NCBI GenBank assembly: GCA_020072815.1
Contig: JAIQGE010000015.1
Location: 43,825-107,824, forward strand
Direction of reading: 5' to 3'
Source: Terriglobia bacterium
Lineage (GTDB): Bacteria; Acidobacteriota; Terriglobia; Terriglobales; Acidobacteriaceae
Length of the DNA: 64,000 bases
The notes below the pieces were generated by a model. That model made no database searches, was not told the DNA's origin, and worked only from the letters and a program-made list of their open reading frames with translations. Positions within the stretch are counted from its first letter, which is position 1; every line of letters begins with the position of its first letter. Made by a program: the position numbers and the translations under genes. Of the stretch, positions 1-64,000 are shown piece by piece.

Positions 1-62
1 ACCAACTGAATCACGATGGCGACGGCCGCAACAATCACGAAAATGGCAACAACTTTGTCCAC
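1..62 (-). CDS. N-terminal fragment of a membrane-anchored protein (DUF948-like?), cut by the window edge
   Basis: A frame starting at a GTG (62-60) encodes about 20 residues that are almost wholly hydrophobic (VDKVVAIFVIVAAVAIVIQL), so a membrane anchor at the extreme N terminus. It begins 21 bases after the stop codon of the YtxH gene on the same strand and is in its frame. YtxH genes are often followed by a small DUF948-type membrane protein, which would fit, but the rest lies outside the window. A weak AGGG lies about 13 bases before the GTG. The family call is inference; the hydrophobic start is seen directly. Confidence 0.45.
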   Translation of the reverse strand, partial: MDKVVAIFVIVAAVAIVIQL

Positions 63-83
63 GATAAAAGTGAAGTCCCTGTT

Positions 84-392
84 TTAGGAGCCTTTCTTGC
101 CTTCGCCGGCGGTAGCTTCACGATACGCCTGGCGGCTGGCATCAATGGCCCGACTAATCTGCTCTTTTTGCTGGCCGACGACTTCCTTGCCGCGGTCCAC
201 CCACTGGCCCACGGTTTCGCGCGCCTCGCGGCCGCGATTTTTCAGGTACTCGGTGCCTTCCTGCGCGGTGTTCTTGAGGGCCTCGCGGGTCTCGCGTCCG
301 GATCGCGGAGCGTACAGCACGCCCATCAAAGCGCCAAAGCCCAGTCCTGCCACAAACCACAACAGATTGTTGCCGTTATCTCTATCTGACAT
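84..392 (-). CDS. YtxH domain-containing protein
   Basis: 102 residues. An N-terminal hydrophobic segment (about residues 10-27, LLWFVAGLGFGALMGVLYAP) ends in the APRSGRETR signature of the YtxH family. A charged helical tail follows, rich in Lys, Glu, Arg and Gln (about 33-95). YtxH proteins are small membrane-anchored proteins linked to stress or general envelope functions; their biochemical role is not known. The start has a clear GGAGG seven bases upstream. The next gene on the strand appears to be another membrane-anchored small protein, so they probably form a two-gene unit. Confidence 0.85.
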   Translation of the reverse strand: MSDRDNGNNLLWFVAGLGFGALMGVLYAPRSGRETREALKNTAQEGTEYLKNRGREARETVGQWVDRGKEVVGQQKEQISRAIDASRQAYREATAGEGKKGS

Positions 393-519
393 GCAGTAAC
401 CTCCACAAAACTCGATGGTAACACCCGGCGCTGCCCTTATTCAAATGTACGGCGGACGCTGTACCTGAGGCGGAGCTTTCTCAGACGGACGCTTGTGCCC
501 GGCTTGTTGCGCCAGAAAA

Positions 520-2223
520 TCAGGGCTCTCCATAGGTGTCAGAGTAGCTGCCGCTCTTGATCTTGGCCACCACCTTGAATCGCTTCAAGGGCACAGCCAG
601 CAGGGCGCGGGCAAACGTAATGGATTCCACCGTGCGCACGTCAGGGTCCTTGATTTCCTGCAGCAGCTTGGCGGTGGCGGGATGGGAGATCTTGGTTTCA
701 ATCTCAACGAATTGCCGATACGCGTCCGCCGATGGCCACCAGGCTTTTAATGCTTTGTTGGGATCGTCAGGATTGATGTCAATATCCAGCATCTTGCCGG
801 CGACGCTGAGCCCCTCGCCCACCACGTCTTCCGCCCGGTCAACGTCTTCCATCTGTAAATAGAGGTTGGCGGCGGTCGCAAGATGCCGCGCCTGATTGCC
901 CAAGGGCAGGTCTTTGATGGCTTTTCTCAGTTCAGAAAGCGCCGAGCGGGCGGCGGTGGGGTTCTTCTTCATGGTCAAGCGGGCCAGGGCTTCCAGCGTG
1001 GTTGCGCGCGGCGCCGGCCCGTAGGAGCGCGGGCTGCCGATCGTCACCGGCAGCATGCTGGCTTGGGCAATGGCTTGCGTGGGATCAGTCTCCGCAAGTT
1101 GCAGGATCAGGTCTTGGCGACGCTGTATTTCCTGGCGGATCGCCATGTCGGAGGCAGCCTTGCCGCCGGCGTTTTTGTTGGTCACGTTAAAGCTGGTGTT
1201 GCGGCGCGGCGGCTGGCCATCTTTGCCGGGCGACAGCGGCATGACCGAATCAATGCCGTTGGGATACTTGTCCATGGTGATCTTGAGCGTTGCGTTTTCT
1301 TCCAGCAGATGTTGGGCGCCGCTTTCGTCCAATTTGCGCAGCAGAGGGAGCAGCGCAAAGAGCTGAAATTCGTAGATGGAGCTGAAGCTGGCTGAGCCCC
1401 CCGATCCGCCTGCGGTAATGGCGAAAGTATCGTCAGCCTTGCGGGCCTGGCTCAGAATCTCATCAATGGCTTCGCGCGCCAGTTTGGGCGGCATGCTCTC
1501 GCCAAAGCGCGTGACCAATGCGGTGAGATCGCCGCCAAAAGTCACCGTCCGCTTGTTGTGCTCATGGACGCGGTAACTGGCCACGGCGGAGGCAAACAGC
1601 GACTGCTTTTCCGCGTTCATTTCCGGCGGCATGGCATCCAGCAGGGACGTGGCCGCGCCGTAAGGGAACTCGTCCCAGGATGTCACCTGCTGGATGAGGT
1701 GCATGGCTTTGTCGAACTGTTTCTTCTGAACGTAGTTGCCAATGATGACCTGCGACGCCTGTTTGCGGGCGTCGGGTTCGGCTTGCACCAGGCGCTCTTC
1801 CACATCGGACGGGGAGATGGGAAGCAGGACGCGAAAGATCTCAGTTTGCAAGTCGCTCTTGGTTTGGTCGTCATCCTGGATAGCGAGCGATACGGAGAAC
1901 GCGTCCTGCAGCAGCCCGCGGGCCTTGGGTTGATCGGACGCAGCGTAAGCGGCCGCGATCTGCAAGAGCGAATAACAGCGCATCGGCGCATCCAGTCCGC
2001 GGGCCTGGCTTTCCGCCAGCTCCAGTGTCTGATGGGCGAGCAACTGGTCGGGGGTAAGCTTAGGCTTTGCGTCGGCAGAGTCTTTGGCGGCCTTCGTCTT
2101 TGCCGGCGGCTTAGCGGATGGCGCGTCCGGCTTAGGTGCGGAAGTCTTGGGTTCCTGGGCGACGCTCCAATGCAACGTCATAACGACCAAAGTAAGCACC
2201 GTCACTCTGCTGATGTGAAACAT
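520..2223 (-). CDS. Secreted hypothetical protein (repeat-helical)
   Basis: About 567 residues. I chose the ATG at 2223 because it is preceded by GGGGG and begins a typical signal peptide (MFHISRVTVLTLVVMTLHWSVAQ). The frame stays open upstream to 2346, but that stretch is not signal-like. After the signal comes a Lys/Pro/Ala-rich linker (about 25-60), then a long helical region with spaced Ala/Leu pairs resembling degenerate TPR or HEAT-like repeats. No catalytic motif was recognised. Proteins of this build are common as exported hypotheticals in Acidobacteria. It is divergent from the Spy-like gene at 2519. Function unknown. Confidence 0.72.
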   Translation of the reverse strand: MFHISRVTVLTLVVMTLHWSVAQEPKTSAPKPDAPSAKPPAKTKAAKDSADAKPKLTPDQLLAHQTLELAESQARGLDAPMRCYSLLQIAAAYAASDQPKARGLLQDAFSVSLAIQDDDQTKSDLQTEIFRVLLPISPSDVEERLVQAEPDARKQASQVIIGNYVQKKQFDKAMHLIQQVTSWDEFPYGAATSLLDAMPPEMNAEKQSLFASAVASYRVHEHNKRTVTFGGDLTALVTRFGESMPPKLAREAIDEILSQARKADDTFAITAGGSGGSASFSSIYEFQLFALLPLLRKLDESGAQHLLEENATLKITMDKYPNGIDSVMPLSPGKDGQPPRRNTSFNVTNKNAGGKAASDMAIRQEIQRRQDLILQLAETDPTQAIAQASMLPVTIGSPRSYGPAPRATTLEALARLTMKKNPTAARSALSELRKAIKDLPLGNQARHLATAANLYLQMEDVDRAEDVVGEGLSVAGKMLDIDINPDDPNKALKAWWPSADAYRQFVEIETKISHPATAKLLQEIKDPDVRTVESITFARALLAVPLKRFKVVAKIKSGSYSDTYGEP

Positions 2224-2399
2224 GTCATGACCCCCGGTAGACGCGGACGACCGCCATCGATTGTAACCATATTCATAAGGGGTGTTTAGTCCTGAATTCG
2301 GCACTCCGGCGCTGGTTCGGGTTGGCAACGTGGGCCGTTGCGCCAAACATTTACAGGCGCTTTACACCAAACTGTCAGGTTCTTTACGTCGAACGTGCG

Positions 2400-2413
2400 G
2401 GAAACGTGTTTCC
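2400..2413. promoter_or_regulatory. 14-bp perfect palindrome in a divergent intergenic region
   Basis: GGAAACGTGTTTCC is a perfect palindrome in the 295-bp region between the divergent genes at 2223 (-) and 2519 (+). Its position, 106 bases before the Spy-like gene, suits an operator. No regulator is assigned, and a 14-bp palindrome could be chance. Confidence 0.25.
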
Positions 2414-2518
2414 ATGAGTGTACGGAGTGAGCGGTTGATCAAGTTCGCAGCGCAATTTCTTATTGATTGGCATCGGCACTCAAAAATCTTGTTAAAGGTT
2501 TGACGGAGAAGCAAAAAA

Positions 2519-3019
2519 ATGAAAAAGCCCCTTTTGAAAGTACTAGCAGCGGTCGCGGTCGGAGTGCTGGGTCTGGTGGCGTTTGCCCAGATGCCCAAGC
2601 ATCATGATCCGGCGGCGCGCATCCAGCATCACGTGGATTTCCTGACCAAGAAGCTGGCGCTGACCCCGGCGCAACAGCAGCAGGCCACCACCATTTTCAC
2701 CAACCAGGCCAACGCCGGCAAGGCGATGCGCGAACAGATGAAGACCGCGCATGAGAGCCTGAAGGCCGCCGTGCAGAAGAATGACAGCGCGGCGATTGAC
2801 CAGGCCTCCAACACCATCGGCAACACCACGGCGCAGATGATTTCCTCGCGCGCCAAGGCGCGGGCTGCGTTTTTCGCCACGCTCACTCCTGACCAGCAAA
2901 GCAAACTCACGGAAATGGAAAGTCATGGCCGGGGCAAAGGCTGGGGCCATGGACGCGGACGCGGCGGACATGGCGGACCCGGCGGACCCGGCGGACCTCC
3001 TCCGGACGGACAATTCTAA
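2519..3019 (+). CDS. Spy/CpxP-like periplasmic LTxxQ-motif protein with Gly/His-rich tail
   Basis: 166 residues. A signal peptide (about 1-24, ending VAFAQ) is followed by an all-helical region with two LTxxQ-type motifs, LTPAQ near residue 48 and LTPDQ near residue 125. These are the hallmark of the Spy/CpxP family of periplasmic stress sensors and chaperones. The C terminus (about 135-166) is a low-complexity Gly/His/Arg/Pro tail that could bind metal. In enterobacteria such proteins modulate envelope-stress two-component systems, and a histidine kinase/regulator pair lies about 1 kb downstream. The link is inference. The GGAG of AGCGGAGAAG-type leader sequence precedes the ATG, and a strong terminator follows. 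Confidence 0.8.
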   Translation: MKKPLLKVLAAVAVGVLGLVAFAQMPKHHDPAARIQHHVDFLTKKLALTPAQQQQATTIFTNQANAGKAMREQMKTAHESLKAAVQKNDSAAIDQASNTIGNTTAQMISSRAKARAAFFATLTPDQQSKLTEMESHGRGKGWGHGRGRGGHGGPGGPGGPPPDGQF

Positions 3020-3046
3020 GAGCCCAGGTCTCCTTCTGGCTCTCCC

Positions 3047-3098
3047 GCTGAGGACAGGCCCCAAGTCGGCAGCTTGGGCTTGTCCTCAGCATTTTTTT
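3047..3098 (+). terminator. Intrinsic terminator after the LTxxQ gene
   Basis: A 15-bp stem (GCTGAGGACAGGCCC paired with GGGCTTGTCCTCAGC, one G-U pair) with a 14-base loop is followed by A and seven T residues. It starts 27 bases after the stop of the LTxxQ gene and isolates it from the receiver-domain gene. Confidence 0.85.
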
Positions 3099-3273
3099 AT
3101 GGCGATTCCAGAACAGGCCTAAAACCCTGCTAAATCCACAAGATCCAGATTATTCAGGGACTTTCAGAGCACACCCCAAGTGATCTTTACGATAACTTTA
3201 CAATCCGCTTTCCGGTTGTTTACCCTGCGCGAACCAGGCGCCAGCTAAGCTCGAAGGAGAGGTAAGGATTCGT

Positions 3274-3726
3274 ATGTCACTGGCGCCAAACACCATCAAT
3301 GTGGGGAGCTTCAATTCGCTGCCCGAGGCGCCCCCGCGACTGGGCCGGAAGAGCGCGCTGGTGGTGGACGATTCGTCCACCATCCTGCACATGATCTGCA
3401 CTTTGCTGGAACACCATAAAGTGGTGGAAGTGGTGGGCCGGGCGGAGAATGGATTGGAAGCGATCGATGCGGTCGCCAGCCTGAATCCTGAAATCGTGCT
3501 GATCGACGCGGAGCTTCCGGAGATGAGCGGCCTGCGCACGGCGCTGGTGCTTTCCCAGATGTGTCCGGCAACCAAAGTTGTTTTGATGACCATGGACCCC
3601 AGTTCGCAATTTCGCGAAGCCTGCGCCGGGTGCGGCGCGCACGCGGTGATTTACAAACCGCGTTTCCTGAAAGAGCTTTCAGCCGTGCTGCGGAACAATC
3701 CCGCCCCGCACAAGCCGGTGGCGTAG
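3274..3726 (+). CDS. Single-domain response regulator (CheY-like receiver)
   Basis: 150 residues with no output domain. A 25-residue non-conserved lead precedes the receiver fold: acidic pair D32-D33 (LVVDDS), phosphoacceptor D78 (LIDAELPEM), a switch Thr in VVLMTMD, and the conserved Lys in VIYKPRF. All phosphotransfer residues are present. GGAGAGG lies about 15 bases upstream of the ATG. It lies just before a histidine kinase/OmpR regulator pair, separated by 129 bases, so it may be a phosphate sink or partner of that kinase or of an orphan kinase. Three Cys residues (C42, plus two in CAGCG) are unusual and might be redox or metal-responsive. Confidence 0.85.
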   Translation: MSLAPNTINVGSFNSLPEAPPRLGRKSALVVDDSSTILHMICTLLEHHKVVEVVGRAENGLEAIDAVASLNPEIVLIDAELPEMSGLRTALVLSQMCPATKVVLMTMDPSSQFREACAGCGAHAVIYKPRFLKELSAVLRNNPAPHKPVA

Positions 3727-3855
3727 AGGATCACCCGGTGTGCCCGCGTACCAGTTGTACTTTCCGCAGACGCGGTTGCCATCCCCAAGGAAATATAATG
3801 AAGACGGGAACGGGCTTGGCAGCTCAACGCTTGCCTGGAACGGCGCGACCTTAAA

Positions 3856-5937
3856 ATGGTGATGAAGATGAGACCGGCGACGAAAGAGCGAGTTTTCTGG
3901 TGGACGGCCGTGCCCGCCCTGGCCGGAGTGCTGGTGTTTCTCGCCGTCCTGCAATACCACTGGAGCCAGCAGGTCAGCGACGCCTCGCGGGAGCAGATGC
4001 TGTCCAACTTGCAGACCGCGCTGACGGGATTCCGCCTGGACCTGACCCACGAACTGGGCGCGGCGTGCCTGGAGGTGAGATCGGCGGTCCGCGAATCCGC
4101 GAACCAGAACAGCACGCGGTTCGGCGAACGATTCCAACATTGGCAGCAGACCGCGACCCATCCCGCGCTGGTGTCCCAGATATTTCTTTGGCAGAGCATC
4201 CCAGTTCAGAGCAACCCAGGGCAGACCAGCCGTCCAAGTCAAGACAATCAAGGCCGCTTGGTGCGTTTGTTTCCGGTGAGCGAGCACAATGATAAAGATG
4301 CGGTGAGCTGGCCACCCGAATTTCAGCGACTCCAGCAACGTCTGCAGGCGATGTCGCAACCAACCGACCGCCCGGGTAATGGCGGACCGCGTTTTTTCCG
4401 AAACAACAGAGGCCGGGGCCGCGGCGGAGCAGGGCCACGCGGTGGAACTGGACCGCGCGACGGTGCAGGGTCGCGAGCCGGTCGTCCGAACCGTAGCGCC
4501 GGCACTGCGGACGCGTTCCTCCCCTGGTTTGTGGACCAGTCCATCCCCGCGCTGGCGTCTCCTGTGCGGCAGCGCGATGAAGCCGGCGGCGATACCGCTT
4601 CCCCCGCTTCGGTTTCCTGGATCATCATCCAGTTGAATCCCGGCGTGCTGGAAAAAGAAATCTTCCCCGAACTGGCGCAGAAGTACTTTGGCGGCACCGG
4701 CGGCTTGAGCTACCACGTGGCGGTGGTAGACCAAAGCGCGCAGGCGCACGCGCTGTATGCTTCCGTCGCCGGGTTTGGCGGGAGCAGCGATCAAGCTCCC
4801 GACGCCGCGCTGGACCTGTTTGGTCCGCCACTCCGCCGCAACGGACCGGCCGTTGCCGTCGGGCCGCAGGACGTATTTGGCCCGCGCACAGGAACTACGG
4901 CAACCAGCGGACGTCCGCGGCAAGCGCAGAACCCCAACGGCGACCGCCGTGATTCCGGCGGGGAAAGAATGGTCCGCCTGGAGCCAATCCGCTATTCGTC
5001 GGACGACGGCGTGTGGAAAGTTGTGGTGAAGCATCCTAGCGGCTCGGTGGAAGCTGCCGTGAGCGGATTGCGCCGTCACAATCTGGCGGTGAGCTTTGGC
5101 GTTCTGGTGTTGCTGGCCGTGACCATGGGATTGGTGGTGGCTGCCAGCCAGCGCGCGCGGCGGCTGGCCATGCTGCAGATGGATTTTGTGGCCGGCGTGT
5201 CGCACGAGCTGCGCACGCCGCTGGCGGTGATTTCTTCCGCAGCGGAAAACATCGCGCACGGCGTGGTCGCCGACAAGCAACAACTGGCGCGCTACGGCGC
5301 GTCCATCGTGAAGCAAGCGCGCCAGCTCGCGCAACTGGTGGACCAGGTGCTGGTGTTCGCCGCCACCCAGCAAAAGCCGCAACGCTACCCGTTGCGTGCC
5401 GTGAACGTGAGTGAAGTGCTTTCCGCCGCGCTGGAAAATACGGCGAGCGTGGTCACTGCCGCGGGAGTTTCCGTGGAGCGCAATCTTGAGCCGGGATTGC
5501 CGCCGGTGAGCGCTGATTTCGCCGCGCTCTCGCAGTGCCTGCAAAACCTGATTACCAACGCCGTGAAATATGGCGGTGACGGACGCTGGGTGGGCATCCG
5601 TGCGGCAGCGCGCAAAGAAGGCGACGCCGTCCGCGAAGTGGAGATCACCGTTCAGGATCACGGCATGGGGATGAGCCAGGAAGAGTTGAAGCATATCTTT
5701 GAGCCTTTTTATCGCAGTCCGTCGGTCGCGGGATCCAGTATCCACGGCACCGGCCTGGGCCTGCCCCTGGCCAAGACGGTGATTGAAGCCATGCGCGGCA
5801 CCCTTGCGGTGGAGAGCGAACCAGGCAAGGGAAGCGCTTTCACCATCCGCCTGGCGGTGGCCGACGGCCTGCGCGAATCACACGACGAACGCGCCGCCAA
5901 GAAAATCTCCGGACAGACCGCGGGTGAAACGCCATGA
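3856..5937 (+). CDS. Membrane sensor histidine kinase
   Basis: 693 residues. TM1 at about 13-33 and TM2 at about 411-432 bracket a large periplasmic sensor region. The cytoplasmic part has a HisKA dimerisation domain with H450 in GVSHELRTPL, then an HATPase_c domain: N box NLITNAVKYGG, G1 DHGMGMS, F box FEPFYR and G2 GTGLGLPLAK. The family autophosphorylates this His and passes phosphate to the cognate regulator, here the OmpR-type protein whose start overlaps this stop. The periplasmic region has an odd low-complexity Gly/Arg/Pro-rich insert at about 170-215. Several in-frame starts lie together (ATG GTG ATG AAG ATG) and none has a strong Shine-Dalgarno, so the exact start is uncertain by a few codons. 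Confidence 0.93.
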   Translation: MVMKMRPATKERVFWWTAVPALAGVLVFLAVLQYHWSQQVSDASREQMLSNLQTALTGFRLDLTHELGAACLEVRSAVRESANQNSTRFGERFQHWQQTATHPALVSQIFLWQSIPVQSNPGQTSRPSQDNQGRLVRLFPVSEHNDKDAVSWPPEFQRLQQRLQAMSQPTDRPGNGGPRFFRNNRGRGRGGAGPRGGTGPRDGAGSRAGRPNRSAGTADAFLPWFVDQSIPALASPVRQRDEAGGDTASPASVSWIIIQLNPGVLEKEIFPELAQKYFGGTGGLSYHVAVVDQSAQAHALYASVAGFGGSSDQAPDAALDLFGPPLRRNGPAVAVGPQDVFGPRTGTTATSGRPRQAQNPNGDRRDSGGERMVRLEPIRYSSDDGVWKVVVKHPSGSVEAAVSGLRRHNLAVSFGVLVLLAVTMGLVVAASQRARRLAMLQMDFVAGVSHELRTPLAVISSAAENIAHGVVADKQQLARYGASIVKQARQLAQLVDQVLVFAATQQKPQRYPLRAVNVSEVLSAALENTASVVTAAGVSVERNLEPGLPPVSADFAALSQCLQNLITNAVKYGGDGRWVGIRAAARKEGDAVREVEITVQDHGMGMSQEELKHIFEPFYRSPSVAGSSIHGTGLGLPLAKTVIEAMRGTLAVESEPGKGSAFTIRLAVADGLRESHDERAAKKISGQTAGETP

Positions 5938-6620
5938 GCAACCGCATCCTGGTCATTGAAGACGAAGAAGACTTGCGCATGACGCTCAACGACCGTCTCA
6001 AGGCCGAAGGCTACGCGCCGGAGTTCGCTGCTGATGGCGACGAAGGCCTGCGCAAAGCCATCCAGGGCAAATACGATCTGATTCTTCTGGACGTGATGCT
6101 CCCCGGCAAAAACGGCCTGGACGTTTGCCGCGACATCCGCAAAGCCGGGCTCACCGTTCCCATCATCATGCTCACCGCGCGCGGCCAGTTGCTGGACAAA
6201 GTGCTGGGCCTGAAGATCGGGGCCGACGACTATCTCACCAAGCCGTTTGAGATGCTGGAACTGCTGGCCCGCATTGAAGTCCAGGTCCGCCGCAGCGAGG
6301 GGCAAGACCAGGAGCCGGACGGCATCCAGCAAATTGGACCGATCCAGGTGGACCTGCGCGGCACCACCGTCTCCCGCGACGGCAAAGTTGTCCCGCTTTC
6401 CGCCCGCGAATTCCGCCTGCTCCGCTACTTCGTGCTGCACCGCGGAACGACTCTCTCCCGCGAAGTGCTGCTGAAGGAAGTCTGGGGCTACAACGAAGAC
6501 ACCTTTACCCGGACGGTTGACGTCCACGTGGGCAGCCTGCGCCAGAAACTGGAAGCCGACCCCAAGAAACCGGCGCTGATCCTGACCGTTCCCGGCCTGG
6601 GTTACAAATTTGCGGCGTAA
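5934..6620 (+). CDS. OmpR/PhoB-family response regulator
   Basis: 228 residues. The N-terminal receiver has E9/D10, phosphoacceptor D53 (LLDVMLPG), MLTAR and the conserved Lys in DDYLTKPFEM. The C-terminal OmpR-type winged helix (about 130-228) has ARE-RLL, SREVLLKEVWGY, TRTVDVHVGSLRQKL and the terminal GLGYKF. It starts inside the last codons of the upstream histidine kinase (ATGA overlap), so the two are translationally coupled and almost certainly a cognate pair. Targets are unknown; the nearby LTxxQ protein suggests envelope stress, but only by position. Confidence 0.95.
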   Translation: MSNRILVIEDEEDLRMTLNDRLKAEGYAPEFAADGDEGLRKAIQGKYDLILLDVMLPGKNGLDVCRDIRKAGLTVPIIMLTARGQLLDKVLGLKIGADDYLTKPFEMLELLARIEVQVRRSEGQDQEPDGIQQIGPIQVDLRGTTVSRDGKVVPLSAREFRLLRYFVLHRGTTLSREVLLKEVWGYNEDTFTRTVDVHVGSLRQKLEADPKKPALILTVPGLGYKFAA

Positions 6621-6983
6621 GACCTTGCCGCTGATGACGGACCAAAACCTCACCACTGATGACGCTGATTACACTGATCATCACTGATCAGAACCGGGCA
6701 AAGGCCAAGGGCAAAGGGCCATATACAGCGGCCAACTACCAAGAACCAAATACCAAATACCACAAGCCGAAAGCCAACCCGGCGATCCTCTGATGCCGCG
6801 TCATGTCTTTCTTGACCTGTCTTCAATCAGCGTTCATCGGTGACATCAGCGTCATCAGCGGTAAGTTTTTCCGGTCTTCACGTAAATTCCCATATTCACC
6901 CGTGTAAAAATCCGGTAAAGCCTATGGACTTCACCCCTGGCAACGGATTACAAAGCTCAGCGGAGCACAAAAAGGGTACCGGC
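6621..6983. other. Intergenic spacer with repeated intergenic motifs, no gene seen
   Basis: 363 bases lie between the response regulator and a small protein. The first 240 are built of short imperfect repeats such as CTGATGACGCTGATT and CCAAATACCAAATACC, with a purine-rich AAGGCCAAGGGCAAAGGG stretch. The last part carries the leader of the small gene. I see no convincing promoter or RNA gene. Confidence 0.5.
6653..6861. repeat. Inverted-repeat pair bracketing an intergenic segment
   Basis: CCACTGATGACGCTGAT at 6653-6669 is the near-perfect reverse complement of ATCAGCGTCATCAGCGG at 6845-6861 (16 of 17 match). Further degenerate copies of CTGAT/ATCAG words lie inside each arm. This resembles a dispersed intergenic repeat. 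A large stem-loop in transcripts from the kinase/regulator operon is possible. Confidence 0.5.
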
Positions 6984-7232
6984 ATGATCCAGGATTTATG
7001 TCCCCGCGGCGCTGAACTCGTGGAAGCAGCCTCCCGCGCTGATCGTACTTTTAAGGCCAGCATTATCCAGTTTTTTTCCAATGCCAAAAAAGACGAAGAA
7101 GAGATGCGGCAGTTGGAGTCGCTGGGCGAGCTGCAGCGGGACGCCGATGAGGCATTCCATCGCCACCAGAGATTGTGTACGGCCTGCGCGCACATGCACG
7201 AAGCGGCGGTGCGCGAGCCTGCGGGAGATTGA
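6984..7232 (+). CDS. Small hypothetical protein
   Basis: 82 residues from the ATG at 6984, which has AAAGGG eight bases upstream. The frame is open further upstream, but that part is built of intergenic repeat sequence. The protein is soluble, with helical charged stretches (KKDEEEMRQLESLGELQRDADEAFHR) and a C-terminal Cys/His cluster (RLCTACAHMH) that might bind a metal. No family was recognised. A terminator follows 64 bases after the stop, which supports a real single-gene unit. Confidence 0.55.
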   Translation: MIQDLCPRGAELVEAASRADRTFKASIIQFFSNAKKDEEEMRQLESLGELQRDADEAFHRHQRLCTACAHMHEAAVREPAGD

Positions 7233-7590
7233 TTTCGGCTTTATCCTTAGTTCCTGAGTTTCCTCCATCACTTACAAACGTGAGCCATGCTGAAAGTGGG
7301 CGTCCCCGGGCGCCCATTTTTTTTGGGGGCCTTCGAATGTGCTGCGACGTACCTCTCGATTTGCTGTGTCTTGCGAAACCCGTGTGACGGCCCCCGCTAT
7401 CGGGAAGTGTTTCTTCCTTTGCGACCTCCGCGTCCTCTGCTGTGAAATGCCGGGTTCGGTTTTCACCTAAACCCCCAAAACCCGCCAATCGCCACCCGGA
7501 TTGCCCTGATCACAGCGACTGTGTGGGACAGTTTCCCGACAGACATTTAGAATAAAGACCAGCGGGAACCTTCGGGTCTCGACTTAGACA
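7233..7590. other. Intergenic region before metH, no recognised riboswitch
   Basis: 358 bases holding a terminator (7297-7324) and then about 265 bases of leader for metH. I looked for a cobalamin or SAM riboswitch because metH is often controlled that way, but saw neither a recognisable B12 box nor a SAM-I core. The sequence just before the ATG lacks a good Shine-Dalgarno. Confidence 0.45.
7297..7324 (+). terminator. Intrinsic terminator
   Basis: A 6-bp stem TGGGCG/CGCCCA around an 8-base loop is followed directly by eight T residues. It follows the small gene at 6984 and separates it from metH. Confidence 0.75.
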
Positions 7591-10500
7591 ATGAAGACCT
7601 TTCTCGACACAGTTCGCGAGCGCGTAGTCGTCTATGACGGCGCGATGGGCACGCAGATCCAGGACCGCAACCCGTCGCTGGACGACTATTGGGGCCAGGA
7701 GAACTGCTCAGAAATTCTGGTCCTGAGCCGCCCGGACATCATCAAGGACATCCACGCCGCCTATTTCACCGCCGGGGCCGACGTGGTGGAGACGGACACC
7801 TTCGGCGGCACCAGCATCGTGCTGGGAGAATTCGGTCTCGCGGACAAAGTCCACGAGATCAACAAGCGCGCCGCGGAACTGGCGCGCGAAGTCGCCGCCG
7901 GTTTCTCCACGCCGGCGCGTCCGCGCTTTGTTGCCGGCTCCATGGGCCCGGGCACCAAGCTGCCTTCGCTGGGACACATCGGCTTTGACGCCATGTGGAA
8001 GGCCTATCTGGAGCAGGCGCTCGGCCTGATTGACGGCGGCGTTGACGTGCTGCTGATTGAAACCTGTCAGGACATTCTGCAAACTAAGATCGCGCTGGCT
8101 GCAGTGTTTGACGCCATGAAGCAAGCCGGCAAACGCCTGCCGGTGCAGGCGCAAGTCACGCTGCAGGACAACGGCGCCATGCTGCTGGGGACTGAGATTG
8201 GCGCGGTGGAAACCACGCTGGAGCCGTACGATTGCGAAATCGTCGGGCTGAACTGCGCCACCGGACCGAAAGAGATGAACGACGCGGTCCGCTACCTGGC
8301 GCACAACTCGCCGCAGGAAATTTCCGTGCTGCCCAACGCCGGGCTGCCGCACTCCACGGGGCAGGTCTATCGCCTCACGCCGGACGAGTTGGCCGAGTAT
8401 CACAAGAAGTTCATCACCGAATACGGCGTACGCATTGTCGGCGGATGTTGCGGCACCACGCCCGAGCACATCAAAGTTGTTTCAGAAATATGCGCGAACC
8501 TGGAACCCGCCAAACGCGAAGTGAAGATCACCGCGGCCGCGGCCAGCGCCTACAGCATGGTCCCGCTGGACCTGGAGCCCAAGCCGCTGATCGTCGCGGA
8601 AGAAATGAACACCACCACGCGGGTGGAGAACTTCAAGAACATGGTCCGCGAAGGGAAGTATGACGACATTCTGGCCCTGGCCAAAAAGCTGGTGGCGGAA
8701 GGCTCACACATGCTGGACCTGTGCTGCGCCATTGTGGGCGAAGACGAGAAAGCGTACATCAGCAACATTCTGGACAAAGTCGCCACGCGTGTGCCCGCGC
8801 CGGTGCTGGTGGATTCCACCGAGGCCGACGTGATCGAAGAAGCGCTGAAGCGTATTCCCGGCAAGGCCATCATCAACTCTATCAATCTGGAGGACGGTGA
8901 GAAGCGCACGTCGAAAGTTCTGCCCATGGCCAAGCGCTACGGTGCGGCGGTGATCGCCCTGACTATTGACGAAGACGGCATGGCCCTGACGGCGGAGAAG
9001 AAAACCGCCGTCGCCAAGCGCATCTTCAAATTGGCCACCGAAAAATACGGCATTCGTCCGCAGGACCTGATCTTTGACGCGCTGACGCTGCCCATTTCCA
9101 CCGGCCAGGAAGAGTACCGCAGCGCCGGCATTGAGACCCTGAACGCCATCAAGAGGATCAAGCAGGAACTGCCCGACGTGAAGACCATTCTGGGCGTGAG
9201 CAACATCTCGTTTGGCTTGAACACTTACGCGCGGCGCGTGCTCAACAGCGTGTTCATGAAGGAAGCCGTGGACAACGGTCTGGACATGGCGATTGTGAAT
9301 TACGCCAAAATCTATCCTTTATATAAGATCCCGGAAATTGAGGTGGATCTGGCGCGCAAGCTCATCTATCGCGACCAGGCGAATGGCGATCCCCTGCAGT
9401 TCTACATGGCCCATTTCGCCGGGGCCACGCAGCAGCCGCAGGCGGACGTTACGCCGGTGGAAGCGCTGTCCGTGGAAGACAAGCTGAAGCGCTGCATCAT
9501 CAACGGCGAAAAAGCCCTGGGTGACGGCGCGCAGAAGCAGTCGCTGGAGCAGATCCTGGATGCTGCGCTGGCCACCTACTCGCCGCTGGACATCATTAAT
9601 ACCGTCCTGCTCGATGGCATGAAGACCGTGGGCGAGTTATTTGGCGCGCGCAAGATGCAGTTGCCTTCCGTGCTGGATTCCGCCGGCGTGATGAAGCAGG
9701 CCGTGGCTTATCTTGAGCCCAAGATGGAGAAGAAGGACGGCAACCAGAAGGGGACCATCGTGCTGGCCACGGTGAAGGGCGACGTACACGATATCGGCAA
9801 GAACCTGGTGGACATCATCCTGAGCAACAACGGCTACAAGGTGGTGAACCTTGGCATCAAGCAGCCGTCGGACTCGATCATCGCCGCGGCCAAGCAGCAC
9901 AACGCGCATGCCATCGGGCTGAGCGGGCTGCTGGTGAAGTCCACCCTGGAGATGAAGTACGTGATCCAGGACTTGCAAGCCCAGAAGCTGGACTATCCGG
10001 TGATCTGCGGCGGCGCTGCGCTCACGCGCAAATACGTGGAAGACGACCTGCGCCGCGAGTACGCGAACTCTGTCTTCTACGCCGACGATGCTTTTGCCGG
10101 CCTGCACATCATGGACGACCTGATCTCCGCCAACGGCCAGCGCGATAAGCGCCTGGAAGAGGGAAGAACAGTAAAAGAGTTTGCCAAGACCACGGCGATC
10201 GCGGGCGGCGCAAGCTCCGCGAGCACGGAACGGTCATCGGCGGTGCAGCCTGCGCCGAACATTCCTGTGCCGCCGTTTTACGGCGTGCGAGTGCGCAAAG
10301 ACTGGGACCTTGAGCAACTGTTCAGTTACATCAACCACACGGCACTGTTCAAGAACCAGTGGCAATTGAAGACGGCGTCGCAAGCCGATTACGCGCGCCT
10401 GGTGGAAGAAAAATATAAGCCCGTCCTGCACGACTTGCAGAAAGAGGTTGCGGCACAGGGCTGGTTTGAACCGAAAGTCGTTTACGGCTACTTTGCCTGC

Positions 10501-11052
10501 CAGGCTGAAGGCAATGACGTGGTCCTGTACGACTCGCCGCAATCGAAAAGGGAAATCCAGCGGTTTACTTTCCCGCGCCAGCGCGAAGGCCGCAAGCTCT
10601 CCATCGCCGACTTCTTCTTACCCAAAGACTCCGGGCAGTTTGACGTGATTGGCCTCTCAGTGGTGACCGTGGGCAGCCGCGCGTCGCTAGAGACCAAGAA
10701 GCTCTTTGATGCCGGCGAATTCACCAAGTATCTCTACTTGCACGGACTGAGCGTGGAGACCGCCGAAGCCCTGGCGGAGTTGCTGCACAAGAACATGAGG
10801 GAAGAGTTGGGCATCGCGGGCGACGATGCTCCGCGCATCACTGATCTGTTCCACCAGAAGTATCGGGGGTCGCGCTATTCATTCGGCTATCCCGCGTGTC
10901 CCAACCTTGAAGACCAGACAAAACTGTTCGCGCTGCTCAAGCCGGAAGAGAACATCGGCGTGCGCCTGACGCCCGGGTTCCACATGGAGCCGGAACAGTC
11001 CACGTCAGCGATTGTCGTGCATCATCCGCAAGCCAAGTATTTCGTGGTGTAG
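7591..11052 (+). CDS. metH: Cobalamin-dependent methionine synthase
   Basis: 1153 residues, close to the usual full length. Four modules are in order. The homocysteine S-methyltransferase domain (about 1-320) carries the zinc cysteines, one in VGLNCATGP and the pair in [10 protein letters not shown] (about 286-287). A pterin-binding domain for methyl-tetrahydrofolate spans about 330-600. The B12-binding region includes D731-x-H733-x-x-G736 in GDVHDIGKN, the lower cobalt ligand. The C-terminal S-adenosylmethionine activation domain (about 900-1153) includes [15 protein letters not shown]. The enzyme transfers the methyl group of methyl-THF to homocysteine and can be reductively reactivated with SAM. 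All key residues appear intact. It stands alone in its transcription unit. Confidence 0.97.
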
Positions 11053-11689
11053 CGCGGCGCGCTTCTCTAAACATGAGAAGGACAGCGTTAAGAAACGTTC
11101 AGCACATCGCGTGAACCACACACAAACTCATTTGCTTTGACGCCTCATCAACAAAAAAGTTAGCGATGATGAACCGTCAATTTGTTGCGCGATGGAAAAT
11201 GCGTGAAGAGCGCGCGACAAGCTCTCCACAATTGTGTAGAGAGCGCGCAGGTTCGCAACAAGAAATCATAGTGCAACGTGTTAAGAAATTGTTAAACAAG
11301 CGTGCCGATAGTCATCGGTTGGTTGATACATTACCTCAGCCGCGTCGAACTATGCGGATCTAGTGCTCGCGCAATCAAATGAATAGTCATCTCCGCAACT
11401 AATATTTCCGTTGATGTAAGAGATTGCATCGTCGTGCGATGCGTGACGCTGATGTCCTCCGCGTTGCACTCGTCGGCAGAGCGTCAACCCTCGCAGTATT
11501 GCTCATCCGCGCAAGCAAAGCGGGTAGAGCCATATGGGTTAAGTAGTCCGCCGCTGCTCCAGTTCGCGAATGGCATGCGCATTGCATTACGCGTTAGCAA
11601 GCGATGTGCAACCAGGAGACGGAGAAGAAGGCCGCGCCCGCGGTCTGCCATCGCTGCATGTCCAAAATAGTGAAATGGAGATTTGCAGT
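11053..11689. other. Long leader/intergenic region upstream of the TonB receptor
   Basis: 637 bases without a credible gene. The sequence is visibly more AT-rich than its surroundings (for example TTAAGAAATTGTTAAACAAGC around 11281). It holds one short palindrome at 11221-11244 but no recognised promoter, RNA or riboswitch. Long leaders of this sort are frequent before acidobacterial TonB-dependent receptors, so it may be a regulated 5' UTR. Confidence 0.45.
11221..11244. repeat. Nested imperfect palindrome
   Basis: GCTCTC and GAGAGC arms (11221-11226 and 11239-11244) enclose a perfect 10-bp palindrome CACAATTGTG (11227-11236). It could be an operator or a small hairpin in the receptor leader; no regulator is assigned. 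Confidence 0.3.
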
Positions 11690-14600
11690 ATGGAAAGAGT
11701 ACTACGCAGATTCATAGTTCCTATTGCCATGAGCTTGGCACTCATAGTGTGCATCCCATCGTTCGGCCAGGTCCTCAAGGGTTCAATCTCAGGGACCGTG
11801 GTTGACCCGTAGGGTGCAGTCATACCTGGAGCCCAGGCTAAGGCCACGAATACGCAAACTGGGGTCGCGCTCACTACTACCACGGATGAAACCGGGTTCT
11901 TCAAGTTCAACCTGATTGCCGCGGGAGACTACAAGATTGAAGTGTCCGCCAAAGGCTTCAGTACGGCCGTGCAGAAAGACGTTGCCGTGACGGCCGGACA
12001 GGACACCGGATTGAGTGCAATCAAGCTTGCCGTCGGTGACATCACCAGTTCGGTGGAAGTCACGGCGACCGCGCCGATGATTGAGTCCACGCAGGCGCAG
12101 GTTACCAACACGTTCAGCGGTCTGGCGCTGAGCCAGTTCGCCGGCGTCCAGGAAAACCAGGGTCTGGACAACCTGGCTTTGTTTGTTCCCGGCGTTGTGT
12201 CCACGCGTGACAACAGCTTTTCCAATGCCAACGGTGGCACTGGATTCTCTTCGAACGGGTTGCGCGGCCGGAATAACGACCAGGAAATTGACGGTCAGAA
12301 CAACAATGACAACAGCGTGGCTGGCCCGGCGTTGTTTGTCAGCGATCCGGAGTTCGTCCAGCAGTACGTGATCATTACCAATAATTTTGGCCCGGAATAC
12401 GGCCGCAACGCCGGTTCGGTGGTGAATCTGATCACTAAGAGCGGCGGGAATGCGTGGCACGGCAGCATTTACGGCAACGAGAACAACTCCGTCCTCAACA
12501 CTCTGACCAGCGGGCAAAAGAACGCTTCGCCTCCGCTGACCAAGCCGCCGCGCGCCAACGACGAATTCAGCGGTTTCACCATTGGCGGCCCGGTGGTGAA
12601 GAACAAGATGTTCTTCTTCGGCGGATTTGACAATCAACTGGTTTCCACCAGCAGTTTGTTCAACACCGGCAGCGTTACCCCCACACCCGCCGGGTTGGCC
12701 ACGCTGGCGGGTTGTTTCCCCACAGGGGCCAGCGCCAACGCAATCGCGGCGTTAGCCAAGTTTGGTCCGTACGGGATTTCCGCCGGCGTTCCAACCCCCG
12801 GCAACATCACCACCACGGACCTTACGGGATGTTCGGGGGTTGAGATCGGCACCGTGTCCCGCCTGCTGCCGACCCCCGCCCACATTTTCAACTGGATTAC
12901 CCGGGAAGATTTGCAACTGGGCAATAACACCATCACCGGCCGTTATCTTTTCGGGCGGACGAACTTCTTCAACCTCAATGACAACGGCGCCGCGGGCTAC
13001 GTGATTAACGTTCCAGCGCTAAGCCAGGCCGCTTTGATCAGCTGGACCCGCAACTTCACCACGCACATGGTCAACGAGGCGCGCGTTAGCTTTGATCGCC
13101 TCAACGTGGAGTTCGGCGGAAGCAGCATCGGTACCGAACCCACCACCGGCAATCTGCTGAACGCGGTGACCAACGTCGCCTTCCTGGACGGCGCGACCCT
13201 TGGCTTCGGCCCCAATCCCGCCTTTCCTCAGGGACGCGTGGTAAACACCTGGCAGGGTCAGGACAACTGGAATTATTTGCTTGGCCGGCATCAGCTGAAA
13301 GCGGGCGTAAACTATACCTACCAGCAGTCGCCCACCATCTTTTTGCCGGGCGTGAACGGAAACTACAACTACGCCAGCCTGGACGCCTATGTTCACAACG
13401 TTCCTTCCGTCGTGTTCATCACCCAGGGCAATCCGGAGCTTGGGCTGAAAGAGCATGACACGTTCCTGTACCTGGGCGACGACTGGAAAGTCCGCCAGAA
13501 CCTGATGCTGAATCTGGGTCTCACCTGGACCTACGTTGGGCAGCCCATCAACCAGCTGAACGACCTGACCGTGAAAAACGAAACAGGTCCCAACCCTCTG
13601 TTCGATCCCACGCTGCCGCTGGCGGTGCGCACATCTCCCAGGATCGCCTCTTTCAAGAACGGTTTTGGGCCCAGCGCTGGCTTTGCCTACTCGCCGCAGT
13701 GGGGAGGCTTCCTCACCGGCAACGGCAAGACCGTGATTCGCGGCGGCTATCGCCTGTCTTACGATCCGGCGTTCTTCAACATCTTGCTTAACAACTATGG
13801 CGGCGCTCCTAACGTACTTTCCACCGCGCTGGTGCCGACCCCTACCACGCTGGCCCAGCTTCAACTCCCTGCGGTGGCCACCGGGCCGAACGTGCGGGCG
13901 CTGGTAGGTCCTCTGGTTCCGGTAGGACAACTGGATCCTCGTACTCTGGGTGAGGCGACGGTTTCCAACGACTTCAGACCGGACCGCGTGCAGAGCTGGA
14001 GTTTCGGGTTCGAGAGGTCCCTCACCAAGAACGCGGCGTTTGAGGCCCGTTATGTGGGCAACCATGCCACGGACCTCTTCCAGTCCGTAAACGCCAATCC
14101 CATGGTTGGCTCGGCCGCGAACCCCGGTCTGGCGCAGTTCTTTCCTAACCTGCTGCCGCCGGGAACAACGGCATGTGCCGATGCCACGGCGGTTGGATTT
14201 GGCCGCGTCAACTGCGATCAGGGAATCGTTTTGCAGCGCAACAACGGCGGTTACTCTGACTACAACGCCCTGCAGTTGAATTTCCGCGCCAACAACCTAT
14301 TCAGGCAGCTGACTCTGAACACCGCTTACGCCTTCAGCAAGACCACGGACAACGTAAGCGAGATATTCAACACGTTCGGGGGCGGCAACACCGTTTCGCT
14401 GGCCCAGAACCCCTTCAACACCACCACCGCCGAGCATGGGCTCTCCGGGGTGGATATCCCGCACCAGTTCACCATCAACTTTGTGGAGCAGTTGCCTTTC
14501 TTCAGAGACCAGCACGGCTTTGCTGGACATCTGCTCGGTGGCTGGGCAATCTCCGGCGATTACATTTGGAACTCCGGACAGAACTACACCCCGTTCATGG

Positions 14601-15217
14601 CGGTGTTCGCCAACCTTACGGCTGCTGGTGATTTCTATGACCAGGGCTTCCTGAACAACTTCAACGCCGGCGGCCTGGGCGTGGCCCGTCCGTTCCTGGG
14701 CAACGCCAGCGCTCCGGTCAACACCGTGGGCATCTTCGCAGGCGATGCTTGCTTGCTCTTCGGCGGCGGCTGCGCGCTTCCGGCCACGCAATTGGTAAGC
14801 CTGAATGCGCTCAACGCCAACAACCCTGCGGTGGTCTCGGTGACCAAAGACCAGGTGCACTTCATCGCCAATACCGGAGTCGCCCAGACCGTATTTGGGA
14901 CGCCGTTCGGAAACGTCCCGCGCAACGCTCTGCGTGATGCTCCCAGCAATTTCCTCAATCTCAGCGTCTATAAGCGCGTCAAGCTGGGTGAACATGTGGC
15001 CTTTGAGTTCCACACTACCTTCTTGAACGCTTTGAACCATGCCAACTTCCTGGGCGTGAATCCCTTTGTGGAGAATGCCGGCAACCCCAACTTTGGGAAC
15101 GTTTTTGCCACCCCGAGCAAAGACATTGATCTCTTCAACGGCGGCACGGACGGCATTCCGGGCTCCACCCTGGCCGCGGCTCGTCGCATTTATTTTGGAG
15201 GAAAGATCACCTTCTAA
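11690..15217 (+). pseudogene. Oar-like TonB-dependent receptor, interrupted by an in-frame amber codon
   Basis: The gene starts at ATG 11690, with GGAG nine bases upstream, and encodes a signal peptide ending PSFGQ. It then enters a carboxypeptidase-regulatory-like domain (SISGTVVDP). TAG at 11810-11812 interrupts it; the same frame continues at once with GAVIPGAQAKATN, the normal continuation of this domain, and stays open to 15217 (about 1175 codons in total). The remainder has a plug region, a long beta-barrel rich in Asn, Gly and aromatics, and ends in IYFGGKITF with the terminal Phe of outer-membrane barrels. Such proteins import large substrates across the outer membrane. A CAG-to-TAG change would explain the stop. 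It may be a recent nonsense mutation, an assembly error, or read through by a suppressor. The part after the stop lacks its export signal. Confidence 0.85.
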
Positions 15218-15242
15218 GGCTGTTTCACTTTGCTGACTCAAA

Positions 15243-15272
15243 GGCCCGTCGTTCCGGCGGGCCATTTTTTTT
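15243..15272 (+). terminator. Intrinsic terminator after the TonB receptor
   Basis: A 9-bp stem (GGCCCGTCG/CGGCGGGCC, one G-U pair) with a 3-base loop is followed by A and eight T residues, 25 bases after the receptor stop codon. Confidence 0.85.
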
Positions 15273-15314
15273 CGGCGAAGCTCGCGGTGAAGAAAAGGTC
15301 GGGTCGAAACGCGG

Positions 15315-15644
15315 TCAGGGCACGGGATCAACAGTGCCGAAGGGTACCGCACGCGTGCAGGAGGAAAGGCGTTTGACGGACATCAAGACGCCCCGGCGGA
15401 TGCCGTACTTGCGCACGGCTTCCACCGAATACTCAGAGCATGTGGGCGAGTAGCGGCAGGCCACAAACTTCCTGGAAAGGGGCCGTCCAAAGTGCTGGTA
15501 ACCGTGGACTGCCCCCACAAAGAGCCTGCCGGTTATTTGCCGGTCCGGCGGACGTAGCGAATCCGCAGCCGCCAGCCCCAGCAGGGCCAGCATCAGAACC
15601 AGGTAAGTTGCCGGCTTCTTTAAGCGTTCCCGCAATGCGGACAT
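15315..15644 (-). CDS. yidD: Membrane protein insertion efficiency factor YidD
   Basis: 109 residues from the ATG at 15644. A hydrophobic N-terminal helix (about 13-28) precedes the YidD (haemolytic) domain: GYQHFGRPLS, then the diagnostic CRYSPTCSEYSVEAV, a basic helix GIRRGVLMSVKRL, a third conserved Cys and the terminal DPVP. YidD is a small protein that helps YidC/Sec insert inner-membrane proteins. The N-terminal helix is an addition to the compact core of about 70 residues. Its start lies inside the end of the zinc-ribbon gene (25-base overlap), so they are probably co-transcribed. It is not beside rpmH/rnpA/yidC as in the classic arrangement, which suggests an extra paralogue. Confidence 0.82.
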   Translation of the reverse strand: MSALRERLKKPATYLVLMLALLGLAAADSLRPPDRQITGRLFVGAVHGYQHFGRPLSRKFVACRYSPTCSEYSVEAVRKYGIRRGVLMSVKRLSSCTRAVPFGTVDPVP

Positions 15645-15988
15645 TTGGCGCTCGCCTGCAGCCGCTTGTTGTTGCAACTGGCACACTGAATCAGATTGCC
15701 CTGGGGCCGCGCAAGGATGTAGATGACCAATCCAATGAGGCCGGTGAACATCACCAGGATCATCCACAGGACTGCATTGTCCAGCCCGCGGTTCTTGGCG
15801 TCCTTCGCCACCCAGACCAGTAGTGCGATGTTGAGCGCCAGAATGGCGATGAAGATGAAGATCATGAACGCACCGCAGCCAAAACAGCCTGCTGCGGCGG
15901 CAGCGTCGTCAGGATTACTCTGTGCCCAGAGGGCCTGACTCAGCAAAAGCATCGGTAGAACCAGCAAGAACCCACGCAATTTGTGCAT
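15620..15988 (-). CDS. PLDc_N-type membrane protein with C-terminal zinc ribbon
   Basis: 122 residues. A signal-like N terminus (ends LWAQ) precedes a Cys-containing hydrophobic segment (about 30-60) and a second helix, matching the PLDc_N/cardiolipin-synthase N-terminal two-helix signature (ALLVWVAKDAKNRGLDNAVLW, then GLIGLVIYILARP). A small zinc ribbon closes the protein, CASC and CPHC spaced 14 residues apart. It is probably a membrane protein with a cytoplasmic metal-binding tail. Its 3' end overlaps the yidD start. Function unknown; a role in membrane protein quality control is only a guess from the neighbour. Confidence 0.75.
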   Translation of the reverse strand: MHKLRGFLLVLPMLLLSQALWAQSNPDDAAAAAGCFGCGAFMIFIFIAILALNIALLVWVAKDAKNRGLDNAVLWMILVMFTGLIGLVIYILARPQGNLIQCASCNNKRLQASAKCPHCGNA

Positions 15989-16478
15989 TTAGTTTCCCCC
16001 AGGAGAGTTTCGAACGCGGCGAGTGCGCCATTCCTCGTTCATCGGTTTCAAAATGCCACTCACTCTACCGGAAGGGCGAAGTTGTTGGCAAGGGAAAACA
16101 GGGTTATGAGCGCAGGAAGGTGAATCCCCCTGCACATTGCGCGCGCGCGTCGAAGAACGTGGCAACTTCTTCCGCCGCTCCCGCCTTGTGCAGGTCTTAA
16201 TTGGATGGGTAAAGGGCCGATGCCGCGGCCGGTCAAAGGTCACAGTCAGCGAGTGATCCCGTGTCGTGCGTGACACGTCCGTCTCCCAACTGACACAAGA
16301 TTATCTCTTCGAATCCCGTCAATTTCGGCCTTTCCGCCGCTTCTTCAACTTGGACAACAAAATGCTTCTCTCCCACGCGAAGCGTGGACCTATGGAGAGC
16401 AAAAAACACAGCAGCAAAGAAACTGCGAGAAAACATGGCGGCTACCTCGCCGCAAGTTGTATAGTCGCAAGTCGAGCC
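15989..16478. other. Intergenic region before the propeller operon
   Basis: About 490 bases if the propeller gene starts at 16479. The region includes a GC-alternating run (GCGCGCGCG near 16139) and no recognised promoter. An open frame in the propeller gene's phase extends back to 16266, but its residues are not signal-like, so I treat it as leader. Confidence 0.4.
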
Positions 16479-18401
16479 ATGAAAGCCTTTGCCCGCTTGA
16501 AGTGGCGATATGTGATCGCGCTGGCCCTGGGCCTTGCCGTGGGTTCGGTGGGCCTTGTGTATTGGCAGGCAAGCAGAGCTTTGCGGGTGGCGACCCATGA
16601 GGTCCGCGTGCAGGACGACTTGCCCTTCGTCACCGCCCGCCTCACGCCTGTCAGCAGCAGCTTTGAATGGATCAGCGCGCCCGCGGCCTTCACCGGCGCT
16701 GCCGTCTACAAAGGCGACTTCTACCTCTGTGGCGCTTCCGGGCTCTTTCAGTATGACGCCCACGGCGTGTTGCTCAAGCACTATCGCCCCGGACAGGACC
16801 TCCCACCCGCTCCCCTTCTGCGCATGGCCAGCGGAGTGTTAAAAGACTCTAAAGAGCCAGAGCTTTTCCTCACCACGGCCGGCCAGGGCGTTCTGGTCTT
16901 CAACGGAACAGACTTCCGCCAGTTCCTGCCCACCGCACCTGAGCTGCGGACCATCACCTCTATTCTTCCTTTGAGTTCCGGGCAGTTGCTGATCGGCACC
17001 CGTAAACGCGGAGTGCTGGTGTATGACGGAGTCCAGCTCAAGCAGTTTCACCCTGCGCTTGCCGCGCTGCACGTGACCGAACTGGCCGGCAGCGAAGCCG
17101 ATCTGTGGGTCGGGACGCAGGACCAGGGCGTAGTCCATTTTCAGGCGGGACGAGCCGAGGCTTTCGCTGAAGCCCAGGGCATGCCTGATCCGCAAGTGTT
17201 CTCCATTGCCTTGCTGGACAGCAAAACCTACGTGGGCACGGCCGCGGGAATCGCAGAATTTGACTCCGGCCGCTTTGTCCGCGTGCTGGCGCCAGGAATT
17301 TTCGCCCGCGCTCTCTACGCCGGCGGAGCCAGCGTCCTTAGCGGCGGCCCCGCGCAGGGGATTGCCGAGATCAATCCTGAGCCGCGGCGGCTCAAAGGCC
17401 TGCTGCAGACCACGGCGACCACCATGTCTGACGTCGAACAGATCTTCCGGGAAGGTGACACGCTCTACGCCGTCACTCCCCGCGCGCTCTTCGCCAAACA
17501 GGGCGAACATGGCAACTGGCGCCGCGTCCTCTCGCCCGACGCCACCCTCCTGGCGGACCGCAACATCTCAGCCCTGGCCTTGGACTCCGGCAACCGTCTC
17601 TGGGTGGGCTACTTTGATCGCGGCCTCGACCTGTTTGCCCCTGACCTGCGCTCCGCTACGCATATAGAAGATGACAACGTTTTTTGCGTGAACCGCATTG
17701 TGTCCAATTCCGCATCTGGCGCCATGGTTGTAGCCACGGCCAATGGCCTAGTTCTGTTCGACCAACTCGGACGCAAACAACAAGTGCTGGGCCGCAGTGA
17801 CGGCCTGATGGCTGACCACATCACGGACGCGGCCCTTTATCGCGGCGGCATGGTGCTGGCCACGCCCGCCGGACTCACTTTTCTGGATGCCAGCGGCCCC
17901 CACAGCCTGTATGCCTTCCATGGCTTGGTCAACAACCACGTTTACACCGTAGCGGCCGACGGAAAAGAAGTTGTGGCCGGCACGCTGGGCGGAATCTCCG
18001 TGCTGGAAGACGAGAACGTTGCCGCCAACTACACCGTGGCCACGCGCGGGCTCACCCACAACTGGATCTCTGCCGTGGTCCGCGATGGACATGATTGGAT
18101 TGTTGGCACCTACGGCGGAGGCATCGTGCGCCTGCTGGCCAACGGGCGATTTGAGCCGTTTGAAGTCGCCACCGGCAAGTTTGAGGTCTATCCCAACGCC
18201 ATGCTGGCCACCGGCAATCATGTTCTCGCCGGGACGCTGAGCCAGGGACTTTACGTTTACAACCGCAACTCTAATCGCTGGACGGTCATCACCGAAGGCT
18301 TGCCGTCGCTTACGGTGACCGCGCTGGCCTACGGCAACGGAACCATTTACGTGGGCACAGACAACGGTCTGGTCCGCATCCCGGAGCAAAATCTGCCATG
18401 A
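16479..18401 (+). CDS. Membrane-anchored beta-propeller protein (two-component-regulator-propeller type)
   Basis: About 640 residues from ATG 16479. I chose this start because it begins a basic stretch and a clear TM/signal anchor (about 10-28, IALALGLAVGSVGLVYW); earlier in-frame ATGs exist at 16372, 16392 and elsewhere, and none has a strong Shine-Dalgarno. The rest is blades of about 40 residues with recurring L/VWVG, G-GV and NGLV words (GNRLWVGYFDRGLDLF, IVGTYGGGIVRLL, IYVGTDNGLVRIP). This is the pattern of propellers found in front of hybrid kinases, but here there is no kinase. It opens a six-gene operon and overlaps the next gene by ATGA. It is likely an extracytoplasmic ligand- or protein-binding component. 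Confidence 0.8.
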   Translation: MKAFARLKWRYVIALALGLAVGSVGLVYWQASRALRVATHEVRVQDDLPFVTARLTPVSSSFEWISAPAAFTGAAVYKGDFYLCGASGLFQYDAHGVLLKHYRPGQDLPPAPLLRMASGVLKDSKEPELFLTTAGQGVLVFNGTDFRQFLPTAPELRTITSILPLSSGQLLIGTRKRGVLVYDGVQLKQFHPALAALHVTELAGSEADLWVGTQDQGVVHFQAGRAEAFAEAQGMPDPQVFSIALLDSKTYVGTAAGIAEFDSGRFVRVLAPGIFARALYAGGASVLSGGPAQGIAEINPEPRRLKGLLQTTATTMSDVEQIFREGDTLYAVTPRALFAKQGEHGNWRRVLSPDATLLADRNISALALDSGNRLWVGYFDRGLDLFAPDLRSATHIEDDNVFCVNRIVSNSASGAMVVATANGLVLFDQLGRKQQVLGRSDGLMADHITDAALYRGGMVLATPAGLTFLDASGPHSLYAFHGLVNNHVYTVAADGKEVVAGTLGGISVLEDENVAANYTVATRGLTHNWISAVVRDGHDWIVGTYGGGIVRLLANGRFEPFEVATGKFEVYPNAMLATGNHVLAGTLSQGLYVYNRNSNRWTVITEGLPSLTVTALAYGNGTIYVGTDNGLVRIPEQNLP

Positions 18402-20761
18402 AACGGCTGCTGGTCATGCTGCTGATTTTCTGCGCGCTGTCCCCCGCCGGCTGGGGCGATGCCGGCGTTCTCATTCCTCGCGACAAGGCCCAGCCGGACG
18501 CGGCCATTCTCTCGCTGGAGGAGATGGAGATCACCGTGCGCATTGACAATCGCGATGCGCGCGTCTTCGTGAAACAGATCTTCGCCAACCACACCGGGCG
18601 CATCGAAGAAGGGAACTACGTCTTCGCGCTCAACAGCCGCGCCGTGGTCTCTGACTTCGCCACCTGGGACGGCCCTGTCCGCCTTCCCGCGGTGATTCTG
18701 GAACGCAAACGCGCGGAAGAGATTTACACCAATCTGAAATGGCAGGCCATTGATCCCGGCCTGTTGCAGATGGGCGAGCGCACCGCTGACGAAGCCAGCA
18801 AGACCGCCGTCTTCAGCGCCAAGATCGTTCCCATTCCCGCCTACGGCACCAAGCGCCTGGAGTTTGAATACCATGAGAGCATTCCGGTGGAGAGTTTCAA
18901 ATCGTATTTCGCCATCGCGCTCAAACCGGAAGCCTATCATTCGCAGACCGCGCGGCGTCTGACCATCCATTTTGAACTGCGCTCGGAACACGCCATCCGC
19001 GACTTCAAGCAAATCAGCGCGGCTTATCCGCTCAAGATCACGCAGAAGAACGCCAACAGCATCACTGGCGAATTCACCGGAGACAACGTTGTTCTTGCGG
19101 AAGACTTCAACGTCCAGTATGACCTTGACTCTGGCGGCGGGGACACACTGCATGTGCTGACGTATCGCAATCCTGATTCCGGCCAGCCTGATCCCACGGA
19201 GACCTCGCCACAGCGCAGCACGAACGAACCCGGCTTTGTGGAAGTGGAAGCCTTGCTGGCGGCGAAGAGCAGCGGTGCGCAGGCGGCGCGTCCGCCCCAC
19301 AACGTGGTGGTGCTGTTTGATAACTCGCTCTCCATGCAGTGGGACAAGCTGGAGCGCAGTTATGAAGCAATGCAGAAAGTGCTGCATTCGCTCACTACGC
19401 AAGACAAGTTCAATTTGCTGCTGTTCAACAGCAAGATCGCTAACTTCCAGCCGGCCCCCGCCGCAGTGACTCCGGTGAGCTTGCAGCAGGCAACGGACTT
19501 TGTCCGCAACAGCCGCTTGCGCGGCGGGACTGATCTTCAACATGCCCTGGAAGCAGGCATGGCGCAGTGCGCGCAGGGCTCCAACAACTATCTGGTCGTC
19601 CTGACGGACGGCGACGCCACCCGCGGGACCATCCACAGCGGCAAGCTTGCTGCCTGGTACGCGGAGAAGTGGAAGGCGCTGCCGGATGCCAACCGCCCCA
19701 AATTGTTTGTCTTTGCCGTGGGCGACGACGCCAACCTTCCTCTGCTGCGTATGCTCACCCGCAATGACGGGCTACTCGAAAACGTGCTTTCCACTGAGTC
19801 GGCGGACTTCAAGCTGAATGCCTTCATTTCTAAGATGGGCCTGAACCCGATCGGCCAGTTGCGTATGGACGTGGATCCGCAGGCGGCGCTCGACCTTATT
19901 TATCCTCTGCAGGACACCTCGTTCGCCGGCTCCATGGCCGCCTGGGTCGGGCAATACAAGTCGCCCGCCGGCAAGGTCAACTTTGACGTCCGCGGCGTGC
20001 GCGAAGGCCAGGCCTTTGACATTCACGGCTCAGCCTCGTTGCCGGAGAAATCGCTCGACCACCCGCAGCTTCCGCGCTTGTGGGCCAAGGCCCGGGTGGA
20101 CGCATTGCTCGAGAAGATGGAGCGCGACGGCGAAGACCGCGCCAGCATTGATGAGATCATCCGCCTGGCGCGCAAGTACAAATTCGTTACGCCCTATACT
20201 TCATTCCTCGCCGTGCCCCGTGCGCTGTTGCGGCCACGCGTGATTCGCCCCGGCGATCCGGTGCTGCGCGTGCGTACCGATCCGGAGATTGTTTCCGTAG
20301 TCGCTCTGTTCCCGTTCGGTCTCACCAAACCTCTGCGCTATCTGGCCAAAGAAGACATGTGGCAAACGCGTTTCCTCGCTCCGGTGGACATGGAAGACGG
20401 CACGCACGCGGTCCGGCTGGTGCTGCGCGACCGCAGCGGCAACGTGTATCGCGAATCCAAGACCTTTGTGATCGCCAGCAAGCCGCCCACTCTCAAGATT
20501 GTGCTGGACCGCAAACGCTTCCGAAGAGGCGACGCCATCCATCTCAAGATCAACGCTTCGGCCAGCACGCGCACGCTGATCGCGCAACTGGAAGGCGCTG
20601 CGCCCGTCCGGTTGCGCTGGAATCCGGACGCATCCGCCAGCACCGGTGACGTGATGGTCCCTGACGAACTTGCTCCCGGCACGTATCGCCTGACGGTCAC
20701 CGCGGAAGATATGGCCCACAACATCGGCGCGCAGGAGGTGCAAATTGAAGTTCTCCCGTAA
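18398..20761 (+). CDS. VIT and von Willebrand factor A domain protein
   Basis: 787 residues. A signal peptide (about 1-20) is followed by a VIT domain (about 40-200) and a vWA domain from about 300. The vWA domain has an intact metal-ion site: D308-N-S310-L-S312 in VVLFDNSLSMQ, plus LTDGDATRG later. The family signature KYKFVTPYTSFLAV is present near 595-610. A C-terminal Ig-like region (about 680-787) follows. Such proteins bind partners through Mg2+ or Mn2+ and are usually secreted or envelope-bound in bacteria. The gene overlaps the propeller gene by 4 bases and the giant TPR gene by 17, so they are translationally coupled. Confidence 0.9.
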   Translation: MKRLLVMLLIFCALSPAGWGDAGVLIPRDKAQPDAAILSLEEMEITVRIDNRDARVFVKQIFANHTGRIEEGNYVFALNSRAVVSDFATWDGPVRLPAVILERKRAEEIYTNLKWQAIDPGLLQMGERTADEASKTAVFSAKIVPIPAYGTKRLEFEYHESIPVESFKSYFAIALKPEAYHSQTARRLTIHFELRSEHAIRDFKQISAAYPLKITQKNANSITGEFTGDNVVLAEDFNVQYDLDSGGGDTLHVLTYRNPDSGQPDPTETSPQRSTNEPGFVEVEALLAAKSSGAQAARPPHNVVVLFDNSLSMQWDKLERSYEAMQKVLHSLTTQDKFNLLLFNSKIANFQPAPAAVTPVSLQQATDFVRNSRLRGGTDLQHALEAGMAQCAQGSNNYLVVLTDGDATRGTIHSGKLAAWYAEKWKALPDANRPKLFVFAVGDDANLPLLRMLTRNDGLLENVLSTESADFKLNAFISKMGLNPIGQLRMDVDPQAALDLIYPLQDTSFAGSMAAWVGQYKSPAGKVNFDVRGVREGQAFDIHGSASLPEKSLDHPQLPRLWAKARVDALLEKMERDGEDRASIDEIIRLARKYKFVTPYTSFLAVPRALLRPRVIRPGDPVLRVRTDPEIVSVVALFPFGLTKPLRYLAKEDMWQTRFLAPVDMEDGTHAVRLVLRDRSGNVYRESKTFVIASKPPTLKIVLDRKRFRRGDAIHLKINASASTRTLIAQLEGAAPVRLRWNPDASASTGDVMVPDELAPGTYRLTVTAEDMAHNIGAQEVQIEVLP

Positions 20762-23700
20762 AGTTTTCATTCAATCCTCCATCGTTGCCGCGGCGGTTGT
20801 TGCCGGTGCGATGGCGGCGCGGGCTGCCCTCCCCGAGTGGATACAGAACATAGAAGCGCGCTCGCTGATTGAGGGCGCCATCTTCCGCACCATGCAGTTG
20901 CCCGGCGGGCCAACCGCGGTGCGTCGTCCGCCGGCAGAGACCGTTCCTGCATTGGGTGAGCTGATCAAGCAGCGTCCGCAGCAAGCCGATCTCTACTCGC
21001 TGAAAGCGCTGGAGGAAGAACAGAAGCTGGACTTCTCCGCGGCGGAGTCCGATTGGAAGCTGTACCTGCAGAATTCCTCTGACAAAGCCCCGGCGCAACT
21101 GGCGCTGGCCGACTTCTACCATCGTCGCCATCGCCCGCAGGATGAAGTCAACGCGCTCTCCGCCTTGGGACGCCTGCCGTCACCGCCAGCGGAAAAGTTC
21201 ACCAGCGTGACTGACCAGCAATCCTGGCGCGCGTTTGAGCGAATCTTCCAGGTTATTTCCGCGCAGGCCCTGGGAAGAAATATCTCTGAAGAGCAATACA
21301 ACGCGTGGATCGCACGCTATCCGCAGGAGCGCGGCCTCTATGGCCGCTATTTCGAGTACCTGTTGAACGAGAAAGACTTCAAGTCCGCGAACGACCTGGT
21401 CGCCAAGTACCACGCCAAGTTTCCTGACGACGAAGTCTTCCCAACAAAGACGCGCGCTCTGCTGGCCTACCGGCAAGGCTCGGTGGAAGAAGGCTTGGCG
21501 GTCTATGACAAGAGCTTCCAGCCGCTTTGGCCGCCGGAGCTGGTAAAAGATTATTTTGACCTGCTGAAAGAGACGCGCAGCCAGCGCAAGTTTCTCGATC
21601 AGTCGCGCGCCGCGCTGGTCCGCAACCCTGACGACCTGAACGCCGCCGCCCGCATCTTTTATTACTACCAGCAATTGGGCAACTTCCAGGCTGCACAGCA
21701 GACCATAACGGACTATCGCCTGCAGAAGGACGCTCGCAAGGCGCAGTGGACTTCGCAGGAGCTCTACACCTTCGCGCGCCTGCTGGAAGACGTCCATCTG
21801 TACCCGGAATCTGCGCGCTATTACTACGCGCTCTACAACGGTGCAGGGCCTGATGCCTCAGCTCCAGAGAAAGCCCTTGCCGGGCTGTCGCGCATTCTGC
21901 TGACCGCGCCGGAGCAGCAGATTCGCCTGGGGTCGGGCGACTTGTCCATGTATCGCGACATCGCCAACATGGACACCGGCCCCGGCTACTTGAACGGCAT
22001 ACTGTCTTTGCTGCTGAACACCACGCAGCCGGCCGCGCATTATTCTGAGGAAGAGCAGCGCGCCGTGCCGTATTTCCACCGCTCACGCGCTGCTGAACTT
22101 CTTGCGCTGCTGGACAAACGCTTCCCCAGTTCGTCCTCCCGTCCCGAATTGCATGCCCGGCTGATTGAGGCCTACGCGGGCTACGGCCAGAGTGACGCCG
22201 TGATTCGCGCTGGACGCGAATTTCTGTCGGGGTTCCCGTCAGCCCCGCAGCGCAACCAGGTCGCGCTGTTGATGGCGGACGCCTTTGCCCGCACCAACAA
22301 TACCAAAGAAGAATTTGCCATTTACGATTCCATGCTGCAGGAGCTGGCGCGCAAGGCGGAAGGTGTCCCGCTGGGAGAGCGCTTCAATGAAGCTCCCGCA
22401 GCTCCGCAATACCAGGACAACACGCAGAACAACCAGAATGACGCCGAAGGCGAAGGTGACGACGAATCCGGCCAGCGGCCCACGCCGCGCGGCAGACCGA
22501 TTTCGCAGCAAGGCGCGTTTGCTGTCTCGAAGTCTCCTTCTGCCACACAGGCCGGTGTTCGCTCGCCCGAGTACCAGCGCGTTCTGGACCGCTACATTGG
22601 ACGGCTCGTCTCGCTTAAGCAGATTCCCGCCGCGCTGGTAGTCTGGCGGCAGGAGTTGGACCGCAATCCCAACGACCCCGGTCTCTACGAGCGATTCGCC
22701 GCCTTTCTGGAGAGCAACCGTCTGGGGACCGAAGAAGAAGCGGTGTACAAGCGCGCCATCCAGCAATTCCCGGGCAAGAACTGGTATCACAAGCTGGCGC
22801 GTTGGTATTTGACCAAGAAGCGCAACCAGGACCTGCAAGCGTTGTCGTACCAGGTGCTGAAAATCTTTTCCGGCAGCGAGCTTGAAGCTTATCTGGACAA
22901 CGTTGCCGGCCAGCCGGGCCAACTCAGCCTGGAGTTCAACCAGTTCGCCCATGAACGCTTCCCGCACAATTTGGCTTTTGTCCGCCACTTGATGGAACTC
23001 TATCGATCCAAACAGTTCCGGAATGACGCCTTATGGGAAGCTGTGCTTCGCCAGCACTGGTTTGAAGATGACGCGTTGCGCAACCAGTTCTTTGAATTCC
23101 TGTCTCGCACCGGAAAGTTGGACGCCGAACTCCAGGGACTCACTGCCAGCGCGTCTCCGGCAAAAGGGGACTGGACGGCCCCGGCGGTCGCGAATCCTGG
23201 GGGAGTGCGCTTCATAGCCGAAGCCGAGCTGTGGCGTTCGCACTTTGAGGCGGGAGCGCCCGTGGTCGCCGCCGTAGCGCAACAATATCCAGCCGACGCC
23301 GGTCTTGGACGCCGCGCTGCTTCGGTCTACCGCTCGCTTGCGTACTTTGAACCGAAAGACACTGAAGTCGCGGTGCAAATTGAATCCAACTTGCTGAAGG
23401 CCTCGCCCGCGGACCGCGACACGCTGGCCCGCATCGGCGACATTTATTCTGACCGTGAGCTGTTCAACAAAGCCGTGCCTTACTGGAACCAGATGCCGGG
23501 CACCGAACCCGGCAAGCCGGCCAGCTACGAAGAAGCCGCAACCGTCTTCTGGGATTATTACTTCTTTGACGACGCGCTGCGTCTGCTGAACCTGGGCCGC
23601 ACCAAGCTAAGCGACGATTCGCTTTACAGCTATCAAGTGGGCGCCATCTACGAAAACAAGCGCGACTACTCGCGCGCCGTGGATGAATACGTAAAAGGGT

Positions 23701-26700
23701 CATTGGTGAGCGGCGCCTACTCTGAGTCACGCGGCAGGTTGTTGCAGCTGGCCACGCGCAAATCGTCGCGCGACTTGGTGGATGCGGCCACAGACAAAGC
23801 CGTCATCGCCTCCAAGTACGATCTTACGGCGATTGACCTTCGTGTGGCCGTGTTGGAAGCGCAATCGCGCAAAACTGACGTTGCCGTTTTTCTGAATACC
23901 GTGCTCGATCGCAGCAACTCGGTTGAGGTGCTGGAAGCCGTCGAAAACATGGCTAAAGAGAAGTCGCTGGAAGCTGTGCGCCAGCACTCGCTGGAACGGC
24001 AGGCGGCGGTGAGCAATGATCCCATCCGGCGGCTGGAGTTGCGCTACGCCCTGGTGACTTTCTACGAGCAGAAGAAGGACGTGGCCGCGGCCCAGCGCAA
24101 CGTGGATGCGCTCTACCAGGAGAATCCCAAGATCATGGGCGTGGTCCGCTCCACCGTGGACTTTTATTGGCGCAACAGACTCCAGCAGAAAGCCATTGAC
24201 GTTCTGTTGCAGGCGGCCAACAGCGCTTATCCTGCTCTGAAAACGCAGTTCACCTATGAGGCCGCGCGGAAGATGACCGAGACCGGCCAATATCAGCCGG
24301 CCCGCAAGCTGTTGCTGGGGTTGCTGGAGAACAATCCTTACAACGCTGAGTACCTGGCTGCCGTGGCCGATACTTATGCCCGCTCCGGCGACCAGGCCGG
24401 CTTGCGCGACTTCTACCTGGAAAAGATCAAGCTTTTCCAGAAATCCACGCTCTCCCAGGATGAGCGCAAGGCGCGCATTGCCGCGTTGCGTCGCGGGCTG
24501 GTTCCCGCGCTTACCTCCCTCAAAGACTACGCCGGCGCTGTGGACCAGTATGTGGAGATCATCAACGCCTATCCAGAAGATGCAGGCCTAACCACGGAAG
24601 CGGCGTATTACGCGCAGCGCTACCAGCGCAAAGACCAGCTATTGAGTTTCTACGCCAAAACTGTCGCGGCGTCCCCCAAAGATTCGCGCTGGGCCGTGGT
24701 GCTGGCGCGCGTGCAAGCCAACTATGAAGATTTTGACGCTGCCATCCGCACTTATTCGCAGGCCATCAAGGTGCGGCCGGACCGCACGGACCTGATGACC
24801 GCACGTGCCGCGCTGGAAGAGCGCTTGTCGCGCTTTGATGACGCCGCCGCTGACTACGCGTCTCTGTACGAACTGGCGTATCACGACACCAAGTGGATGG
24901 AGAAAGTCGCTGAGATTCGCGCGCGCCAAAGCAAGCCCGACCTGGTGGTCCAGGCGCTAAAGACGGCTTTGCTCGATGGACGTCCGGAAGCTGCGGGTAA
25001 ATATTTTACTGTCGCAGAACGGCTGGATGGCTGGGGCATGCTGGCGCAAGCGCGCGAGTACGCGGAGAAAGGCGTCAGCGTTGCCGGCGACGATCTGCTG
25101 GCCAACTCTGACAACCACGCCGGAGCCCAGGTGTACACCCGCATCATGACCCGGCTGCGGCAACAGGAAGCTGCTTACCAGAGGTTGCAGGCCGGCGTCG
25201 CCGGCGCGCAGCAGTTGCCGTCTCTGGCGCAGCAGGTGGGCAAGAACGGTTTGGATGCAGTCACCAACGCGGAGCTGCGCAAGAACCTGCTGCTCACGCG
25301 CACTAGCAACGCCCACAGCGGAATGGCGGCCTGCATGCGCGAGATGGGAACAGTCGCCGCCAAATATTTCACGCCGGAAGAAAAGCTGGCGATGGCGCGC
25401 GCGCTGGATGCCAAGAACGCCGCCCTGTCGCGCGAACAGGCGTATGAGTACCTGATGCCGTTGGCCGAGAAGGCCGGGTTCGCGGAGTTCCAAGTCAAGC
25501 TGCTGTATGAACAAGCGCAAGCCGGAAGACAAGATCGCCCCTGGTTGCAGACCCTGGAGCCGCTTCAGGTGCGCCGCTTGCGGCTGATGGAACTCGGCGG
25601 ACAGTGGGAACGCATTGCCGGCGCTAGCCGTCAAGAAACGAAGATGGGTTATCTGCAGCGTTCCGCCCAAACGTTCAACATGGCCGGCAGCAGCGACGAC
25701 GAGTTGCGCGTCTACCGCAAAATGGACGCCATCAGCCCGCTCTCGCAGGACCGGTATTTTGAATTGCTGCTGGCCAAGGCGCCGCAGGAACTGGAAAGCA
25801 TGGCCGCGAGCAAGCTTCGCCGCGATGCCGTCGCCAACTTCCTTCTGGCGCACTCGGACTTGAACCGGAGTCTGTCCGCCATCCACGCCGGACGCCTGGA
25901 GCGTCCCGCCGTGTGGGATTCGGCTTATAGTGCGCTGGCTGGTTTGTATTTCACTGATCTTGATATCAAAGCCGCGTCGTCGCAAACCCAGAGCGCTTTC
26001 CAGACCGCTCTGAGCGACCGCACCATCGGCGAGCGTCTGGGCAAGCCCGTGGACCGCAACCAGGCTTTGGCCGGCGACATATGGTTCTACTACGGTTCGC
26101 GCTACGGCGAGTACCTGGGCGCCACCAAGAAAGGCGATCCTGAAGATTTCTTGCCGGCGGAGATGGAGCACACTCCGGCGCGGCCGGCTGCGTACTTTAG
26201 CGCTGCTTTGTACTATGAGGACTCCGGCGACCAGGCGCGGGCCATTGCGGACTACCAGCATGTGATGGAACTGGCTCCGCAGCGCCTTGACGTCCACAAC
26301 CGGCTGGCCGGGATTTACTGGAAGCAAAAGAAAAACGACCAAGCCATTGCCGAATGGAAACGCGTGGTTGAGTTGTTGAAGGCGCAGGCCGGCACGCGCG
26401 GCACGCCGGAAACATTCTGGGGAGATTACTCGGCCACCGTCAACAATCTGGCCACAAGGCGCCTGCTGGCGCAGTTCCAGCCGGACATCGTGGAGATTCT
26501 GCATGCTTACGTCCGCAACAACGGCGTGTACCGCGTCCTGCCTCTGTTGCAAAGCACGCTGCCCAAGCTGGAGAACTCGGCCGCGGCCACGGCGCTGGCG
26601 CTGGACCTGGCCAACGATTCGCCGGAGAAGCTCTCATTCCTGCGGCGAGTAATCTCCGCCACCAATCTCCATCTTGATCCCGAGCCTCTGTACGCCCGAA

Positions 26701-28136
26701 TTCTAACGCTGGCCCAGGAGCAGGTAGAGAAATCAGAAGGCGGCACGCGCGAGTATGCCCAGGGCCAGCTTGAGGGATTGCGCGTTGAGTGGCTGCAATA
26801 TCTCTTCAAGACCAAGCAGTACGACCGCGCGCGCGGCGAGCTGAGCGCGTTGCCCAAGGAAATGTGGGATTCGCAGCAGGCCGCGCTGGTCCCCCTGCAG
26901 CTCAAGCTGGCAGCGCTCAACAATACGCTGGGACCCCTGATTGAAGGCTATCGCGCGGACGCAGAGCACGCTCCGGCCAGCGACGTTCTGCGCAAGACGG
27001 CGACTGAGCTGCAGCAGGCGGGCGACAAGCAATCCGCGCGCACGATTCTGGAATTTGTGTTTGCCCGGGAAATTGAGAACCACAATCTCACCGCCGCCAA
27101 CATGCTCGGCCTGGCGGACATCCGCATACAGTCCGGCGATCTGGAGAGCGGCGCGGCGCTGTTGCGCCGCATGGCCCTGGTGGTTGGCAATCCCTTTGAG
27201 ACCCAGGACCCCGCCGCGGCGCTGCTCATGCGCACCGGACATCCAGCTGAAGCTGTGGGCTTCCTGGAAGAACTGGTCAAAGCTGTTCCGTGGAATGCTG
27301 ACTATCGCGTTCGCCTGGCGCAAGCGCGGCTGGCGGCCAACCAGAATCCTGATTCAAGTCGCAAAGAACTGGCCGCCGTGGCTTCCAGCCCTGGGGCTCC
27401 GTACGAAACCCGGCTTAGCGCGGCCCGTTCTCTGACTGCCGCGGGAACCGCCGATCTCGGCAGCAGGGAGCTGACGTTGCTGGCGCGAGGCGGCCAGATC
27501 AGTCCCGGCGAAGCCAACCAGCCTTTCTTCTTTTCTGCGCGGCTGAAAGCCGCTGAGAACCTGCCGGCCAGCGCGCGCATCGTTCTGCTGCGGGCGGCGC
27601 TGGAAGACTATCCCAGCGGTGACGCTGCGCGCGTGCCTCTGCTCAAGGCCGCAGGCGCCAATGGAGATTACGAGCTGGCCATTGCCGTGATGAAGCCTTT
27701 CCTGCAGAACAGCATTTTTGAGTCAGCTTACGGCAGGCGGCGCACTACCGATGAAGATGATGAGCTGGTGGACGACACGACGGCCTCCGACGGATCGCTG
27801 CGTGACTTCATGAAGCTGCCGGCAAAAGAATGGGCGGAGATCAACCGCGATCTGGGCCAGGCGTTCGAGAAAACCGGCGCTCCGGACCAGGCGCTGCTGT
27901 ACCTGCGCCGCGCCTACGGTCTGGAAACCGACGCGGTGGTCAAGTCGCAAATCAACAAACAGGTGCAGCAGATTCGCGCCGCGCAGCGCCGCCGCACAAC
28001 GAATGCTGCACGCCGGCCCATGGTGCGGACGGAACTGGAACAGGAGCACGTGGTACGCCCGCGTATTCCGGAACCAGGACCATCCACTTCGCCACCGCCG
28101 GCTGCGGCGCCGGCACGGAAAGGAGCCGGGCTATGA
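20745..28136 (+). CDS. Giant exported TPR-repeat protein
   Basis: 2463 residues, very large for a bacterial TPR protein. It has an N-terminal hydrophobic signal or anchor (about 5-28) followed by nearly continuous helical repeats. Recognisable TPR units include about 95-125, ALVVWRQELDRNPNDPGLYERF, GAVDQYVEIINAYPEDAGL, AIADYQHVMELAPQRLDVHNRLA, and units near the C terminus (APDQALLYLRRAYGLET). A charged low-complexity insert sits at about 550-590 (NTQNNQNDAEGEGDDES) and a Pro-rich tail ends the protein. No catalytic domain was seen. Its likely role is a scaffold spanning or lining the envelope for its operon partners. It starts inside the vWA gene's end and ends in the ATGA start of the next gene. 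Family unknown. Confidence 0.85.
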   Translation: MKFSRKVFIQSSIVAAAVVAGAMAARAALPEWIQNIEARSLIEGAIFRTMQLPGGPTAVRRPPAETVPALGELIKQRPQQADLYSLKALEEEQKLDFSAAESDWKLYLQNSSDKAPAQLALADFYHRRHRPQDEVNALSALGRLPSPPAEKFTSVTDQQSWRAFERIFQVISAQALGRNISEEQYNAWIARYPQERGLYGRYFEYLLNEKDFKSANDLVAKYHAKFPDDEVFPTKTRALLAYRQGSVEEGLAVYDKSFQPLWPPELVKDYFDLLKETRSQRKFLDQSRAALVRNPDDLNAAARIFYYYQQLGNFQAAQQTITDYRLQKDARKAQWTSQELYTFARLLEDVHLYPESARYYYALYNGAGPDASAPEKALAGLSRILLTAPEQQIRLGSGDLSMYRDIANMDTGPGYLNGILSLLLNTTQPAAHYSEEEQRAVPYFHRSRAAELLALLDKRFPSSSSRPELHARLIEAYAGYGQSDAVIRAGREFLSGFPSAPQRNQVALLMADAFARTNNTKEEFAIYDSMLQELARKAEGVPLGERFNEAPAAPQYQDNTQNNQNDAEGEGDDESGQRPTPRGRPISQQGAFAVSKSPSATQAGVRSPEYQRVLDRYIGRLVSLKQIPAALVVWRQELDRNPNDPGLYERFAAFLESNRLGTEEEAVYKRAIQQFPGKNWYHKLARWYLTKKRNQDLQALSYQVLKIFSGSELEAYLDNVAGQPGQLSLEFNQFAHERFPHNLAFVRHLMELYRSKQFRNDALWEAVLRQHWFEDDALRNQFFEFLSRTGKLDAELQGLTASASPAKGDWTAPAVANPGGVRFIAEAELWRSHFEAGAPVVAAVAQQYPADAGLGRRAASVYRSLAYFEPKDTEVAVQIESNLLKASPADRDTLARIGDIYSDRELFNKAVPYWNQMPGTEPGKPASYEEAATVFWDYYFFDDALRLLNLGRTKLSDDSLYSYQVGAIYENKRDYSRAVDEYVKGSLVSGAYSESRGRLLQLATRKSSRDLVDAATDKAVIASKYDLTAIDLRVAVLEAQSRKTDVAVFLNTVLDRSNSVEVLEAVENMAKEKSLEAVRQHSLERQAAVSNDPIRRLELRYALVTFYEQKKDVAAAQRNVDALYQENPKIMGVVRSTVDFYWRNRLQQKAIDVLLQAANSAYPALKTQFTYEAARKMTETGQYQPARKLLLGLLENNPYNAEYLAAVADTYARSGDQAGLRDFYLEKIKLFQKSTLSQDERKARIAALRRGLVPALTSLKDYAGAVDQYVEIINAYPEDAGLTTEAAYYAQRYQRKDQLLSFYAKTVAASPKDSRWAVVLARVQANYEDFDAAIRTYSQAIKVRPDRTDLMTARAALEERLSRFDDAAADYASLYELAYHDTKWMEKVAEIRARQSKPDLVVQALKTALLDGRPEAAGKYFTVAERLDGWGMLAQAREYAEKGVSVAGDDLLANSDNHAGAQVYTRIMTRLRQQEAAYQRLQAGVAGAQQLPSLAQQVGKNGLDAVTNAELRKNLLLTRTSNAHSGMAACMREMGTVAAKYFTPEEKLAMARALDAKNAALSREQAYEYLMPLAEKAGFAEFQVKLLYEQAQAGRQDRPWLQTLEPLQVRRLRLMELGGQWERIAGASRQETKMGYLQRSAQTFNMAGSSDDELRVYRKMDAISPLSQDRYFELLLAKAPQELESMAASKLRRDAVANFLLAHSDLNRSLSAIHAGRLERPAVWDSAYSALAGLYFTDLDIKAASSQTQSAFQTALSDRTIGERLGKPVDRNQALAGDIWFYYGSRYGEYLGATKKGDPEDFLPAEMEHTPARPAAYFSAALYYEDSGDQARAIADYQHVMELAPQRLDVHNRLAGIYWKQKKNDQAIAEWKRVVELLKAQAGTRGTPETFWGDYSATVNNLATRRLLAQFQPDIVEILHAYVRNNGVYRVLPLLQSTLPKLENSAAATALALDLANDSPEKLSFLRRVISATNLHLDPEPLYARILTLAQEQVEKSEGGTREYAQGQLEGLRVEWLQYLFKTKQYDRARGELSALPKEMWDSQQAALVPLQLKLAALNNTLGPLIEGYRADAEHAPASDVLRKTATELQQAGDKQSARTILEFVFAREIENHNLTAANMLGLADIRIQSGDLESGAALLRRMALVVGNPFETQDPAAALLMRTGHPAEAVGFLEELVKAVPWNADYRVRLAQARLAANQNPDSSRKELAAVASSPGAPYETRLSAARSLTAAGTADLGSRELTLLARGGQISPGEANQPFFFSARLKAAENLPASARIVLLRAALEDYPSGDAARVPLLKAAGANGDYELAIAVMKPFLQNSIFESAYGRRRTTDEDDELVDDTTASDGSLRDFMKLPAKEWAEINRDLGQAFEKTGAPDQALLYLRRAYGLETDAVVKSQINKQVQQIRAAQRRRTTNAARRPMVRTELEQEHVVRPRIPEPGPSTSPPPAAAPARKGAGL

Positions 28137-29839
28137 GATCGAAAATGAGACTGTCGCTCGTCGCGATGCTCGCTTTGTGTATCACTGGGGCCGTTGGTTG
28201 GACGCTCTACCAGGGGCCCGCAGGCGCCGCCCGTCCGCTGGACCAGTTGGTGCCGGAAGGCGCGCTGTTGTACATCGAAGCCAGGGACTTCGCCGGCCTG
28301 ATGAAGGACTGGAACGCGTCGCCGGAGAAGGCCCAGTGGCTGAAGAGCGACGACTATCGCGTGTTCTCGAATTCACGGCTCTTCCTGCGGCTCAGCAAAG
28401 CGTCTGACGAATTTGCCGTGGCCGCCGGTGTTCCCCCGAACATGAAGTTCCTGGATGACGCCGCGGGCAAAGAGAGCGCGCTGGCCATCTACAACATCGG
28501 CGAACTGGAATTCCTGTACATTAGCCGCATGAGTTCTGGGAGTTTTGTGCAGTCGCCGCTGTGGCAGTCGCGCAACAAGTTCCAGCCGCGCACGGCGGGA
28601 GGCAAATCGTTTTACACGCGCAAGGACGAAGCATCCGGACGCGTAGTGGCTTTCGCCGTGGCCGACGACTACCTGGTCCTGGCGACGCGCGAAGACCTGG
28701 TGGCCGGCGCACTCGAGTTGCTGGGCGGGAGCAAGGGCCATACCATCCGGCAGGAAGGCTGGTACACCAAGGCCCTGGCTGCGGCGCCTCCGGCGGCGGG
28801 CGACTTGCGCATGGTGATGCATCTGGAAAAACTCGCGGTGACGCCGCACTTCCGCACTTATTGGGTGCAGCGGAACATTACGGAGATGCAGAGCTATGAG
28901 AGCGCTGTGTCAGACCTCTACCGCCAAGGCGCGGCTTACCGCGAGGAGAGAGTCATCCTGCCGGCCAAGAGCAGCGACGAAGACACATCACTCGCGCAGT
29001 CAGCGCAGGCGGTGACCGGACTGCTGAGCATGGTGCCCAAAGATTACGGGTTCTATCGCGCCGGCCAAACAGACGCCAAGAGCAGCCTGGCGGTGGTGGA
29101 ACAGAAGATCATCGCGCCGCATTTTGGAGCCGCGCCGGCTGAAAAGCTGGCTCCGCAAGTGCAACTTGGCGGCGGGCAAACCGGCTCCAGTTCTGACCTG
29201 GAGACGCGCATTGACGTTGAGCCTGCATCGCGCACGGTGGGCGGGAACGCGCGCGAAGGATTGCAGAAACAATTTGAAAGCGCCAATGTGCAAGCCATGC
29301 TGGTGGTGCAGTCCACGCGCAAGAACACAGACGGTGTGCTGCTGGACAATCCTTCCGTAGTGGTAATTGCGGCCGCCAACGACTGGGATTTTCCCGCCTT
29401 GCAGAAAGCGCTGCAGGATGTGCTGGCGCCGGGCATGACGGCGTCACGCCTCGGCGTCCAGTGGCGCGAAGTGAAAGATGCCGGCGGTTATTTCGAACTT
29501 GACGGGCTTTCGCCCCTGCAGATGGCCGCGCGCGGCAAGCTGCTGCTTTTTGCAAATGACGCGGCGGCTCTGTCCGCGGTGCTGCAGGCCAAGACTCCGG
29601 CGGGTTCGCCGGTGAACTATGCCGCAGGTTTCAGCCATAGTCGCGAACGGCAGAACTTCTATGAGTTCACGTCGCTGGTGGACCGTGGTTCAGGCGCGCC
29701 TGCCAACGAACCGCAATTCTTCTCCCGCAATGTGGCCAGCTTCAGCCGCAGCTTTGCCCGCGTGGAATCTGAAGAAGTGGTAGTGCGCCAGAATAAGGAT
29801 AGAATCCAGCAGACGGTAACCTATCATTGGACGCAGTAA
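28133..29839 (+). CDS. Exported hypothetical protein (DUF3352-like?)
   Basis: 568 residues. The ATG at 28133 has AAGGAG 7 bases before it and overlaps the TPR gene stop (ATGA). The N terminus is a signal or anchor (about 7-25). The next words, LVPEGALLYIEARDFAGLMKDW, resemble the start of DUF3352-type exported proteins that open with 'P-x-A-L-x-Y'. The rest is mixed alpha/beta without recognised catalytic motifs; two similar halves may exist (the segment near LVLATREDLV and that near LLLFANDAAAL both follow a 'display and discard' pattern). It ends just before the transpeptidase-like gene. Function unknown; family call tentative. Confidence 0.8.
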   Translation: MRSKMRLSLVAMLALCITGAVGWTLYQGPAGAARPLDQLVPEGALLYIEARDFAGLMKDWNASPEKAQWLKSDDYRVFSNSRLFLRLSKASDEFAVAAGVPPNMKFLDDAAGKESALAIYNIGELEFLYISRMSSGSFVQSPLWQSRNKFQPRTAGGKSFYTRKDEASGRVVAFAVADDYLVLATREDLVAGALELLGGSKGHTIRQEGWYTKALAAAPPAAGDLRMVMHLEKLAVTPHFRTYWVQRNITEMQSYESAVSDLYRQGAAYREERVILPAKSSDEDTSLAQSAQAVTGLLSMVPKDYGFYRAGQTDAKSSLAVVEQKIIAPHFGAAPAEKLAPQVQLGGGQTGSSSDLETRIDVEPASRTVGGNAREGLQKQFESANVQAMLVVQSTRKNTDGVLLDNPSVVVIAAANDWDFPALQKALQDVLAPGMTASRLGVQWREVKDAGGYFELDGLSPLQMAARGKLLLFANDAAALSAVLQAKTPAGSPVNYAAGFSHSRERQNFYEFTSLVDRGSGAPANEPQFFSRNVASFSRSFARVESEEVVVRQNKDRIQQTVTYHWTQ

Positions 29840-30651
29840 CCAAAGTGAAGGCGGCGCGAACTGGATTGCTGCTGCTGTTCTTGTGGCAGAGCGCGCTGCC
29901 GCCCTGCGTCTCCGCCGGCGATCTGCACGCGCAATCCGCGGCTGCGGTCTTCGCGCGGCAATTTACCAGTCCGGATCTCTCCTACATCGCGCTGGACGAG
30001 AACGGCCAAGTCGTGGCCCAGCGCTGGCCGGATGCCGATCGCATGGTCCCCGTCGGCTCGCTGGTTAAGCCCTTCGTGGCCGTGGCTTACGGTCGCACGC
30101 ACGCGTCGTTTCCACGCTTTCGCTGCGAAGGCAAGAAGACATGCTGGCTGCCGCGCGGACACGGCAACCTGGGCATCGCCCAGGCGATCGCCTTCTCCTG
30201 CAACTCTTACTTCCGGCAATTGGCAGCAAACTCCGCGCCTGATTCTGCTGCCTCCACGCTGGAACGTTTTGGCGTAAGTCCGGCCAACGACGGCCTGAGC
30301 GGAAGCGCCGCCCCGCTGGCGTTGGTCCACGCCTACTTGGAACTGGCGAGTCTGGGCGAAGAACGCGCTGTGGCTCCTATCCTGAGCGGCATGACCATGT
30401 CCGCTCAGAAAGGAACTGGCAAAGCGGTGAGCGCGGAGTTGCCGCGCACGGCAGCGCTGGCCAAAACCGGCACCGCACCGTGTACTCACGCGAAGAAAGC
30501 TCCCGGCGACGGCTTTGCCGTAGTGATGGCGCCGGCCGGGCATCCGCGCTTCGTGCTGCTGGTCCGCGTGCATGGCAGGCCCGGGGCAGCCGCTGCAGAC
30601 GTGGCGGGGCGCATGATCGCGGCTGTTGACGGCGATGGTGCGTCTCGATGA
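29827..30651 (+). CDS. Minimal penicillin-binding-type transpeptidase domain protein
   Basis: 274 residues from a TTG at 29827; a GTG at 29845 is an equally reasonable start that still leaves a signal peptide (ending PPCVSA). All three active-site motifs of the penicilloyl-serine transferase fold are visible: S78-x-x-K81 in VGSLVKPF, S124-C-N126 in AFSCNSYF, and K213-T-G215 in ALAKTGTAP. The words CEGKKTCWLPRGHGN and IAQAIAFSCNSYF match class B penicillin-binding proteins. At about 240 mature residues it is far shorter than a usual PBP and has no dimerisation domain or separate TM region. It may be a peptidoglycan transpeptidase or carboxypeptidase, or a degenerate binding protein. It overlaps both neighbours. 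Confidence 0.8.
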   Translation: MDAVTKVKAARTGLLLLFLWQSALPPCVSAGDLHAQSAAAVFARQFTSPDLSYIALDENGQVVAQRWPDADRMVPVGSLVKPFVAVAYGRTHASFPRFRCEGKKTCWLPRGHGNLGIAQAIAFSCNSYFRQLAANSAPDSAASTLERFGVSPANDGLSGSAAPLALVHAYLELASLGEERAVAPILSGMTMSAQKGTGKAVSAELPRTAALAKTGTAPCTHAKKAPGDGFAVVMAPAGHPRFVLLVRVHGRPGAAAADVAGRMIAAVDGDGASR

Positions 30652-31676
30652 AGCGCTTCCACCTCGCTGCGTTCTTCTTTCTGGCGCCGTTCAGCGCCCA
30701 AGCCGGCGACGTCAGCATCGGCGTACTGGGATTGTTTCATCCCAGAGAGATCGTCGTCGCGCCGCGCGCCGGGCATGTGCTGGAATGCTTGGCCGGCGGC
30801 AAGCGATGGACAGTCACTGCGCCGCTCCGTCTGCGACTGGAAGGTTCCGGGGCAAGAATCATTTTGGACGATAACGCCGCGCCAGTCCCCGCAGTCCGCT
30901 GCGACGATGGCCAGAATGGACCCGCAGAGTTTTCAGTAGCGGTTCCGGAGAAGATCTCGCGGCGCTACGCCGGCAAACTGGAAGTGGAAGCTCAGCGTCG
31001 CGAGTTGTTGATCACCGTCAAGATGGAGATGGAGACCGCCGTGGCGTCTGTGGTCGCCGCAGAAAGCCCGCCGGATGCTCCCATGGAAGCGCTCAAAGCT
31101 CAAGCCGTGGCGGCGCGATCGTTTCTGGCGGCCGGGAAGGGCCGCCACCACGGATTTGATTTCTGTGACACCACTCACTGCCAGTTCCTGCGTGAGTCGC
31201 CCAAGTCAGGGTCGCCGGCCGCGCGTGCAGCAGCAGAGACGAGCGGCATGGTGCTGGCTTATCGAGATGAGGTCTTTGCCGCCATGTACAGCGCGAGCTG
31301 CGGTGGGAGAACTCATTCACTGGAGGAATTGGGAATCCCGGTGCGCGATTATCCTTACTTCGCGGTGCCTTGCGAGTATTGCCATCGCCATCCCGAACGT
31401 TGGGTGGCCGCGCTCAGCGCGGAAGACGCCGCGAGTTTGAAAGGCACGGAAAGCTCGCGGCTCAAGCTGGCGCGGAAGCTAGGCTGGCAGACCGTTCCCA
31501 GCAATTCGTATGCAACCCATCGCCAGGGCGATCTGGTATTGGTCAAAGGCACGGGCTCGGGGCACGGAATCGGCTTGTGCGAGCGCGGCGCGCTTGACAT
31601 GGCGCGGCAAGGCGCGCAGTTTCAGGAGATCCTGGCGCATTACTATCCGAACACGGCGGTGAAGCAGCTGCCGTGA
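30648..31676 (+). CDS. SpoIID/LytB-domain protein
   Basis: 342 residues. A signal peptide (about 1-20) is followed by about 100 residues of beta-rich sequence, then the SpoIID domain. The conserved Glu is E139 in VVAAESPPDAPMEALKAQAV, followed by AARSFLA, SCGGRTHSLEE and GSGHGIGLCERGALDMA, the usual signatures. In sporulating Firmicutes SpoIID is a lytic transglycosylase that cuts stem-peptide-free glycan; homologues in non-sporulators are linked to peptidoglycan remodelling. A four-Cys cluster (CEYC plus nearby Cys) is an addition. It starts on the ATGA overlap with the transpeptidase gene and closes the six-gene operon. Confidence 0.9.
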   Translation: MKRFHLAAFFFLAPFSAQAGDVSIGVLGLFHPREIVVAPRAGHVLECLAGGKRWTVTAPLRLRLEGSGARIILDDNAAPVPAVRCDDGQNGPAEFSVAVPEKISRRYAGKLEVEAQRRELLITVKMEMETAVASVVAAESPPDAPMEALKAQAVAARSFLAAGKGRHHGFDFCDTTHCQFLRESPKSGSPAARAAAETSGMVLAYRDEVFAAMYSASCGGRTHSLEELGIPVRDYPYFAVPCEYCHRHPERWVAALSAEDAASLKGTESSRLKLARKLGWQTVPSNSYATHRQGDLVLVKGTGSGHGIGLCERGALDMARQGAQFQEILAHYYPNTAVKQLP

Positions 31677-31680
31677 GACA

Positions 31681-32172
31681 TCATCCCGCCTGAGAGTGCA
31701 CGGCCTTCAGGTACGCGTTGATGGCGGCAGCGTGTCCCACGATGAAGCGCGAAACAAAGCGGAAGACCGGATTGTAGACTTCGCCGTTCTCGGTGATGGT
31801 CAAAGAGCAGCCCTCCGCGGTGGGAGTGATCTCGTACGTCCACGTTCCGCCGAAAGGCAGCTTGGGGTCGGCAATCCGGGTGACCAGGCGGCGCGGCGGC
31901 ACGGACTCAACGGCCTCAAAGGTGATGGTCTGCCCGCGCAGGTCGGTTTCGCGCCACATGCGGTGACCATCGCGCGCCGGGAGTTCCTGGTACTTCACCA
32001 AGTCCTGGCGCCAAAAGGGCGGGCCGCTGACCAGTTTCCAGACAACCTCCGGCGGCCGCCGCAGAGTTGTGGTGCGCGACACGGTGTGGTTCTTGGGCAG
32101 CATGGCTCCGGTGACCACGACCAGCATCAGCGGCACGGCAATAATCAGGGCGATGATCAAGATCCATTTCAT
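31681..32172 (-). CDS. SRPBCC-family protein with N-terminal membrane anchor
   Basis: 163 residues. A hydrophobic N-terminal helix (about 3-24) is followed by an SRPBCC (START/polyketide-cyclase-like) fold: RPPEVVWKLVSGPPFWRQ, then an alternating beta section with GGTWTYEITPTAEGCSLTITENG, and a C-terminal helix RFIVGHAAAINAYLKAV. The fold binds hydrophobic ligands; here it would face the periplasm or membrane. The gene is convergent with the SpoIID operon (5-base gap between stops). Specific function unknown. Confidence 0.85.
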   Translation of the reverse strand: MKWILIIALIIAVPLMLVVVTGAMLPKNHTVSRTTTLRRPPEVVWKLVSGPPFWRQDLVKYQELPARDGHRMWRETDLRGQTITFEAVESVPPRRLVTRIADPKLPFGGTWTYEITPTAEGCSLTITENGEVYNPVFRFVSRFIVGHAAAINAYLKAVHSQAG

Positions 32173-32409
32173 GGCATACCAAGATAATTTGATTCGTCAA
32201 CGCAGGGTAGATATTTTCTCATTTTGGTGGTTCGTGCCGGGTGCGCCAGGCCGCGGCCGAGAAACCCGTTTCGAAGCTGCACGAACGCAAAGGTCGTGGG
32301 CCGCGCCGGGCTTCCGAGCATGTCCGTAGAAATCTCGACAATGGGATTGCGGGCGGTTACACTCTGCAATCACTTTCAAAACAAAACTACAACTCAAGGA
32401 ACCAACAGC

Positions 32410-32790
32410 ATGAAATTCCTGAGCCACCTGGAACCTGTTGTTTACGCCGCGCTGCGCATTGTTTGTGGGTTTCTGTTTTCGTGCCATGGCGCACAAAAGC
32501 TGTTTGGAGCGTTTGGCGGTCACGCCCAACTCCATGATTATTGGATGTTAGCGGCGGGAGTGATTGAGTTCGCCGCAGGCATCCTGATCCTGCTGGGGGT
32601 GTTGACGCGCCTGGCGGCGTTCATCGCCAGCGGCGAGATGGCGTTTGCTTATTTTCTGAAACATTCCGGATGGGGCATGAACTTCTTTCCCATCATGAAC
32701 CATGGTGAGGCGGCCGTGCTGTATTGCTTTGTGTTCTTCTTTATCGCCTGCCGGGGCGCCGGGAAGTTTGCCGCGGCGGACAAGAGCTGA
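32410..32790 (+). CDS. DoxX family membrane protein
   Basis: 126 residues from ATG 32410, with AAGGA 10 bases upstream. It has four predicted TM helices and the family words RIVCGFLFSCHGAQKLFGAFGG and FAAGILILLGVLTRLAAFIASGEMAFAYF near the middle. DoxX proteins are small integral membrane proteins, some linked to redox or thiosulphate metabolism; the role of this subtype is not established. It is a single gene, convergent with the aminotransferase at 32803. Confidence 0.88.
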   Translation: MKFLSHLEPVVYAALRIVCGFLFSCHGAQKLFGAFGGHAQLHDYWMLAAGVIEFAAGILILLGVLTRLAAFIASGEMAFAYFLKHSGWGMNFFPIMNHGEAAVLYCFVFFFIACRGAGKFAAADKS

Positions 32791-32802
32791 GCGGCGGGCG
32801 CC

Positions 32803-33921
32803 TTACGCCATTGCCGACGCGGCCAAAGATTCCTTGTAAGCATCCAGTCCGCGACCGAGTTGCTGGAGAGCGTCGCGGACGGCTTCAGTCGGAATGCCCA
32901 CGCCGACCCTGAAGCGGCCGGGCGATTCAAAAAAGTGGCCGGGGACCACGGCGGTATCAAAATCGCGGCGCAACAGCTCACAGAGAGCATCTACGTTGCC
33001 GCGCTTCAGGCGCGGGAAAACGATGGTCCCGTGTTCGGGCCAATAGTATTCCAGGTCGTCGCGTTGCCGCAGGAACTCATGAAGCAGAGCGCGGTTCTCG
33101 TCGAGCATGGCCTTCATGCGCGCGGCGATCGTCGGAAGGTTATCAAAGGCGACCACGCTCAACAGTTCAGCAGGATAAGGGTACGTGGCCGCGTGAACGT
33201 CATGAATGCGCCAAATGCGGGCCGCCAGTTGCGGCGGCGCAAGCACCCAGCCACAACGCAGGCCGCTCAGGCCGTACGCTTTGGTAAGGCTATTAGTGAT
33301 CAGGAAGCGCTCCGGAGCCAGATGGAAAGCGGTGTGCGGGGCGTTCTCAAACAGCATTTCGCGATAGACCTCATCCACGATGACAAATGCGTTGCTCCTC
33401 CCGGCCAGCATCGCAATCTGACGCAGGACGGCATCCGGCGTCTGCGCTCCGCTGGGGTTATGCAGGTTGCACAAGACTATGGCGCGGGTGCGGGGAGTCA
33501 GATTGCGTTCAAGATCGTCCAGATCAATGGCGAAGTTGTCTTCCGGGCGGCGCAGGAAGCGCTTGATGGTAAGTCCCAGATAGCGCGCCGCGCCCAGGAT
33601 GGGATCGTAGGCCGGCTGCTCGATCAGCACTTCGTCGCCGGGCTCGGTGGCGGCGGCCAGGGCCAGATAGTTGGCGAAGGACGTACCCATCGCGCTGACC
33701 ACCGATTCCTGCGGCACACGGTAGCGCCGGGCAATCGCTTGCAGCAGGGGACCGTAGCCATAGCCGTCCGGCCCGTTGATCTCCAGCTGGTCCATGGTCA
33801 CGCCCAAATCGGCAAGCGGGAAGCCGGCAACGCCGCTGGTGGCCAAATTGTGTTTGGCCGCGGAGCGCAGCTTGGCCCACTCCATGTATGGCGATCCGGC
33901 GTTGCTGCGAACATATGTCAT
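32803..33921 (-). CDS. Class I/II PLP-dependent aminotransferase
   Basis: 372 residues from ATG 33921, which overlaps the permease stop (ATGA). Fold-type I signatures are clear: CNLHNPSGAQTP (Asn and Pro of the PLP site), VIVDEVYREML (Asp to the pyridine nitrogen) and the PLP Lys in TNSLTKAYGLSGLRCGW. It binds PLP and transfers the amino group of an amino acid or amine to a keto acid. Coupling to an APC-family amino-acid permease suggests it catabolises what the permease imports. Substrate cannot be told from sequence. The same frame stays open upstream inside the permease gene; that part is spurious. Confidence 0.9.
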   Translation of the reverse strand: MTYVRSNAGSPYMEWAKLRSAAKHNLATSGVAGFPLADLGVTMDQLEINGPDGYGYGPLLQAIARRYRVPQESVVSAMGTSFANYLALAAATEPGDEVLIEQPAYDPILGAARYLGLTIKRFLRRPEDNFAIDLDDLERNLTPRTRAIVLCNLHNPSGAQTPDAVLRQIAMLAGRSNAFVIVDEVYREMLFENAPHTAFHLAPERFLITNSLTKAYGLSGLRCGWVLAPPQLAARIWRIHDVHAATYPYPAELLSVVAFDNLPTIAARMKAMLDENRALLHEFLRQRDDLEYYWPEHGTIVFPRLKRGNVDALCELLRRDFDTAVVPGHFFESPGRFRVGVGIPTEAVRDALQQLGRGLDAYKESLAASAMA

Positions 33922-35267
33922 GCGCGTGCTGTCCTCCTCCAAATGTAATACACGGGCACGCCGGCGGCCAAAATGGCAAAGCCTATGACCGTATCGGCGG
34001 GAAACTTGTAAATCGTCACGGCAACCACGGCAGCGCAGGCCGTGCAGAAAAGCGCGGTGGTGATGGGATGGCCGGGCATGCGGAAAGACGGTTGTTCGTC
34101 CGTCCGTCGCCGCAAGACGAACAAGCATCCGGCGGTGAGCGCCCAGAACATGGCGTCCATGGAGATGACGTAGTTCAGGATTTTTCCGTAGCTGCCGGAG
34201 AGCAGGATCACCATGGTCCAGACGCTTTGCAGGATGATGGCGACTACCGGAACGCGCGTGCGCGGGTGCACCCAGGCAAGCTGGCGGAAGAACACACCGT
34301 CTTCCGCCATGGCAAAGTAAACGCGTGGCGCGGTGAGCACGCTCTGGCTGAGAAAGCCAAGGGTGGACGCGGCAATCCCCAGCGCGATCAGCGTGCCTCC
34401 TGCCGGCCCCAGGGCGAGCCGCATTACGGACGAAGCCGGAGTGGCGCTGAGTGCCAGGCCGTTCACGCTCAGCACTCGTACATAGACATAATTCGCCGAA
34501 GTGCAAAGCAACGCCACACCGACCACGCCCAGCACCAGGGCGCGAGGCAGGTCGCGGCGCGGGTCTTTCATTTCTCCGGCGACAAAGCTCGCCGTCTGCC
34601 ACCCGCCGTAGGCAAACACCACTGGCACCAGCGCGGCCCCGAACGACGAGAACAATCCGGAAGAAACAGGCTGATCGAGCAAGGGTTTCCACGGAACGTG
34701 AACGCCATGCACCAGGAAGGCTCCGGCGCCCACCAGGATGGCAATAGCAACGATCTTGATGACCATCAGGCCACTTTGGACGGTCCCACCCGCGCGAACT
34801 CCCAGGCAATTCACCACGGTCAACAGGAGCAACGTAATCAAAGCGACCACGGAAACTTGCCAGTCGGCGGCGTGCCGTCCCATGAGCTCGAAGAAATAAC
34901 GGGCGAAGGTAACGGCCACGGCGGCCATTCCGCCGGTCTGGATTACCAGCAGCAGGACCCATCCGTACAGGAACGCTACCAGAGGATTGTAGGCGTCGCG
35001 CAGGTAGGCGTATTGTCCGCCGACCTGAGGCATGCGGGAAGCAAGCTCGGCCCATATGAACGCGGCGGTCAAAGCGAGCAGGCCGCCAGCGACCCAAGCG
35101 CCCAGCACCAGAGCGGGCGTGTGGACCCGTTGCGCCACGACATATGGGTTAATAAAGATGCCTGCGCCGACGATGCCGCCCATGACCAGCATGGTGGCAT
35201 CGAAGAGGCCGAGACGTCGCGCCAGAGGCGGGGAAGAGGCGAGGGGCGGAGGCGCGTCAGCGCTCAT
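33918..35267 (-). CDS. APC-family amino acid permease
   Basis: 449 residues with about 12 predicted TM helices. The N-terminal family signature (FDATMLVMGGIVGAGIFINP) is present, then AWVAGGLLALTAAFIWAELASRMPQVGG, a typical APC superfamily motif. It imports or exchanges amino acids or polyamines across the inner membrane. It precedes the aminotransferase in a two-gene operon with translational coupling. The exact substrate is unknown. Confidence 0.9.
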   Translation of the reverse strand: MSADAPPPLASSPPLARRLGLFDATMLVMGGIVGAGIFINPYVVAQRVHTPALVLGAWVAGGLLALTAAFIWAELASRMPQVGGQYAYLRDAYNPLVAFLYGWVLLLVIQTGGMAAVAVTFARYFFELMGRHAADWQVSVVALITLLLLTVVNCLGVRAGGTVQSGLMVIKIVAIAILVGAGAFLVHGVHVPWKPLLDQPVSSGLFSSFGAALVPVVFAYGGWQTASFVAGEMKDPRRDLPRALVLGVVGVALLCTSANYVYVRVLSVNGLALSATPASSVMRLALGPAGGTLIALGIAASTLGFLSQSVLTAPRVYFAMAEDGVFFRQLAWVHPRTRVPVVAIILQSVWTMVILLSGSYGKILNYVISMDAMFWALTAGCLFVLRRRTDEQPSFRMPGHPITTALFCTACAAVVAVTIYKFPADTVIGFAILAAGVPVYYIWRRTARA

Positions 35268-35292
35268 GCGCGACGATCAGAAGCCAGGCGGC

Positions 35293-36606
35293 TCACGCCT
35301 TGGCTCTTTTTCTGCGTTTGCTGACGGCGAAGCGCGCCAGCAGACGCTGCCCCAGCATGCCGAACAGGAAGGAGAGAGCAAACAGCGCGCTCAGATAGGA
35401 AGGCCCGTGGCTGAAGCGGGCAACAAGATATTCGTGGATAGCGAATCCGGCCAGCCCGGCGACCGCGCCGAACAATACCGGGGTAAGCATAATGACCACG
35501 TTGGGGACAATGGAATCATTCTTGCCGGTCATCAGCGAATGCGCAGCGGAGAACGATGATCCCAGCAATCCGAACAAAAGCACCGGCGCCACCATGCGTA
35601 CCGGGCCAGTCAGGAGCAGAAAAGGGAGCAGTGCGACGGTGGCTGCCGCGCAGATGATCAGCAGAATGCGCAGATGGTCGCCGGCCAGGCGGGTGCGGTA
35701 ATACTGGTTGGTGGAAAATTCGTCGCGCAGCTTCATGGCGTCAGCCAGACGGTCGGCGGTGATCTGCTCGTCAGGTACGGACAGCAAGGTCTCCATGGCG
35801 TTTCCGCGCCAGGTGGTGATCTTCAGCGCTTCTTCGCGCAGGATGGAAGCACGCGTGGCCAATTCACTCTTGTTGAGACCAAAGACGGCAAAGCGCTGCG
35901 CGGCATTCAGACACACCAGGCCGCCTTCAATGTCATTGCTGTCCAGGCAGCGCAGTACGTTGTCAAGCTGGTCATGCGCGGCGGCGGTCCAGGACTTGTC
36001 AGAGAGGCCGCTGCGCCGCTCCAGGAAAGCCAGTTCCACGCGGAAGGCCTGCGCTTCGCGCAACAGCCGGGCCAAAACCCGCTGATCTTCCAGCGACGCC
36101 CTTCTCCGCGGACGGGGCGAAGACATCGGCGGATCCACGCGCAACTGCGTCTGCGGCATGGGTTCAACGTTTGCCTGTGCTGGGCGCGGCGCCGTTCCCA
36201 GATGGGAAAGCAGGGCTTTCTCCTGCGTATGACTCAGCCGCTGGATTGCAGCCGGAACTTGCATCCACACCGCTTCGCCGATTTCTTCATTTTCCGCCAC
36301 GCTCTTCTCCTGAAGCACTGACATCTTCCAGAACATGACTACTTTGGGAGTGCCGTTATCAGCGTAACTGATGGTGCCCAGATAACTGCCCAGTTGGCAG
36401 GAGCAGCCGGTTTCCTGCTCCACTTCACGCAGGGCAGCTTCCTGAAAGGATTCGCCGTCTTTCACCTGGCCCTTGGGGAGCGTCCAATCTTTTTCCTGTT
36501 TGCGGTAAACGATAAGGACTTCATCGCCGCGTTCCGACGCGCGCTGGATAATTCCGCCGGCAGCCTTGATGACCGGGTTTTCCGCGGGAGCAATAGAGGT
36601 CGCCAT
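35293..36606 (-). CDS. Nudix hydrolase fused to a membrane domain
   Basis: 437 residues. The N-terminal 150 form a Nudix domain with the box GQVKDGESFQEAALREVEQE followed by TGC; it fits the G-x5-E-x7-RE-V-x-Q-E-x-G form, with Gln in place of the first Glu of the EE pair, a common variant. A Pro/Arg-rich linker (about 150-175) leads to a helical region (175-320) and then about four TM helices (about 320-425) ending in a basic tail KRRKRAKA. Nudix enzymes hydrolyse nucleoside diphosphate derivatives. The membrane extension is not part of the standard family; this looks like a distinct architecture. The gene lies 25 bases from the permease. Confidence 0.85.
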   Translation of the reverse strand: MATSIAPAENPVIKAAGGIIQRASERGDEVLIVYRKQEKDWTLPKGQVKDGESFQEAALREVEQETGCSCQLGSYLGTISYADNGTPKVVMFWKMSVLQEKSVAENEEIGEAVWMQVPAAIQRLSHTQEKALLSHLGTAPRPAQANVEPMPQTQLRVDPPMSSPRPRRRASLEDQRVLARLLREAQAFRVELAFLERRSGLSDKSWTAAAHDQLDNVLRCLDSNDIEGGLVCLNAAQRFAVFGLNKSELATRASILREEALKITTWRGNAMETLLSVPDEQITADRLADAMKLRDEFSTNQYYRTRLAGDHLRILLIICAAATVALLPFLLLTGPVRMVAPVLLFGLLGSSFSAAHSLMTGKNDSIVPNVVIMLTPVLFGAVAGLAGFAIHEYLVARFSHGPSYLSALFALSFLFGMLGQRLLARFAVSKRRKRAKA

Positions 36607-36700
36607 AGTTTAAGCAGTTCTAAATCCTGGATTGTAATGCCAGAGGGCGAAAATGCAGCCAAGGGAGTTGGGAAAGTTTTCCACAGGCAGGGGTGGGAAG

Positions 36701-36736
36701 ATCGCCGACATCGCGCGACATCGCCGACATCGCGCG
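36701..36736. repeat. 17-bp direct repeat, two copies
   Basis: ATCGCCGACATCGCGCG occurs at 36701-36717 and again at 36720-36736, separated by AC. It sits in the 225-bp spacer between the Nudix fusion gene and the next membrane protein. It could be a dispersed repeat or a protein-binding site. Confidence 0.5.
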
Positions 36737-36831
36737 TCATCGAAACCCAGCACGCACAAAAGCGTCGCGTAAACATCGCGTGGGAAGGCCTGCTCCACCC
36801 CGCCACCGCGTACGGTAGCTCTCGAACCAGC

Positions 36832-37503
36832 TTAGTCCCTGGGAGAAAGGTTCGGCGCATCGTATTCCTCGTAGCCCCTGAGGATTTTCCCCACCGGAGC
36901 GCGCCGCAAAAAATAGATAAAAGGATGAGGCAGGGGGCCTCTGTCCATGCGCTCAAGCTCATAGTGTTCGCCGGCAATGCCGATGGTGAGACTGGGATTG
37001 CTCCATGAGGGACGCGCATGCGCGGTGGCAATGCGCCAGCGGCCGTCGGGGAGCTGGGTGGCGATGTCGGGCGGGAGTGAGCTAAGGCGCTGGGTTTCGT
37101 GGCGACGGCGCAGCCGGTCCCTGGCGCTGAAGAACAGCGTGACCGGCAGGCTGGGCACAACCTCAGAGCCGATCAGGGCGGTGAAGAAGCGGGCGGCGCC
37201 TTCCAGGCAAAAGTAGAGCAGCAGAAAGGACAGCGGATAGAGAAAGAACTCAAGTGTGATGATGATCAGCACGCCCGACTGCACAGTCTCCGAGGCATGG
37301 GCTGTCTGCGGCGCCCAGAGGCGCGTGCGGCCACTGGCAAAATGCCAGTAGCGGACTGCCAGCAAATAGGCAAAGAGCAAAAACTGCAAAAGGCCGGTCC
37401 AGATGGCGGCGCGGAGCACCACTGGCGGAGATTCGGCGCGCCAGTCGCGGCGGATTCGCTCGGGGCAAAAAGAGAGCAGGACGTCGCGCAGCAGAGATTG
37501 CAT
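36832..37503 (-). CDS. Membrane hypothetical protein
   Basis: About 223 residues from ATG 37503; the frame stays open to 37578 but that part is unlikely coding, and no clear Shine-Dalgarno precedes the ATG. At least two TM segments lie in the first half (about 30-55 and 80-120, both rich in Leu/Phe/Ile), followed by a soluble C-terminal domain with a short basic stretch (RDRLRRRHETQR) and the words PHPFIYFLRRAPVGKILRG. No family was recognised. Its neighbour on the strand is the Nudix-membrane fusion, 225 bases downstream. Confidence 0.6.
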   Translation of the reverse strand: MQSLLRDVLLSFCPERIRRDWRAESPPVVLRAAIWTGLLQFLLFAYLLAVRYWHFASGRTRLWAPQTAHASETVQSGVLIIITLEFFLYPLSFLLLYFCLEGAARFFTALIGSEVVPSLPVTLFFSARDRLRRRHETQRLSSLPPDIATQLPDGRWRIATAHARPSWSNPSLTIGIAGEHYELERMDRGPLPHPFIYFLRRAPVGKILRGYEEYDAPNLSPRD

Positions 37504-37789
37504 AAGAAAAGGTAACCGTTCCGGGCGACGCGAGGGAGAAAATAAGTTGGAGACGCGGCATGCCGCGTCTCTACGCACAAGGATCCCAAGCGGGGCAGCG
37601 AATGGTTTTTGGGACGATGACCTAGTTCGTGCTGGAGTTGGCGAAGATAATACGTTAAAATGAGCAGTTTTTATGGAACGGCCAAAATGGCTGCCCGGGG
37701 TTTGCCCGGAACTCGATCTTTGAAAACCAGCATGAGAGTGAATCAGCTACAAAGCCATGGCAAGAAAGGGTTTGGACGATCAACCGACC

Positions 37790-37844
37790 GGTGACCGTTC
37801 GGTGACCGGCCGGTGACCGAACGATGACCGGCCTGTGCCCGGCC
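37790..37844. repeat. 11-bp tandem repeat, five units
   Basis: Units GGTGACCGTTC, GGTGACCGGCC, GGTGACCGAAC, GATGACCGGCC and TGTGCCCGGCC run head to tail at 37790, 37801, 37812, 37823 and 37834; a sixth degenerate unit may precede. The period, about one DNA turn, would present protein sites on one face. It lies in gene-free DNA. Confidence 0.7.
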
Positions 37845-38050
37845 GATCGAATGACGCCTGGGCCTTTGTTTTCAACCGAAATGTGTCTATACGGGGAGGC
37901 CATCGCCGGAATCGCGCGGCATCGCAACGAAATCGCACGAAATCGGAAGACCAACCCCAGTGCCGGGGGGGTGCAGCTCACAACACGGGTATCGCCGGGG
38001 ACAATTCGCCTAAGTCCTTATATTTTGGGGATGAAGCTAATGGGGGTAGA

Positions 38051-38081
38051 GGTCCTTCGACTCGCTCCGCTCGCTCAGGAT
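38051..38081. repeat. Dispersed intergenic repeat, copy 1
   Basis: GGTCCTTCGACTCGCTCCGC followed by TCGCTCAGGAT. The same frame of words (GGTCCTTCGAC ... CTCAGGAT) recurs at 55813-55865 with a different centre. It resembles a REP-like intergenic element. Confidence 0.55.
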
Positions 38082-38194
38082 TTCGCCTGCGGGCTCTCAC
38101 CCCAGCGCACGAAAAGCGCGTCCGCCGGGGACCCCGAGGCTCGCGCTGCGTTCACGCCCGCAACCCGGCTCAAGATGAACCGGGAGGGATGGGG

Positions 38195-38956
38195 CTACTC
38201 CGCGCTGACTTCTTCTGAGTGGCCCAAATACGCCCGGCGCACGTGCTCGTTGTTGAAGAGCGTGGCACTGGGGCCTTCCAGGGTAATGCGTCCCACTTCC
38301 ATCACGTACCCGTAGCGGGAGACCTGGAGCGTGTAATTCACATTTTCACCCACCAGCAGAATGGTGACGCCTTGTTTGGAAATTTCGCGGATCAAGCGGA
38401 AGATCTCATCCACCAGCATGGGCGCCAGTCCCAACGTGGGCTCGTCCAGCATGAGCAACTGTGGTTCTGACATCAGGCCGCGTCCGATGGCGCACATCTG
38501 CTGTTCGCCGCCGGAGAGCGTGCCGGCCATCTGGTGGCGCCGTTCCTTCAGCCGAGGAAACATTTCGTAAACCCGGGCCAGGCCGGAGGGGACTCGCTTG
38601 CGCAGCTCCGGAAGAAAGCAGCCCATGCGCAGATTGTCCTCCACGGACATTCCGGGCCAGAGCTGGCGGCCCTCGGGGATCAGGCTAATGCGGCGTCTGA
38701 CCCGTTCGTGGGGAGCCATTGCTGTGATGTCTTCGCCGGCAAAGGTCAAGCGTCCGCCGCTGACCGGCAACACGCCGGCGATAGCGTTCATGGTGGTGGT
38801 TTTGCCGGCCCCGTTGGCGCCGATGATGCAGGTCACGGCGCCTTTGGCCACCGAAAAAGAAACTTTCCACAGCACCTGGATCACGCCGTAACGGACTTCC
38901 AGGTTCTCCGCCACCAGAAGTTTTTCTGCGTCTTTTTCTGCGTCAGGGTTAGACAC
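38195..38956 (-). CDS. livF: Branched-chain amino acid-type ABC transporter, ATP-binding protein LivF
   Basis: 253 residues from a GTG at 38956, which overlaps the livG stop region and has GGAG 10 bases upstream. Walker A GANGAGKTT, Q loop in ISLIPEGRQLWPGMSVEDNL, ABC signature LSGGEQQMCAIGRGL, Walker B LLMLDEPTLGLAP, then the LivF-typical VTILLVGENV in place of VEHD; the usual switch His is not evident in this loop (Gly-Glu-Asn). It energises the Liv-type importer encoded with livG, livM, livH and a binding protein. All five genes are on the minus strand, tightly spaced. Confidence 0.93.
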   Translation of the reverse strand: MSNPDAEKDAEKLLVAENLEVRYGVIQVLWKVSFSVAKGAVTCIIGANGAGKTTTMNAIAGVLPVSGGRLTFAGEDITAMAPHERVRRRISLIPEGRQLWPGMSVEDNLRMGCFLPELRKRVPSGLARVYEMFPRLKERRHQMAGTLSGGEQQMCAIGRGLMSEPQLLMLDEPTLGLAPMLVDEIFRLIREISKQGVTILLVGENVNYTLQVSRYGYVMEVGRITLEGPSATLFNNEHVRRAYLGHSEEVSAE

Positions 38957-39695
38957 TGAGGCCGCTCTCCAAGGTGGGTTTGCCCAGATAGGCATTGATG
39001 ACTTCTTCGTTGTTCTGTATTTCTTCCGGTTTGCCTTCAGCCAGTTTCTGGCCGAAATCGAGCACGGTAATTCTGTCGCAAACCGACATGACGGCCTTCA
39101 TGTCGTGCTCCACGTACATGATGGTGGCGCCGCTCTCACGGATGCGGTGCAGGAGCTCGAGCATGGACTTGGTTTCAGAGGAGTTCAGCCCGCCGCAGAT
39201 TTCGTCCAACAGCAGAAGATCGGGATGAGTGGCCATCGCGCGCGCGACCTCCAGACGCTTCTGCTCGCCCAGTGACAGCACGGATGCCAGCAAATTGGCT
39301 TTCCTGTCCAGCCCCACCTGTTGGAGCAGTTCCATGGCACGTTCTTTTGCCGGGGCGGTCCGGGTCACGGCATGGCGTCCATAGTGGACGGCCACCTGCA
39401 CATTTTCCAGCACGGTCATGGCCTTGAACGGCCGCACGATTTGGTACGTGCGTGCCACGCCCATCTTTACCAGCTTGGAAGACTTCATGCCGGTAACGTC
39501 ATGGCCGCGCAGTTTCACCTGGCCTGACGTGGGGGCAAATGTCCCGGTGATCACGTTGAAGAGCGTGGTTTTTCCCGCGCCGTTGGGACCAATGAAGCCG
39601 CAGATCTGCCGCTCAGGAACGACAAAGGTCACGTCTTTCAGCGCGACGACGCCGCCAAAGCGCTTGGTCAGTCCGGTCACTTCCAGGATGTTCAT
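38949..39695 (-). CDS. livG: Branched-chain amino acid-type ABC transporter, ATP-binding protein LivG
   Basis: 248 residues. Walker A GPNGAGKTT, a Q-loop region with VARTYQIVRPFKAMTVLENV, a signature region reading LSLGEQKRLEVARAM (Leu for the second Gly, usual in LivG), Walker B LLLLDEICGGLN, and the switch His in YVEHDMKAVM. It pairs with LivF as the second nucleotide-binding subunit. The start overlaps the livM stop by ATGA and its 3' end overlaps livF by 8 bases. Confidence 0.95.
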   Translation of the reverse strand: MNILEVTGLTKRFGGVVALKDVTFVVPERQICGFIGPNGAGKTTLFNVITGTFAPTSGQVKLRGHDVTGMKSSKLVKMGVARTYQIVRPFKAMTVLENVQVAVHYGRHAVTRTAPAKERAMELLQQVGLDRKANLLASVLSLGEQKRLEVARAMATHPDLLLLDEICGGLNSSETKSMLELLHRIRESGATIMYVEHDMKAVMSVCDRITVLDFGQKLAEGKPEEIQNNEEVINAYLGKPTLESGLSV

Positions 39696-40651
39696 GCCGG
39701 TTGTTTCTCCAGGAATTTTCGCGTCCTCCCGGCCAATCTGCGCAGCAGGCCGAGCAGGCCGTCCGGCTCAAACAGGATGATCAGTACCAAGAGTGAACCA
39801 TAAAGGAGGAGATGGATGTTGGGGAAATTTGCGACCAGCTCCTCTTCCACAACGCCGAAGATTACACCCCCCATCACTGCTCCCCACACCGTGCCGATGC
39901 CGCCAATCACAGGCATCAGCAGAATCGAGATACTAGTTTGGAAGGAGAATACACCTCCAGGATAGATGAATAGCGCATAGCGGGCAAAGACCCCGCCGGC
40001 GATTCCGGTGAGGGCCGCGGCAATGGCATGCACCCATAGTTTGGAGACGTATGGATTCACTCCTACGGACGCTGCAGCATCCTGGTCCTGCTTGATGGCG
40101 CGCAACGCCAGCCCAAATTTGCTGGAGGCGATGATGCTTGAGACGAACACCGCCAGCGCCACCAGCCCCAGGGCGGTGTAGTAATGCTCAAGCTGCCGGA
40201 AAGGGCCCGCTTCCGTAAGCCGGTATCCGCTGGCGCCGCCGGTGAAATCTACGTTGTTCATCACCACGCGCACGGCTTCGTTTACGCCGATGGTGGCAAT
40301 GGCAAAATACGGGCCGCGCAGCCGGAACGTCGGGAGTCCTATCAGAAATGACGCTAGCGCTGCGATTGCCGCCGCACAAAGAAAAGCAAACCATGGGCTC
40401 CTGCCGGCGTTGATCAGCAGCGCGGTAGCGTAAGCGCCCAGACCGTAGAACACGGCAAAGCCGAACGAGACCTGCCCGGTGAAACCGCCCAGCAGGTTCC
40501 AGGCAAGGCTGGTGGTGGTCCAGAGCGCAGTGATAAAAATCAGCTTCACTACGTTCTGGCTTGGCCCGGCGACCGGCAACAGGGCCAGGGCAAGCAGCAG
40601 AAGACAGGGAAGGATGACCTTCAGGCGGTCACCTGCTGGCCATTGGCTCAT
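39692..40651 (-). CDS. livM: Branched-chain amino acid-type ABC transporter, permease LivM
   Basis: 319 residues from ATG 40651 (ATGA overlap with livH); an open frame to 40774 exists but overlaps livH. About 8-10 TM helices, with the LivM words TTSLAWNLLGGFTGQVSFGFAVFYGLGAY, FAIATIGVNEAVRVV and the coupling region GLALRAIKQDQDAAASVGVN. It forms the translocation path with LivH. Confidence 0.94.
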   Translation of the reverse strand: MSQWPAGDRLKVILPCLLLLALALLPVAGPSQNVVKLIFITALWTTTSLAWNLLGGFTGQVSFGFAVFYGLGAYATALLINAGRSPWFAFLCAAAIAALASFLIGLPTFRLRGPYFAIATIGVNEAVRVVMNNVDFTGGASGYRLTEAGPFRQLEHYYTALGLVALAVFVSSIIASSKFGLALRAIKQDQDAAASVGVNPYVSKLWVHAIAAALTGIAGGVFARYALFIYPGGVFSFQTSISILLMPVIGGIGTVWGAVMGGVIFGVVEEELVANFPNIHLLLYGSLLVLIILFEPDGLLGLLRRLAGRTRKFLEKQPA

Positions 40652-41580
40652 GCCGCCCGCCACTTTTTCTCCAGCAGGCCCGCGACCCCCTTCGGCAGCA
40701 CCAGCAGCGCTACCACGAGCAGGACGAAGGAGACAACCGGTTGATAGCTGGCAGGCAGGTAAACGCTGGTCCACCCATGCGAGTACCAGGGAAATGGGAC
40801 GTTGATGCTGAACGTCTCAAGGAAAGCCAGGATCACCGCGCCCAGCGCCACGCCGGACACCGATTCCAGCCCGCCCAGCACGATGATGACGAAAGCGCGC
40901 AACTGGAAGGCGGCGCCGAAATCCGGCGTGAAAGGAAAAAGGATGGCCAGCAGCGCTCCAGCGAAGCCGGCGAAGGCCGTTCCCAGCCCAAAGGTGAGCA
41001 TGGCGGTCCGGCGATCATCCACGCCCACGATCTGGGCGGCATAAGGGTTCTGGATCAGCGAGCGCATGGACCGGCCAAACCAGCTGCGGTTAAAAATCAC
41101 TTGCAGGAGAAACAGCGAAACCAGGGCTGCGGCGAAGACCACCAGGTTGACCTTGGGTATGGTGATTTCGCCAAACCGTACCGACGAAAAAGTGAGTGGC
41201 GTGAGAATGGAGTAAGCCTGCGTCCCCCAGACCAGATAACCAACATTCTGGAGGACCTGCCAGAAGCCGAACATCAGAAGAAGAGAGGAAAGCGTGGGCG
41301 TGTCTGACTTAGGCAGGCGGCGCGCCAGCAACCAGTGGACTCCGGCCCCAAAGACAAAGAAAACAGGCAGGGCGAGTACCGCGCACAGGACCGGCGGAAT
41401 GTGAAACCGGTTAAACACTTCGTATGCGAAGTACGCGCCCAGCATCAGGAACCCGGCGTGGGCCAGGTTCACAATCTTCATCACGCCATAAATGACCGTC
41501 ATCCCCACCGCCATTGCGGCGTAAATGCCGGCCAGCAGCAGGGCCGAGATCAACAGGTTGAGATAATCAACGGCGGTCAA
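40648..41580 (-). CDS. livH: Branched-chain amino acid-type ABC transporter, permease LivH
   Basis: 310 residues, about 8-9 TM helices. LivH signatures: GIYAAMAVGMTVIYGVMKIVNLAHAGFLMLG near the N terminus, and the cytoplasmic coupling region FGRSMRSLIQNPYAAQIVGVDDRRTAMLTFGLG. It is the second permease subunit. It follows the binding-protein gene by 19 bases. Confidence 0.95.
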   Translation of the reverse strand: MTAVDYLNLLISALLLAGIYAAMAVGMTVIYGVMKIVNLAHAGFLMLGAYFAYEVFNRFHIPPVLCAVLALPVFFVFGAGVHWLLARRLPKSDTPTLSSLLLMFGFWQVLQNVGYLVWGTQAYSILTPLTFSSVRFGEITIPKVNLVVFAAALVSLFLLQVIFNRSWFGRSMRSLIQNPYAAQIVGVDDRRTAMLTFGLGTAFAGFAGALLAILFPFTPDFGAAFQLRAFVIIVLGGLESVSGVALGAVILAFLETFSINVPFPWYSHGWTSVYLPASYQPVVSFVLLVVALLVLPKGVAGLLEKKWRAA

Positions 41581-41599
41581 TGGATCTCCGGTGTCTGGT

Positions 41600-42838
41600 C
41601 TACGGCATCGGCGCTACGGCCGGGCCGGTGGCGGCATCCTTGGGATAAACGATGTCCACTTTGTCCCCAGGCTTGTTCTGGGTGACCAAAAACGGATATC
41701 CCGCCTGGCCGTTCGGGCCAAATTTCAGCACCTGTCCAGGCAATAGCGAACCTTTCAGCTCCGTGGTGGCCAGCTTGTCGCGGATTTTCGTTTTGTCCAG
41801 GGTGCCGGCCTGCTCAATGGCCTGGGCCAGGATGCGCATGGCATCGTACGCCGTAGCGGCGTACCAAGAGTCCACCGGACGGTTGTACATCGCCTTGTAG
41901 TCGGCCGCGAACTTCGCTGCTTGCGCGTACGGTAGTTTGTCTGACCACCAGAGCGCGGCCAGGATGTAGTCCGTGCCCGCGCCCAGGGCTTTGCGTGCGT
42001 CCGCTTCCGGACCGCGCGCGCCATAGCTGATCACCTGGTGGTGCAGCCCCGCCTGCAGATACTGGCGCTGCATGGTGATGTAGTCGGGAAGGTGCGCGTC
42101 AGAAAGGAAAATGTCACCCTTGGCAGTCTTGATTTTCTGCAGAACGGCGGTAAAGTCTGTGGCCTTGTACTCGAACTTTTCGTTCAAGACCACATCGAAA
42201 TATCCCGGATGCGCTTTGGTCCATTCCAGAATGCCGTCTACATAGTCTTTGCCGTGGTCGGTGTTCTCCACCACCATGGCGATCTTGAGCCCTTTCTTGA
42301 GCTTGCCCTGGTCTACCAAGCTGCCCAGGAACTCGGCAGTCGTGGAGCCCAGGAGCTTGATCGGGCTGAGCACGCCAAAGGTGTACTTGTAGCCGCGGCT
42401 GAAAATGCTGGTGGCGGCGGCGCCGGCTGTAAGCCAAGGTGTCTTGTAGCGGTCCGGCATCACGGATTCGGCTTCACCCAGCGGCGTGGAGTAGCCGCCG
42501 ATCACGGCGGTGACGTTGTCTGAGGTCATGGCGCGCTCAGCCAGCGACGAGGACTTGGCCTGATCGGTGCCGTCGTCATAGAAGACCTCTTTGATCAGCA
42601 GTTTCTTGCCTTTGTCTTTGACGAAAATGCCGCCCTTGTCGTTGATCTGCTTGATGGCGAGCTCGATGCCTTCCTTCTGGTACTGCCCGGGTTTGGCTTC
42701 CGCACCGGTGATGGGCATGACGACGCCAATGGTGATGGCATCCTGGGCCGCTGCAGCCAGAGCACCCAAGCTGCTTGCCAGCAATGCAAATAGCAGTACG
42801 CGACCAATACACGCGCGAAAATCGCCTGACTTCTTCAT
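41600..42838 (-). CDS. Branched-chain amino acid-type ABC transporter, substrate-binding protein
   Basis: 412 residues from ATG 42838, chosen for AGGAGG five bases upstream and a clean signal peptide (about 1-30, ending LAAAAQ). The mature protein is a periplasmic type I binding protein (Peripla_BP_6): DAITIGVVMPITGAEAKPGQ, then LAIKQINDKGG, VTAVIGGYSTPLGEAE and a C-terminal GLLPGQVLKFGPNGQ-like closing segment. Related proteins bind branched-chain amino acids, amides, urea or aromatic acids; the ligand cannot be told here. First gene of the livJ-like/HMGF operon, with a possible operator 160 bases upstream. Confidence 0.92.
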   Translation of the reverse strand: MKKSGDFRACIGRVLLFALLASSLGALAAAAQDAITIGVVMPITGAEAKPGQYQKEGIELAIKQINDKGGIFVKDKGKKLLIKEVFYDDGTDQAKSSSLAERAMTSDNVTAVIGGYSTPLGEAESVMPDRYKTPWLTAGAAATSIFSRGYKYTFGVLSPIKLLGSTTAEFLGSLVDQGKLKKGLKIAMVVENTDHGKDYVDGILEWTKAHPGYFDVVLNEKFEYKATDFTAVLQKIKTAKGDIFLSDAHLPDYITMQRQYLQAGLHHQVISYGARGPEADARKALGAGTDYILAALWWSDKLPYAQAAKFAADYKAMYNRPVDSWYAATAYDAMRILAQAIEQAGTLDKTKIRDKLATTELKGSLLPGQVLKFGPNGQAGYPFLVTQNKPGDKVDIVYPKDAATGPAVAPMP

Positions 42839-42995
42839 GGCTTCCTCCTTGAAAAATGAGCGGCCTTGGCCCGGTGTGCGGGAAGAGCCGTGAGTATCCT
42901 CGCCAGCCTCGGGCGAAAGATGGCGTGCTGCATAATATAGCCGCGCCCGCGAGATTAACAAGAAAAGAGTTAAGCCGCGTGAGGCCCGGCAAATA

Positions 42996-43014
42996 AATAT
43001 CGCTAGACGATATT
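42996..43014. promoter_or_regulatory. Inverted repeat AATATCG-N5-CGATATT, candidate operator
   Basis: Perfect 7-bp arms separated by CTAGA in AT-rich DNA, about 160 bases upstream of the Liv binding-protein start and 390 bases upstream of the MHS start. The size and symmetry suit a dimeric repressor such as GntR, TetR or a similar family. No regulator gene lies nearby. Confidence 0.4.
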
Positions 43015-43238
43015 ATTTTCAAGCAGATGACTTGATGCCATGCGTCTTCGGGCGCCTCCCGCGACGTGCGCCGCGCGCCATGGCGCATGAATTGCCTTAC
43101 CGTGTTCGCCGGCAATGGAGTTAAGTGACTGGGAAGAGACGGGCTTAAGCCGGCCAGCGTTCGTGAAAGCAGGGAGAGGGTCCGGTCGTCTCACAACCCT
43201 GATGTGAATCAGACAGAGTCCGGTTTTTCTCTTTCCGC

Positions 43239-43266
43239 TTGACAACTCCGGTAATCCGACTACCCT
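43239..43266 (+). promoter_or_regulatory. Candidate promoter of the MHS transporter
   Basis: Perfect -35 TTGACA at 43239-43244, a 16-base spacer, then a weak -10 TACCCT at 43261-43266. The leader to the ATG at 43401 would be about 130 bases and would contain both hairpins. The poor -10 keeps confidence low. Confidence 0.3.
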
Positions 43267-43291
43267 AGGTGGCCTAATCGAAGGGGCCCGG

Positions 43292-43318
43292 TTCCCGTCC
43301 TGTGGAGCAGGACGGGAA
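43292..43318 (+). promoter_or_regulatory. Strong leader hairpin upstream of the MHS transporter
   Basis: Perfect 11-bp stem TTCCCGTCCTG/CAGGACGGGAA with a TGGAG loop. There is no T run after it, so it is not a plain terminator. It could be a protein-binding hairpin, a stability element or the upper half of an attenuator. Confidence 0.5.
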
Positions 43319-43356
43319 AGTGTTTCTCAGGTACAAGCAACGCAAAAATTCAATGA

Positions 43357-43387
43357 GGTCAGGCTCTGGCCAGTCTGATCTTTTTTT
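43357..43387 (+). promoter_or_regulatory. Possible attenuator: second hairpin and T run before the SD
   Basis: A short imperfect stem around GGTCAGGCTCTGGCCAGTCTGA is followed by TC and seven T residues, ending just before the AGGAGG of the MHS gene. A terminator-like element directly before a ribosome-binding site suggests transcription attenuation, but the stem is bulged and its loop tiny. Confidence 0.3.
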
Positions 43388-43400
43388 CCAGGAGGGCCGT

Positions 43401-44867
43401 ATGTCGAGTGTTCCCATGCAGGTGACATCGTCAGACCAGATATCCACGGGGAGAATCTGGCTGGTGATTTTGGCTTCCGCGGTCGGAACGATGATCGAGT
43501 GGTACGACTTTTACATCTTCGGCAGCCTTGCGGCTATTCTGTCGCTCAAGTTCTATCCCGTCGGCAACGACACATTCGCGTATATCGCATATTTGGCGAC
43601 GTTCGCGGTAGGCTTTGTCGTGCGCCCATTCGGGGCGCTGTTTTTCGGCCGCATCGGCGACCTGGTGGGCCGCAAGTACGCTTTTCTGGTGACATTGAGC
43701 ATCATGGGCGGCGCTACGATCTTGATCGGTCTCCTGCCCACCTATGCCACAGCCGGCTGGTTCTCGCCGATCGCCCTCATTCTCATCCGCGTTCTGCAAG
43801 GATTGGCGCTGGGCGGCGAGTATGGCGGCGCGGCGGTGTACGTTGCCGAGCACGTGCCGGACAACCGGCGCGGCTTCTACACCAGCTTCATCCAGATCAC
43901 GGCGACTCTGGGTTTATTTGTTTCCATTTTGGTCATTTTGGGGACGCAATCGTACATGAGCAAGGAAGATTTCAGCCGGTACGGCTGGCGTATTCCTTTC
44001 CTGATCTCGGCCTTCTTGCTGGCCATTTCCATTTACATCCGCCTGAAGATGGAAGAATCGCCGATTTTCGCCACCATCAAAAGCGCTGGCATGAGTTCGA
44101 TGCAGCCTTTGAAGGATGCGTTCACCAACTGGCCGAACCTGAAGCAAGTGGCCATTTCGCTGTTCGGCGCCACCGCCGGCCAGGGCGTGGTCTGGTATAC
44201 AGGACAGTTCTTTGCGCTGTTCTACATGCAGACCGTGCTGAAGATCAATCCCAAGACGGCCAACTACATCATCGTATGGGCGCTGTTGTTTGGTATGCCG
44301 CTGTTTACGGTGTTTGGCGTGCTTTCAGACAAGATCGGACGCAAGTGGATCATGATGCTCGGCTGCTTGTTCGCCGTGATCTCATATCTTCCGATTTATC
44401 ACGCCATGCATGATGCGGCGGGCAACAACGTGACCACCTTCACGTCATCCAAGGCCAAGGCAACCGGTGCGACGGTGTTGACGGCGATGACTGTTGATGC
44501 GACAGGAAAGCCTGTCCCCGCCAAAGAAGCGGCCAATCCAGACACCAAGAAATTGATCTTCCTGGTCTGGTTGCAAATGATTTGGGTGTGCATGGTGTAC
44601 GGTCCGATTGCCGCATACCTGGTGGAGGCATTCCCGGCCAAGATCAGGTACACGTCATTGTCACTGCCGTATCACATCGGCAACGGCGTGTTCGGAGGCA
44701 TGCTCCCGTTGATCGGGATCTGGGTAAGCGCCTCCACCGGCCATATCTACGCCGGCTTGTGGTATCCCATGATCGTGGCCGGCATCACGTTCGTGGTGGG
44801 CTCGATCCTGTTGCGTGACACCAGAAATGTCAAGATCTGGCAGGAGGCCGCTGCGGCAGGAAAGTGA
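43401..44867 (+). CDS. MHS-family (metabolite:H+ symporter) MFS transporter
   Basis: 488 residues from ATG 43401, with AGGAGG six bases upstream. 12 TM helices of the major facilitator fold. MHS signatures include GTMIEWYDFYIFGSLAA, RPFGALFFGRIGDLVGRKYAF (loop 2-3 motif) and RVLQGLALGGEYGGAAVYVAEH. Relatives import dicarboxylates, 2-oxoglutarate, citrate, shikimate or betaines with protons. A large loop near 345-390 between the last TM helices is longer than usual. It is followed by acetyl-CoA synthetase, which hints at a short carboxylate as substrate, but this is inference. Confidence 0.93.
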   Translation: MSSVPMQVTSSDQISTGRIWLVILASAVGTMIEWYDFYIFGSLAAILSLKFYPVGNDTFAYIAYLATFAVGFVVRPFGALFFGRIGDLVGRKYAFLVTLSIMGGATILIGLLPTYATAGWFSPIALILIRVLQGLALGGEYGGAAVYVAEHVPDNRRGFYTSFIQITATLGLFVSILVILGTQSYMSKEDFSRYGWRIPFLISAFLLAISIYIRLKMEESPIFATIKSAGMSSMQPLKDAFTNWPNLKQVAISLFGATAGQGVVWYTGQFFALFYMQTVLKINPKTANYIIVWALLFGMPLFTVFGVLSDKIGRKWIMMLGCLFAVISYLPIYHAMHDAAGNNVTTFTSSKAKATGATVLTAMTVDATGKPVPAKEAANPDTKKLIFLVWLQMIWVCMVYGPIAAYLVEAFPAKIRYTSLSLPYHIGNGVFGGMLPLIGIWVSASTGHIYAGLWYPMIVAGITFVVGSILLRDTRNVKIWQEAAAAGK

Positions 44868-44930
44868 ACCGCAGATGCCGCTTGCAGACATCCCAGTGGC
44901 ATAGGTGTAGGATAATCTGTTTCGGACTGG

Positions 44931-44953
44931 CGGGTGGCAGCCGTTGCCACCCG
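44931..44953 (+). promoter_or_regulatory. Hairpin in the acs leader
   Basis: Perfect 9-bp stem CGGGTGGCA/TGCCACCCG with a 5-base loop, 78 bases before the acetyl-CoA synthetase start. It has no T run. It could act as a leader element or a weak terminator for the MHS gene. Confidence 0.35.
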
Positions 44954-45030
44954 TTAGTCGTTGCAGGCCCAACCCCCGCGGGCCATAGCGAGTTCGCGCG
45001 ATTTGATTTCGAAACCAAGAGGTCAAGGCC

Positions 45031-47148
45031 ATGGCTGACGCTCGTGCAGTGAAGGAAAAACAACCGGCAACCGAGGTAAACGAAGCCCAGATCGCCGTCC
45101 ATTGGCGGGAAGAAGAATACTATTACCCCAGCGCAAAATTCATTGGCCAGGCCAACCTGACTGATCCTGCCGTGATGGAACGCTTCGGAGAGGAGAATTT
45201 TCCGGAGTGCTTCCGCGAATATGCCGACCTGCTGAGCTGGGACCAGTACTGGCACACCACACTGGACACCAGCGACGCGCCTTTCTGGAAGTGGTTTGCC
45301 GGGGGCAAGCTCAACGTCTGCTACAACTGCGTGGACCGGCACCTGGACAAGCACAAGAACAAAGCCGCCTTTATTTTTGTCGGCGAGCCGGAAGAAGAGC
45401 CGCCGCTGTCCATTACCTACCAGGAGTTGTATTACCGGGTGAACGAAGTCGCTGCGTTGCTGCGCGATTTCTGCGGCTTAAAAACCGGCGATCGGGTGAC
45501 CATCCATATGCCGGTGGTGCCGGAACTGCCCATCACCATGCTGGCCTGCGCGCGGCTGGGCATCATCCATTCGGTAGTGTTTGGCGGTTTCAGCGGTGAA
45601 GCCTGCGGCATGCGCGCCGCCGATTCCGGCAGCAACGTGCTGATCACCATTGACGGCTACTACCGCAGCGGCAACATGACGGACCACAAAGAGAAAGCCG
45701 ACCTGGCTGTGGCCACCGCGGAAAAAGAAGGTCAGAAAGTCGAAAAAGTCCTGGTGTGGCGGCGTCAGGCGGGCAAATATCATTCGGCAAAGCCCATGGT
45801 CCAGGGCCGCGACTTCTTCGTGGACGAAATCCTGAAGAAGTATTCCGGCAAGACCGTTGATCCGGTTTCCATGCCGTCGGAAGCGCCGCTGTTTCTGATG
45901 TACACCAGCGGCACCACGGGCCGACCCAAGGGATGCCAGCACGGAACGGGCGGATATCTCGCCTACGTTGCCGGGACCACCAAGTACATTCAGGATGTTC
46001 AGCCGGAAGACGTCTACTGGTGCATGGCGGACATTGGCTGGATCACCGGCCACTCTTATATCGTTTACGGTCCACTGGCGCTGGCGGCCACCAGCGTGTT
46101 GTATGAGGGCGTGCCCAATTATCCTGATGCGGGACGTCCGTGGCGCGTGGCCCAGCGGCTGGACGTGAATATCTTCCATACCTCGCCGACGGCCATCCGC
46201 ATGTTGCGCAAGGCCGGTCCCGACGAACCCGCCAAGTACAACTACCACTTCAAGCACATGACCACGGTGGGCGAACCCATCGAACCGGAAGTGTGGAAGT
46301 GGTATTACCAGGTAGTCGGCAAAGGCGAAGCGGTCATCGTGGATACCTGGTGGCAAACCGAAACCGGAGGGTTCCTGTGCAGCACCAAGCCCGGCATTGA
46401 TCCCATGAAGCCGGGCAGCGCCGGACCGGCGGTGCCGGGAATTTATCCCGTGATTTACGACGAAGAGAGAAAAGAAGTGAAGCCGGGTTCAGGCAAGGCA
46501 GGGAACATCTGTATTCGCAATCCGTGGCCGGGAATGTTCCAAACTATCTACGGCAACCGCGAGCGCTTCGTCCAGCAGTACTACCAGAAATACAACCGCG
46601 ACAAGACGAGCAAGAAATGGCAGGACTGGCCGTACTTCGCGGGCGATGGCGCGGTGCAGGCGCCGGACGGCTACTTCCGCATTTTGGGCCGCGTGGATGA
46701 TGTAATCAACGTGGCCGGACACCGGTTGGGCACCAAGGAACTGGAGTCGGCGTGCCTGACGGTGCCTGAAGTCGCGGAAGCCGCGGTAGTTCCGGTGGCC
46801 GACGAGGTGAAAGGCCGAGTGCCCGAGGTCTACGTCGCGCTGAAGCCGGGCGTGCCCCATGGCGGGGGCATCATCGAAGAGAAGATCAAGGAAGCCATTG
46901 ACACGCAGATCGGCAAGATCGCCCGGCCCAGAAAAGTCCATGTGGTGCCGGACATGCCTAAGACGCGTTCGGGTAAGATCATGCGGCGCGTGCTGGCCGC
47001 CATCTCTAACAATCTGGATACCGGCGACGTTACCACGCTGGCCAATCCGGACATCGTGGAACAAATCCGTGTGATGGTGCAGGGCGACAAGAAAGTGGTT
47101 CTCAAGGATGCGCCGGAAGATTTGAAGCGGTTTGGCGACGAGCGCTAA
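45031..47148 (+). CDS. acs: Acetyl-coenzyme A synthetase
   Basis: 705 residues, slightly longer than the usual 650. AMP-forming adenylate-forming enzyme: P-loop-like YTSGTTGRPKGCQHGTGGYL, TWWQTETGGF (the first Trp of this pair is the residue that keeps the acyl pocket small, favouring acetate), DGYFRILGRVDDVINVAGHR, and the C-terminal catalytic/regulatory Lys K649 in KTRSGKIMRR, the site acetylated by Pat-type enzymes. It makes acetyl-CoA from acetate, ATP and CoA. The N-terminal 30 residues are an extra non-conserved extension. It sits between the MHS symporter and a sugar-type ABC transporter, consistent with carboxylate use. Confidence 0.95.
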   Translation: MADARAVKEKQPATEVNEAQIAVHWREEEYYYPSAKFIGQANLTDPAVMERFGEENFPECFREYADLLSWDQYWHTTLDTSDAPFWKWFAGGKLNVCYNCVDRHLDKHKNKAAFIFVGEPEEEPPLSITYQELYYRVNEVAALLRDFCGLKTGDRVTIHMPVVPELPITMLACARLGIIHSVVFGGFSGEACGMRAADSGSNVLITIDGYYRSGNMTDHKEKADLAVATAEKEGQKVEKVLVWRRQAGKYHSAKPMVQGRDFFVDEILKKYSGKTVDPVSMPSEAPLFLMYTSGTTGRPKGCQHGTGGYLAYVAGTTKYIQDVQPEDVYWCMADIGWITGHSYIVYGPLALAATSVLYEGVPNYPDAGRPWRVAQRLDVNIFHTSPTAIRMLRKAGPDEPAKYNYHFKHMTTVGEPIEPEVWKWYYQVVGKGEAVIVDTWWQTETGGFLCSTKPGIDPMKPGSAGPAVPGIYPVIYDEERKEVKPGSGKAGNICIRNPWPGMFQTIYGNRERFVQQYYQKYNRDKTSKKWQDWPYFAGDGAVQAPDGYFRILGRVDDVINVAGHRLGTKELESACLTVPEVAEAAVVPVADEVKGRVPEVYVALKPGVPHGGGIIEEKIKEAIDTQIGKIARPRKVHVVPDMPKTRSGKIMRRVLAAISNNLDTGDVTTLANPDIVEQIRVMVQGDKKVVLKDAPEDLKRFGDER

Positions 47149-47232
47149 CGGAACCGGCAAGCGAGAAAGCAGGAAGGGCAGTGGGCAGTATCTACGGAAG
47201 CAAGTTGTGAACGCTGGACACAGGAGGAACTT

Positions 47233-48573
47233 ATGAAGGATGGCAAGAAGGGCAAGGGCGTATCACGCAGAGATTTCATCAAGATCGCCGGCGCGGGCGG
47301 CATCGCCGCCGGTCTGGGCCCCTATTTTTTGTTCCCGGAGCGGGCCGCGGCCCAGCAGAAGACCCTGAAGATTCTGCAATGGAGCCATTTTGTTCCCGCT
47401 TATGACACTTGGTTTGACGGGACCTTCGCCAAGCAGTGGGGCGAGAAACATAACACGAACGTGGTGGTAGACCACATCAACCTGGTTGACCTGAATACCC
47501 GCGCCGCATCCGAAGCTCAGGCCAAGAAGGGCCACGATCTCTTTATGTTCCTCTCGCCGCCGGCCGCGTATGAAAACCAGGTCATTGACATGAGCCACGT
47601 GTACCAGGAAGTGGAAAAGAAGCACGGCAAGAAGATTGACCTGGCGCACAAGTCCACCTACAACCCCAAGACCAAGAAATATTACGCGTTCTCTGATTCT
47701 TACGCGCCCGATCCGGGCAACTGGCGGCTGGATCTCTGGGCGGAAGCGGGTTTCCCGAAGGGACCCGATACCTATGATGATCTGCGCGCCGGCGCCAAAA
47801 AGATCCGCGACAAGACCGGCCATCCATGCGGCCTGGGGCTTTCCCAGGAACTGGACACCAGTATGGCGATGCGGGCGCTGTTGTGGTCATTCGGCGGCGC
47901 CGAGCAGGACATTGAAGGCAACGTCACCATCAACTCGAAAAACACCATTGAAGCGCTGAAGTACATGAAGGCGCTGTACGAAGAATCGGAAACGCCGGAG
48001 GTCTTCACCTGGACGCCGCCATCGAACAACCAGGCGATGCTGGCAGGAAAGGTTTCCTACGTAGCCAACGCCATCTCCATTACTCGTCAGGCGGAAAGAG
48101 AAAAACTCCCGATTGACAAGGACATCATGATCAGCCGGGCCTTGAAGGGCCCCGTCCGCCGCATTGCGGCCGAGCACGTGATGGACTGCTATGTGATCTG
48201 GGACTTCGCGGAAAACAAAGACGGCGCGCAGCAATTCCTGATTGACTATATTGACGCCTTCCATGACGGCTTTGTGGCGGGCCAGTTCTACAATTTCCCC
48301 TGCTTCCCCAAGACCGTTCCGGATTTGAAGAAAGAAATTGCCATCGATTCGCGCGCGACGCCGACCAACAAGTACGCTGTGCTGGGCGACGTGCTGGATT
48401 GGGCGACCAACGTGGGCTATCCGGGTTATTGTTCGGCTGCCATTGATCAGGCCTTCAAGAGCTGGGTGATTCCAACCATGTTTGCCACGGTGGCGAATGG
48501 GAAGGCGACTCCGGAAGATGCGGCCAAGACCGCGGAAACCGAGTACAAGCGCATCTTCGAGAGATTCAAGTAA
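47233..48573 (+). CDS. Tat-exported extracellular solute-binding protein (family 1)
   Basis: 446 residues with AGGAGG before the ATG. The twin-arginine signal is clear: SRRDFIKIAGAGGIAAGLG, cut near AAAQQ. The mature part is a type II periplasmic binding protein of the sugar/glycerol-3-phosphate class (LKILQWSHFVPAYDTWFDGTF at the start, later KVSYVANAISITRQAE). Export in folded form through Tat is less common for such proteins and may mean a cofactor or metal, or simply fold stability. First gene of a four-gene importer: binding protein, ATPase, two permeases. Confidence 0.9.
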   Translation: MKDGKKGKGVSRRDFIKIAGAGGIAAGLGPYFLFPERAAAQQKTLKILQWSHFVPAYDTWFDGTFAKQWGEKHNTNVVVDHINLVDLNTRAASEAQAKKGHDLFMFLSPPAAYENQVIDMSHVYQEVEKKHGKKIDLAHKSTYNPKTKKYYAFSDSYAPDPGNWRLDLWAEAGFPKGPDTYDDLRAGAKKIRDKTGHPCGLGLSQELDTSMAMRALLWSFGGAEQDIEGNVTINSKNTIEALKYMKALYEESETPEVFTWTPPSNNQAMLAGKVSYVANAISITRQAEREKLPIDKDIMISRALKGPVRRIAAEHVMDCYVIWDFAENKDGAQQFLIDYIDAFHDGFVAGQFYNFPCFPKTVPDLKKEIAIDSRATPTNKYAVLGDVLDWATNVGYPGYCSAAIDQAFKSWVIPTMFATVANGKATPEDAAKTAETEYKRIFERFK

Positions 48574-48584
48574 ACGAGGAATGA

Positions 48585-49625
48585 ATGGCCGTCGTTGAAA
48601 CCCGGAAGCTGACCAAGGTATTCAAACAAGGAGAGCTGGGAGCAGTTAACGAAGTAGATCTGGAGACCCGCGAAGGCGAGTTTCTGGTTTTCCTGGGACC
48701 GTCTGGTTCCGGGAAAACCACTCTCCTGCGCATGATCGCCGGCCTGGAAACACCCACGGCCGGCGAAATCCTGATTGGCGGCAAAGTGGTGAACGATCTC
48801 ACGCCGCGTGAGCGCCGCATTGCCATGGTCTTCCAGAGTTATGCTTTGTATCCACATCTCTCCGTCTACAAAAATATTGCTTTCCCGCTGAAAGCACAGA
48901 ACGTCCCCAGAAACCTGCATAAAGAGAAGGTGGAGTGGGCGGCTTCACTGCTGGGCATCGGCGCGTTGCTGCAACGCAAGCCGCGAGAACTTTCCGGCGG
49001 CGAGCGGCAGCGCGTGGCCCTGGCGCGCGCCATCGTACGCGAGCCCTCGGTCTTCCTGCTGGACGAACCGCTCTCCAATCTTGACGCCAAGCTTCGTCTC
49101 TCCGCTCGCGAAGAACTGGAGCGTTTCCATCGCCGCGTAGGCACCACCACGATTTACGTTACTCACGATCAGGTGGAAGCCATGGCCATGGGCGACCGCA
49201 TCATGGTGCTCAATAAAGGCCTTGTGCGCCAGATCGGCACGCCGAAGGAGGTTTATGACGATCCCGAGGACACCTTTGTCGCTACGTTCCTCGGATCGCC
49301 GCCGATGAACTTGATTGAACACGGCGATTTGATTATCGGCTTCCGTCCGGAACATTTCCGGGTGGCTGAAGACATCAAGGATGCCGACAAAGTTACCTTC
49401 AAATTCCGCGTGGAAAACGTGGAATATCTGGGAGCAGAGTTCATCTTGTCCGGCTTGTTGACGGGCGGCAAGGCGGACGGCAAGAAGGTGATTGCACGCC
49501 TCCTCCTGGGCCACAGCTTTGAAGTTGGCACAACGTATGACTTTGCTGTTCCGCAACGGCAATTGAAATTCTTCGATCGCACCACGGAGAAGAAAGTGGC
49601 AGCGAGGGCCGTGGCATGGCAGTAG
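48585..49625 (+). CDS. Sugar-type ABC transporter ATP-binding protein (MalK/UgpC-like)
   Basis: 346 residues. Walker A GPSGSGKTT, Q loop MVFQSYALYPHLSV, signature LSGGERQRVALARAIVREP, Walker B FLLDEPLSNLDAKLR, switch His in YVTHDQVEAM. A C-terminal TOBE/OB domain (about 235-346, GFRPEHFRVAED) is typical of the MalK/UgpC group and binds regulatory partners. It begins 11 bases after the binding-protein gene and its end overlaps the first permease by 10 bases. Confidence 0.95.
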   Translation: MAVVETRKLTKVFKQGELGAVNEVDLETREGEFLVFLGPSGSGKTTLLRMIAGLETPTAGEILIGGKVVNDLTPRERRIAMVFQSYALYPHLSVYKNIAFPLKAQNVPRNLHKEKVEWAASLLGIGALLQRKPRELSGGERQRVALARAIVREPSVFLLDEPLSNLDAKLRLSAREELERFHRRVGTTTIYVTHDQVEAMAMGDRIMVLNKGLVRQIGTPKEVYDDPEDTFVATFLGSPPMNLIEHGDLIIGFRPEHFRVAEDIKDADKVTFKFRVENVEYLGAEFILSGLLTGGKADGKKVIARLLLGHSFEVGTTYDFAVPQRQLKFFDRTTEKKVAARAVAWQ

Positions 49626-50530
49626 GCGCAGCCAAGATCAAATCGGCGGGCGCGGCGCAAAGTCCCCTGCTGGGATTTGCCATGTTCACTCCAGCGGTGC
49701 TTTACATCGTGCTGCTGATCGGAGCGCCGTTTGTGCTGGCCATCTTTTATGCTTTCAGTGATGCCCGCATCGGCAGCACGGGCCTGCATTATGTGGGGCT
49801 GGAGAACTTCCGCAGCATCATGCAGAGCCCGAGTTTCAAGAAAGCCGTCTGGAACTCGGTGATCTTCACTGTCTGCGCGCAGATCATCGTGCTGGTCTGT
49901 TCCAACATTCTTTCCATCGCGTTGGAAAAGCCCTTTCGGGGACGCGGGTTTGTACGCTTTCTCCTGTTGTTGCCGTGGGTGGCCCCGGTTTCCCTGGGCA
50001 CGATTGGCTGGAAGTGGATCCTGGATTCCATCTACAGCGTGATCACCTGGCTGTTAATCTGGCTGGGATTCGTCAACAAGTTTTCGCCGCCCATGTGGCT
50101 GGGTGAGGAGAAGCTGGCCATGGCGTCAGTGATCCTGGTGCACTGCTGGCGCTTGATTCCGTTTTCCACGGTCATCCTGCTGGCCGGCAGGACGGCCATT
50201 CCCAAGGAGATTCCGGAAGCCGCGGCGATTGATGGCGCCGGTTTCTGGCGCACGCTTTTCCAGATCAACCTGCCCATGATGGTCCCGATTCTCGGCGTCG
50301 CGGTGCTGTTCGGCACGATATTCACGTTTACCGACATGGCGGTTGTCTATATTCTCACCAACGGCGGCCCGTATGATTCAACGCAAACGCTGCCCAATCT
50401 GGCGTTCAGCCAGGGCATTCAGGGCAGTGATCTGGCCGCTGGCGCGGCGATCTCAGTATTCCTGGTGCCCGTGCTGGTGTTGATTGCGTATTTGATGTTG
50501 CGGGTAGCGCATCGCGCGGAGGTCAACTAG
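49616..50530 (+). CDS. Sugar-type ABC transporter permease (MalF-like)
   Basis: 304 residues, six TM helices; the coupling (EAA) loop EIPEAAAIDGAGFWRTLFQINLP is present and FTDMAVVYILTNGGPYDST matches the LacF/MalF subgroup. It forms the heterodimeric channel with the next permease. The start lies inside the ATPase gene, and its stop TAG overlaps the GTG start of the partner by one base. Confidence 0.95.
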   Translation: MAVGAAKIKSAGAAQSPLLGFAMFTPAVLYIVLLIGAPFVLAIFYAFSDARIGSTGLHYVGLENFRSIMQSPSFKKAVWNSVIFTVCAQIIVLVCSNILSIALEKPFRGRGFVRFLLLLPWVAPVSLGTIGWKWILDSIYSVITWLLIWLGFVNKFSPPMWLGEEKLAMASVILVHCWRLIPFSTVILLAGRTAIPKEIPEAAAIDGAGFWRTLFQINLPMMVPILGVAVLFGTIFTFTDMAVVYILTNGGPYDSTQTLPNLAFSQGIQGSDLAAGAAISVFLVPVLVLIAYLMLRVAHRAEVN

Positions 50531-51744
50531 TGACGGAAACCACCGCCATCGCGGCCAAGAAGCCTCTGGGAATCACCGTCGTCAGCGTGCTGTTGATGGT
50601 TTCCGCTTTTGTGCTCTTGGCGCGCACCATAACCTTGCACGTGGGAGGTTTAGCAGGCTCGTTCAGGATCATCGCGGTGGTGACTTGCCTGCTGCTGGCC
50701 ATCGGCATCTGGAAGCTGCATCACGGCGCGCGGGTGCTCCTCTTCTTTCTCCTGGTATCCGACATCATCGGCTGCCTCATGGCGCTGTTCCTGTATGCCT
50801 TGCGGCAATCCCAGCACCGTCTTGCTTTCATATTGGTGGTGGAGCTCTGCGTTGCCGCAATTGTGCTCTGGTACCTGCAGTCGCCGCGCGTCAAGCGGGC
50901 TTTTGGCGGCCTGAATCCCTGGCCGTCCACGGTGAAGATGCTGGTCCTCACCGTATTCACCGGGTTGCTGGCGTTTCCTTTCTACTGGATGGTGATTGCC
51001 ACGTTCAAGCAGAACATTGACTTGTACGCGATGGACAACAATCCCTTCATCTTCAATCTTCCGCCCACGCTGGACCACCTGCGCTTGCTCTTCATGGAAA
51101 CGCGCTACGTGCGCTGGTTAGGCAATACGGCGCTGGTGGGGTCCTTGGTAGTGATCATTACGTTGCTGCTCTCGGTCCCCGCGGCGTACGCGCTGGCGCG
51201 CCTTACGGGCCGATGGGGAGAGCGTCTGGGCATCGGTATCTTTCTGACGTATCTTGTCCCGCCGACGCTGCTCTTTATTCCGCTGTCGCGCGTGATCGCG
51301 ATTCTGGGATTGCAGGACACCATATGGTCCCTGGTATTGGTGTATCCCAGCGTAACCGTGCCATTCTCCATCTGGCTGCTGATGGGCTTCTTCAAATCCA
51401 TTCCCAAAGAGCTGGAGGACGCGGCCATGGTGGACGGGCTCACCCGCTTCGGGGCGTTCGTCAAGATGGTGATCCCGATCTCGACCTCGGGAATTCTCAC
51501 GGTGGTGATCTTCACTTTTACCCTGGTCACGCAAGAGTTCGTGTACGCGCTGACGTTCATTTCGCCGGAGTCGCAGCAGATGGTCGGCGTGGGCATTCCC
51601 ATCTTTCTGGTGCGCGGCGATGTTTACTTCTGGGGATCGCTGATGGCGGCGTGCCTGATTGCGAGTTTGCCCGTGGCTTTTCTCTACAACCTGTTTCTCG
51701 ACCGGTTTATCGCCGGGTTTACCGTGGGCGCTGTCAAGGGATAA
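50530..51744 (+). CDS. Sugar-type ABC transporter permease (MalG-like) with extra N-terminal membrane region
   Basis: 404 residues starting at GTG 50530. The C-terminal 270 residues are a MalG-type permease with the EAA loop KELEDAAMVDGLTRFGAFVKMVIP and six TM helices. The first 130 residues add about four TM helices that are not part of the standard subunit (about 280 residues). The addition shares no recognised domain; it could stabilise the complex or sense the membrane. Last gene of the importer operon. Confidence 0.9.
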   Translation: MTETTAIAAKKPLGITVVSVLLMVSAFVLLARTITLHVGGLAGSFRIIAVVTCLLLAIGIWKLHHGARVLLFFLLVSDIIGCLMALFLYALRQSQHRLAFILVVELCVAAIVLWYLQSPRVKRAFGGLNPWPSTVKMLVLTVFTGLLAFPFYWMVIATFKQNIDLYAMDNNPFIFNLPPTLDHLRLLFMETRYVRWLGNTALVGSLVVIITLLLSVPAAYALARLTGRWGERLGIGIFLTYLVPPTLLFIPLSRVIAILGLQDTIWSLVLVYPSVTVPFSIWLLMGFFKSIPKELEDAAMVDGLTRFGAFVKMVIPISTSGILTVVIFTFTLVTQEFVYALTFISPESQQMVGVGIPIFLVRGDVYFWGSLMAACLIASLPVAFLYNLFLDRFIAGFTVGAVKG

Positions 51745-51974
51745 GTCGGAACTTGCTTCCGGACGCGATTTTCAGCGTGTTTCTGAGAGCGCGGTTGGCG
51801 GTGGAAAGACCTGCACCATTTTCTAAACAAAAGACTTGACAGAACTGCCGTCTGGCCTGAAAGTGTTTCGCGCACTTCCATGTCTCCAACGGTAAGCGTG
51901 TGGCTGCGAGGGTAGAAGTGCGCTGAAGCAGTTGCAGAACGGACAAGTCAGGACGTCTTCAACAGGAGAAACCC

Positions 51975-53729
51975 ATGAATTGGACGCAGGTGTATGATCC
52001 TCTCGGGCACTGGTGGCTTTCGACGCTCGTGGCAGCGCTTCCCATCATCGTGCTTTTCACCTTGCTGGCGGGGTTGCGCGTCAAGCCGCACTGGTCCGCC
52101 TTGGCGGGGGCAGCCACCGCCGTGTTAATCGCAATATTTGTCATCCATATGCCGCCTGAATTGGCCGGCATAAGCTTTGGTTTTGGCGTCGCCTTTGGGC
52201 TCCTGAAAATTGCCTGGATCGTGGTGGCGGCCGTTTACCTCTATGACATTGCGGTCGATACCGGGCAATTCGAAATTATGAAGGCGTCCGTTGCAGGAAT
52301 TACACCGGACCGCCGCCTTCAACTCCTGCTGGTTGCCTTCTGCTTTGGCGCTTTCATTGAAGGGGCCGCAGGGTTCGGCGCCCCAGTGGCGATTGCCGGC
52401 GCTTTCATGATTGGCTTGGGCTTCAAACCGTTTCACGCTGCCGCACTCAACCTGATCGCCAACACCGCGCCGGTCGCTTGGGGCGCCATTGGCACTCCCG
52501 TTCATACTCTTGCGTCGGTTGTTGGCAATAACCCGACGGAGTCTGACCTGAACGCCATGATTGGACGTATCCTCCCGCTTACCGCGATCATTGTGCCCTT
52601 CTGGCTAGTGCGCGCGATGGTGGGGTGGAAAGAGACCTTTGAGGTTTTCCCAGCCATTGCGGTGGTAGGCGTGTCTTTCGCCATCACGCAATATTTATGG
52701 GCAAACTACATGGACAGTAATCTGGTGGATATTGCTTCAGGCGTGGTCTCCCTCGTTTGCACGGTCATATTCCTGAAGTTCTGGCACCCCAAGAATATCT
52801 GGCGTTTTGAAGATGAACGAGAAGGCGCAGAGGGCGCTGTGTCCGCGGCGAGCGGAACCTCTGCGACGCGCACGGCCACCACCGCTGGCGGCCACAGTTT
52901 CGAAATCCATAGCTACTCCGCAGGCCAGGTGGCCAAGGCATGGCTCCCGTTTGCGGTCCTATCCCTGTTCGTGCTGTTATGGGGACTTCCCAAAATCAAG
53001 GGCCCCTTGAATGACGCCACGACGCCCAACTGGAAAACCAATAAGGGTTGGAACGTTCCCAAACTCAATAACGCAGTTAGCCGCGATGTGCCTGTGGTAG
53101 CTGCAACCACCCCGCCGGAGAAGCGGCGCGAGGCGGCAAAATATGACTTCAACTGGCTTACAGCGACCGGTACGGCCTGCTTCCTGGCTGCAATCCTGGG
53201 TGGGCTCCTTTCCGGCGTAGGCCCCGGGCGACTGGTGCGGATTTTTGGACGTACGCTTTATCGAATGAGATTCGCTGTGATTGCCATCTCTGCCATGCTG
53301 GGGCTGGGCTTTGTCACCCGATATTCCGGTACGGACGCCATACTAGGGCTCGCGTTTACGCGTACGGGATGGTTCTATCCGTTCTTCGGGACATTCCTCG
53401 GTTGGCTGGGTGTGGCCTTGACGGGCAGCGATACATCATCCAACGCTCTGTTCGGCAGTTTGCAGAAGATCACTGCACAGCAGCTGAATTTGAGTCCGAC
53501 CCTCATGTGTGCGGCCAACAGTGCGGGCGGCGTCATGGGCAAGATGGTGGACGCGCAATCCATCATTGTCGCTACCTCGGCCACCAACCAGGTCGGCAAC
53601 GAAGGCATCATCTTCAAGTTCGTAGTGTGGCATTCCATCGCCCTGGGAGCCATCGTCGGCTTGATTGTCATGATGTACGCTTACGTCTTCCCGAACCTGA
53701 TTCCGCACGGGCTTACCTTTATCAAGTAA
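51975..53729 (+). CDS. lctP: L-lactate permease (LctP family)
   Basis: 584 residues, about 13 TM helices. LctP hallmarks: WTQVYDPLGHWWLSTLVAALPI at the start, FCFGAFIEGAAGFGAPVAIAGAFM, NTAPVAWGAIGTPV and SSNALFGSLQKITAQQ. It imports lactate (often also glycolate) with protons. A hydrophilic insert at about 275-380 is longer than usual. AGGAG lies nine bases before the ATG. Together with acs and the MHS symporter it completes a cluster for uptake of short organic acids. A strong terminator follows. Confidence 0.94.
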   Translation: MNWTQVYDPLGHWWLSTLVAALPIIVLFTLLAGLRVKPHWSALAGAATAVLIAIFVIHMPPELAGISFGFGVAFGLLKIAWIVVAAVYLYDIAVDTGQFEIMKASVAGITPDRRLQLLLVAFCFGAFIEGAAGFGAPVAIAGAFMIGLGFKPFHAAALNLIANTAPVAWGAIGTPVHTLASVVGNNPTESDLNAMIGRILPLTAIIVPFWLVRAMVGWKETFEVFPAIAVVGVSFAITQYLWANYMDSNLVDIASGVVSLVCTVIFLKFWHPKNIWRFEDEREGAEGAVSAASGTSATRTATTAGGHSFEIHSYSAGQVAKAWLPFAVLSLFVLLWGLPKIKGPLNDATTPNWKTNKGWNVPKLNNAVSRDVPVVAATTPPEKRREAAKYDFNWLTATGTACFLAAILGGLLSGVGPGRLVRIFGRTLYRMRFAVIAISAMLGLGFVTRYSGTDAILGLAFTRTGWFYPFFGTFLGWLGVALTGSDTSSNALFGSLQKITAQQLNLSPTLMCAANSAGGVMGKMVDAQSIIVATSATNQVGNEGIIFKFVVWHSIALGAIVGLIVMMYAYVFPNLIPHGLTFIK

Positions 53730-53751
53730 GAGTGAGCTTCTCAGGACCAGA

Positions 53752-53780
53752 AACGCCGTCCGAAAGGGCGGCGTTTGTTA
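53752..53780 (+). terminator. Intrinsic terminator, probably bidirectional
   Basis: A 10-bp stem AACGCCGTCC/GGGCGGCGTT (one G-U pair) with a GAAA tetraloop, then TGTTATTT. It follows lctP by 22 bases. On the other strand it lies 61 bases past the tRNA-Ser 3' end, so it could stop both transcripts. Confidence 0.75.
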
Positions 53781-53841
53781 TTTCCACAATCCTTCAATTT
53801 GGTGTCCGATTCAAGTCTGAAGAGACGGGTCTTCGGAGATC

Positions 53842-53931
53842 TGGCGGAGAGGGAGGGATTTGAACCCCCGATACCCTTTCAGGTATGTCCGCTTTCGAGG
53901 CGGATCGTTTCAACCACTCACGCACCTCTCC
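53842..53931 (-). tRNA. tRNA-Ser (anticodon CGA)
   Basis: Read on the minus strand: 7-bp acceptor stem GGAGAGG/CCTCTCC, a D arm TGAGTGGTTGAAACG, an anticodon arm CCGCCTCGAAAGCGG with CGA in the loop, a long variable arm typical of class II serine tRNAs (ATACCTGAAAGGGTAT), a T arm with GGTTCAAATCC, discriminator G and an encoded CCA. All helices pair. It decodes UCG. Confidence 0.97.
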
Positions 53932-54007
53932 GCGCCGTGAGAATTCGTGGTCACCAACTATTTTAGCAGGTGGGGCCAAGCCTAGGCAGCCAAGCGTCCC
54001 GTTCGCC

Positions 54008-54502
54008 CTAACGCCGGTTGCGGAAGAACTCTTTGAGCAGTTCCGAACACTTGTCCGCCAAAACGCCTGAAGTTACTTCCATCGTGTGGTTAAGTCCAGG
54101 ATGGTTGATCACTTGCAACAGGGAACCGGCCGCGCCAGCCTTAGGATCACTGGCCCCGTACACCAGACGCGTCACTCGAGCGTGAACCAGCGCGCCAGCG
54201 CACATGGCGCAGGGCTCAATGGTGGCCACCATCACGCAGTCCGCTAGGCGATGGTTCCCCAGCCTCTCGCCGGCTGCGCGCAGAGCGACGATCTCTGCGT
54301 GCGCGGTGGGATCGTGGTCGCGAAGGTTACGGTTCTGTCCCCAACTCACCAGCTCGCCATCTTTGACCACCACCGCACCCACGGGCACTTCGCCGGCCTC
54401 GGCCGCCAGGCGGGCCTGGCCCAGCGCGAGTTCCATCCAGGCGGCGTCGGCTGCGGCGCCTTTCGCCGGCGGGGATTCGGGTTGGCGAGTATCTTTCGGC
54501 AT
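54008..54502 (-). CDS. tadA: tRNA-specific adenosine deaminase
   Basis: 164 residues from ATG 54502; no clear Shine-Dalgarno, so the start could also be ATG 54436. CDA-fold deaminase with zinc ligands H68-A-E70 (catalytic Glu) in TAHAEIVAL and C98-x-x-C101 in PCAMCAGAL. It converts adenosine 34 of tRNA-Arg(ACG) to inosine. The core matches E. coli TadA from EVPVGAVVV; the N-terminal 20 residues are extra. It lies 76 bases from tRNA-Ser on the same strand. Confidence 0.93.
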   Translation of the reverse strand: MPKDTRQPESPPAKGAAADAAWMELALGQARLAAEAGEVPVGAVVVKDGELVSWGQNRNLRDHDPTAHAEIVALRAAGERLGNHRLADCVMVATIEPCAMCAGALVHARVTRLVYGASDPKAGAAGSLLQVINHPGLNHTMEVTSGVLADKCSELLKEFFRNRR

Positions 54503-54574
54503 CGAAGAGGAATTGACCCTACGCGTCCCGATTCTACCGCAGAGCTGAATGCCGAGAGGCCGGACCAGCACTAC

Positions 54575-55663
54575 TCATGCCGGCTGCTGTTGCGTAGCGC
54601 AGTGGATGGCGCCCAGTCCCCAGATGAAATCGCCGCAGTGGATGCCGACGATCTCATGTTTCGGCAACACGCCGGCGATGATGTTGAGCGCTGTGCGGTC
54701 AGCAGGATCATTGAACGTGGGCGCCAGCACCAACTCATTGGCGATGTAGAAATTCGCGTAACTGGCCGGCAGTCGCTGGCCTTGGAAGACCACAGGCCGC
54801 GGCATGGGGAGGTCAACGATCTGAAGCTTGCGGCCGTGCACGTCAGTGGCTGCGCGCAGGCGGCGCAGATTCTCCTGTAGCGGCTCGTAGTTGGCGTCGC
54901 CGCGGCTGGGCTCGACCACGGTGAGCACCGTGTCCGGCGCGACGAAGCGGGCAATGTCGTCCACGTGGCCGTGCGTGTCGTCGCCCACAATGCCGCGGTC
55001 CAGCCAGATGACTTTCTCGACCGCAAGATAGTCGGCGAAGATTTGCTCAAGTTCTTTCCGCGAGAGTCCCGGATTGCGCTGCTGCACTTTGCTCAGCAAG
55101 CATTCTTCGGTCGTGAGCATCAGGCCCTGGCCGTTTACATCAATGCTGCCGCCTTCCAGGACCACGTGATACGGCTTGCCGTTCCGCAGGATGGCGGGCG
55201 TGAACTGCCGCAGCTTGAGCTTGCGCGCGATGCGGTCCGGCAACTGGTTGTCATATTTCCAGTTGGAATACTTGGCCCAGGCGTTGAAGCGCCAGTTGGT
55301 GGCGGCAACACGGTTGTCGCCAGAGTCGCGAACCAGGAAGATCGAGCCGGAGTCGCGCGTCCAGCCGCGATTGGTTGGCCAGGCATGGAACTTCACCCGC
55401 TTCAGATCAATCTGGGCGCGGCGAAGAACGTCGCGCGCCTGGGCTTTCACGGCAGCGTCACGCAGGACGATATTTACGTCTTCCACGCGCCCCAGGTGGC
55501 GCACGATGTCGGCATACACCCAGGGGATGGGGCCAAATTTTCCCGGCCAGTCAGAGCGGTTCTGCGGCCAGCCAATCCATGTGGACGCGTGGCGCTCCCA
55601 CTCGGCGGGCATGCGGTAGCCAAGTGCGCGAGGGGTTTCAGTCGTAATACTTTTCGGTCCCAT
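54575..55663 (-). CDS. aguA: Agmatine deiminase
   Basis: 362 residues from ATG 55663 (a GTG just upstream is also possible). Peptidylarginine-deiminase-like fold: MPAEWERHASTWIGWPQN at the start, TRDSGSIFLV, LEGGSIDVNGQG, DDTHGHVDDIARFV with the catalytic Asp/His region, and the catalytic Cys near 355 in GLGAIHCATQQQPA. It hydrolyses agmatine to N-carbamoylputrescine and ammonia. The next gene on the strand upstream encodes the enzyme for the following step (aguB), separated by a repeat, and pyruvoyl arginine decarboxylase is 5 kb away, giving the whole arginine-to-putrescine route. Confidence 0.95.
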   Translation of the reverse strand: MGPKSITTETPRALGYRMPAEWERHASTWIGWPQNRSDWPGKFGPIPWVYADIVRHLGRVEDVNIVLRDAAVKAQARDVLRRAQIDLKRVKFHAWPTNRGWTRDSGSIFLVRDSGDNRVAATNWRFNAWAKYSNWKYDNQLPDRIARKLKLRQFTPAILRNGKPYHVVLEGGSIDVNGQGLMLTTEECLLSKVQQRNPGLSRKELEQIFADYLAVEKVIWLDRGIVGDDTHGHVDDIARFVAPDTVLTVVEPSRGDANYEPLQENLRRLRAATDVHGRKLQIVDLPMPRPVVFQGQRLPASYANFYIANELVLAPTFNDPADRTALNIIAGVLPKHEIVGIHCGDFIWGLGAIHCATQQQPA

Positions 55664-55812
55664 CACGCGACGATGCCTTCACTGTATGGAAGGACTGGCA
55701 GCGCAAACTCACGCAGGTGAAACCACTCTGTAGGTCCAACACCTTGAAGTGTCAAGTCACGGAACTGCCGAGAAAACGCCTCAAAACAGCATGGTTGGGC
55801 TGCGACCTTTGG

Positions 55813-55870
55813 GGTCCTTCGACGCGCGCTCATCGCGCGATGCGCGACGCGCACTTGCTCAGGATGACAG
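55813..55870. repeat. Dispersed intergenic repeat, copy 2
   Basis: GGTCCTTCGAC at the left and TTGCTCAGGATGACAGG at the right flank a self-complementary centre (GCGCGCTCATCGCGCGATGC and GCGACGCGC). The ends match the copy at 38051-38081. It lies between aguA and aguB. Confidence 0.55.
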
Positions 55871-55925
55871 GACGGAGAGAGTAATGTCACCATAACCATT
55901 CTCGATGGCGCCGTTGCTCTCGTTA

Positions 55926-56834
55926 TCAATCCAAGAACCTCTGGGTGATGCCGCCGTAGCTGTCAATGCGGCGGTCGCGCAAGAACGGCCAGTTGCGGCG
56001 GACGTCTTCCAGCAACTTCAAATCGCATTGGCCGATCAGGATCTCTTCTTTGTCGTGCGAAGCCTGGGCCATAATGCGGCCGAAGGGGTCGCACAAGAAC
56101 GATCCGCCCCAAAACTCCAGGCCTTTGCCGGGGGCGCGGCTGCCGCGAATATCGCCGAACTCGTGGCCCACGCGGTTCACCACCGCGACAAACACGCCGT
56201 TGGCGATAGCGTGTGCGCGTTGCATGGTCCGCCAGGCGTCATGCTGGGCTTCGCCGTACTCGGCCTTTTCGTCCGGGTGCCAGCCGATGGCCGTGGGATA
56301 AAACAGGATGTTCGCGCCTTGCAAAGCCGTAAGTCTGGCGCCTTCGGGATACCACTGGTCCCAGCACACCAGTGCACCCAACCGGCCGAACGTGGTATCA
56401 AACGCCTTGAAGCCGAGATCGCCGGGCGTGAAGTAAAACTTTTCGTAGTACAAGGGGTCGTCCGGAATGTGCATCTTGCGGTAGATGCCCTTGAGGCTGC
56501 CGTCGGCTTCGATGATGGCGGCGGTGTTGTGGTAGAGGCCGCGCGCGCGCCGCTCAAAGACTGACGCCACCACAACAACCTTGAGTTCGCGGGCGATGGC
56601 CGCCAGCGCGTCAGTCGTGGGGCCGGGGATTGGCTCAGCCAGGTCGAAGAGCGCATGCTCTTCCCGCTGGCAGAAATACTGCGTGCGGAACAACTCCGGC
56701 AGGCAGATGACCTGCGCTCCCTGCTTGGCCGCCTCGCGGACCTTTTCGCAGGCCCGGCGAAGATTCAAGTCCGGGTCAGGCGAGCAGGACATCTGGATTA
56801 GGCCGACGGTGAAGCTGTCAGAAGACAATCGCAT
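55926..56834 (-). CDS. aguB: N-carbamoylputrescine amidase
   Basis: 302 residues from ATG 56834, with GGGGG just upstream. The frame is open further upstream, but that part is made of a 9-bp tandem repeat. Nitrilase-fold enzyme with the full catalytic triad: E47 in VICLPELF, K120 in YRKMHIPDD and C157 in LVCWDQWYPEGAR. The words CQREEHALFDLAE and FYFTPGDLGFKAFDT are typical of the plant/bacterial N-carbamoylputrescine amidase group. It releases putrescine, CO2 and NH3. Divergent from the DHS-like gene. Confidence 0.95.
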   Translation of the reverse strand: MRLSSDSFTVGLIQMSCSPDPDLNLRRACEKVREAAKQGAQVICLPELFRTQYFCQREEHALFDLAEPIPGPTTDALAAIARELKVVVVASVFERRARGLYHNTAAIIEADGSLKGIYRKMHIPDDPLYYEKFYFTPGDLGFKAFDTTFGRLGALVCWDQWYPEGARLTALQGANILFYPTAIGWHPDEKAEYGEAQHDAWRTMQRAHAIANGVFVAVVNRVGHEFGDIRGSRAPGKGLEFWGGSFLCDPFGRIMAQASHDKEEILIGQCDLKLLEDVRRNWPFLRDRRIDSYGGITQRFLD

Positions 56835-56843
56835 TCCCCCGCA

Positions 56844-56897
56844 ATTGCGAAGATTGCCAAAATTGCCAAAATCGCCGTAATTGCCAAAATTGAAAAC
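56844..56897. repeat. 9-bp tandem repeat at the 5' end of aguB
   Basis: Six units of nine bases: ATTGCGAAG, ATTGCCAAA, ATTGCCAAA, ATCGCCGTA, ATTGCCAAA and ATTGAAAAC. It lies just upstream of the chosen aguB start; if translation began earlier it would encode an Asn/Phe/Gly repeat. Likely a variable 5' UTR element. Confidence 0.7.
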
Positions 56898-56940
56898 CAG
56901 CACGACTCATCCGCAACCGCATTCTAACAAACCACTCCGT

Positions 56941-56970
56941 TTGACTCTCGCGTAACAAACCAATTACTTT
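56941..56970 (+). promoter_or_regulatory. Candidate promoter for the DHS-like gene
   Basis: TTGACT at 56941-56946 and TACTTT at 56965-56970 with an 18-base spacer, 37 bases before the TTG start. The -10 is weak. Confidence 0.3.
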
Positions 56971-57006
56971 TTCTTGTTTCCCATTTATCTCCCCTGAGGT
57001 GACCCG

Positions 57007-58098
57007 TTGGCCAAGAAGCAAGAAGGCGCAGGCATTGATCGCAAGCTGCATGACCCGGTAAAAGACAAGCTCTCTCCTGTGTTTCCGCTGGATCTGTCCA
57101 AAGTCAAAAGCATCAATGACCTGATTCGCGGCATGGCGGACACGGCTTTCACCGGGCGCCAACTGGGCGAATCGGTAGACGTTCTGGAGGCCATGGCCCG
57201 CGACAAAGAGTGCTTCGTGGTCATGACCCTGGCCGGCGCCATGACCGTGGCCAAACAAGGGCTGATCATCTGCGACCTGATTGAACGCGGCCTGGTCAAC
57301 GCCGTGGTCTCCACCGGAGCCCTCATGGCCCACGGCCTGGTGGAAGCCACCGGGCAGAAGCATTATCGCTACGACCCCCGGATGAACGACGTGGAGCTTT
57401 ACGAAGCCGGCTACAACCGCGTCTATGACACGCTGGAGCCGGAAACCAACCTGGACCACGTTGAGCTGGTGATGGAAGAAGTGCTGGGCAAGTGGGACCC
57501 GCAGCAGACCATGTGTTCCTGGAAGCTGAACCGGGCCATCGGCGAGCATCTCAAGCGTCACGCCAAAGGCCGGGGGATTCTCAAGTCAGCGTTTGAAAAG
57601 CAGGTCCCGGTTTTTGTTCCGGCGTTTACTGACTCCGAACTGGGTCTGGACGTTGCTCTGGCCAATCGCATGCGCGCCCGCAAAGGGCAGCAGCAACTGC
57701 ACTTTGACCCATTCCTGGACCTGAACTATTTTGCGGAAACGCTGTTGCGACAGCCGCGCCTGGGGATTTTTACCATTGGCGGCGGAGTGCCCCGCAACTG
57801 GGCGCAGCAGTTTGGGCCGTATTGCGAACTGCGCGTGCGTCGCGCGGGAGAAGACGTTCCCCTCAAGCGGTATCACTACGGGGTGCGGGTATGTCCGGAG
57901 CCGGTGCATTGGGGAGGGCTGTCAGGTTCGCCTTATTCAGAAGCAATCTCCTGGGGCAAGTTTGTTCCGCCGGCGGAAGGCGGCAAATTCGGAGAAGTTT
58001 TTGTGGACGCTACGGTCGGCTTGCCGATTATGGTCGCAGCGCTGTTGGAGCGGCTGGGGAAGAATTACAAGAAGGCTGGACCAAAAACAAAATCCTGA
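57007..58098 (+). CDS. Deoxyhypusine synthase-like protein (probable polyamine synthase)
   Basis: 363 residues from TTG 57007, with GAGGTG seven bases upstream; the next in-frame Met is too far inside the fold. The deoxyhypusine synthase fold is clear: TLAGAMTVAKQGLIICDLIERG, VSTGALMAHGLVEATGQKHY, GGGVPRNWAQQ and the active-site Lys K318 in EAISWGKF. Bacteria have no eIF5A, so the classical substrate is absent. Bacterial members of this family are thought to join aminobutyl groups to putrescine or diaminopropane to make homospermidine or spermidine. It sits divergent to aguB and near the arginine decarboxylase, which supports a polyamine role. Confidence 0.92.
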   Translation: MAKKQEGAGIDRKLHDPVKDKLSPVFPLDLSKVKSINDLIRGMADTAFTGRQLGESVDVLEAMARDKECFVVMTLAGAMTVAKQGLIICDLIERGLVNAVVSTGALMAHGLVEATGQKHYRYDPRMNDVELYEAGYNRVYDTLEPETNLDHVELVMEEVLGKWDPQQTMCSWKLNRAIGEHLKRHAKGRGILKSAFEKQVPVFVPAFTDSELGLDVALANRMRARKGQQQLHFDPFLDLNYFAETLLRQPRLGIFTIGGGVPRNWAQQFGPYCELRVRRAGEDVPLKRYHYGVRVCPEPVHWGGLSGSPYSEAISWGKFVPPAEGGKFGEVFVDATVGLPIMVAALLERLGKNYKKAGPKTKS

Positions 58099-58117
58099 GC
58101 CAAACCAGAAAGAACGA

Positions 58118-58339
58118 TTACTCCGCGGTCCTTGCCAAGGGACGGCGTCGGTTGGCGGCCCGCAATGTCTTGGGCGCGGCCGGGGGCTGCAGCGGCCACA
58201 GCGCTCCGTTGGCCAGCCATACAAAGGTCTCTCGCGGGGCAACCGGGAATGCGAGCAGCTTGCCGCGCAGGGCTTCGGGCGTCCAGCGTGGTTCCGGACG
58301 ATGCCGTGCCGGAATGTAGAACGCAATTATCTTCGCCAT
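58118..58339 (-). CDS. Small hypothetical protein
   Basis: 73 residues from ATG 58339, with a near-perfect AGGAGG five bases upstream. The start MAKIIAFYIPARHRPEPRW is followed by LRGKLLAFPV; the short basic and Pro-rich form recalls small proteins seen in acidobacterial genomes. The tail is Arg-rich. It is convergent with the DHS-like gene (20 bases between stops). No domain recognised; the strong ribosome-binding site argues it is real. Confidence 0.6.
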   Translation of the reverse strand: MAKIIAFYIPARHRPEPRWTPEALRGKLLAFPVAPRETFVWLANGALWPLQPPAAPKTLRAANRRRPLARTAE

Positions 58340-58452
58340 GACGACCTCCTGGCTGTGACCGCTTTGGCTGGAAATGCTTTCAACCCAAGCTATCGGCACT
58401 CTTACAAGCATGTAGCGTGCCAAAAGAAAAACCGCCGATTACGGTAGGACTA

Positions 58453-58477
58453 AGTGATTGGATTGCGCCAAATCACT
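58453..58477. promoter_or_regulatory. Inverted repeat AGTGATT-N11-AATCACT, candidate operator
   Basis: Perfect 7-bp arms (58453-58459, 58471-58477) about 114 bases upstream of the small gene at 58339 and in the 274-bp spacer to the wHTH-hydrolase gene. A dimeric regulator could bind here. Low support. Confidence 0.25.
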
Positions 58478-58613
58478 CAATTCCTATGCGTTATTTGATT
58501 CATACAGCGCAGGGAAGTTACGGCAGGATTTAGTTGGCCGGTGCACCCAGGTTTCGAAGCCCGTAGGGGCCGCTGCTCTCGGCGGGGTGCGTCCGGCACT
58601 CAGCGAGATAGTT

Positions 58614-59873
58614 TCAGCCGGCCAGATGAGCGTGCGTGACGTTGCATCCCAGGAACGTGGCTAACTCCTCGCGGAACAACTGCCACGCTGGTTCTCCTGC
58701 CAGGAGGATGTGATTGCCGCTGGCGAGCGGAACAAACCTGGCGCCCGGAATCTCCGCTGCCAAGATCCGGCCTTCTTGCGCGGGCGCCACCCGGTCGCGA
58801 TCGCTATGGAAAACGATGGTGGGCACGGACACCGAGGGCAACAGCGAACGCACGTTGATGTCGTCACAAGCTCGCATGGTCTTGACCAGATTCGCCGGTG
58901 CGACCGAGATGAGTTGCAGATCGTTGAACCAGCGTTGGTCTTCAGGTGTGGCTTGTTCGGGAATGTAGAGGTTAGTCACCATCTGAAAGAACGAGGGGTT
59001 GGTTTTCCCCCAATTCACCTGGACCAGGGTTTCCAGGGCGCGCCGCACCTCAACGGCGTCGGAATGTTCCCGGTGGTGGGCCCCTCGCGAATACCCACCC
59101 AGCAGGACCAGATGGCTGACGCGCTCGGGATGCCGCACAGCGTAGGCAATGGCGATGGCCCCGCCCTGCGAATGACCCATCAATGCAAACTTCTTGAGGC
59201 CGGCGGCGTCCACAACGGTTTCCAGGTCATGCACCCAGGCTTCGAAGGAAATATCCTCCATGTCCCATTCGGAGAGACCGTTGCCGCGCCCGTCGTAACG
59301 CACAATGCTGTGGCCCTCGGCCAAATCCCTGATCCAGTGCCGCCAGATGGGGCTTCCCCATTCGAAGTCCAGGTGATTGAAGCAATTGGCGACTTTGACC
59401 AGCGGATAGCCCGTCCCCACTCTGGCGTATGCCAGGCGCACTTTGTCCGGGGTGACGCAGAACCGGATCTCCTGGCGGTTTGAGGGCGCCGTAGACGCAG
59501 GTTCCGCTTCGCGAACTTTGGCCAGTGGCTGTGGTTCCGGCATGCTCTCGACAACCGGCGCGGCAAAGCGATATCCCACGCGCGGCACAGTTTCAATGAA
59601 AGATTGGCCGTTGGCCTGCTCCCCCAGCGCTTTGCGCAGCGTGGAAATATTGCGGTCCAGGTTGTTTTCTTCCACGGTGGTCTCGGGCCAGACGGCGCTC
59701 ATCAAGTCGCGTTTAGAGACCAGCGTTCCGTGCCGTTCCACCAGGACCCGCAATGTATGAAATGCCTTGCCCGTCAGCGGCACGGAGCGGCCTTCGCGCA
59801 GCAACCGGTGTTCCCTTAGCTCCAGCCGGAAGGGGCCAAATTCATAGACGGTATGGGCTCTCTCGGAAGTCAT
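58614..59873 (-). CDS. OmpR-type winged-helix DNA-binding domain fused to an alpha/beta hydrolase
   Basis: 419 residues from ATG 59873. The first 105 residues form an OmpR/CadC-type winged helix (YEFGPFRLELREHRLLREG, DLMSAVWPETTVEENNLDRN, VPRVGYRF) without a receiver or TM segment. A short linker leads to a complete alpha/beta hydrolase (about 135-419): Gly-x-Gly oxyanion region in RVGTGYPL, nucleophile S235 in GHSQGG, acid near D360 and His near 387 in GNHILLAG. The fusion suggests a regulator that senses or cleaves a small ester or lactone ligand. Acidobacteria have many wHTH fusions, usually with TPR domains. It lies divergent to the methyltransferase gene. Confidence 0.88.
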   Translation of the reverse strand: MTSERAHTVYEFGPFRLELREHRLLREGRSVPLTGKAFHTLRVLVERHGTLVSKRDLMSAVWPETTVEENNLDRNISTLRKALGEQANGQSFIETVPRVGYRFAAPVVESMPEPQPLAKVREAEPASTAPSNRQEIRFCVTPDKVRLAYARVGTGYPLVKVANCFNHLDFEWGSPIWRHWIRDLAEGHSIVRYDGRGNGLSEWDMEDISFEAWVHDLETVVDAAGLKKFALMGHSQGGAIAIAYAVRHPERVSHLVLLGGYSRGAHHREHSDAVEVRRALETLVQVNWGKTNPSFFQMVTNLYIPEQATPEDQRWFNDLQLISVAPANLVKTMRACDDINVRSLLPSVSVPTIVFHSDRDRVAPAQEGRILAAEIPGARFVPLASGNHILLAGEPAWQLFREELATFLGCNVTHAHLAG

Positions 59874-60121
59874 GCTGTCAGAAAAATAGCAGAAAAGAAT
59901 CAGTCTTGCCAAAGGACGCCAAGTCACGTTCAGAGAGTTAATGGGAAGCGACGGGAAGCGCTCTGGCGCACTTGGAGATTGTAGCCGACAGGCGGCCCGA
60001 CGGAGAAAATAAGCTCGGTCGAAACCTTGGGCGCGGGCGCTGGGAGTTGGGCAGCGACAAGTGGAACGGGACCGACAGTGCGGAATTCAGAACGCAAAAC
60101 AACATAAAGGAGATGACCAGG

Positions 60122-60955
60122 ATGAGTGCGATTGCGAAAGAGATACTGACCACCGCTGAGGTTGAGCAACTTAAGATTCGCCTGAAGACCACGTGGATGG
60201 CCGGCGACTATGACCGCTTCGCCCGCTACATGGAGAAGGACGCGGAGGTGTTTTTCCGGCGGCTGGGCGTCACGCCGGGAACCCGCTTGCTCGACGTGGG
60301 TTGCGGGGCCGGACAACTGGCTTTGATCGCCGCCCGGGCGGGAGCACAGGTGACCGGTTGCGACATCGCCACCAACTGGATCGAAAAGGCCCGGGCGCGC
60401 GCGGCCGCCGAGGGACTTGCCGCGACCTTTCAAGAAGGGGATGCCGAAGCACTGCCGTACGAAGATGCTCAGTTTGACGCGGTGGTCAGCATATTCGGAG
60501 CCATGTTTGCGCCGAACCCGGAGCTGGTCGCGGCCGAACTCACCCGCGTATGCCGTCCCGGCGGAATGATCGCCATGGCCAATTGGACACCCGGCGGGTT
60601 CATCGGGCTAATGTTCAAGACGATTGCCCGGCATATCGCACCCTCCGGCATGCCATCGCCCGCGCTGTGGGGGGACGAAGCGACTGTGCGGGACCGTCTC
60701 CAGAAAGGAATTGCCGGTGTGAAGTGTGCGGTGCGGGTCTATCACTTTGACTATCCGTTCTCGCCCGACGAGGTAGTGGAATTCTTCCGCATCAACTACG
60801 GTCCCATGGCGCGCGCTTTCGCATCACTCGACGGGAATGGCCAGGCGAAGCTGCGGAACGATCTGGTGAGCCTGTGGTCCGCGTACAACAAAGGCGCCGG
60901 CCATACCACCAAGGTTGAAGCCGAATACCTGGAGGTGGTTGCGACACGGGGCTGA
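60122..60955 (+). CDS. Class I SAM-dependent methyltransferase
   Basis: 277 residues from ATG 60122, nine bases after AAGGAG; an ATG at 60113 is too close to that site. Motif I LLDVGCGAGQLALIAAR binds SAM; motif II acidic D in VTGCDIATNWI; then GDAEALPYEDAQFDAVVSIFGAMF (post II/motif III) and RVCRPGGMIAMANWTPGG. It resembles small-molecule methyltransferases of the UbiE/Methyltransf_11 group. Substrate unknown. Convergent with the arginine decarboxylase gene, 16 bases between stops. Confidence 0.93.
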   Translation: MSAIAKEILTTAEVEQLKIRLKTTWMAGDYDRFARYMEKDAEVFFRRLGVTPGTRLLDVGCGAGQLALIAARAGAQVTGCDIATNWIEKARARAAAEGLAATFQEGDAEALPYEDAQFDAVVSIFGAMFAPNPELVAAELTRVCRPGGMIAMANWTPGGFIGLMFKTIARHIAPSGMPSPALWGDEATVRDRLQKGIAGVKCAVRVYHFDYPFSPDEVVEFFRINYGPMARAFASLDGNGQAKLRNDLVSLWSAYNKGAGHTTKVEAEYLEVVATRG

Positions 60956-60971
60956 AGATGCCACAACGTTG

Positions 60972-61517
60972 CTATTCAAAAATCAAGATCGCGGACGCAA
61001 TCACCGTGATCCACTTCCCGTGCTTGTCACCCACGCCGCTCTGCGTCATGTTGGTGGTGCGCACGATCTTGTTGGAGATGCGGTAGATCTCTTTTTTCTC
61101 GTCCCAGGACTTGTCGGGATCAAACTCCACGTTGAGGGTGGTCGCGAGCATCTCCGCGGCCAGTTCCTCGGCGTATTCGCCGGCTTGCTCGTCGGTCTCG
61201 CCGAAAGAGTGGTGCTCGCTGAGATAGCCGTAGGTGCTGCGGTCGGCGGGCATGGCCAGGCCGATGCTGGCTGCGGTGAGCCGGTGCGGCTCGCGCGTGG
61301 AGTTCTCCGCCACCACGGCGAAGGTGACTTCGCCGGGATGCAGAAACTTCACGCCTTCCTTGCGCGAGATCAGCTTGCAATGCGGAGGGAAGATGGACGA
61401 AACCCGGACCAGATTCTGCGCGGCAATGCCGGCATCACGCAGCGCAAGCTCGAAAGACGTGAGGCGTTCCTTGTGCTTGCCGACTCCCTTGGTCAGAAAG
61501 ATCCGCTTGGGAACCAT
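60972..61517 (-). CDS. Pyruvoyl-dependent arginine decarboxylase
   Basis: 181 residues from ATG 61517; a TTG at 61529 with GGAGGG before it is also possible. PvlArgDC family: [11 protein letters not shown], where self-cleavage between S40 and S41 makes the pyruvoyl group, then [20 protein letters not shown] and a C-terminal [19 protein letters not shown]. The enzyme makes agmatine from arginine without PLP. It supplies agmatine to aguA and aguB about 6 kb away, and putrescine from these can feed the DHS-like enzyme. This enzyme type is typical of archaea and some bacteria, including Acidobacteria. Confidence 0.93.
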
Positions 61518-61556
61518 GTCTAGCCCCAATGTGTGTGCCCTCCAGAAAAATGGTTT

Positions 61557-62549
61557 TTAATCGAATGAAAAAAATAACACACGCAAGCCGGGAGCGCGGG
61601 CAATTTGCGCGATGGTATCCACGTCGTCACAGATGGCCAGGGCCTGGATGAGGCTCTCCTTGTCATCGGATGAAGTGGTGCTCTGGTAGAGCTGTCTTAG
61701 TTCGCTGTGCGCGTCCATGGCGCCAAGCTGGTGGATGGCGGAGCGCCGCAATTCAGGATCTTTCTCCGAGCGCAGGACTGCCAGGACGCTCTCCTTCGCA
61801 TCGGAGGTCATGAACGCCTGCAGGACCGCTCTCTTCACCTTGGGGTCAGATGCGCTGTTGTAGATCCCCTGCAGAACCGGGATGTCCTCCTTGGCGTCGG
61901 TAATGCCAAGCTGGTGGATGGCCTTGACCTGCAAGTCCGGTCCGGACTGCCCTTGGGCGACCTTCTTTACGATGTCCTGCGCCTTGGGAGAATCGCTCTG
62001 GGCGAGGACAAACAGTGCCCGGTCCTTCAGCCGCATGGAGTGATTGGCCTTGAGAAACTCCGCGAGCATAGGGATGGCGCGCTCGGAGTCGGAGTTCATC
62101 AGGCCGTTTAGTGCCAGCAGCTTCAGGTCCTCATCCTGCTCCTTCTCGGGATTGGCAGGCTGGCCGCTGGCCTGACGGATTTCGACCTCCAGGGCCCCGG
62201 CATCCTTGAGCCAGGTGCTGCGCGCGTACAGGCGTCGCAGGTCGGCGATGACCTTCAAAGCGTCGGAACGGCGCGCCAGCTTGTTTAGCGCATAGGCCTT
62301 CCAGTAGAGCCCGGCGTCAGCACGATCGCCCTTCAGGTCGGCGAGCTGGGTGAAAGTGTCGACCGCGTGCTGCCAATCGCTCTGGTTAAGCTGGTCGCTG
62401 CCCGCCTTGTAAAGCTGGTCCTCGCGCGGGTTGTCGGTGGGACCCATGGCGGGAAGCAGCGAGTTGGACGGCACGGGCGGCGTCTGCTGCGCATACGCCA
62501 CAGCGGAAGCGAATAAGACTGCTGCAATAAGAAACGTCTTGCACTTCAT
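61557..62549 (-). CDS. Exported TPR/HEAT-like repeat protein
   Basis: 330 residues. A signal peptide (about 1-21, ending AYAQQ) precedes a TPR-like start (EDQLYKAGSDQLNQSDWQHAVDTFTQLADL) and then HEAT-like units of about 37 residues from 150 onward (QVKAIHQLGITDAKEDIPVLQ; VKRAVLQAFMTSDAKESVLAVL; LRRSAIHQLGAMDAHSELRQLY). It probably binds partners in the periplasm. Its ATG overlaps the stop of the anti-sigma fragment (ATGA). In acidobacterial ECF operons such proteins are common as third genes. Confidence 0.87.
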   Translation of the reverse strand: MKCKTFLIAAVLFASAVAYAQQTPPVPSNSLLPAMGPTDNPREDQLYKAGSDQLNQSDWQHAVDTFTQLADLKGDRADAGLYWKAYALNKLARRSDALKVIADLRRLYARSTWLKDAGALEVEIRQASGQPANPEKEQDEDLKLLALNGLMNSDSERAIPMLAEFLKANHSMRLKDRALFVLAQSDSPKAQDIVKKVAQGQSGPDLQVKAIHQLGITDAKEDIPVLQGIYNSASDPKVKRAVLQAFMTSDAKESVLAVLRSEKDPELRRSAIHQLGAMDAHSELRQLYQSTTSSDDKESLIQALAICDDVDTIAQIARAPGLRVLFFSFD

Positions 62550-63228
62550 ATGGTTGGCCTCGATGTAGACGGATTGTCCTTGGGTTGATTGGGTCGAATC
62601 TGACTCTGCACGTTGGACTGCACGACGCGCACCTTGAACAACAGTCCCTGCGACTCGATGCGGCGCTGGATCTCCTGCAATTGCGCCTCGTTCAGCGGCG
62701 TGGGCTGATGGGCAATGTCCACCAGCACACGCTCCAGCTCATCCAGAACGGCGGCGGTAGAGGTATCGCCGATGTTCTGCGCGGTCTGGCGATAGAGGCG
62801 GTTGGCGGCAATCAGGTCGTCCGCCCGCTGGCGCTCGTCCCCGCCGGATGGCGCATGCGTCAGCTCGACCAGCAACATCTGCGAGCGGTCGGGGTGAGCG
62901 CCGAGAGCCAGCAGCAGCACGCGCTCGCGCACCTGCTGCGCCGAGGCAGTTGATTGCGGCGCCGGATAGCGCCCCAACGCTGCGGAAGCTGCCACCATGG
63001 CCGGCGCGCGGACGCCTCAGGCAGGTGGGCGCGAATGCGGTTCCAGACCACAGTGCCGTAATCGCCGGGCCGCTCCGGAACCGCAGGCGCAGACACCGCC
63101 TTCAGCAGACGCGAAAGCTCTTCAAACTGGGCGCGGCACTGCGCGCACCCCGCCATATGGCGGGCTGCGCCGGCGACAGGCTCACCGTAGAAGTGCAGAA
63201 TCAGTTCGTCGTGGCTGAGGTGGTTCAT
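62546..63228 (-). pseudogene. Anti-sigma factor (ZAS-type) split into two frames
   Basis: The first frame, from ATG 63228, gives an N-terminal zinc-binding anti-sigma domain (HHxCxxC-like: H24-x3-C28-x2-C31 in RHMAGCAQC, then LLKAVSAPAVPERPGDYGTVVWNRIRAHLP). After WWQLPQRWG it runs into sequence with no family sense. The second frame, open from 62998 to 62546, gives the expected C-terminal part, RYPAPQSTASAQQV onward. Adding one base to the GGGG run at 62972-62975 joins them in phase. Even then the membrane helix normally found between zinc domain and periplasmic part is absent, so a deletion with frame change is the simplest reading. An assembly error cannot be excluded. It overlaps the sigma factor gene by ATGA. 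Confidence 0.72.
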
Positions 63229-63809
63229 CGTGCGGGCCTCACTACGGGTTCGAGCGCGCGGCGCATCTTGTTGACCGCGCGCAGCACGCTCTGCTTGGCG
63301 GCGCCTTCCTTGACCTGCAGCGCGGCCGCAATTTCTTCGATGGGGCGGCCCTCGAAGTGGCGCAGTACGAAGGCGGTGTGTTCCACCGGGCTCAAGGTCT
63401 TCATGGCCGTGTCGATTCGGGCCTGCAATTCGCCGCTATAGGCCAGAGCTTCGGGACCCGGGCGAGGGGAGAGCAAGCGCTCCTCGGGCGGATCTTCATC
63501 GTCCTGGGCGACCGGAGCCGGCTGCGGTTGGGTCTTGCGGCGCTCCAGCGTGGTCAGGGAACAGTTGGTGGCGATACGGAACAGCCAGGTGGCCATGCTG
63601 GACCGCGATTCGAAGCGGTCCAGGCCGCGATAGGCGCGCAGGAAGGTTTCCTGCACGACGTCTGCCGCGTCGTCCTCGTTGCCGGTCATGCGAAATGCCA
63701 GTGAGAAAACCATCTTGCTGTACCGCTCCACCAGGACACGGAAAGCTTCTCGGTCACCGCCGAGTACGCGGGTCAGGGCCGCTGCGTCTTGGCTTTCCAT
63801 TCGTCCCAT
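63225..63809 (-). CDS. ECF-family RNA polymerase sigma factor
   Basis: 194 residues from ATG 63809; ATG 63800 is equally possible and the frame is open to 63992. Region 2: FRVLVERYSKMVFSLAFRMTGNEDDAADVVQETFLRAYRGLDRF, with the SMATWLFRIATNCSL segment. Region 4: LSPVEHTAFVLRHFEGRPIEEIAAALQVKEGAAKQSVLRAVNKMRRAL, the DNA-binding helix-turn-helix. Region 3 is missing, as usual in ECF. It is coupled to the broken anti-sigma gene, so its control may be lost or altered. The 191 bases beyond to the window end hold no other gene. Confidence 0.92.
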   Translation of the reverse strand: MGRMESQDAAALTRVLGGDREAFRVLVERYSKMVFSLAFRMTGNEDDAADVVQETFLRAYRGLDRFESRSSMATWLFRIATNCSLTTLERRKTQPQPAPVAQDDEDPPEERLLSPRPGPEALAYSGELQARIDTAMKTLSPVEHTAFVLRHFEGRPIEEIAAALQVKEGAAKQSVLRAVNKMRRALEPVVRPAR

Positions 63810-64000
63810 TAGACCGGCCGTCGCGAAGACGGTTAGTAAGGCAGATACGAGATTCGGGCTGGGAATGGTTATACGCCCGGGGAGCAAGAGCCAACCCGTC
63901 GGCCATCGGTTCGATTCCGGGAATGTGAGCGACTTAATGTGACCGTTATCACCGCCAACCGGCCCTGGCCCGCCTATCATTCGTGCTATCACAGGTTGGG

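Follow-up and report, generated by a model that had tools for sequence, protein, structure and literature searches.

Six overlapping genes of an acidobacterium form one real unit that recurs across families, and this unit is best read as a macroglobulin-free counterpart of the yfa (yfaA-T-S-Q-P, E. coli) and mag (P. aeruginosa) operons, with VIT/vWA, TPR and propeller proteins replacing the macroglobulin, DUF1175 and DUF2135. The genes lie in a 64,000-nucleotide stretch of Terriglobia bacterium DNA (the window), and no description of the six-gene operon was found in the literature searched, to which this claim is limited. The original prediction related this content to no named system, but the enzyme pair and, by predicted fold, the membrane protein match yfa/mag parts. 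A recurrent acidobacterial operon without a name is thereby placed beside the macroglobulin systems yfa and mag, themselves poorly understood; the part common to both is suggested to be a membrane hub plus a penicillin-binding protein (PBP)-SpoIID pair, not the macroglobulin. The features, in window coordinates, are as follows.

15243..15263, + strand: terminator-like hairpin 3′ of the upstream outer-membrane protein gene (9-pair stem, T tail; consensus match only)
16479..18401, + strand: gene 1, membrane-anchored beta-propeller with Reg_prop repeats (640 aa; PF07494, 9.8e-08)
18398..20761, + strand: gene 2, exported VIT + vWA protein with a C-terminal Ig-like part (787 aa; PF08487, 4.2e-15; PF13768, 6.2e-13; PF19077, 4.2e-06)
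20745..28136, + strand: gene 3, giant protein with TPR-family matches (2463 aa, starting at TTG)
28133..29839, + strand: gene 4, membrane-anchored protein with a YfaA-like predicted fold (568 aa; no Pfam or NCBIfam family)
29827..30651, + strand: gene 5, predicted mini-PBP, transpeptidase core only, SLVK / SCN / KTG (274 aa; PF00905, 4.6e-09)
30648..31676, + strand: gene 6, predicted SpoIID-type lytic transglycosylase with Glu139 and an H167/C173/H177/C178 zinc-type site (342 aa; PF08486, 5.5e-20)

All six frames are present between 16479 and 31676 on the + strand, and successive genes overlap by 4, 17, 4, 13 and 4 bases, which bears out the overlaps of 4–17 bases on which a single unit had been proposed. 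Each protein has an N-terminal hydrophobic stretch (mean Kyte-Doolittle 1.36–1.99 over 19 residues), in keeping with the claim that all six are exported or membrane-anchored, and domain searches of all six agree with the propeller, vWA, TPR, transpeptidase and SpoIID modules named at the outset, gene 4 being without a family. Gene 1 is given the ATG start at 16479; its open frame extends back to a GTG at 16266, and four of five uncut relatives measure 642–645 aa stop to stop, the fifth 695 aa. The vWA metal site (DxSxS, T, DG) is present in gene 2 and in the five full-length relatives inspected (6/6 proteins), and relatives of gene 3 are 1982–2572 aa long (46 frames >1900 aa). The hairpin at 15243–15263 is the probable left border of the unit, in a region where such structures are common (30 found versus 19 expected in the region scanned). 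It follows a gene for an outer-membrane beta-barrel protein (11942–15217; OMP_b-brl_4, weak TonB plug) just upstream of the unit. A 163-aa open frame with no Pfam match (31696–32187) begins 20 bases past gene 6.

A scan of genome contigs for gene 6 yielded 139 confirmed relatives, of which the best 80 loci were kept; most named relatives are metagenome assemblies. Profile searches matched genes 3, 4, 5 and 6 in that order in 47 of the best 80 of 139 loci. Among the same loci, genes 3 and 4 are present in 43 of the 59 in which over 5 kb of sequence precedes gene 6, and gene 6 is alone in 20, some of them only through a contig end. Genes 2–6 occur in L068, a record titled Bryobacterales bacterium F-183 (a cultivated acidobacterium), and all six in L106. 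Gene 4 was found in 14/81 genomes of the class and 16/198 of the phylum, two of which (G000, G046) are also in the class set, and gene order was read in the 27 gene 4 genomes other than the source (13 from the class, 14 further ones from the phylum). In nine of the 27, all six genes keep this order and share a strand (G001, G021, G046, G066, G072, G107, G118, G138, G236). These span six families; three (G107, G118, G138) belong to one genus, and in G046 the stretch ends within gene 1. Genes 1–4 are in order in 15/27, the nine just listed plus G059, G088, G103, G123, G189 and G257. Genes 5 and 6 are placed before gene 1 in G059, where the unit is rearranged but complete, while in G103 genes 1–5 run up to a contig end and gene 6 lies at the end of another contig. 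The proposal that the peptidoglycan pair is part of the unit is borne out by the nine full-order genomes but not by G088 and G123, which have neither gene 5 nor gene 6 alongside, nor by G189 and G257, which have gene 6 and no gene 5 match.

In some of the remaining genomes the order is partial. It is cut by contig or stretch ends in G028, G034, G044 and G065 and comprises genes 2–4 in G133; G132 has genes 3–4 at the locus and the gene 5–6 pair elsewhere. Gene 4 stands without gene 3 at a contig start in G053 (with genes 5 and 6 absent from the 6.9 kb that follow), without a gene 3 match in the preceding 5 kb in G024, without gene 3 and followed by gene 5 in G073, and by itself in G159, G182 and G221. 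Based on these order strings, the order recurs across families and its presence is patchy. The arrangement is thus not peculiar to the source strain, and chance adjacency of the six genes is ruled out by the same order in several families.

SpoIID itself is present in 34/81 class genomes, 14/14 with gene 4 and 20/67 without (Fisher 7.6e-7, not corrected for kinship), and somewhere in 14/14 further phylum genomes with gene 4. In seven stretches SpoIID is distant from gene 4; gene 5 is alongside it in one, one is cut, and five are without gene 5. In G133 a lone SpoIID gene adjoins the gene for a propeller protein of 1285 aa that also carries Y_Y_Y and protein kinase domains (L142:7180–12489).

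Genes 5 and 6 are predicted to encode cell-wall enzymes with intact active-site residues. In gene 5, S78/K81, S124/N126 and K213-T-G (SxxK, SxN, KTG) are invariant in 40/40 aligned proteins, comprising the window's own and 39 of 40 matches with >80% coverage, the most divergent of the 58 matching loci being left out. In gene 6, E139, H167, C173, H177 and C178 are invariant in 47/47, comprising the window's own and 46 of 67 matches with >80% coverage; this alignment takes in SpoIID genes outside the unit and none of the macroglobulin-linked ones. The catalytic signatures originally read in the last two genes, the three transpeptidase motifs and the SpoIID Glu, are therefore present, and no relative in either alignment has lost them. 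Gene 6 also matches the solved SpoIID structures 4rwr, 5i1t and 5txu, and its E139 and H167, C173, H177, C178 align with E101 and H134, C140, H145, C146 of C. difficile SpoIID, which is reported to bind zinc at about 1:1 and to require E101, C140 and H145 for activity in vitro (PMC6221140). The catalytic Glu is common to the SpoIID-SpoIIP-SpoIIM engulfment machinery of Bacillus and Clostridioides, with the His/Cys zinc-type site as in C. difficile, but neither a SpoIIP amidase nor SpoIIM was recognised in the six-gene unit. A search of the source genome found no second SpoIID.

The gene 5 motif string SLVK/SCN/KTGT and its GHG...SCN..F stretch are of PBP2 type. Transpeptidase core and motifs are shared with class B PBP2 (MrdA), from which gene 5 differs in that only the transpeptidase family, and no pedestal/dimerisation domain, was seen in its 274 aa; no SEDS protein is among the six. 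Such a bare core would be in keeping with gene 5 as a penicillin-binding sensor or beta-lactamase-like protein, not a wall enzyme, within a cell-wall stress-sensing operon. We regard this as very improbable, given the PBP2-type motifs and given that no kinase or other output domain was recognised in any of the six proteins. The PBP2-type core speaks for a growth or division module, in which SpoIID and the mini-PBP would remodel septal or lateral wall and genes 1–4 would place or regulate them. A precedent exists in Chlamydiales, where the SpoIID homologue of Waddlia is reported to be septal and to cleave glycan strands (PMC6635528). Against this stand six other transpeptidase matches in the genome (from a search that missed gene 5, which hmmscan finds at 4.6e-09) and the patchy distribution of gene 4 (14/81, 16/198), which argues that the operon does not serve a core growth function; we consider a growth role improbable.

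The pair formed by genes 5 and 6 provides the link to yfa. E. coli YfaQ carries DUF2300 and SpoIID, and its operon includes the macroglobulin gene yfaS (an annotated pseudogene in K-12). With the gene 6 profile YfaQ reaches 42 bits, and gene 6 is kin to a macroglobulin-linked SpoIID-DUF2300 protein. The gene 5 profile scores 7.8 bits on the YfaQ N-terminus, and hhalign of the gene 5 alignment against YfaQ gives a weak link (P 3.9e-4, probability 35.5%, 161 columns); these weak scores support a relationship between gene 5 and that N-terminus. At the gene 5 motif places YfaQ reads SLWK, SCG and KTW (L003:4149–5798, E. coli K-12 yfaQ). Given the hhalign match and these residues, YfaQ seems to combine a degenerate PBP transpeptidase with SpoIID and DUF2300 in a single fused protein. 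The same PBP-like + SpoIID pair is present in our unit, split over two genes with motifs intact and without DUF2300, whereas in YfaQ it is apparently fused. The suggested common hub and pair point to a role for YfaQ and for YfaA, both of which fall in domain families of unknown function. Unlike yfa/mag, the unit has no macroglobulin, DUF1175, DUF2300 or DUF2135; what it has in their stead are the propeller, the VIT/vWA protein and the giant TPR protein. Searches of the six proteins found none of the macroglobulin, DUF1175 (YfaT) or DUF2300 domains. DUF2135 (YfaP) was considered as a link to the VIT/vWA proteins and dropped, being found in 0/81 class genomes, the source genome included.

Macroglobulin loci with the same pair occur in other genomes. 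In 5 of the best 80 of 139 loci (L072, L073, L077, L079, L081) SpoIID lies near a macroglobulin and a DUF1175 (YfaT-family) gene on the opposite strand. As in our unit, a separate, full transpeptidase gene stands immediately 5′ of SpoIID in L072, L073, L079 and L081; the L077 contig starts inside SpoIID. DUF2300 passes its cut-off in L072, falls short of it in L073, L079 and L081, and was not seen in L077. The SpoIID protein of L072 aligns with gene 6 at E 1e-54 and has the same FDFCDTTHCQ type. A transpeptidase gene also directly precedes SpoIID in Candidatus Saganbacteria (L080:449–9758), followed in a row by AMMECR1, a macroglobulin of the bMG10 family, VanW and a familyless frame of 538 aa. 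These loci differ from our unit in having a macroglobulin (all six) and DUF1175 (five) and no matches to genes 2, 3 or 4. Within the class, SpoIID lies no more than 5 kb from bMG10 in 5 of the 15 genomes with bMG10 (G022, G029, G036, G043, G076), and mutual exclusion of gene 4 and the bMG10 macroglobulin is not significant. The L072 macroglobulin carries a CTEQ thioester-type stretch, unlike MagD, so the acidobacterial macroglobulin loci are not exactly of the type II kind.

Other macroglobulin genes were noted in passing. In one genome, a macroglobulin gene truncated at the end of its contig, with GCAEQ at the thioester place, lies on the opposite strand 1.3 kb past a six-gene-type operon (L021:8035–8862). 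We rejected it as a link, since it is a single cut case and is nearer the source genome's stand-alone A2M protein than the L072 macroglobulin (143 versus 73 bits). The only MG2 match in the source genome is an A2M_recep-type protein on contig C9, which is not the window's contig; this 1789-aa macroglobulin has A2M_recep and TED domains (L091:4898–10267).

A second, structural likeness concerns gene 4. It has 1848 relatives at E 0.001 or better, with no Pfam family among the 120 matches listed. Its sequence is not like DUF2138, the family of YfaA, and sequence comparison gives no support for placing it there. The predicted models of the two proteins, by contrast, have nearly the same order of elements and an identical top PDB hit (the VIA-align rows of gene 4 were used for shared rank lists only), and both are single-pass proteins, YfaA being of about 560 aa. 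The models thus point to a possible common fold, and the gene 4 family may gain a structural home as YfaA-like. Like ours, the mag operon of P. aeruginosa is described as having six genes, most of them for exported proteins. MagD is bound by MagA, MagB and MagF; a transmembrane helix is predicted for MagB alone, and MagD falls sharply when MagB, or likewise MagE, is lost (PMC5764988). From operon position and the occurrence of DUF2138 proteins in Pseudomonas, we infer that MagB is of YfaA type.

By analogy with these systems, the six proteins may form an inner-membrane-anchored periplasmic complex that is a counterpart of the yfa/mag complexes and guards and repairs peptidoglycan, a reading to which we give slightly less than an even chance. 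Guarding and repairing the wall is our leading guess because the mag operon is reported to protect Pseudomonas against some peptidoglycan-attacking effectors, namely VgrG3 and, with limited effect, Tae1, and gives no protection against TseH or attack by B. thailandensis (PMC12663445). In such a membrane-anchored complex, gene 4 would by analogy act as the hub and the gene 3 TPR protein as the scaffold arm. The giant TPR, VIT/vWA and propeller proteins would stand in place of macroglobulin and its helpers, with the propeller and the metal-dependent vWA binding either the wall or some protein that is damaged or intrudes. As their invariant catalytic residues suggest, SpoIID would cut glycan strands at the site and the mini-PBP would open or re-close cross-links. 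A bolder form of this idea is rather doubtful: a second, macroglobulin-free periplasmic immune complex in Acidobacteriota, in which the hub and PBP-SpoIID pair common to Mag/Yfa would be armed with the 2,500-residue TPR arm, VIT/vWA and propeller against competitors' wall-attacking enzymes, repairing their damage. The operon would also give a second system in which to test how macroglobulin complexes act on peptidoglycan.

Most of the same facts fit a different use of the pair. Specialised lytic transglycosylases open the wall for secretion systems, and SpoIID and the mini-PBP could likewise open peptidoglycan locally, allowing the giant TPR protein to assemble with its partners across it as a machine for binding, secretion or adhesion. 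The 2463-residue exported protein, whose relatives are also long, the combination of a predicted lytic and a predicted cross-link enzyme within one unit, and the occurrence of genes 1–4 without genes 5–6 alongside are consistent with such a machine. However, no secretion ATPase, channel or outer-membrane protein was recognised among the six, and the beta-barrel gene upstream is followed by the terminator-like hairpin; we consider this use unlikely.

Finally, three neighbours were rejected as copies or counterparts of gene 4. The 538-aa frame of L080 has no profile match and, when translated, looks like a membrane protein of the multi-pass kind. The 610-aa neighbour in L122 is a GAF-SpoIIE frame, and the 636-aa neighbour in L129 is a VanW/glycosyltransferase frame. 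This last, VanW + glycosyltransferase-like frame lies 3′ of gene 4 in one genome (L129:4151–6058). Three two-contig 3.7 Mb genomes (L122, L124, L125) have a lone gene 4, with the GAF-SpoIIE neighbour in L122 and frames of equal size in L124 and L125.
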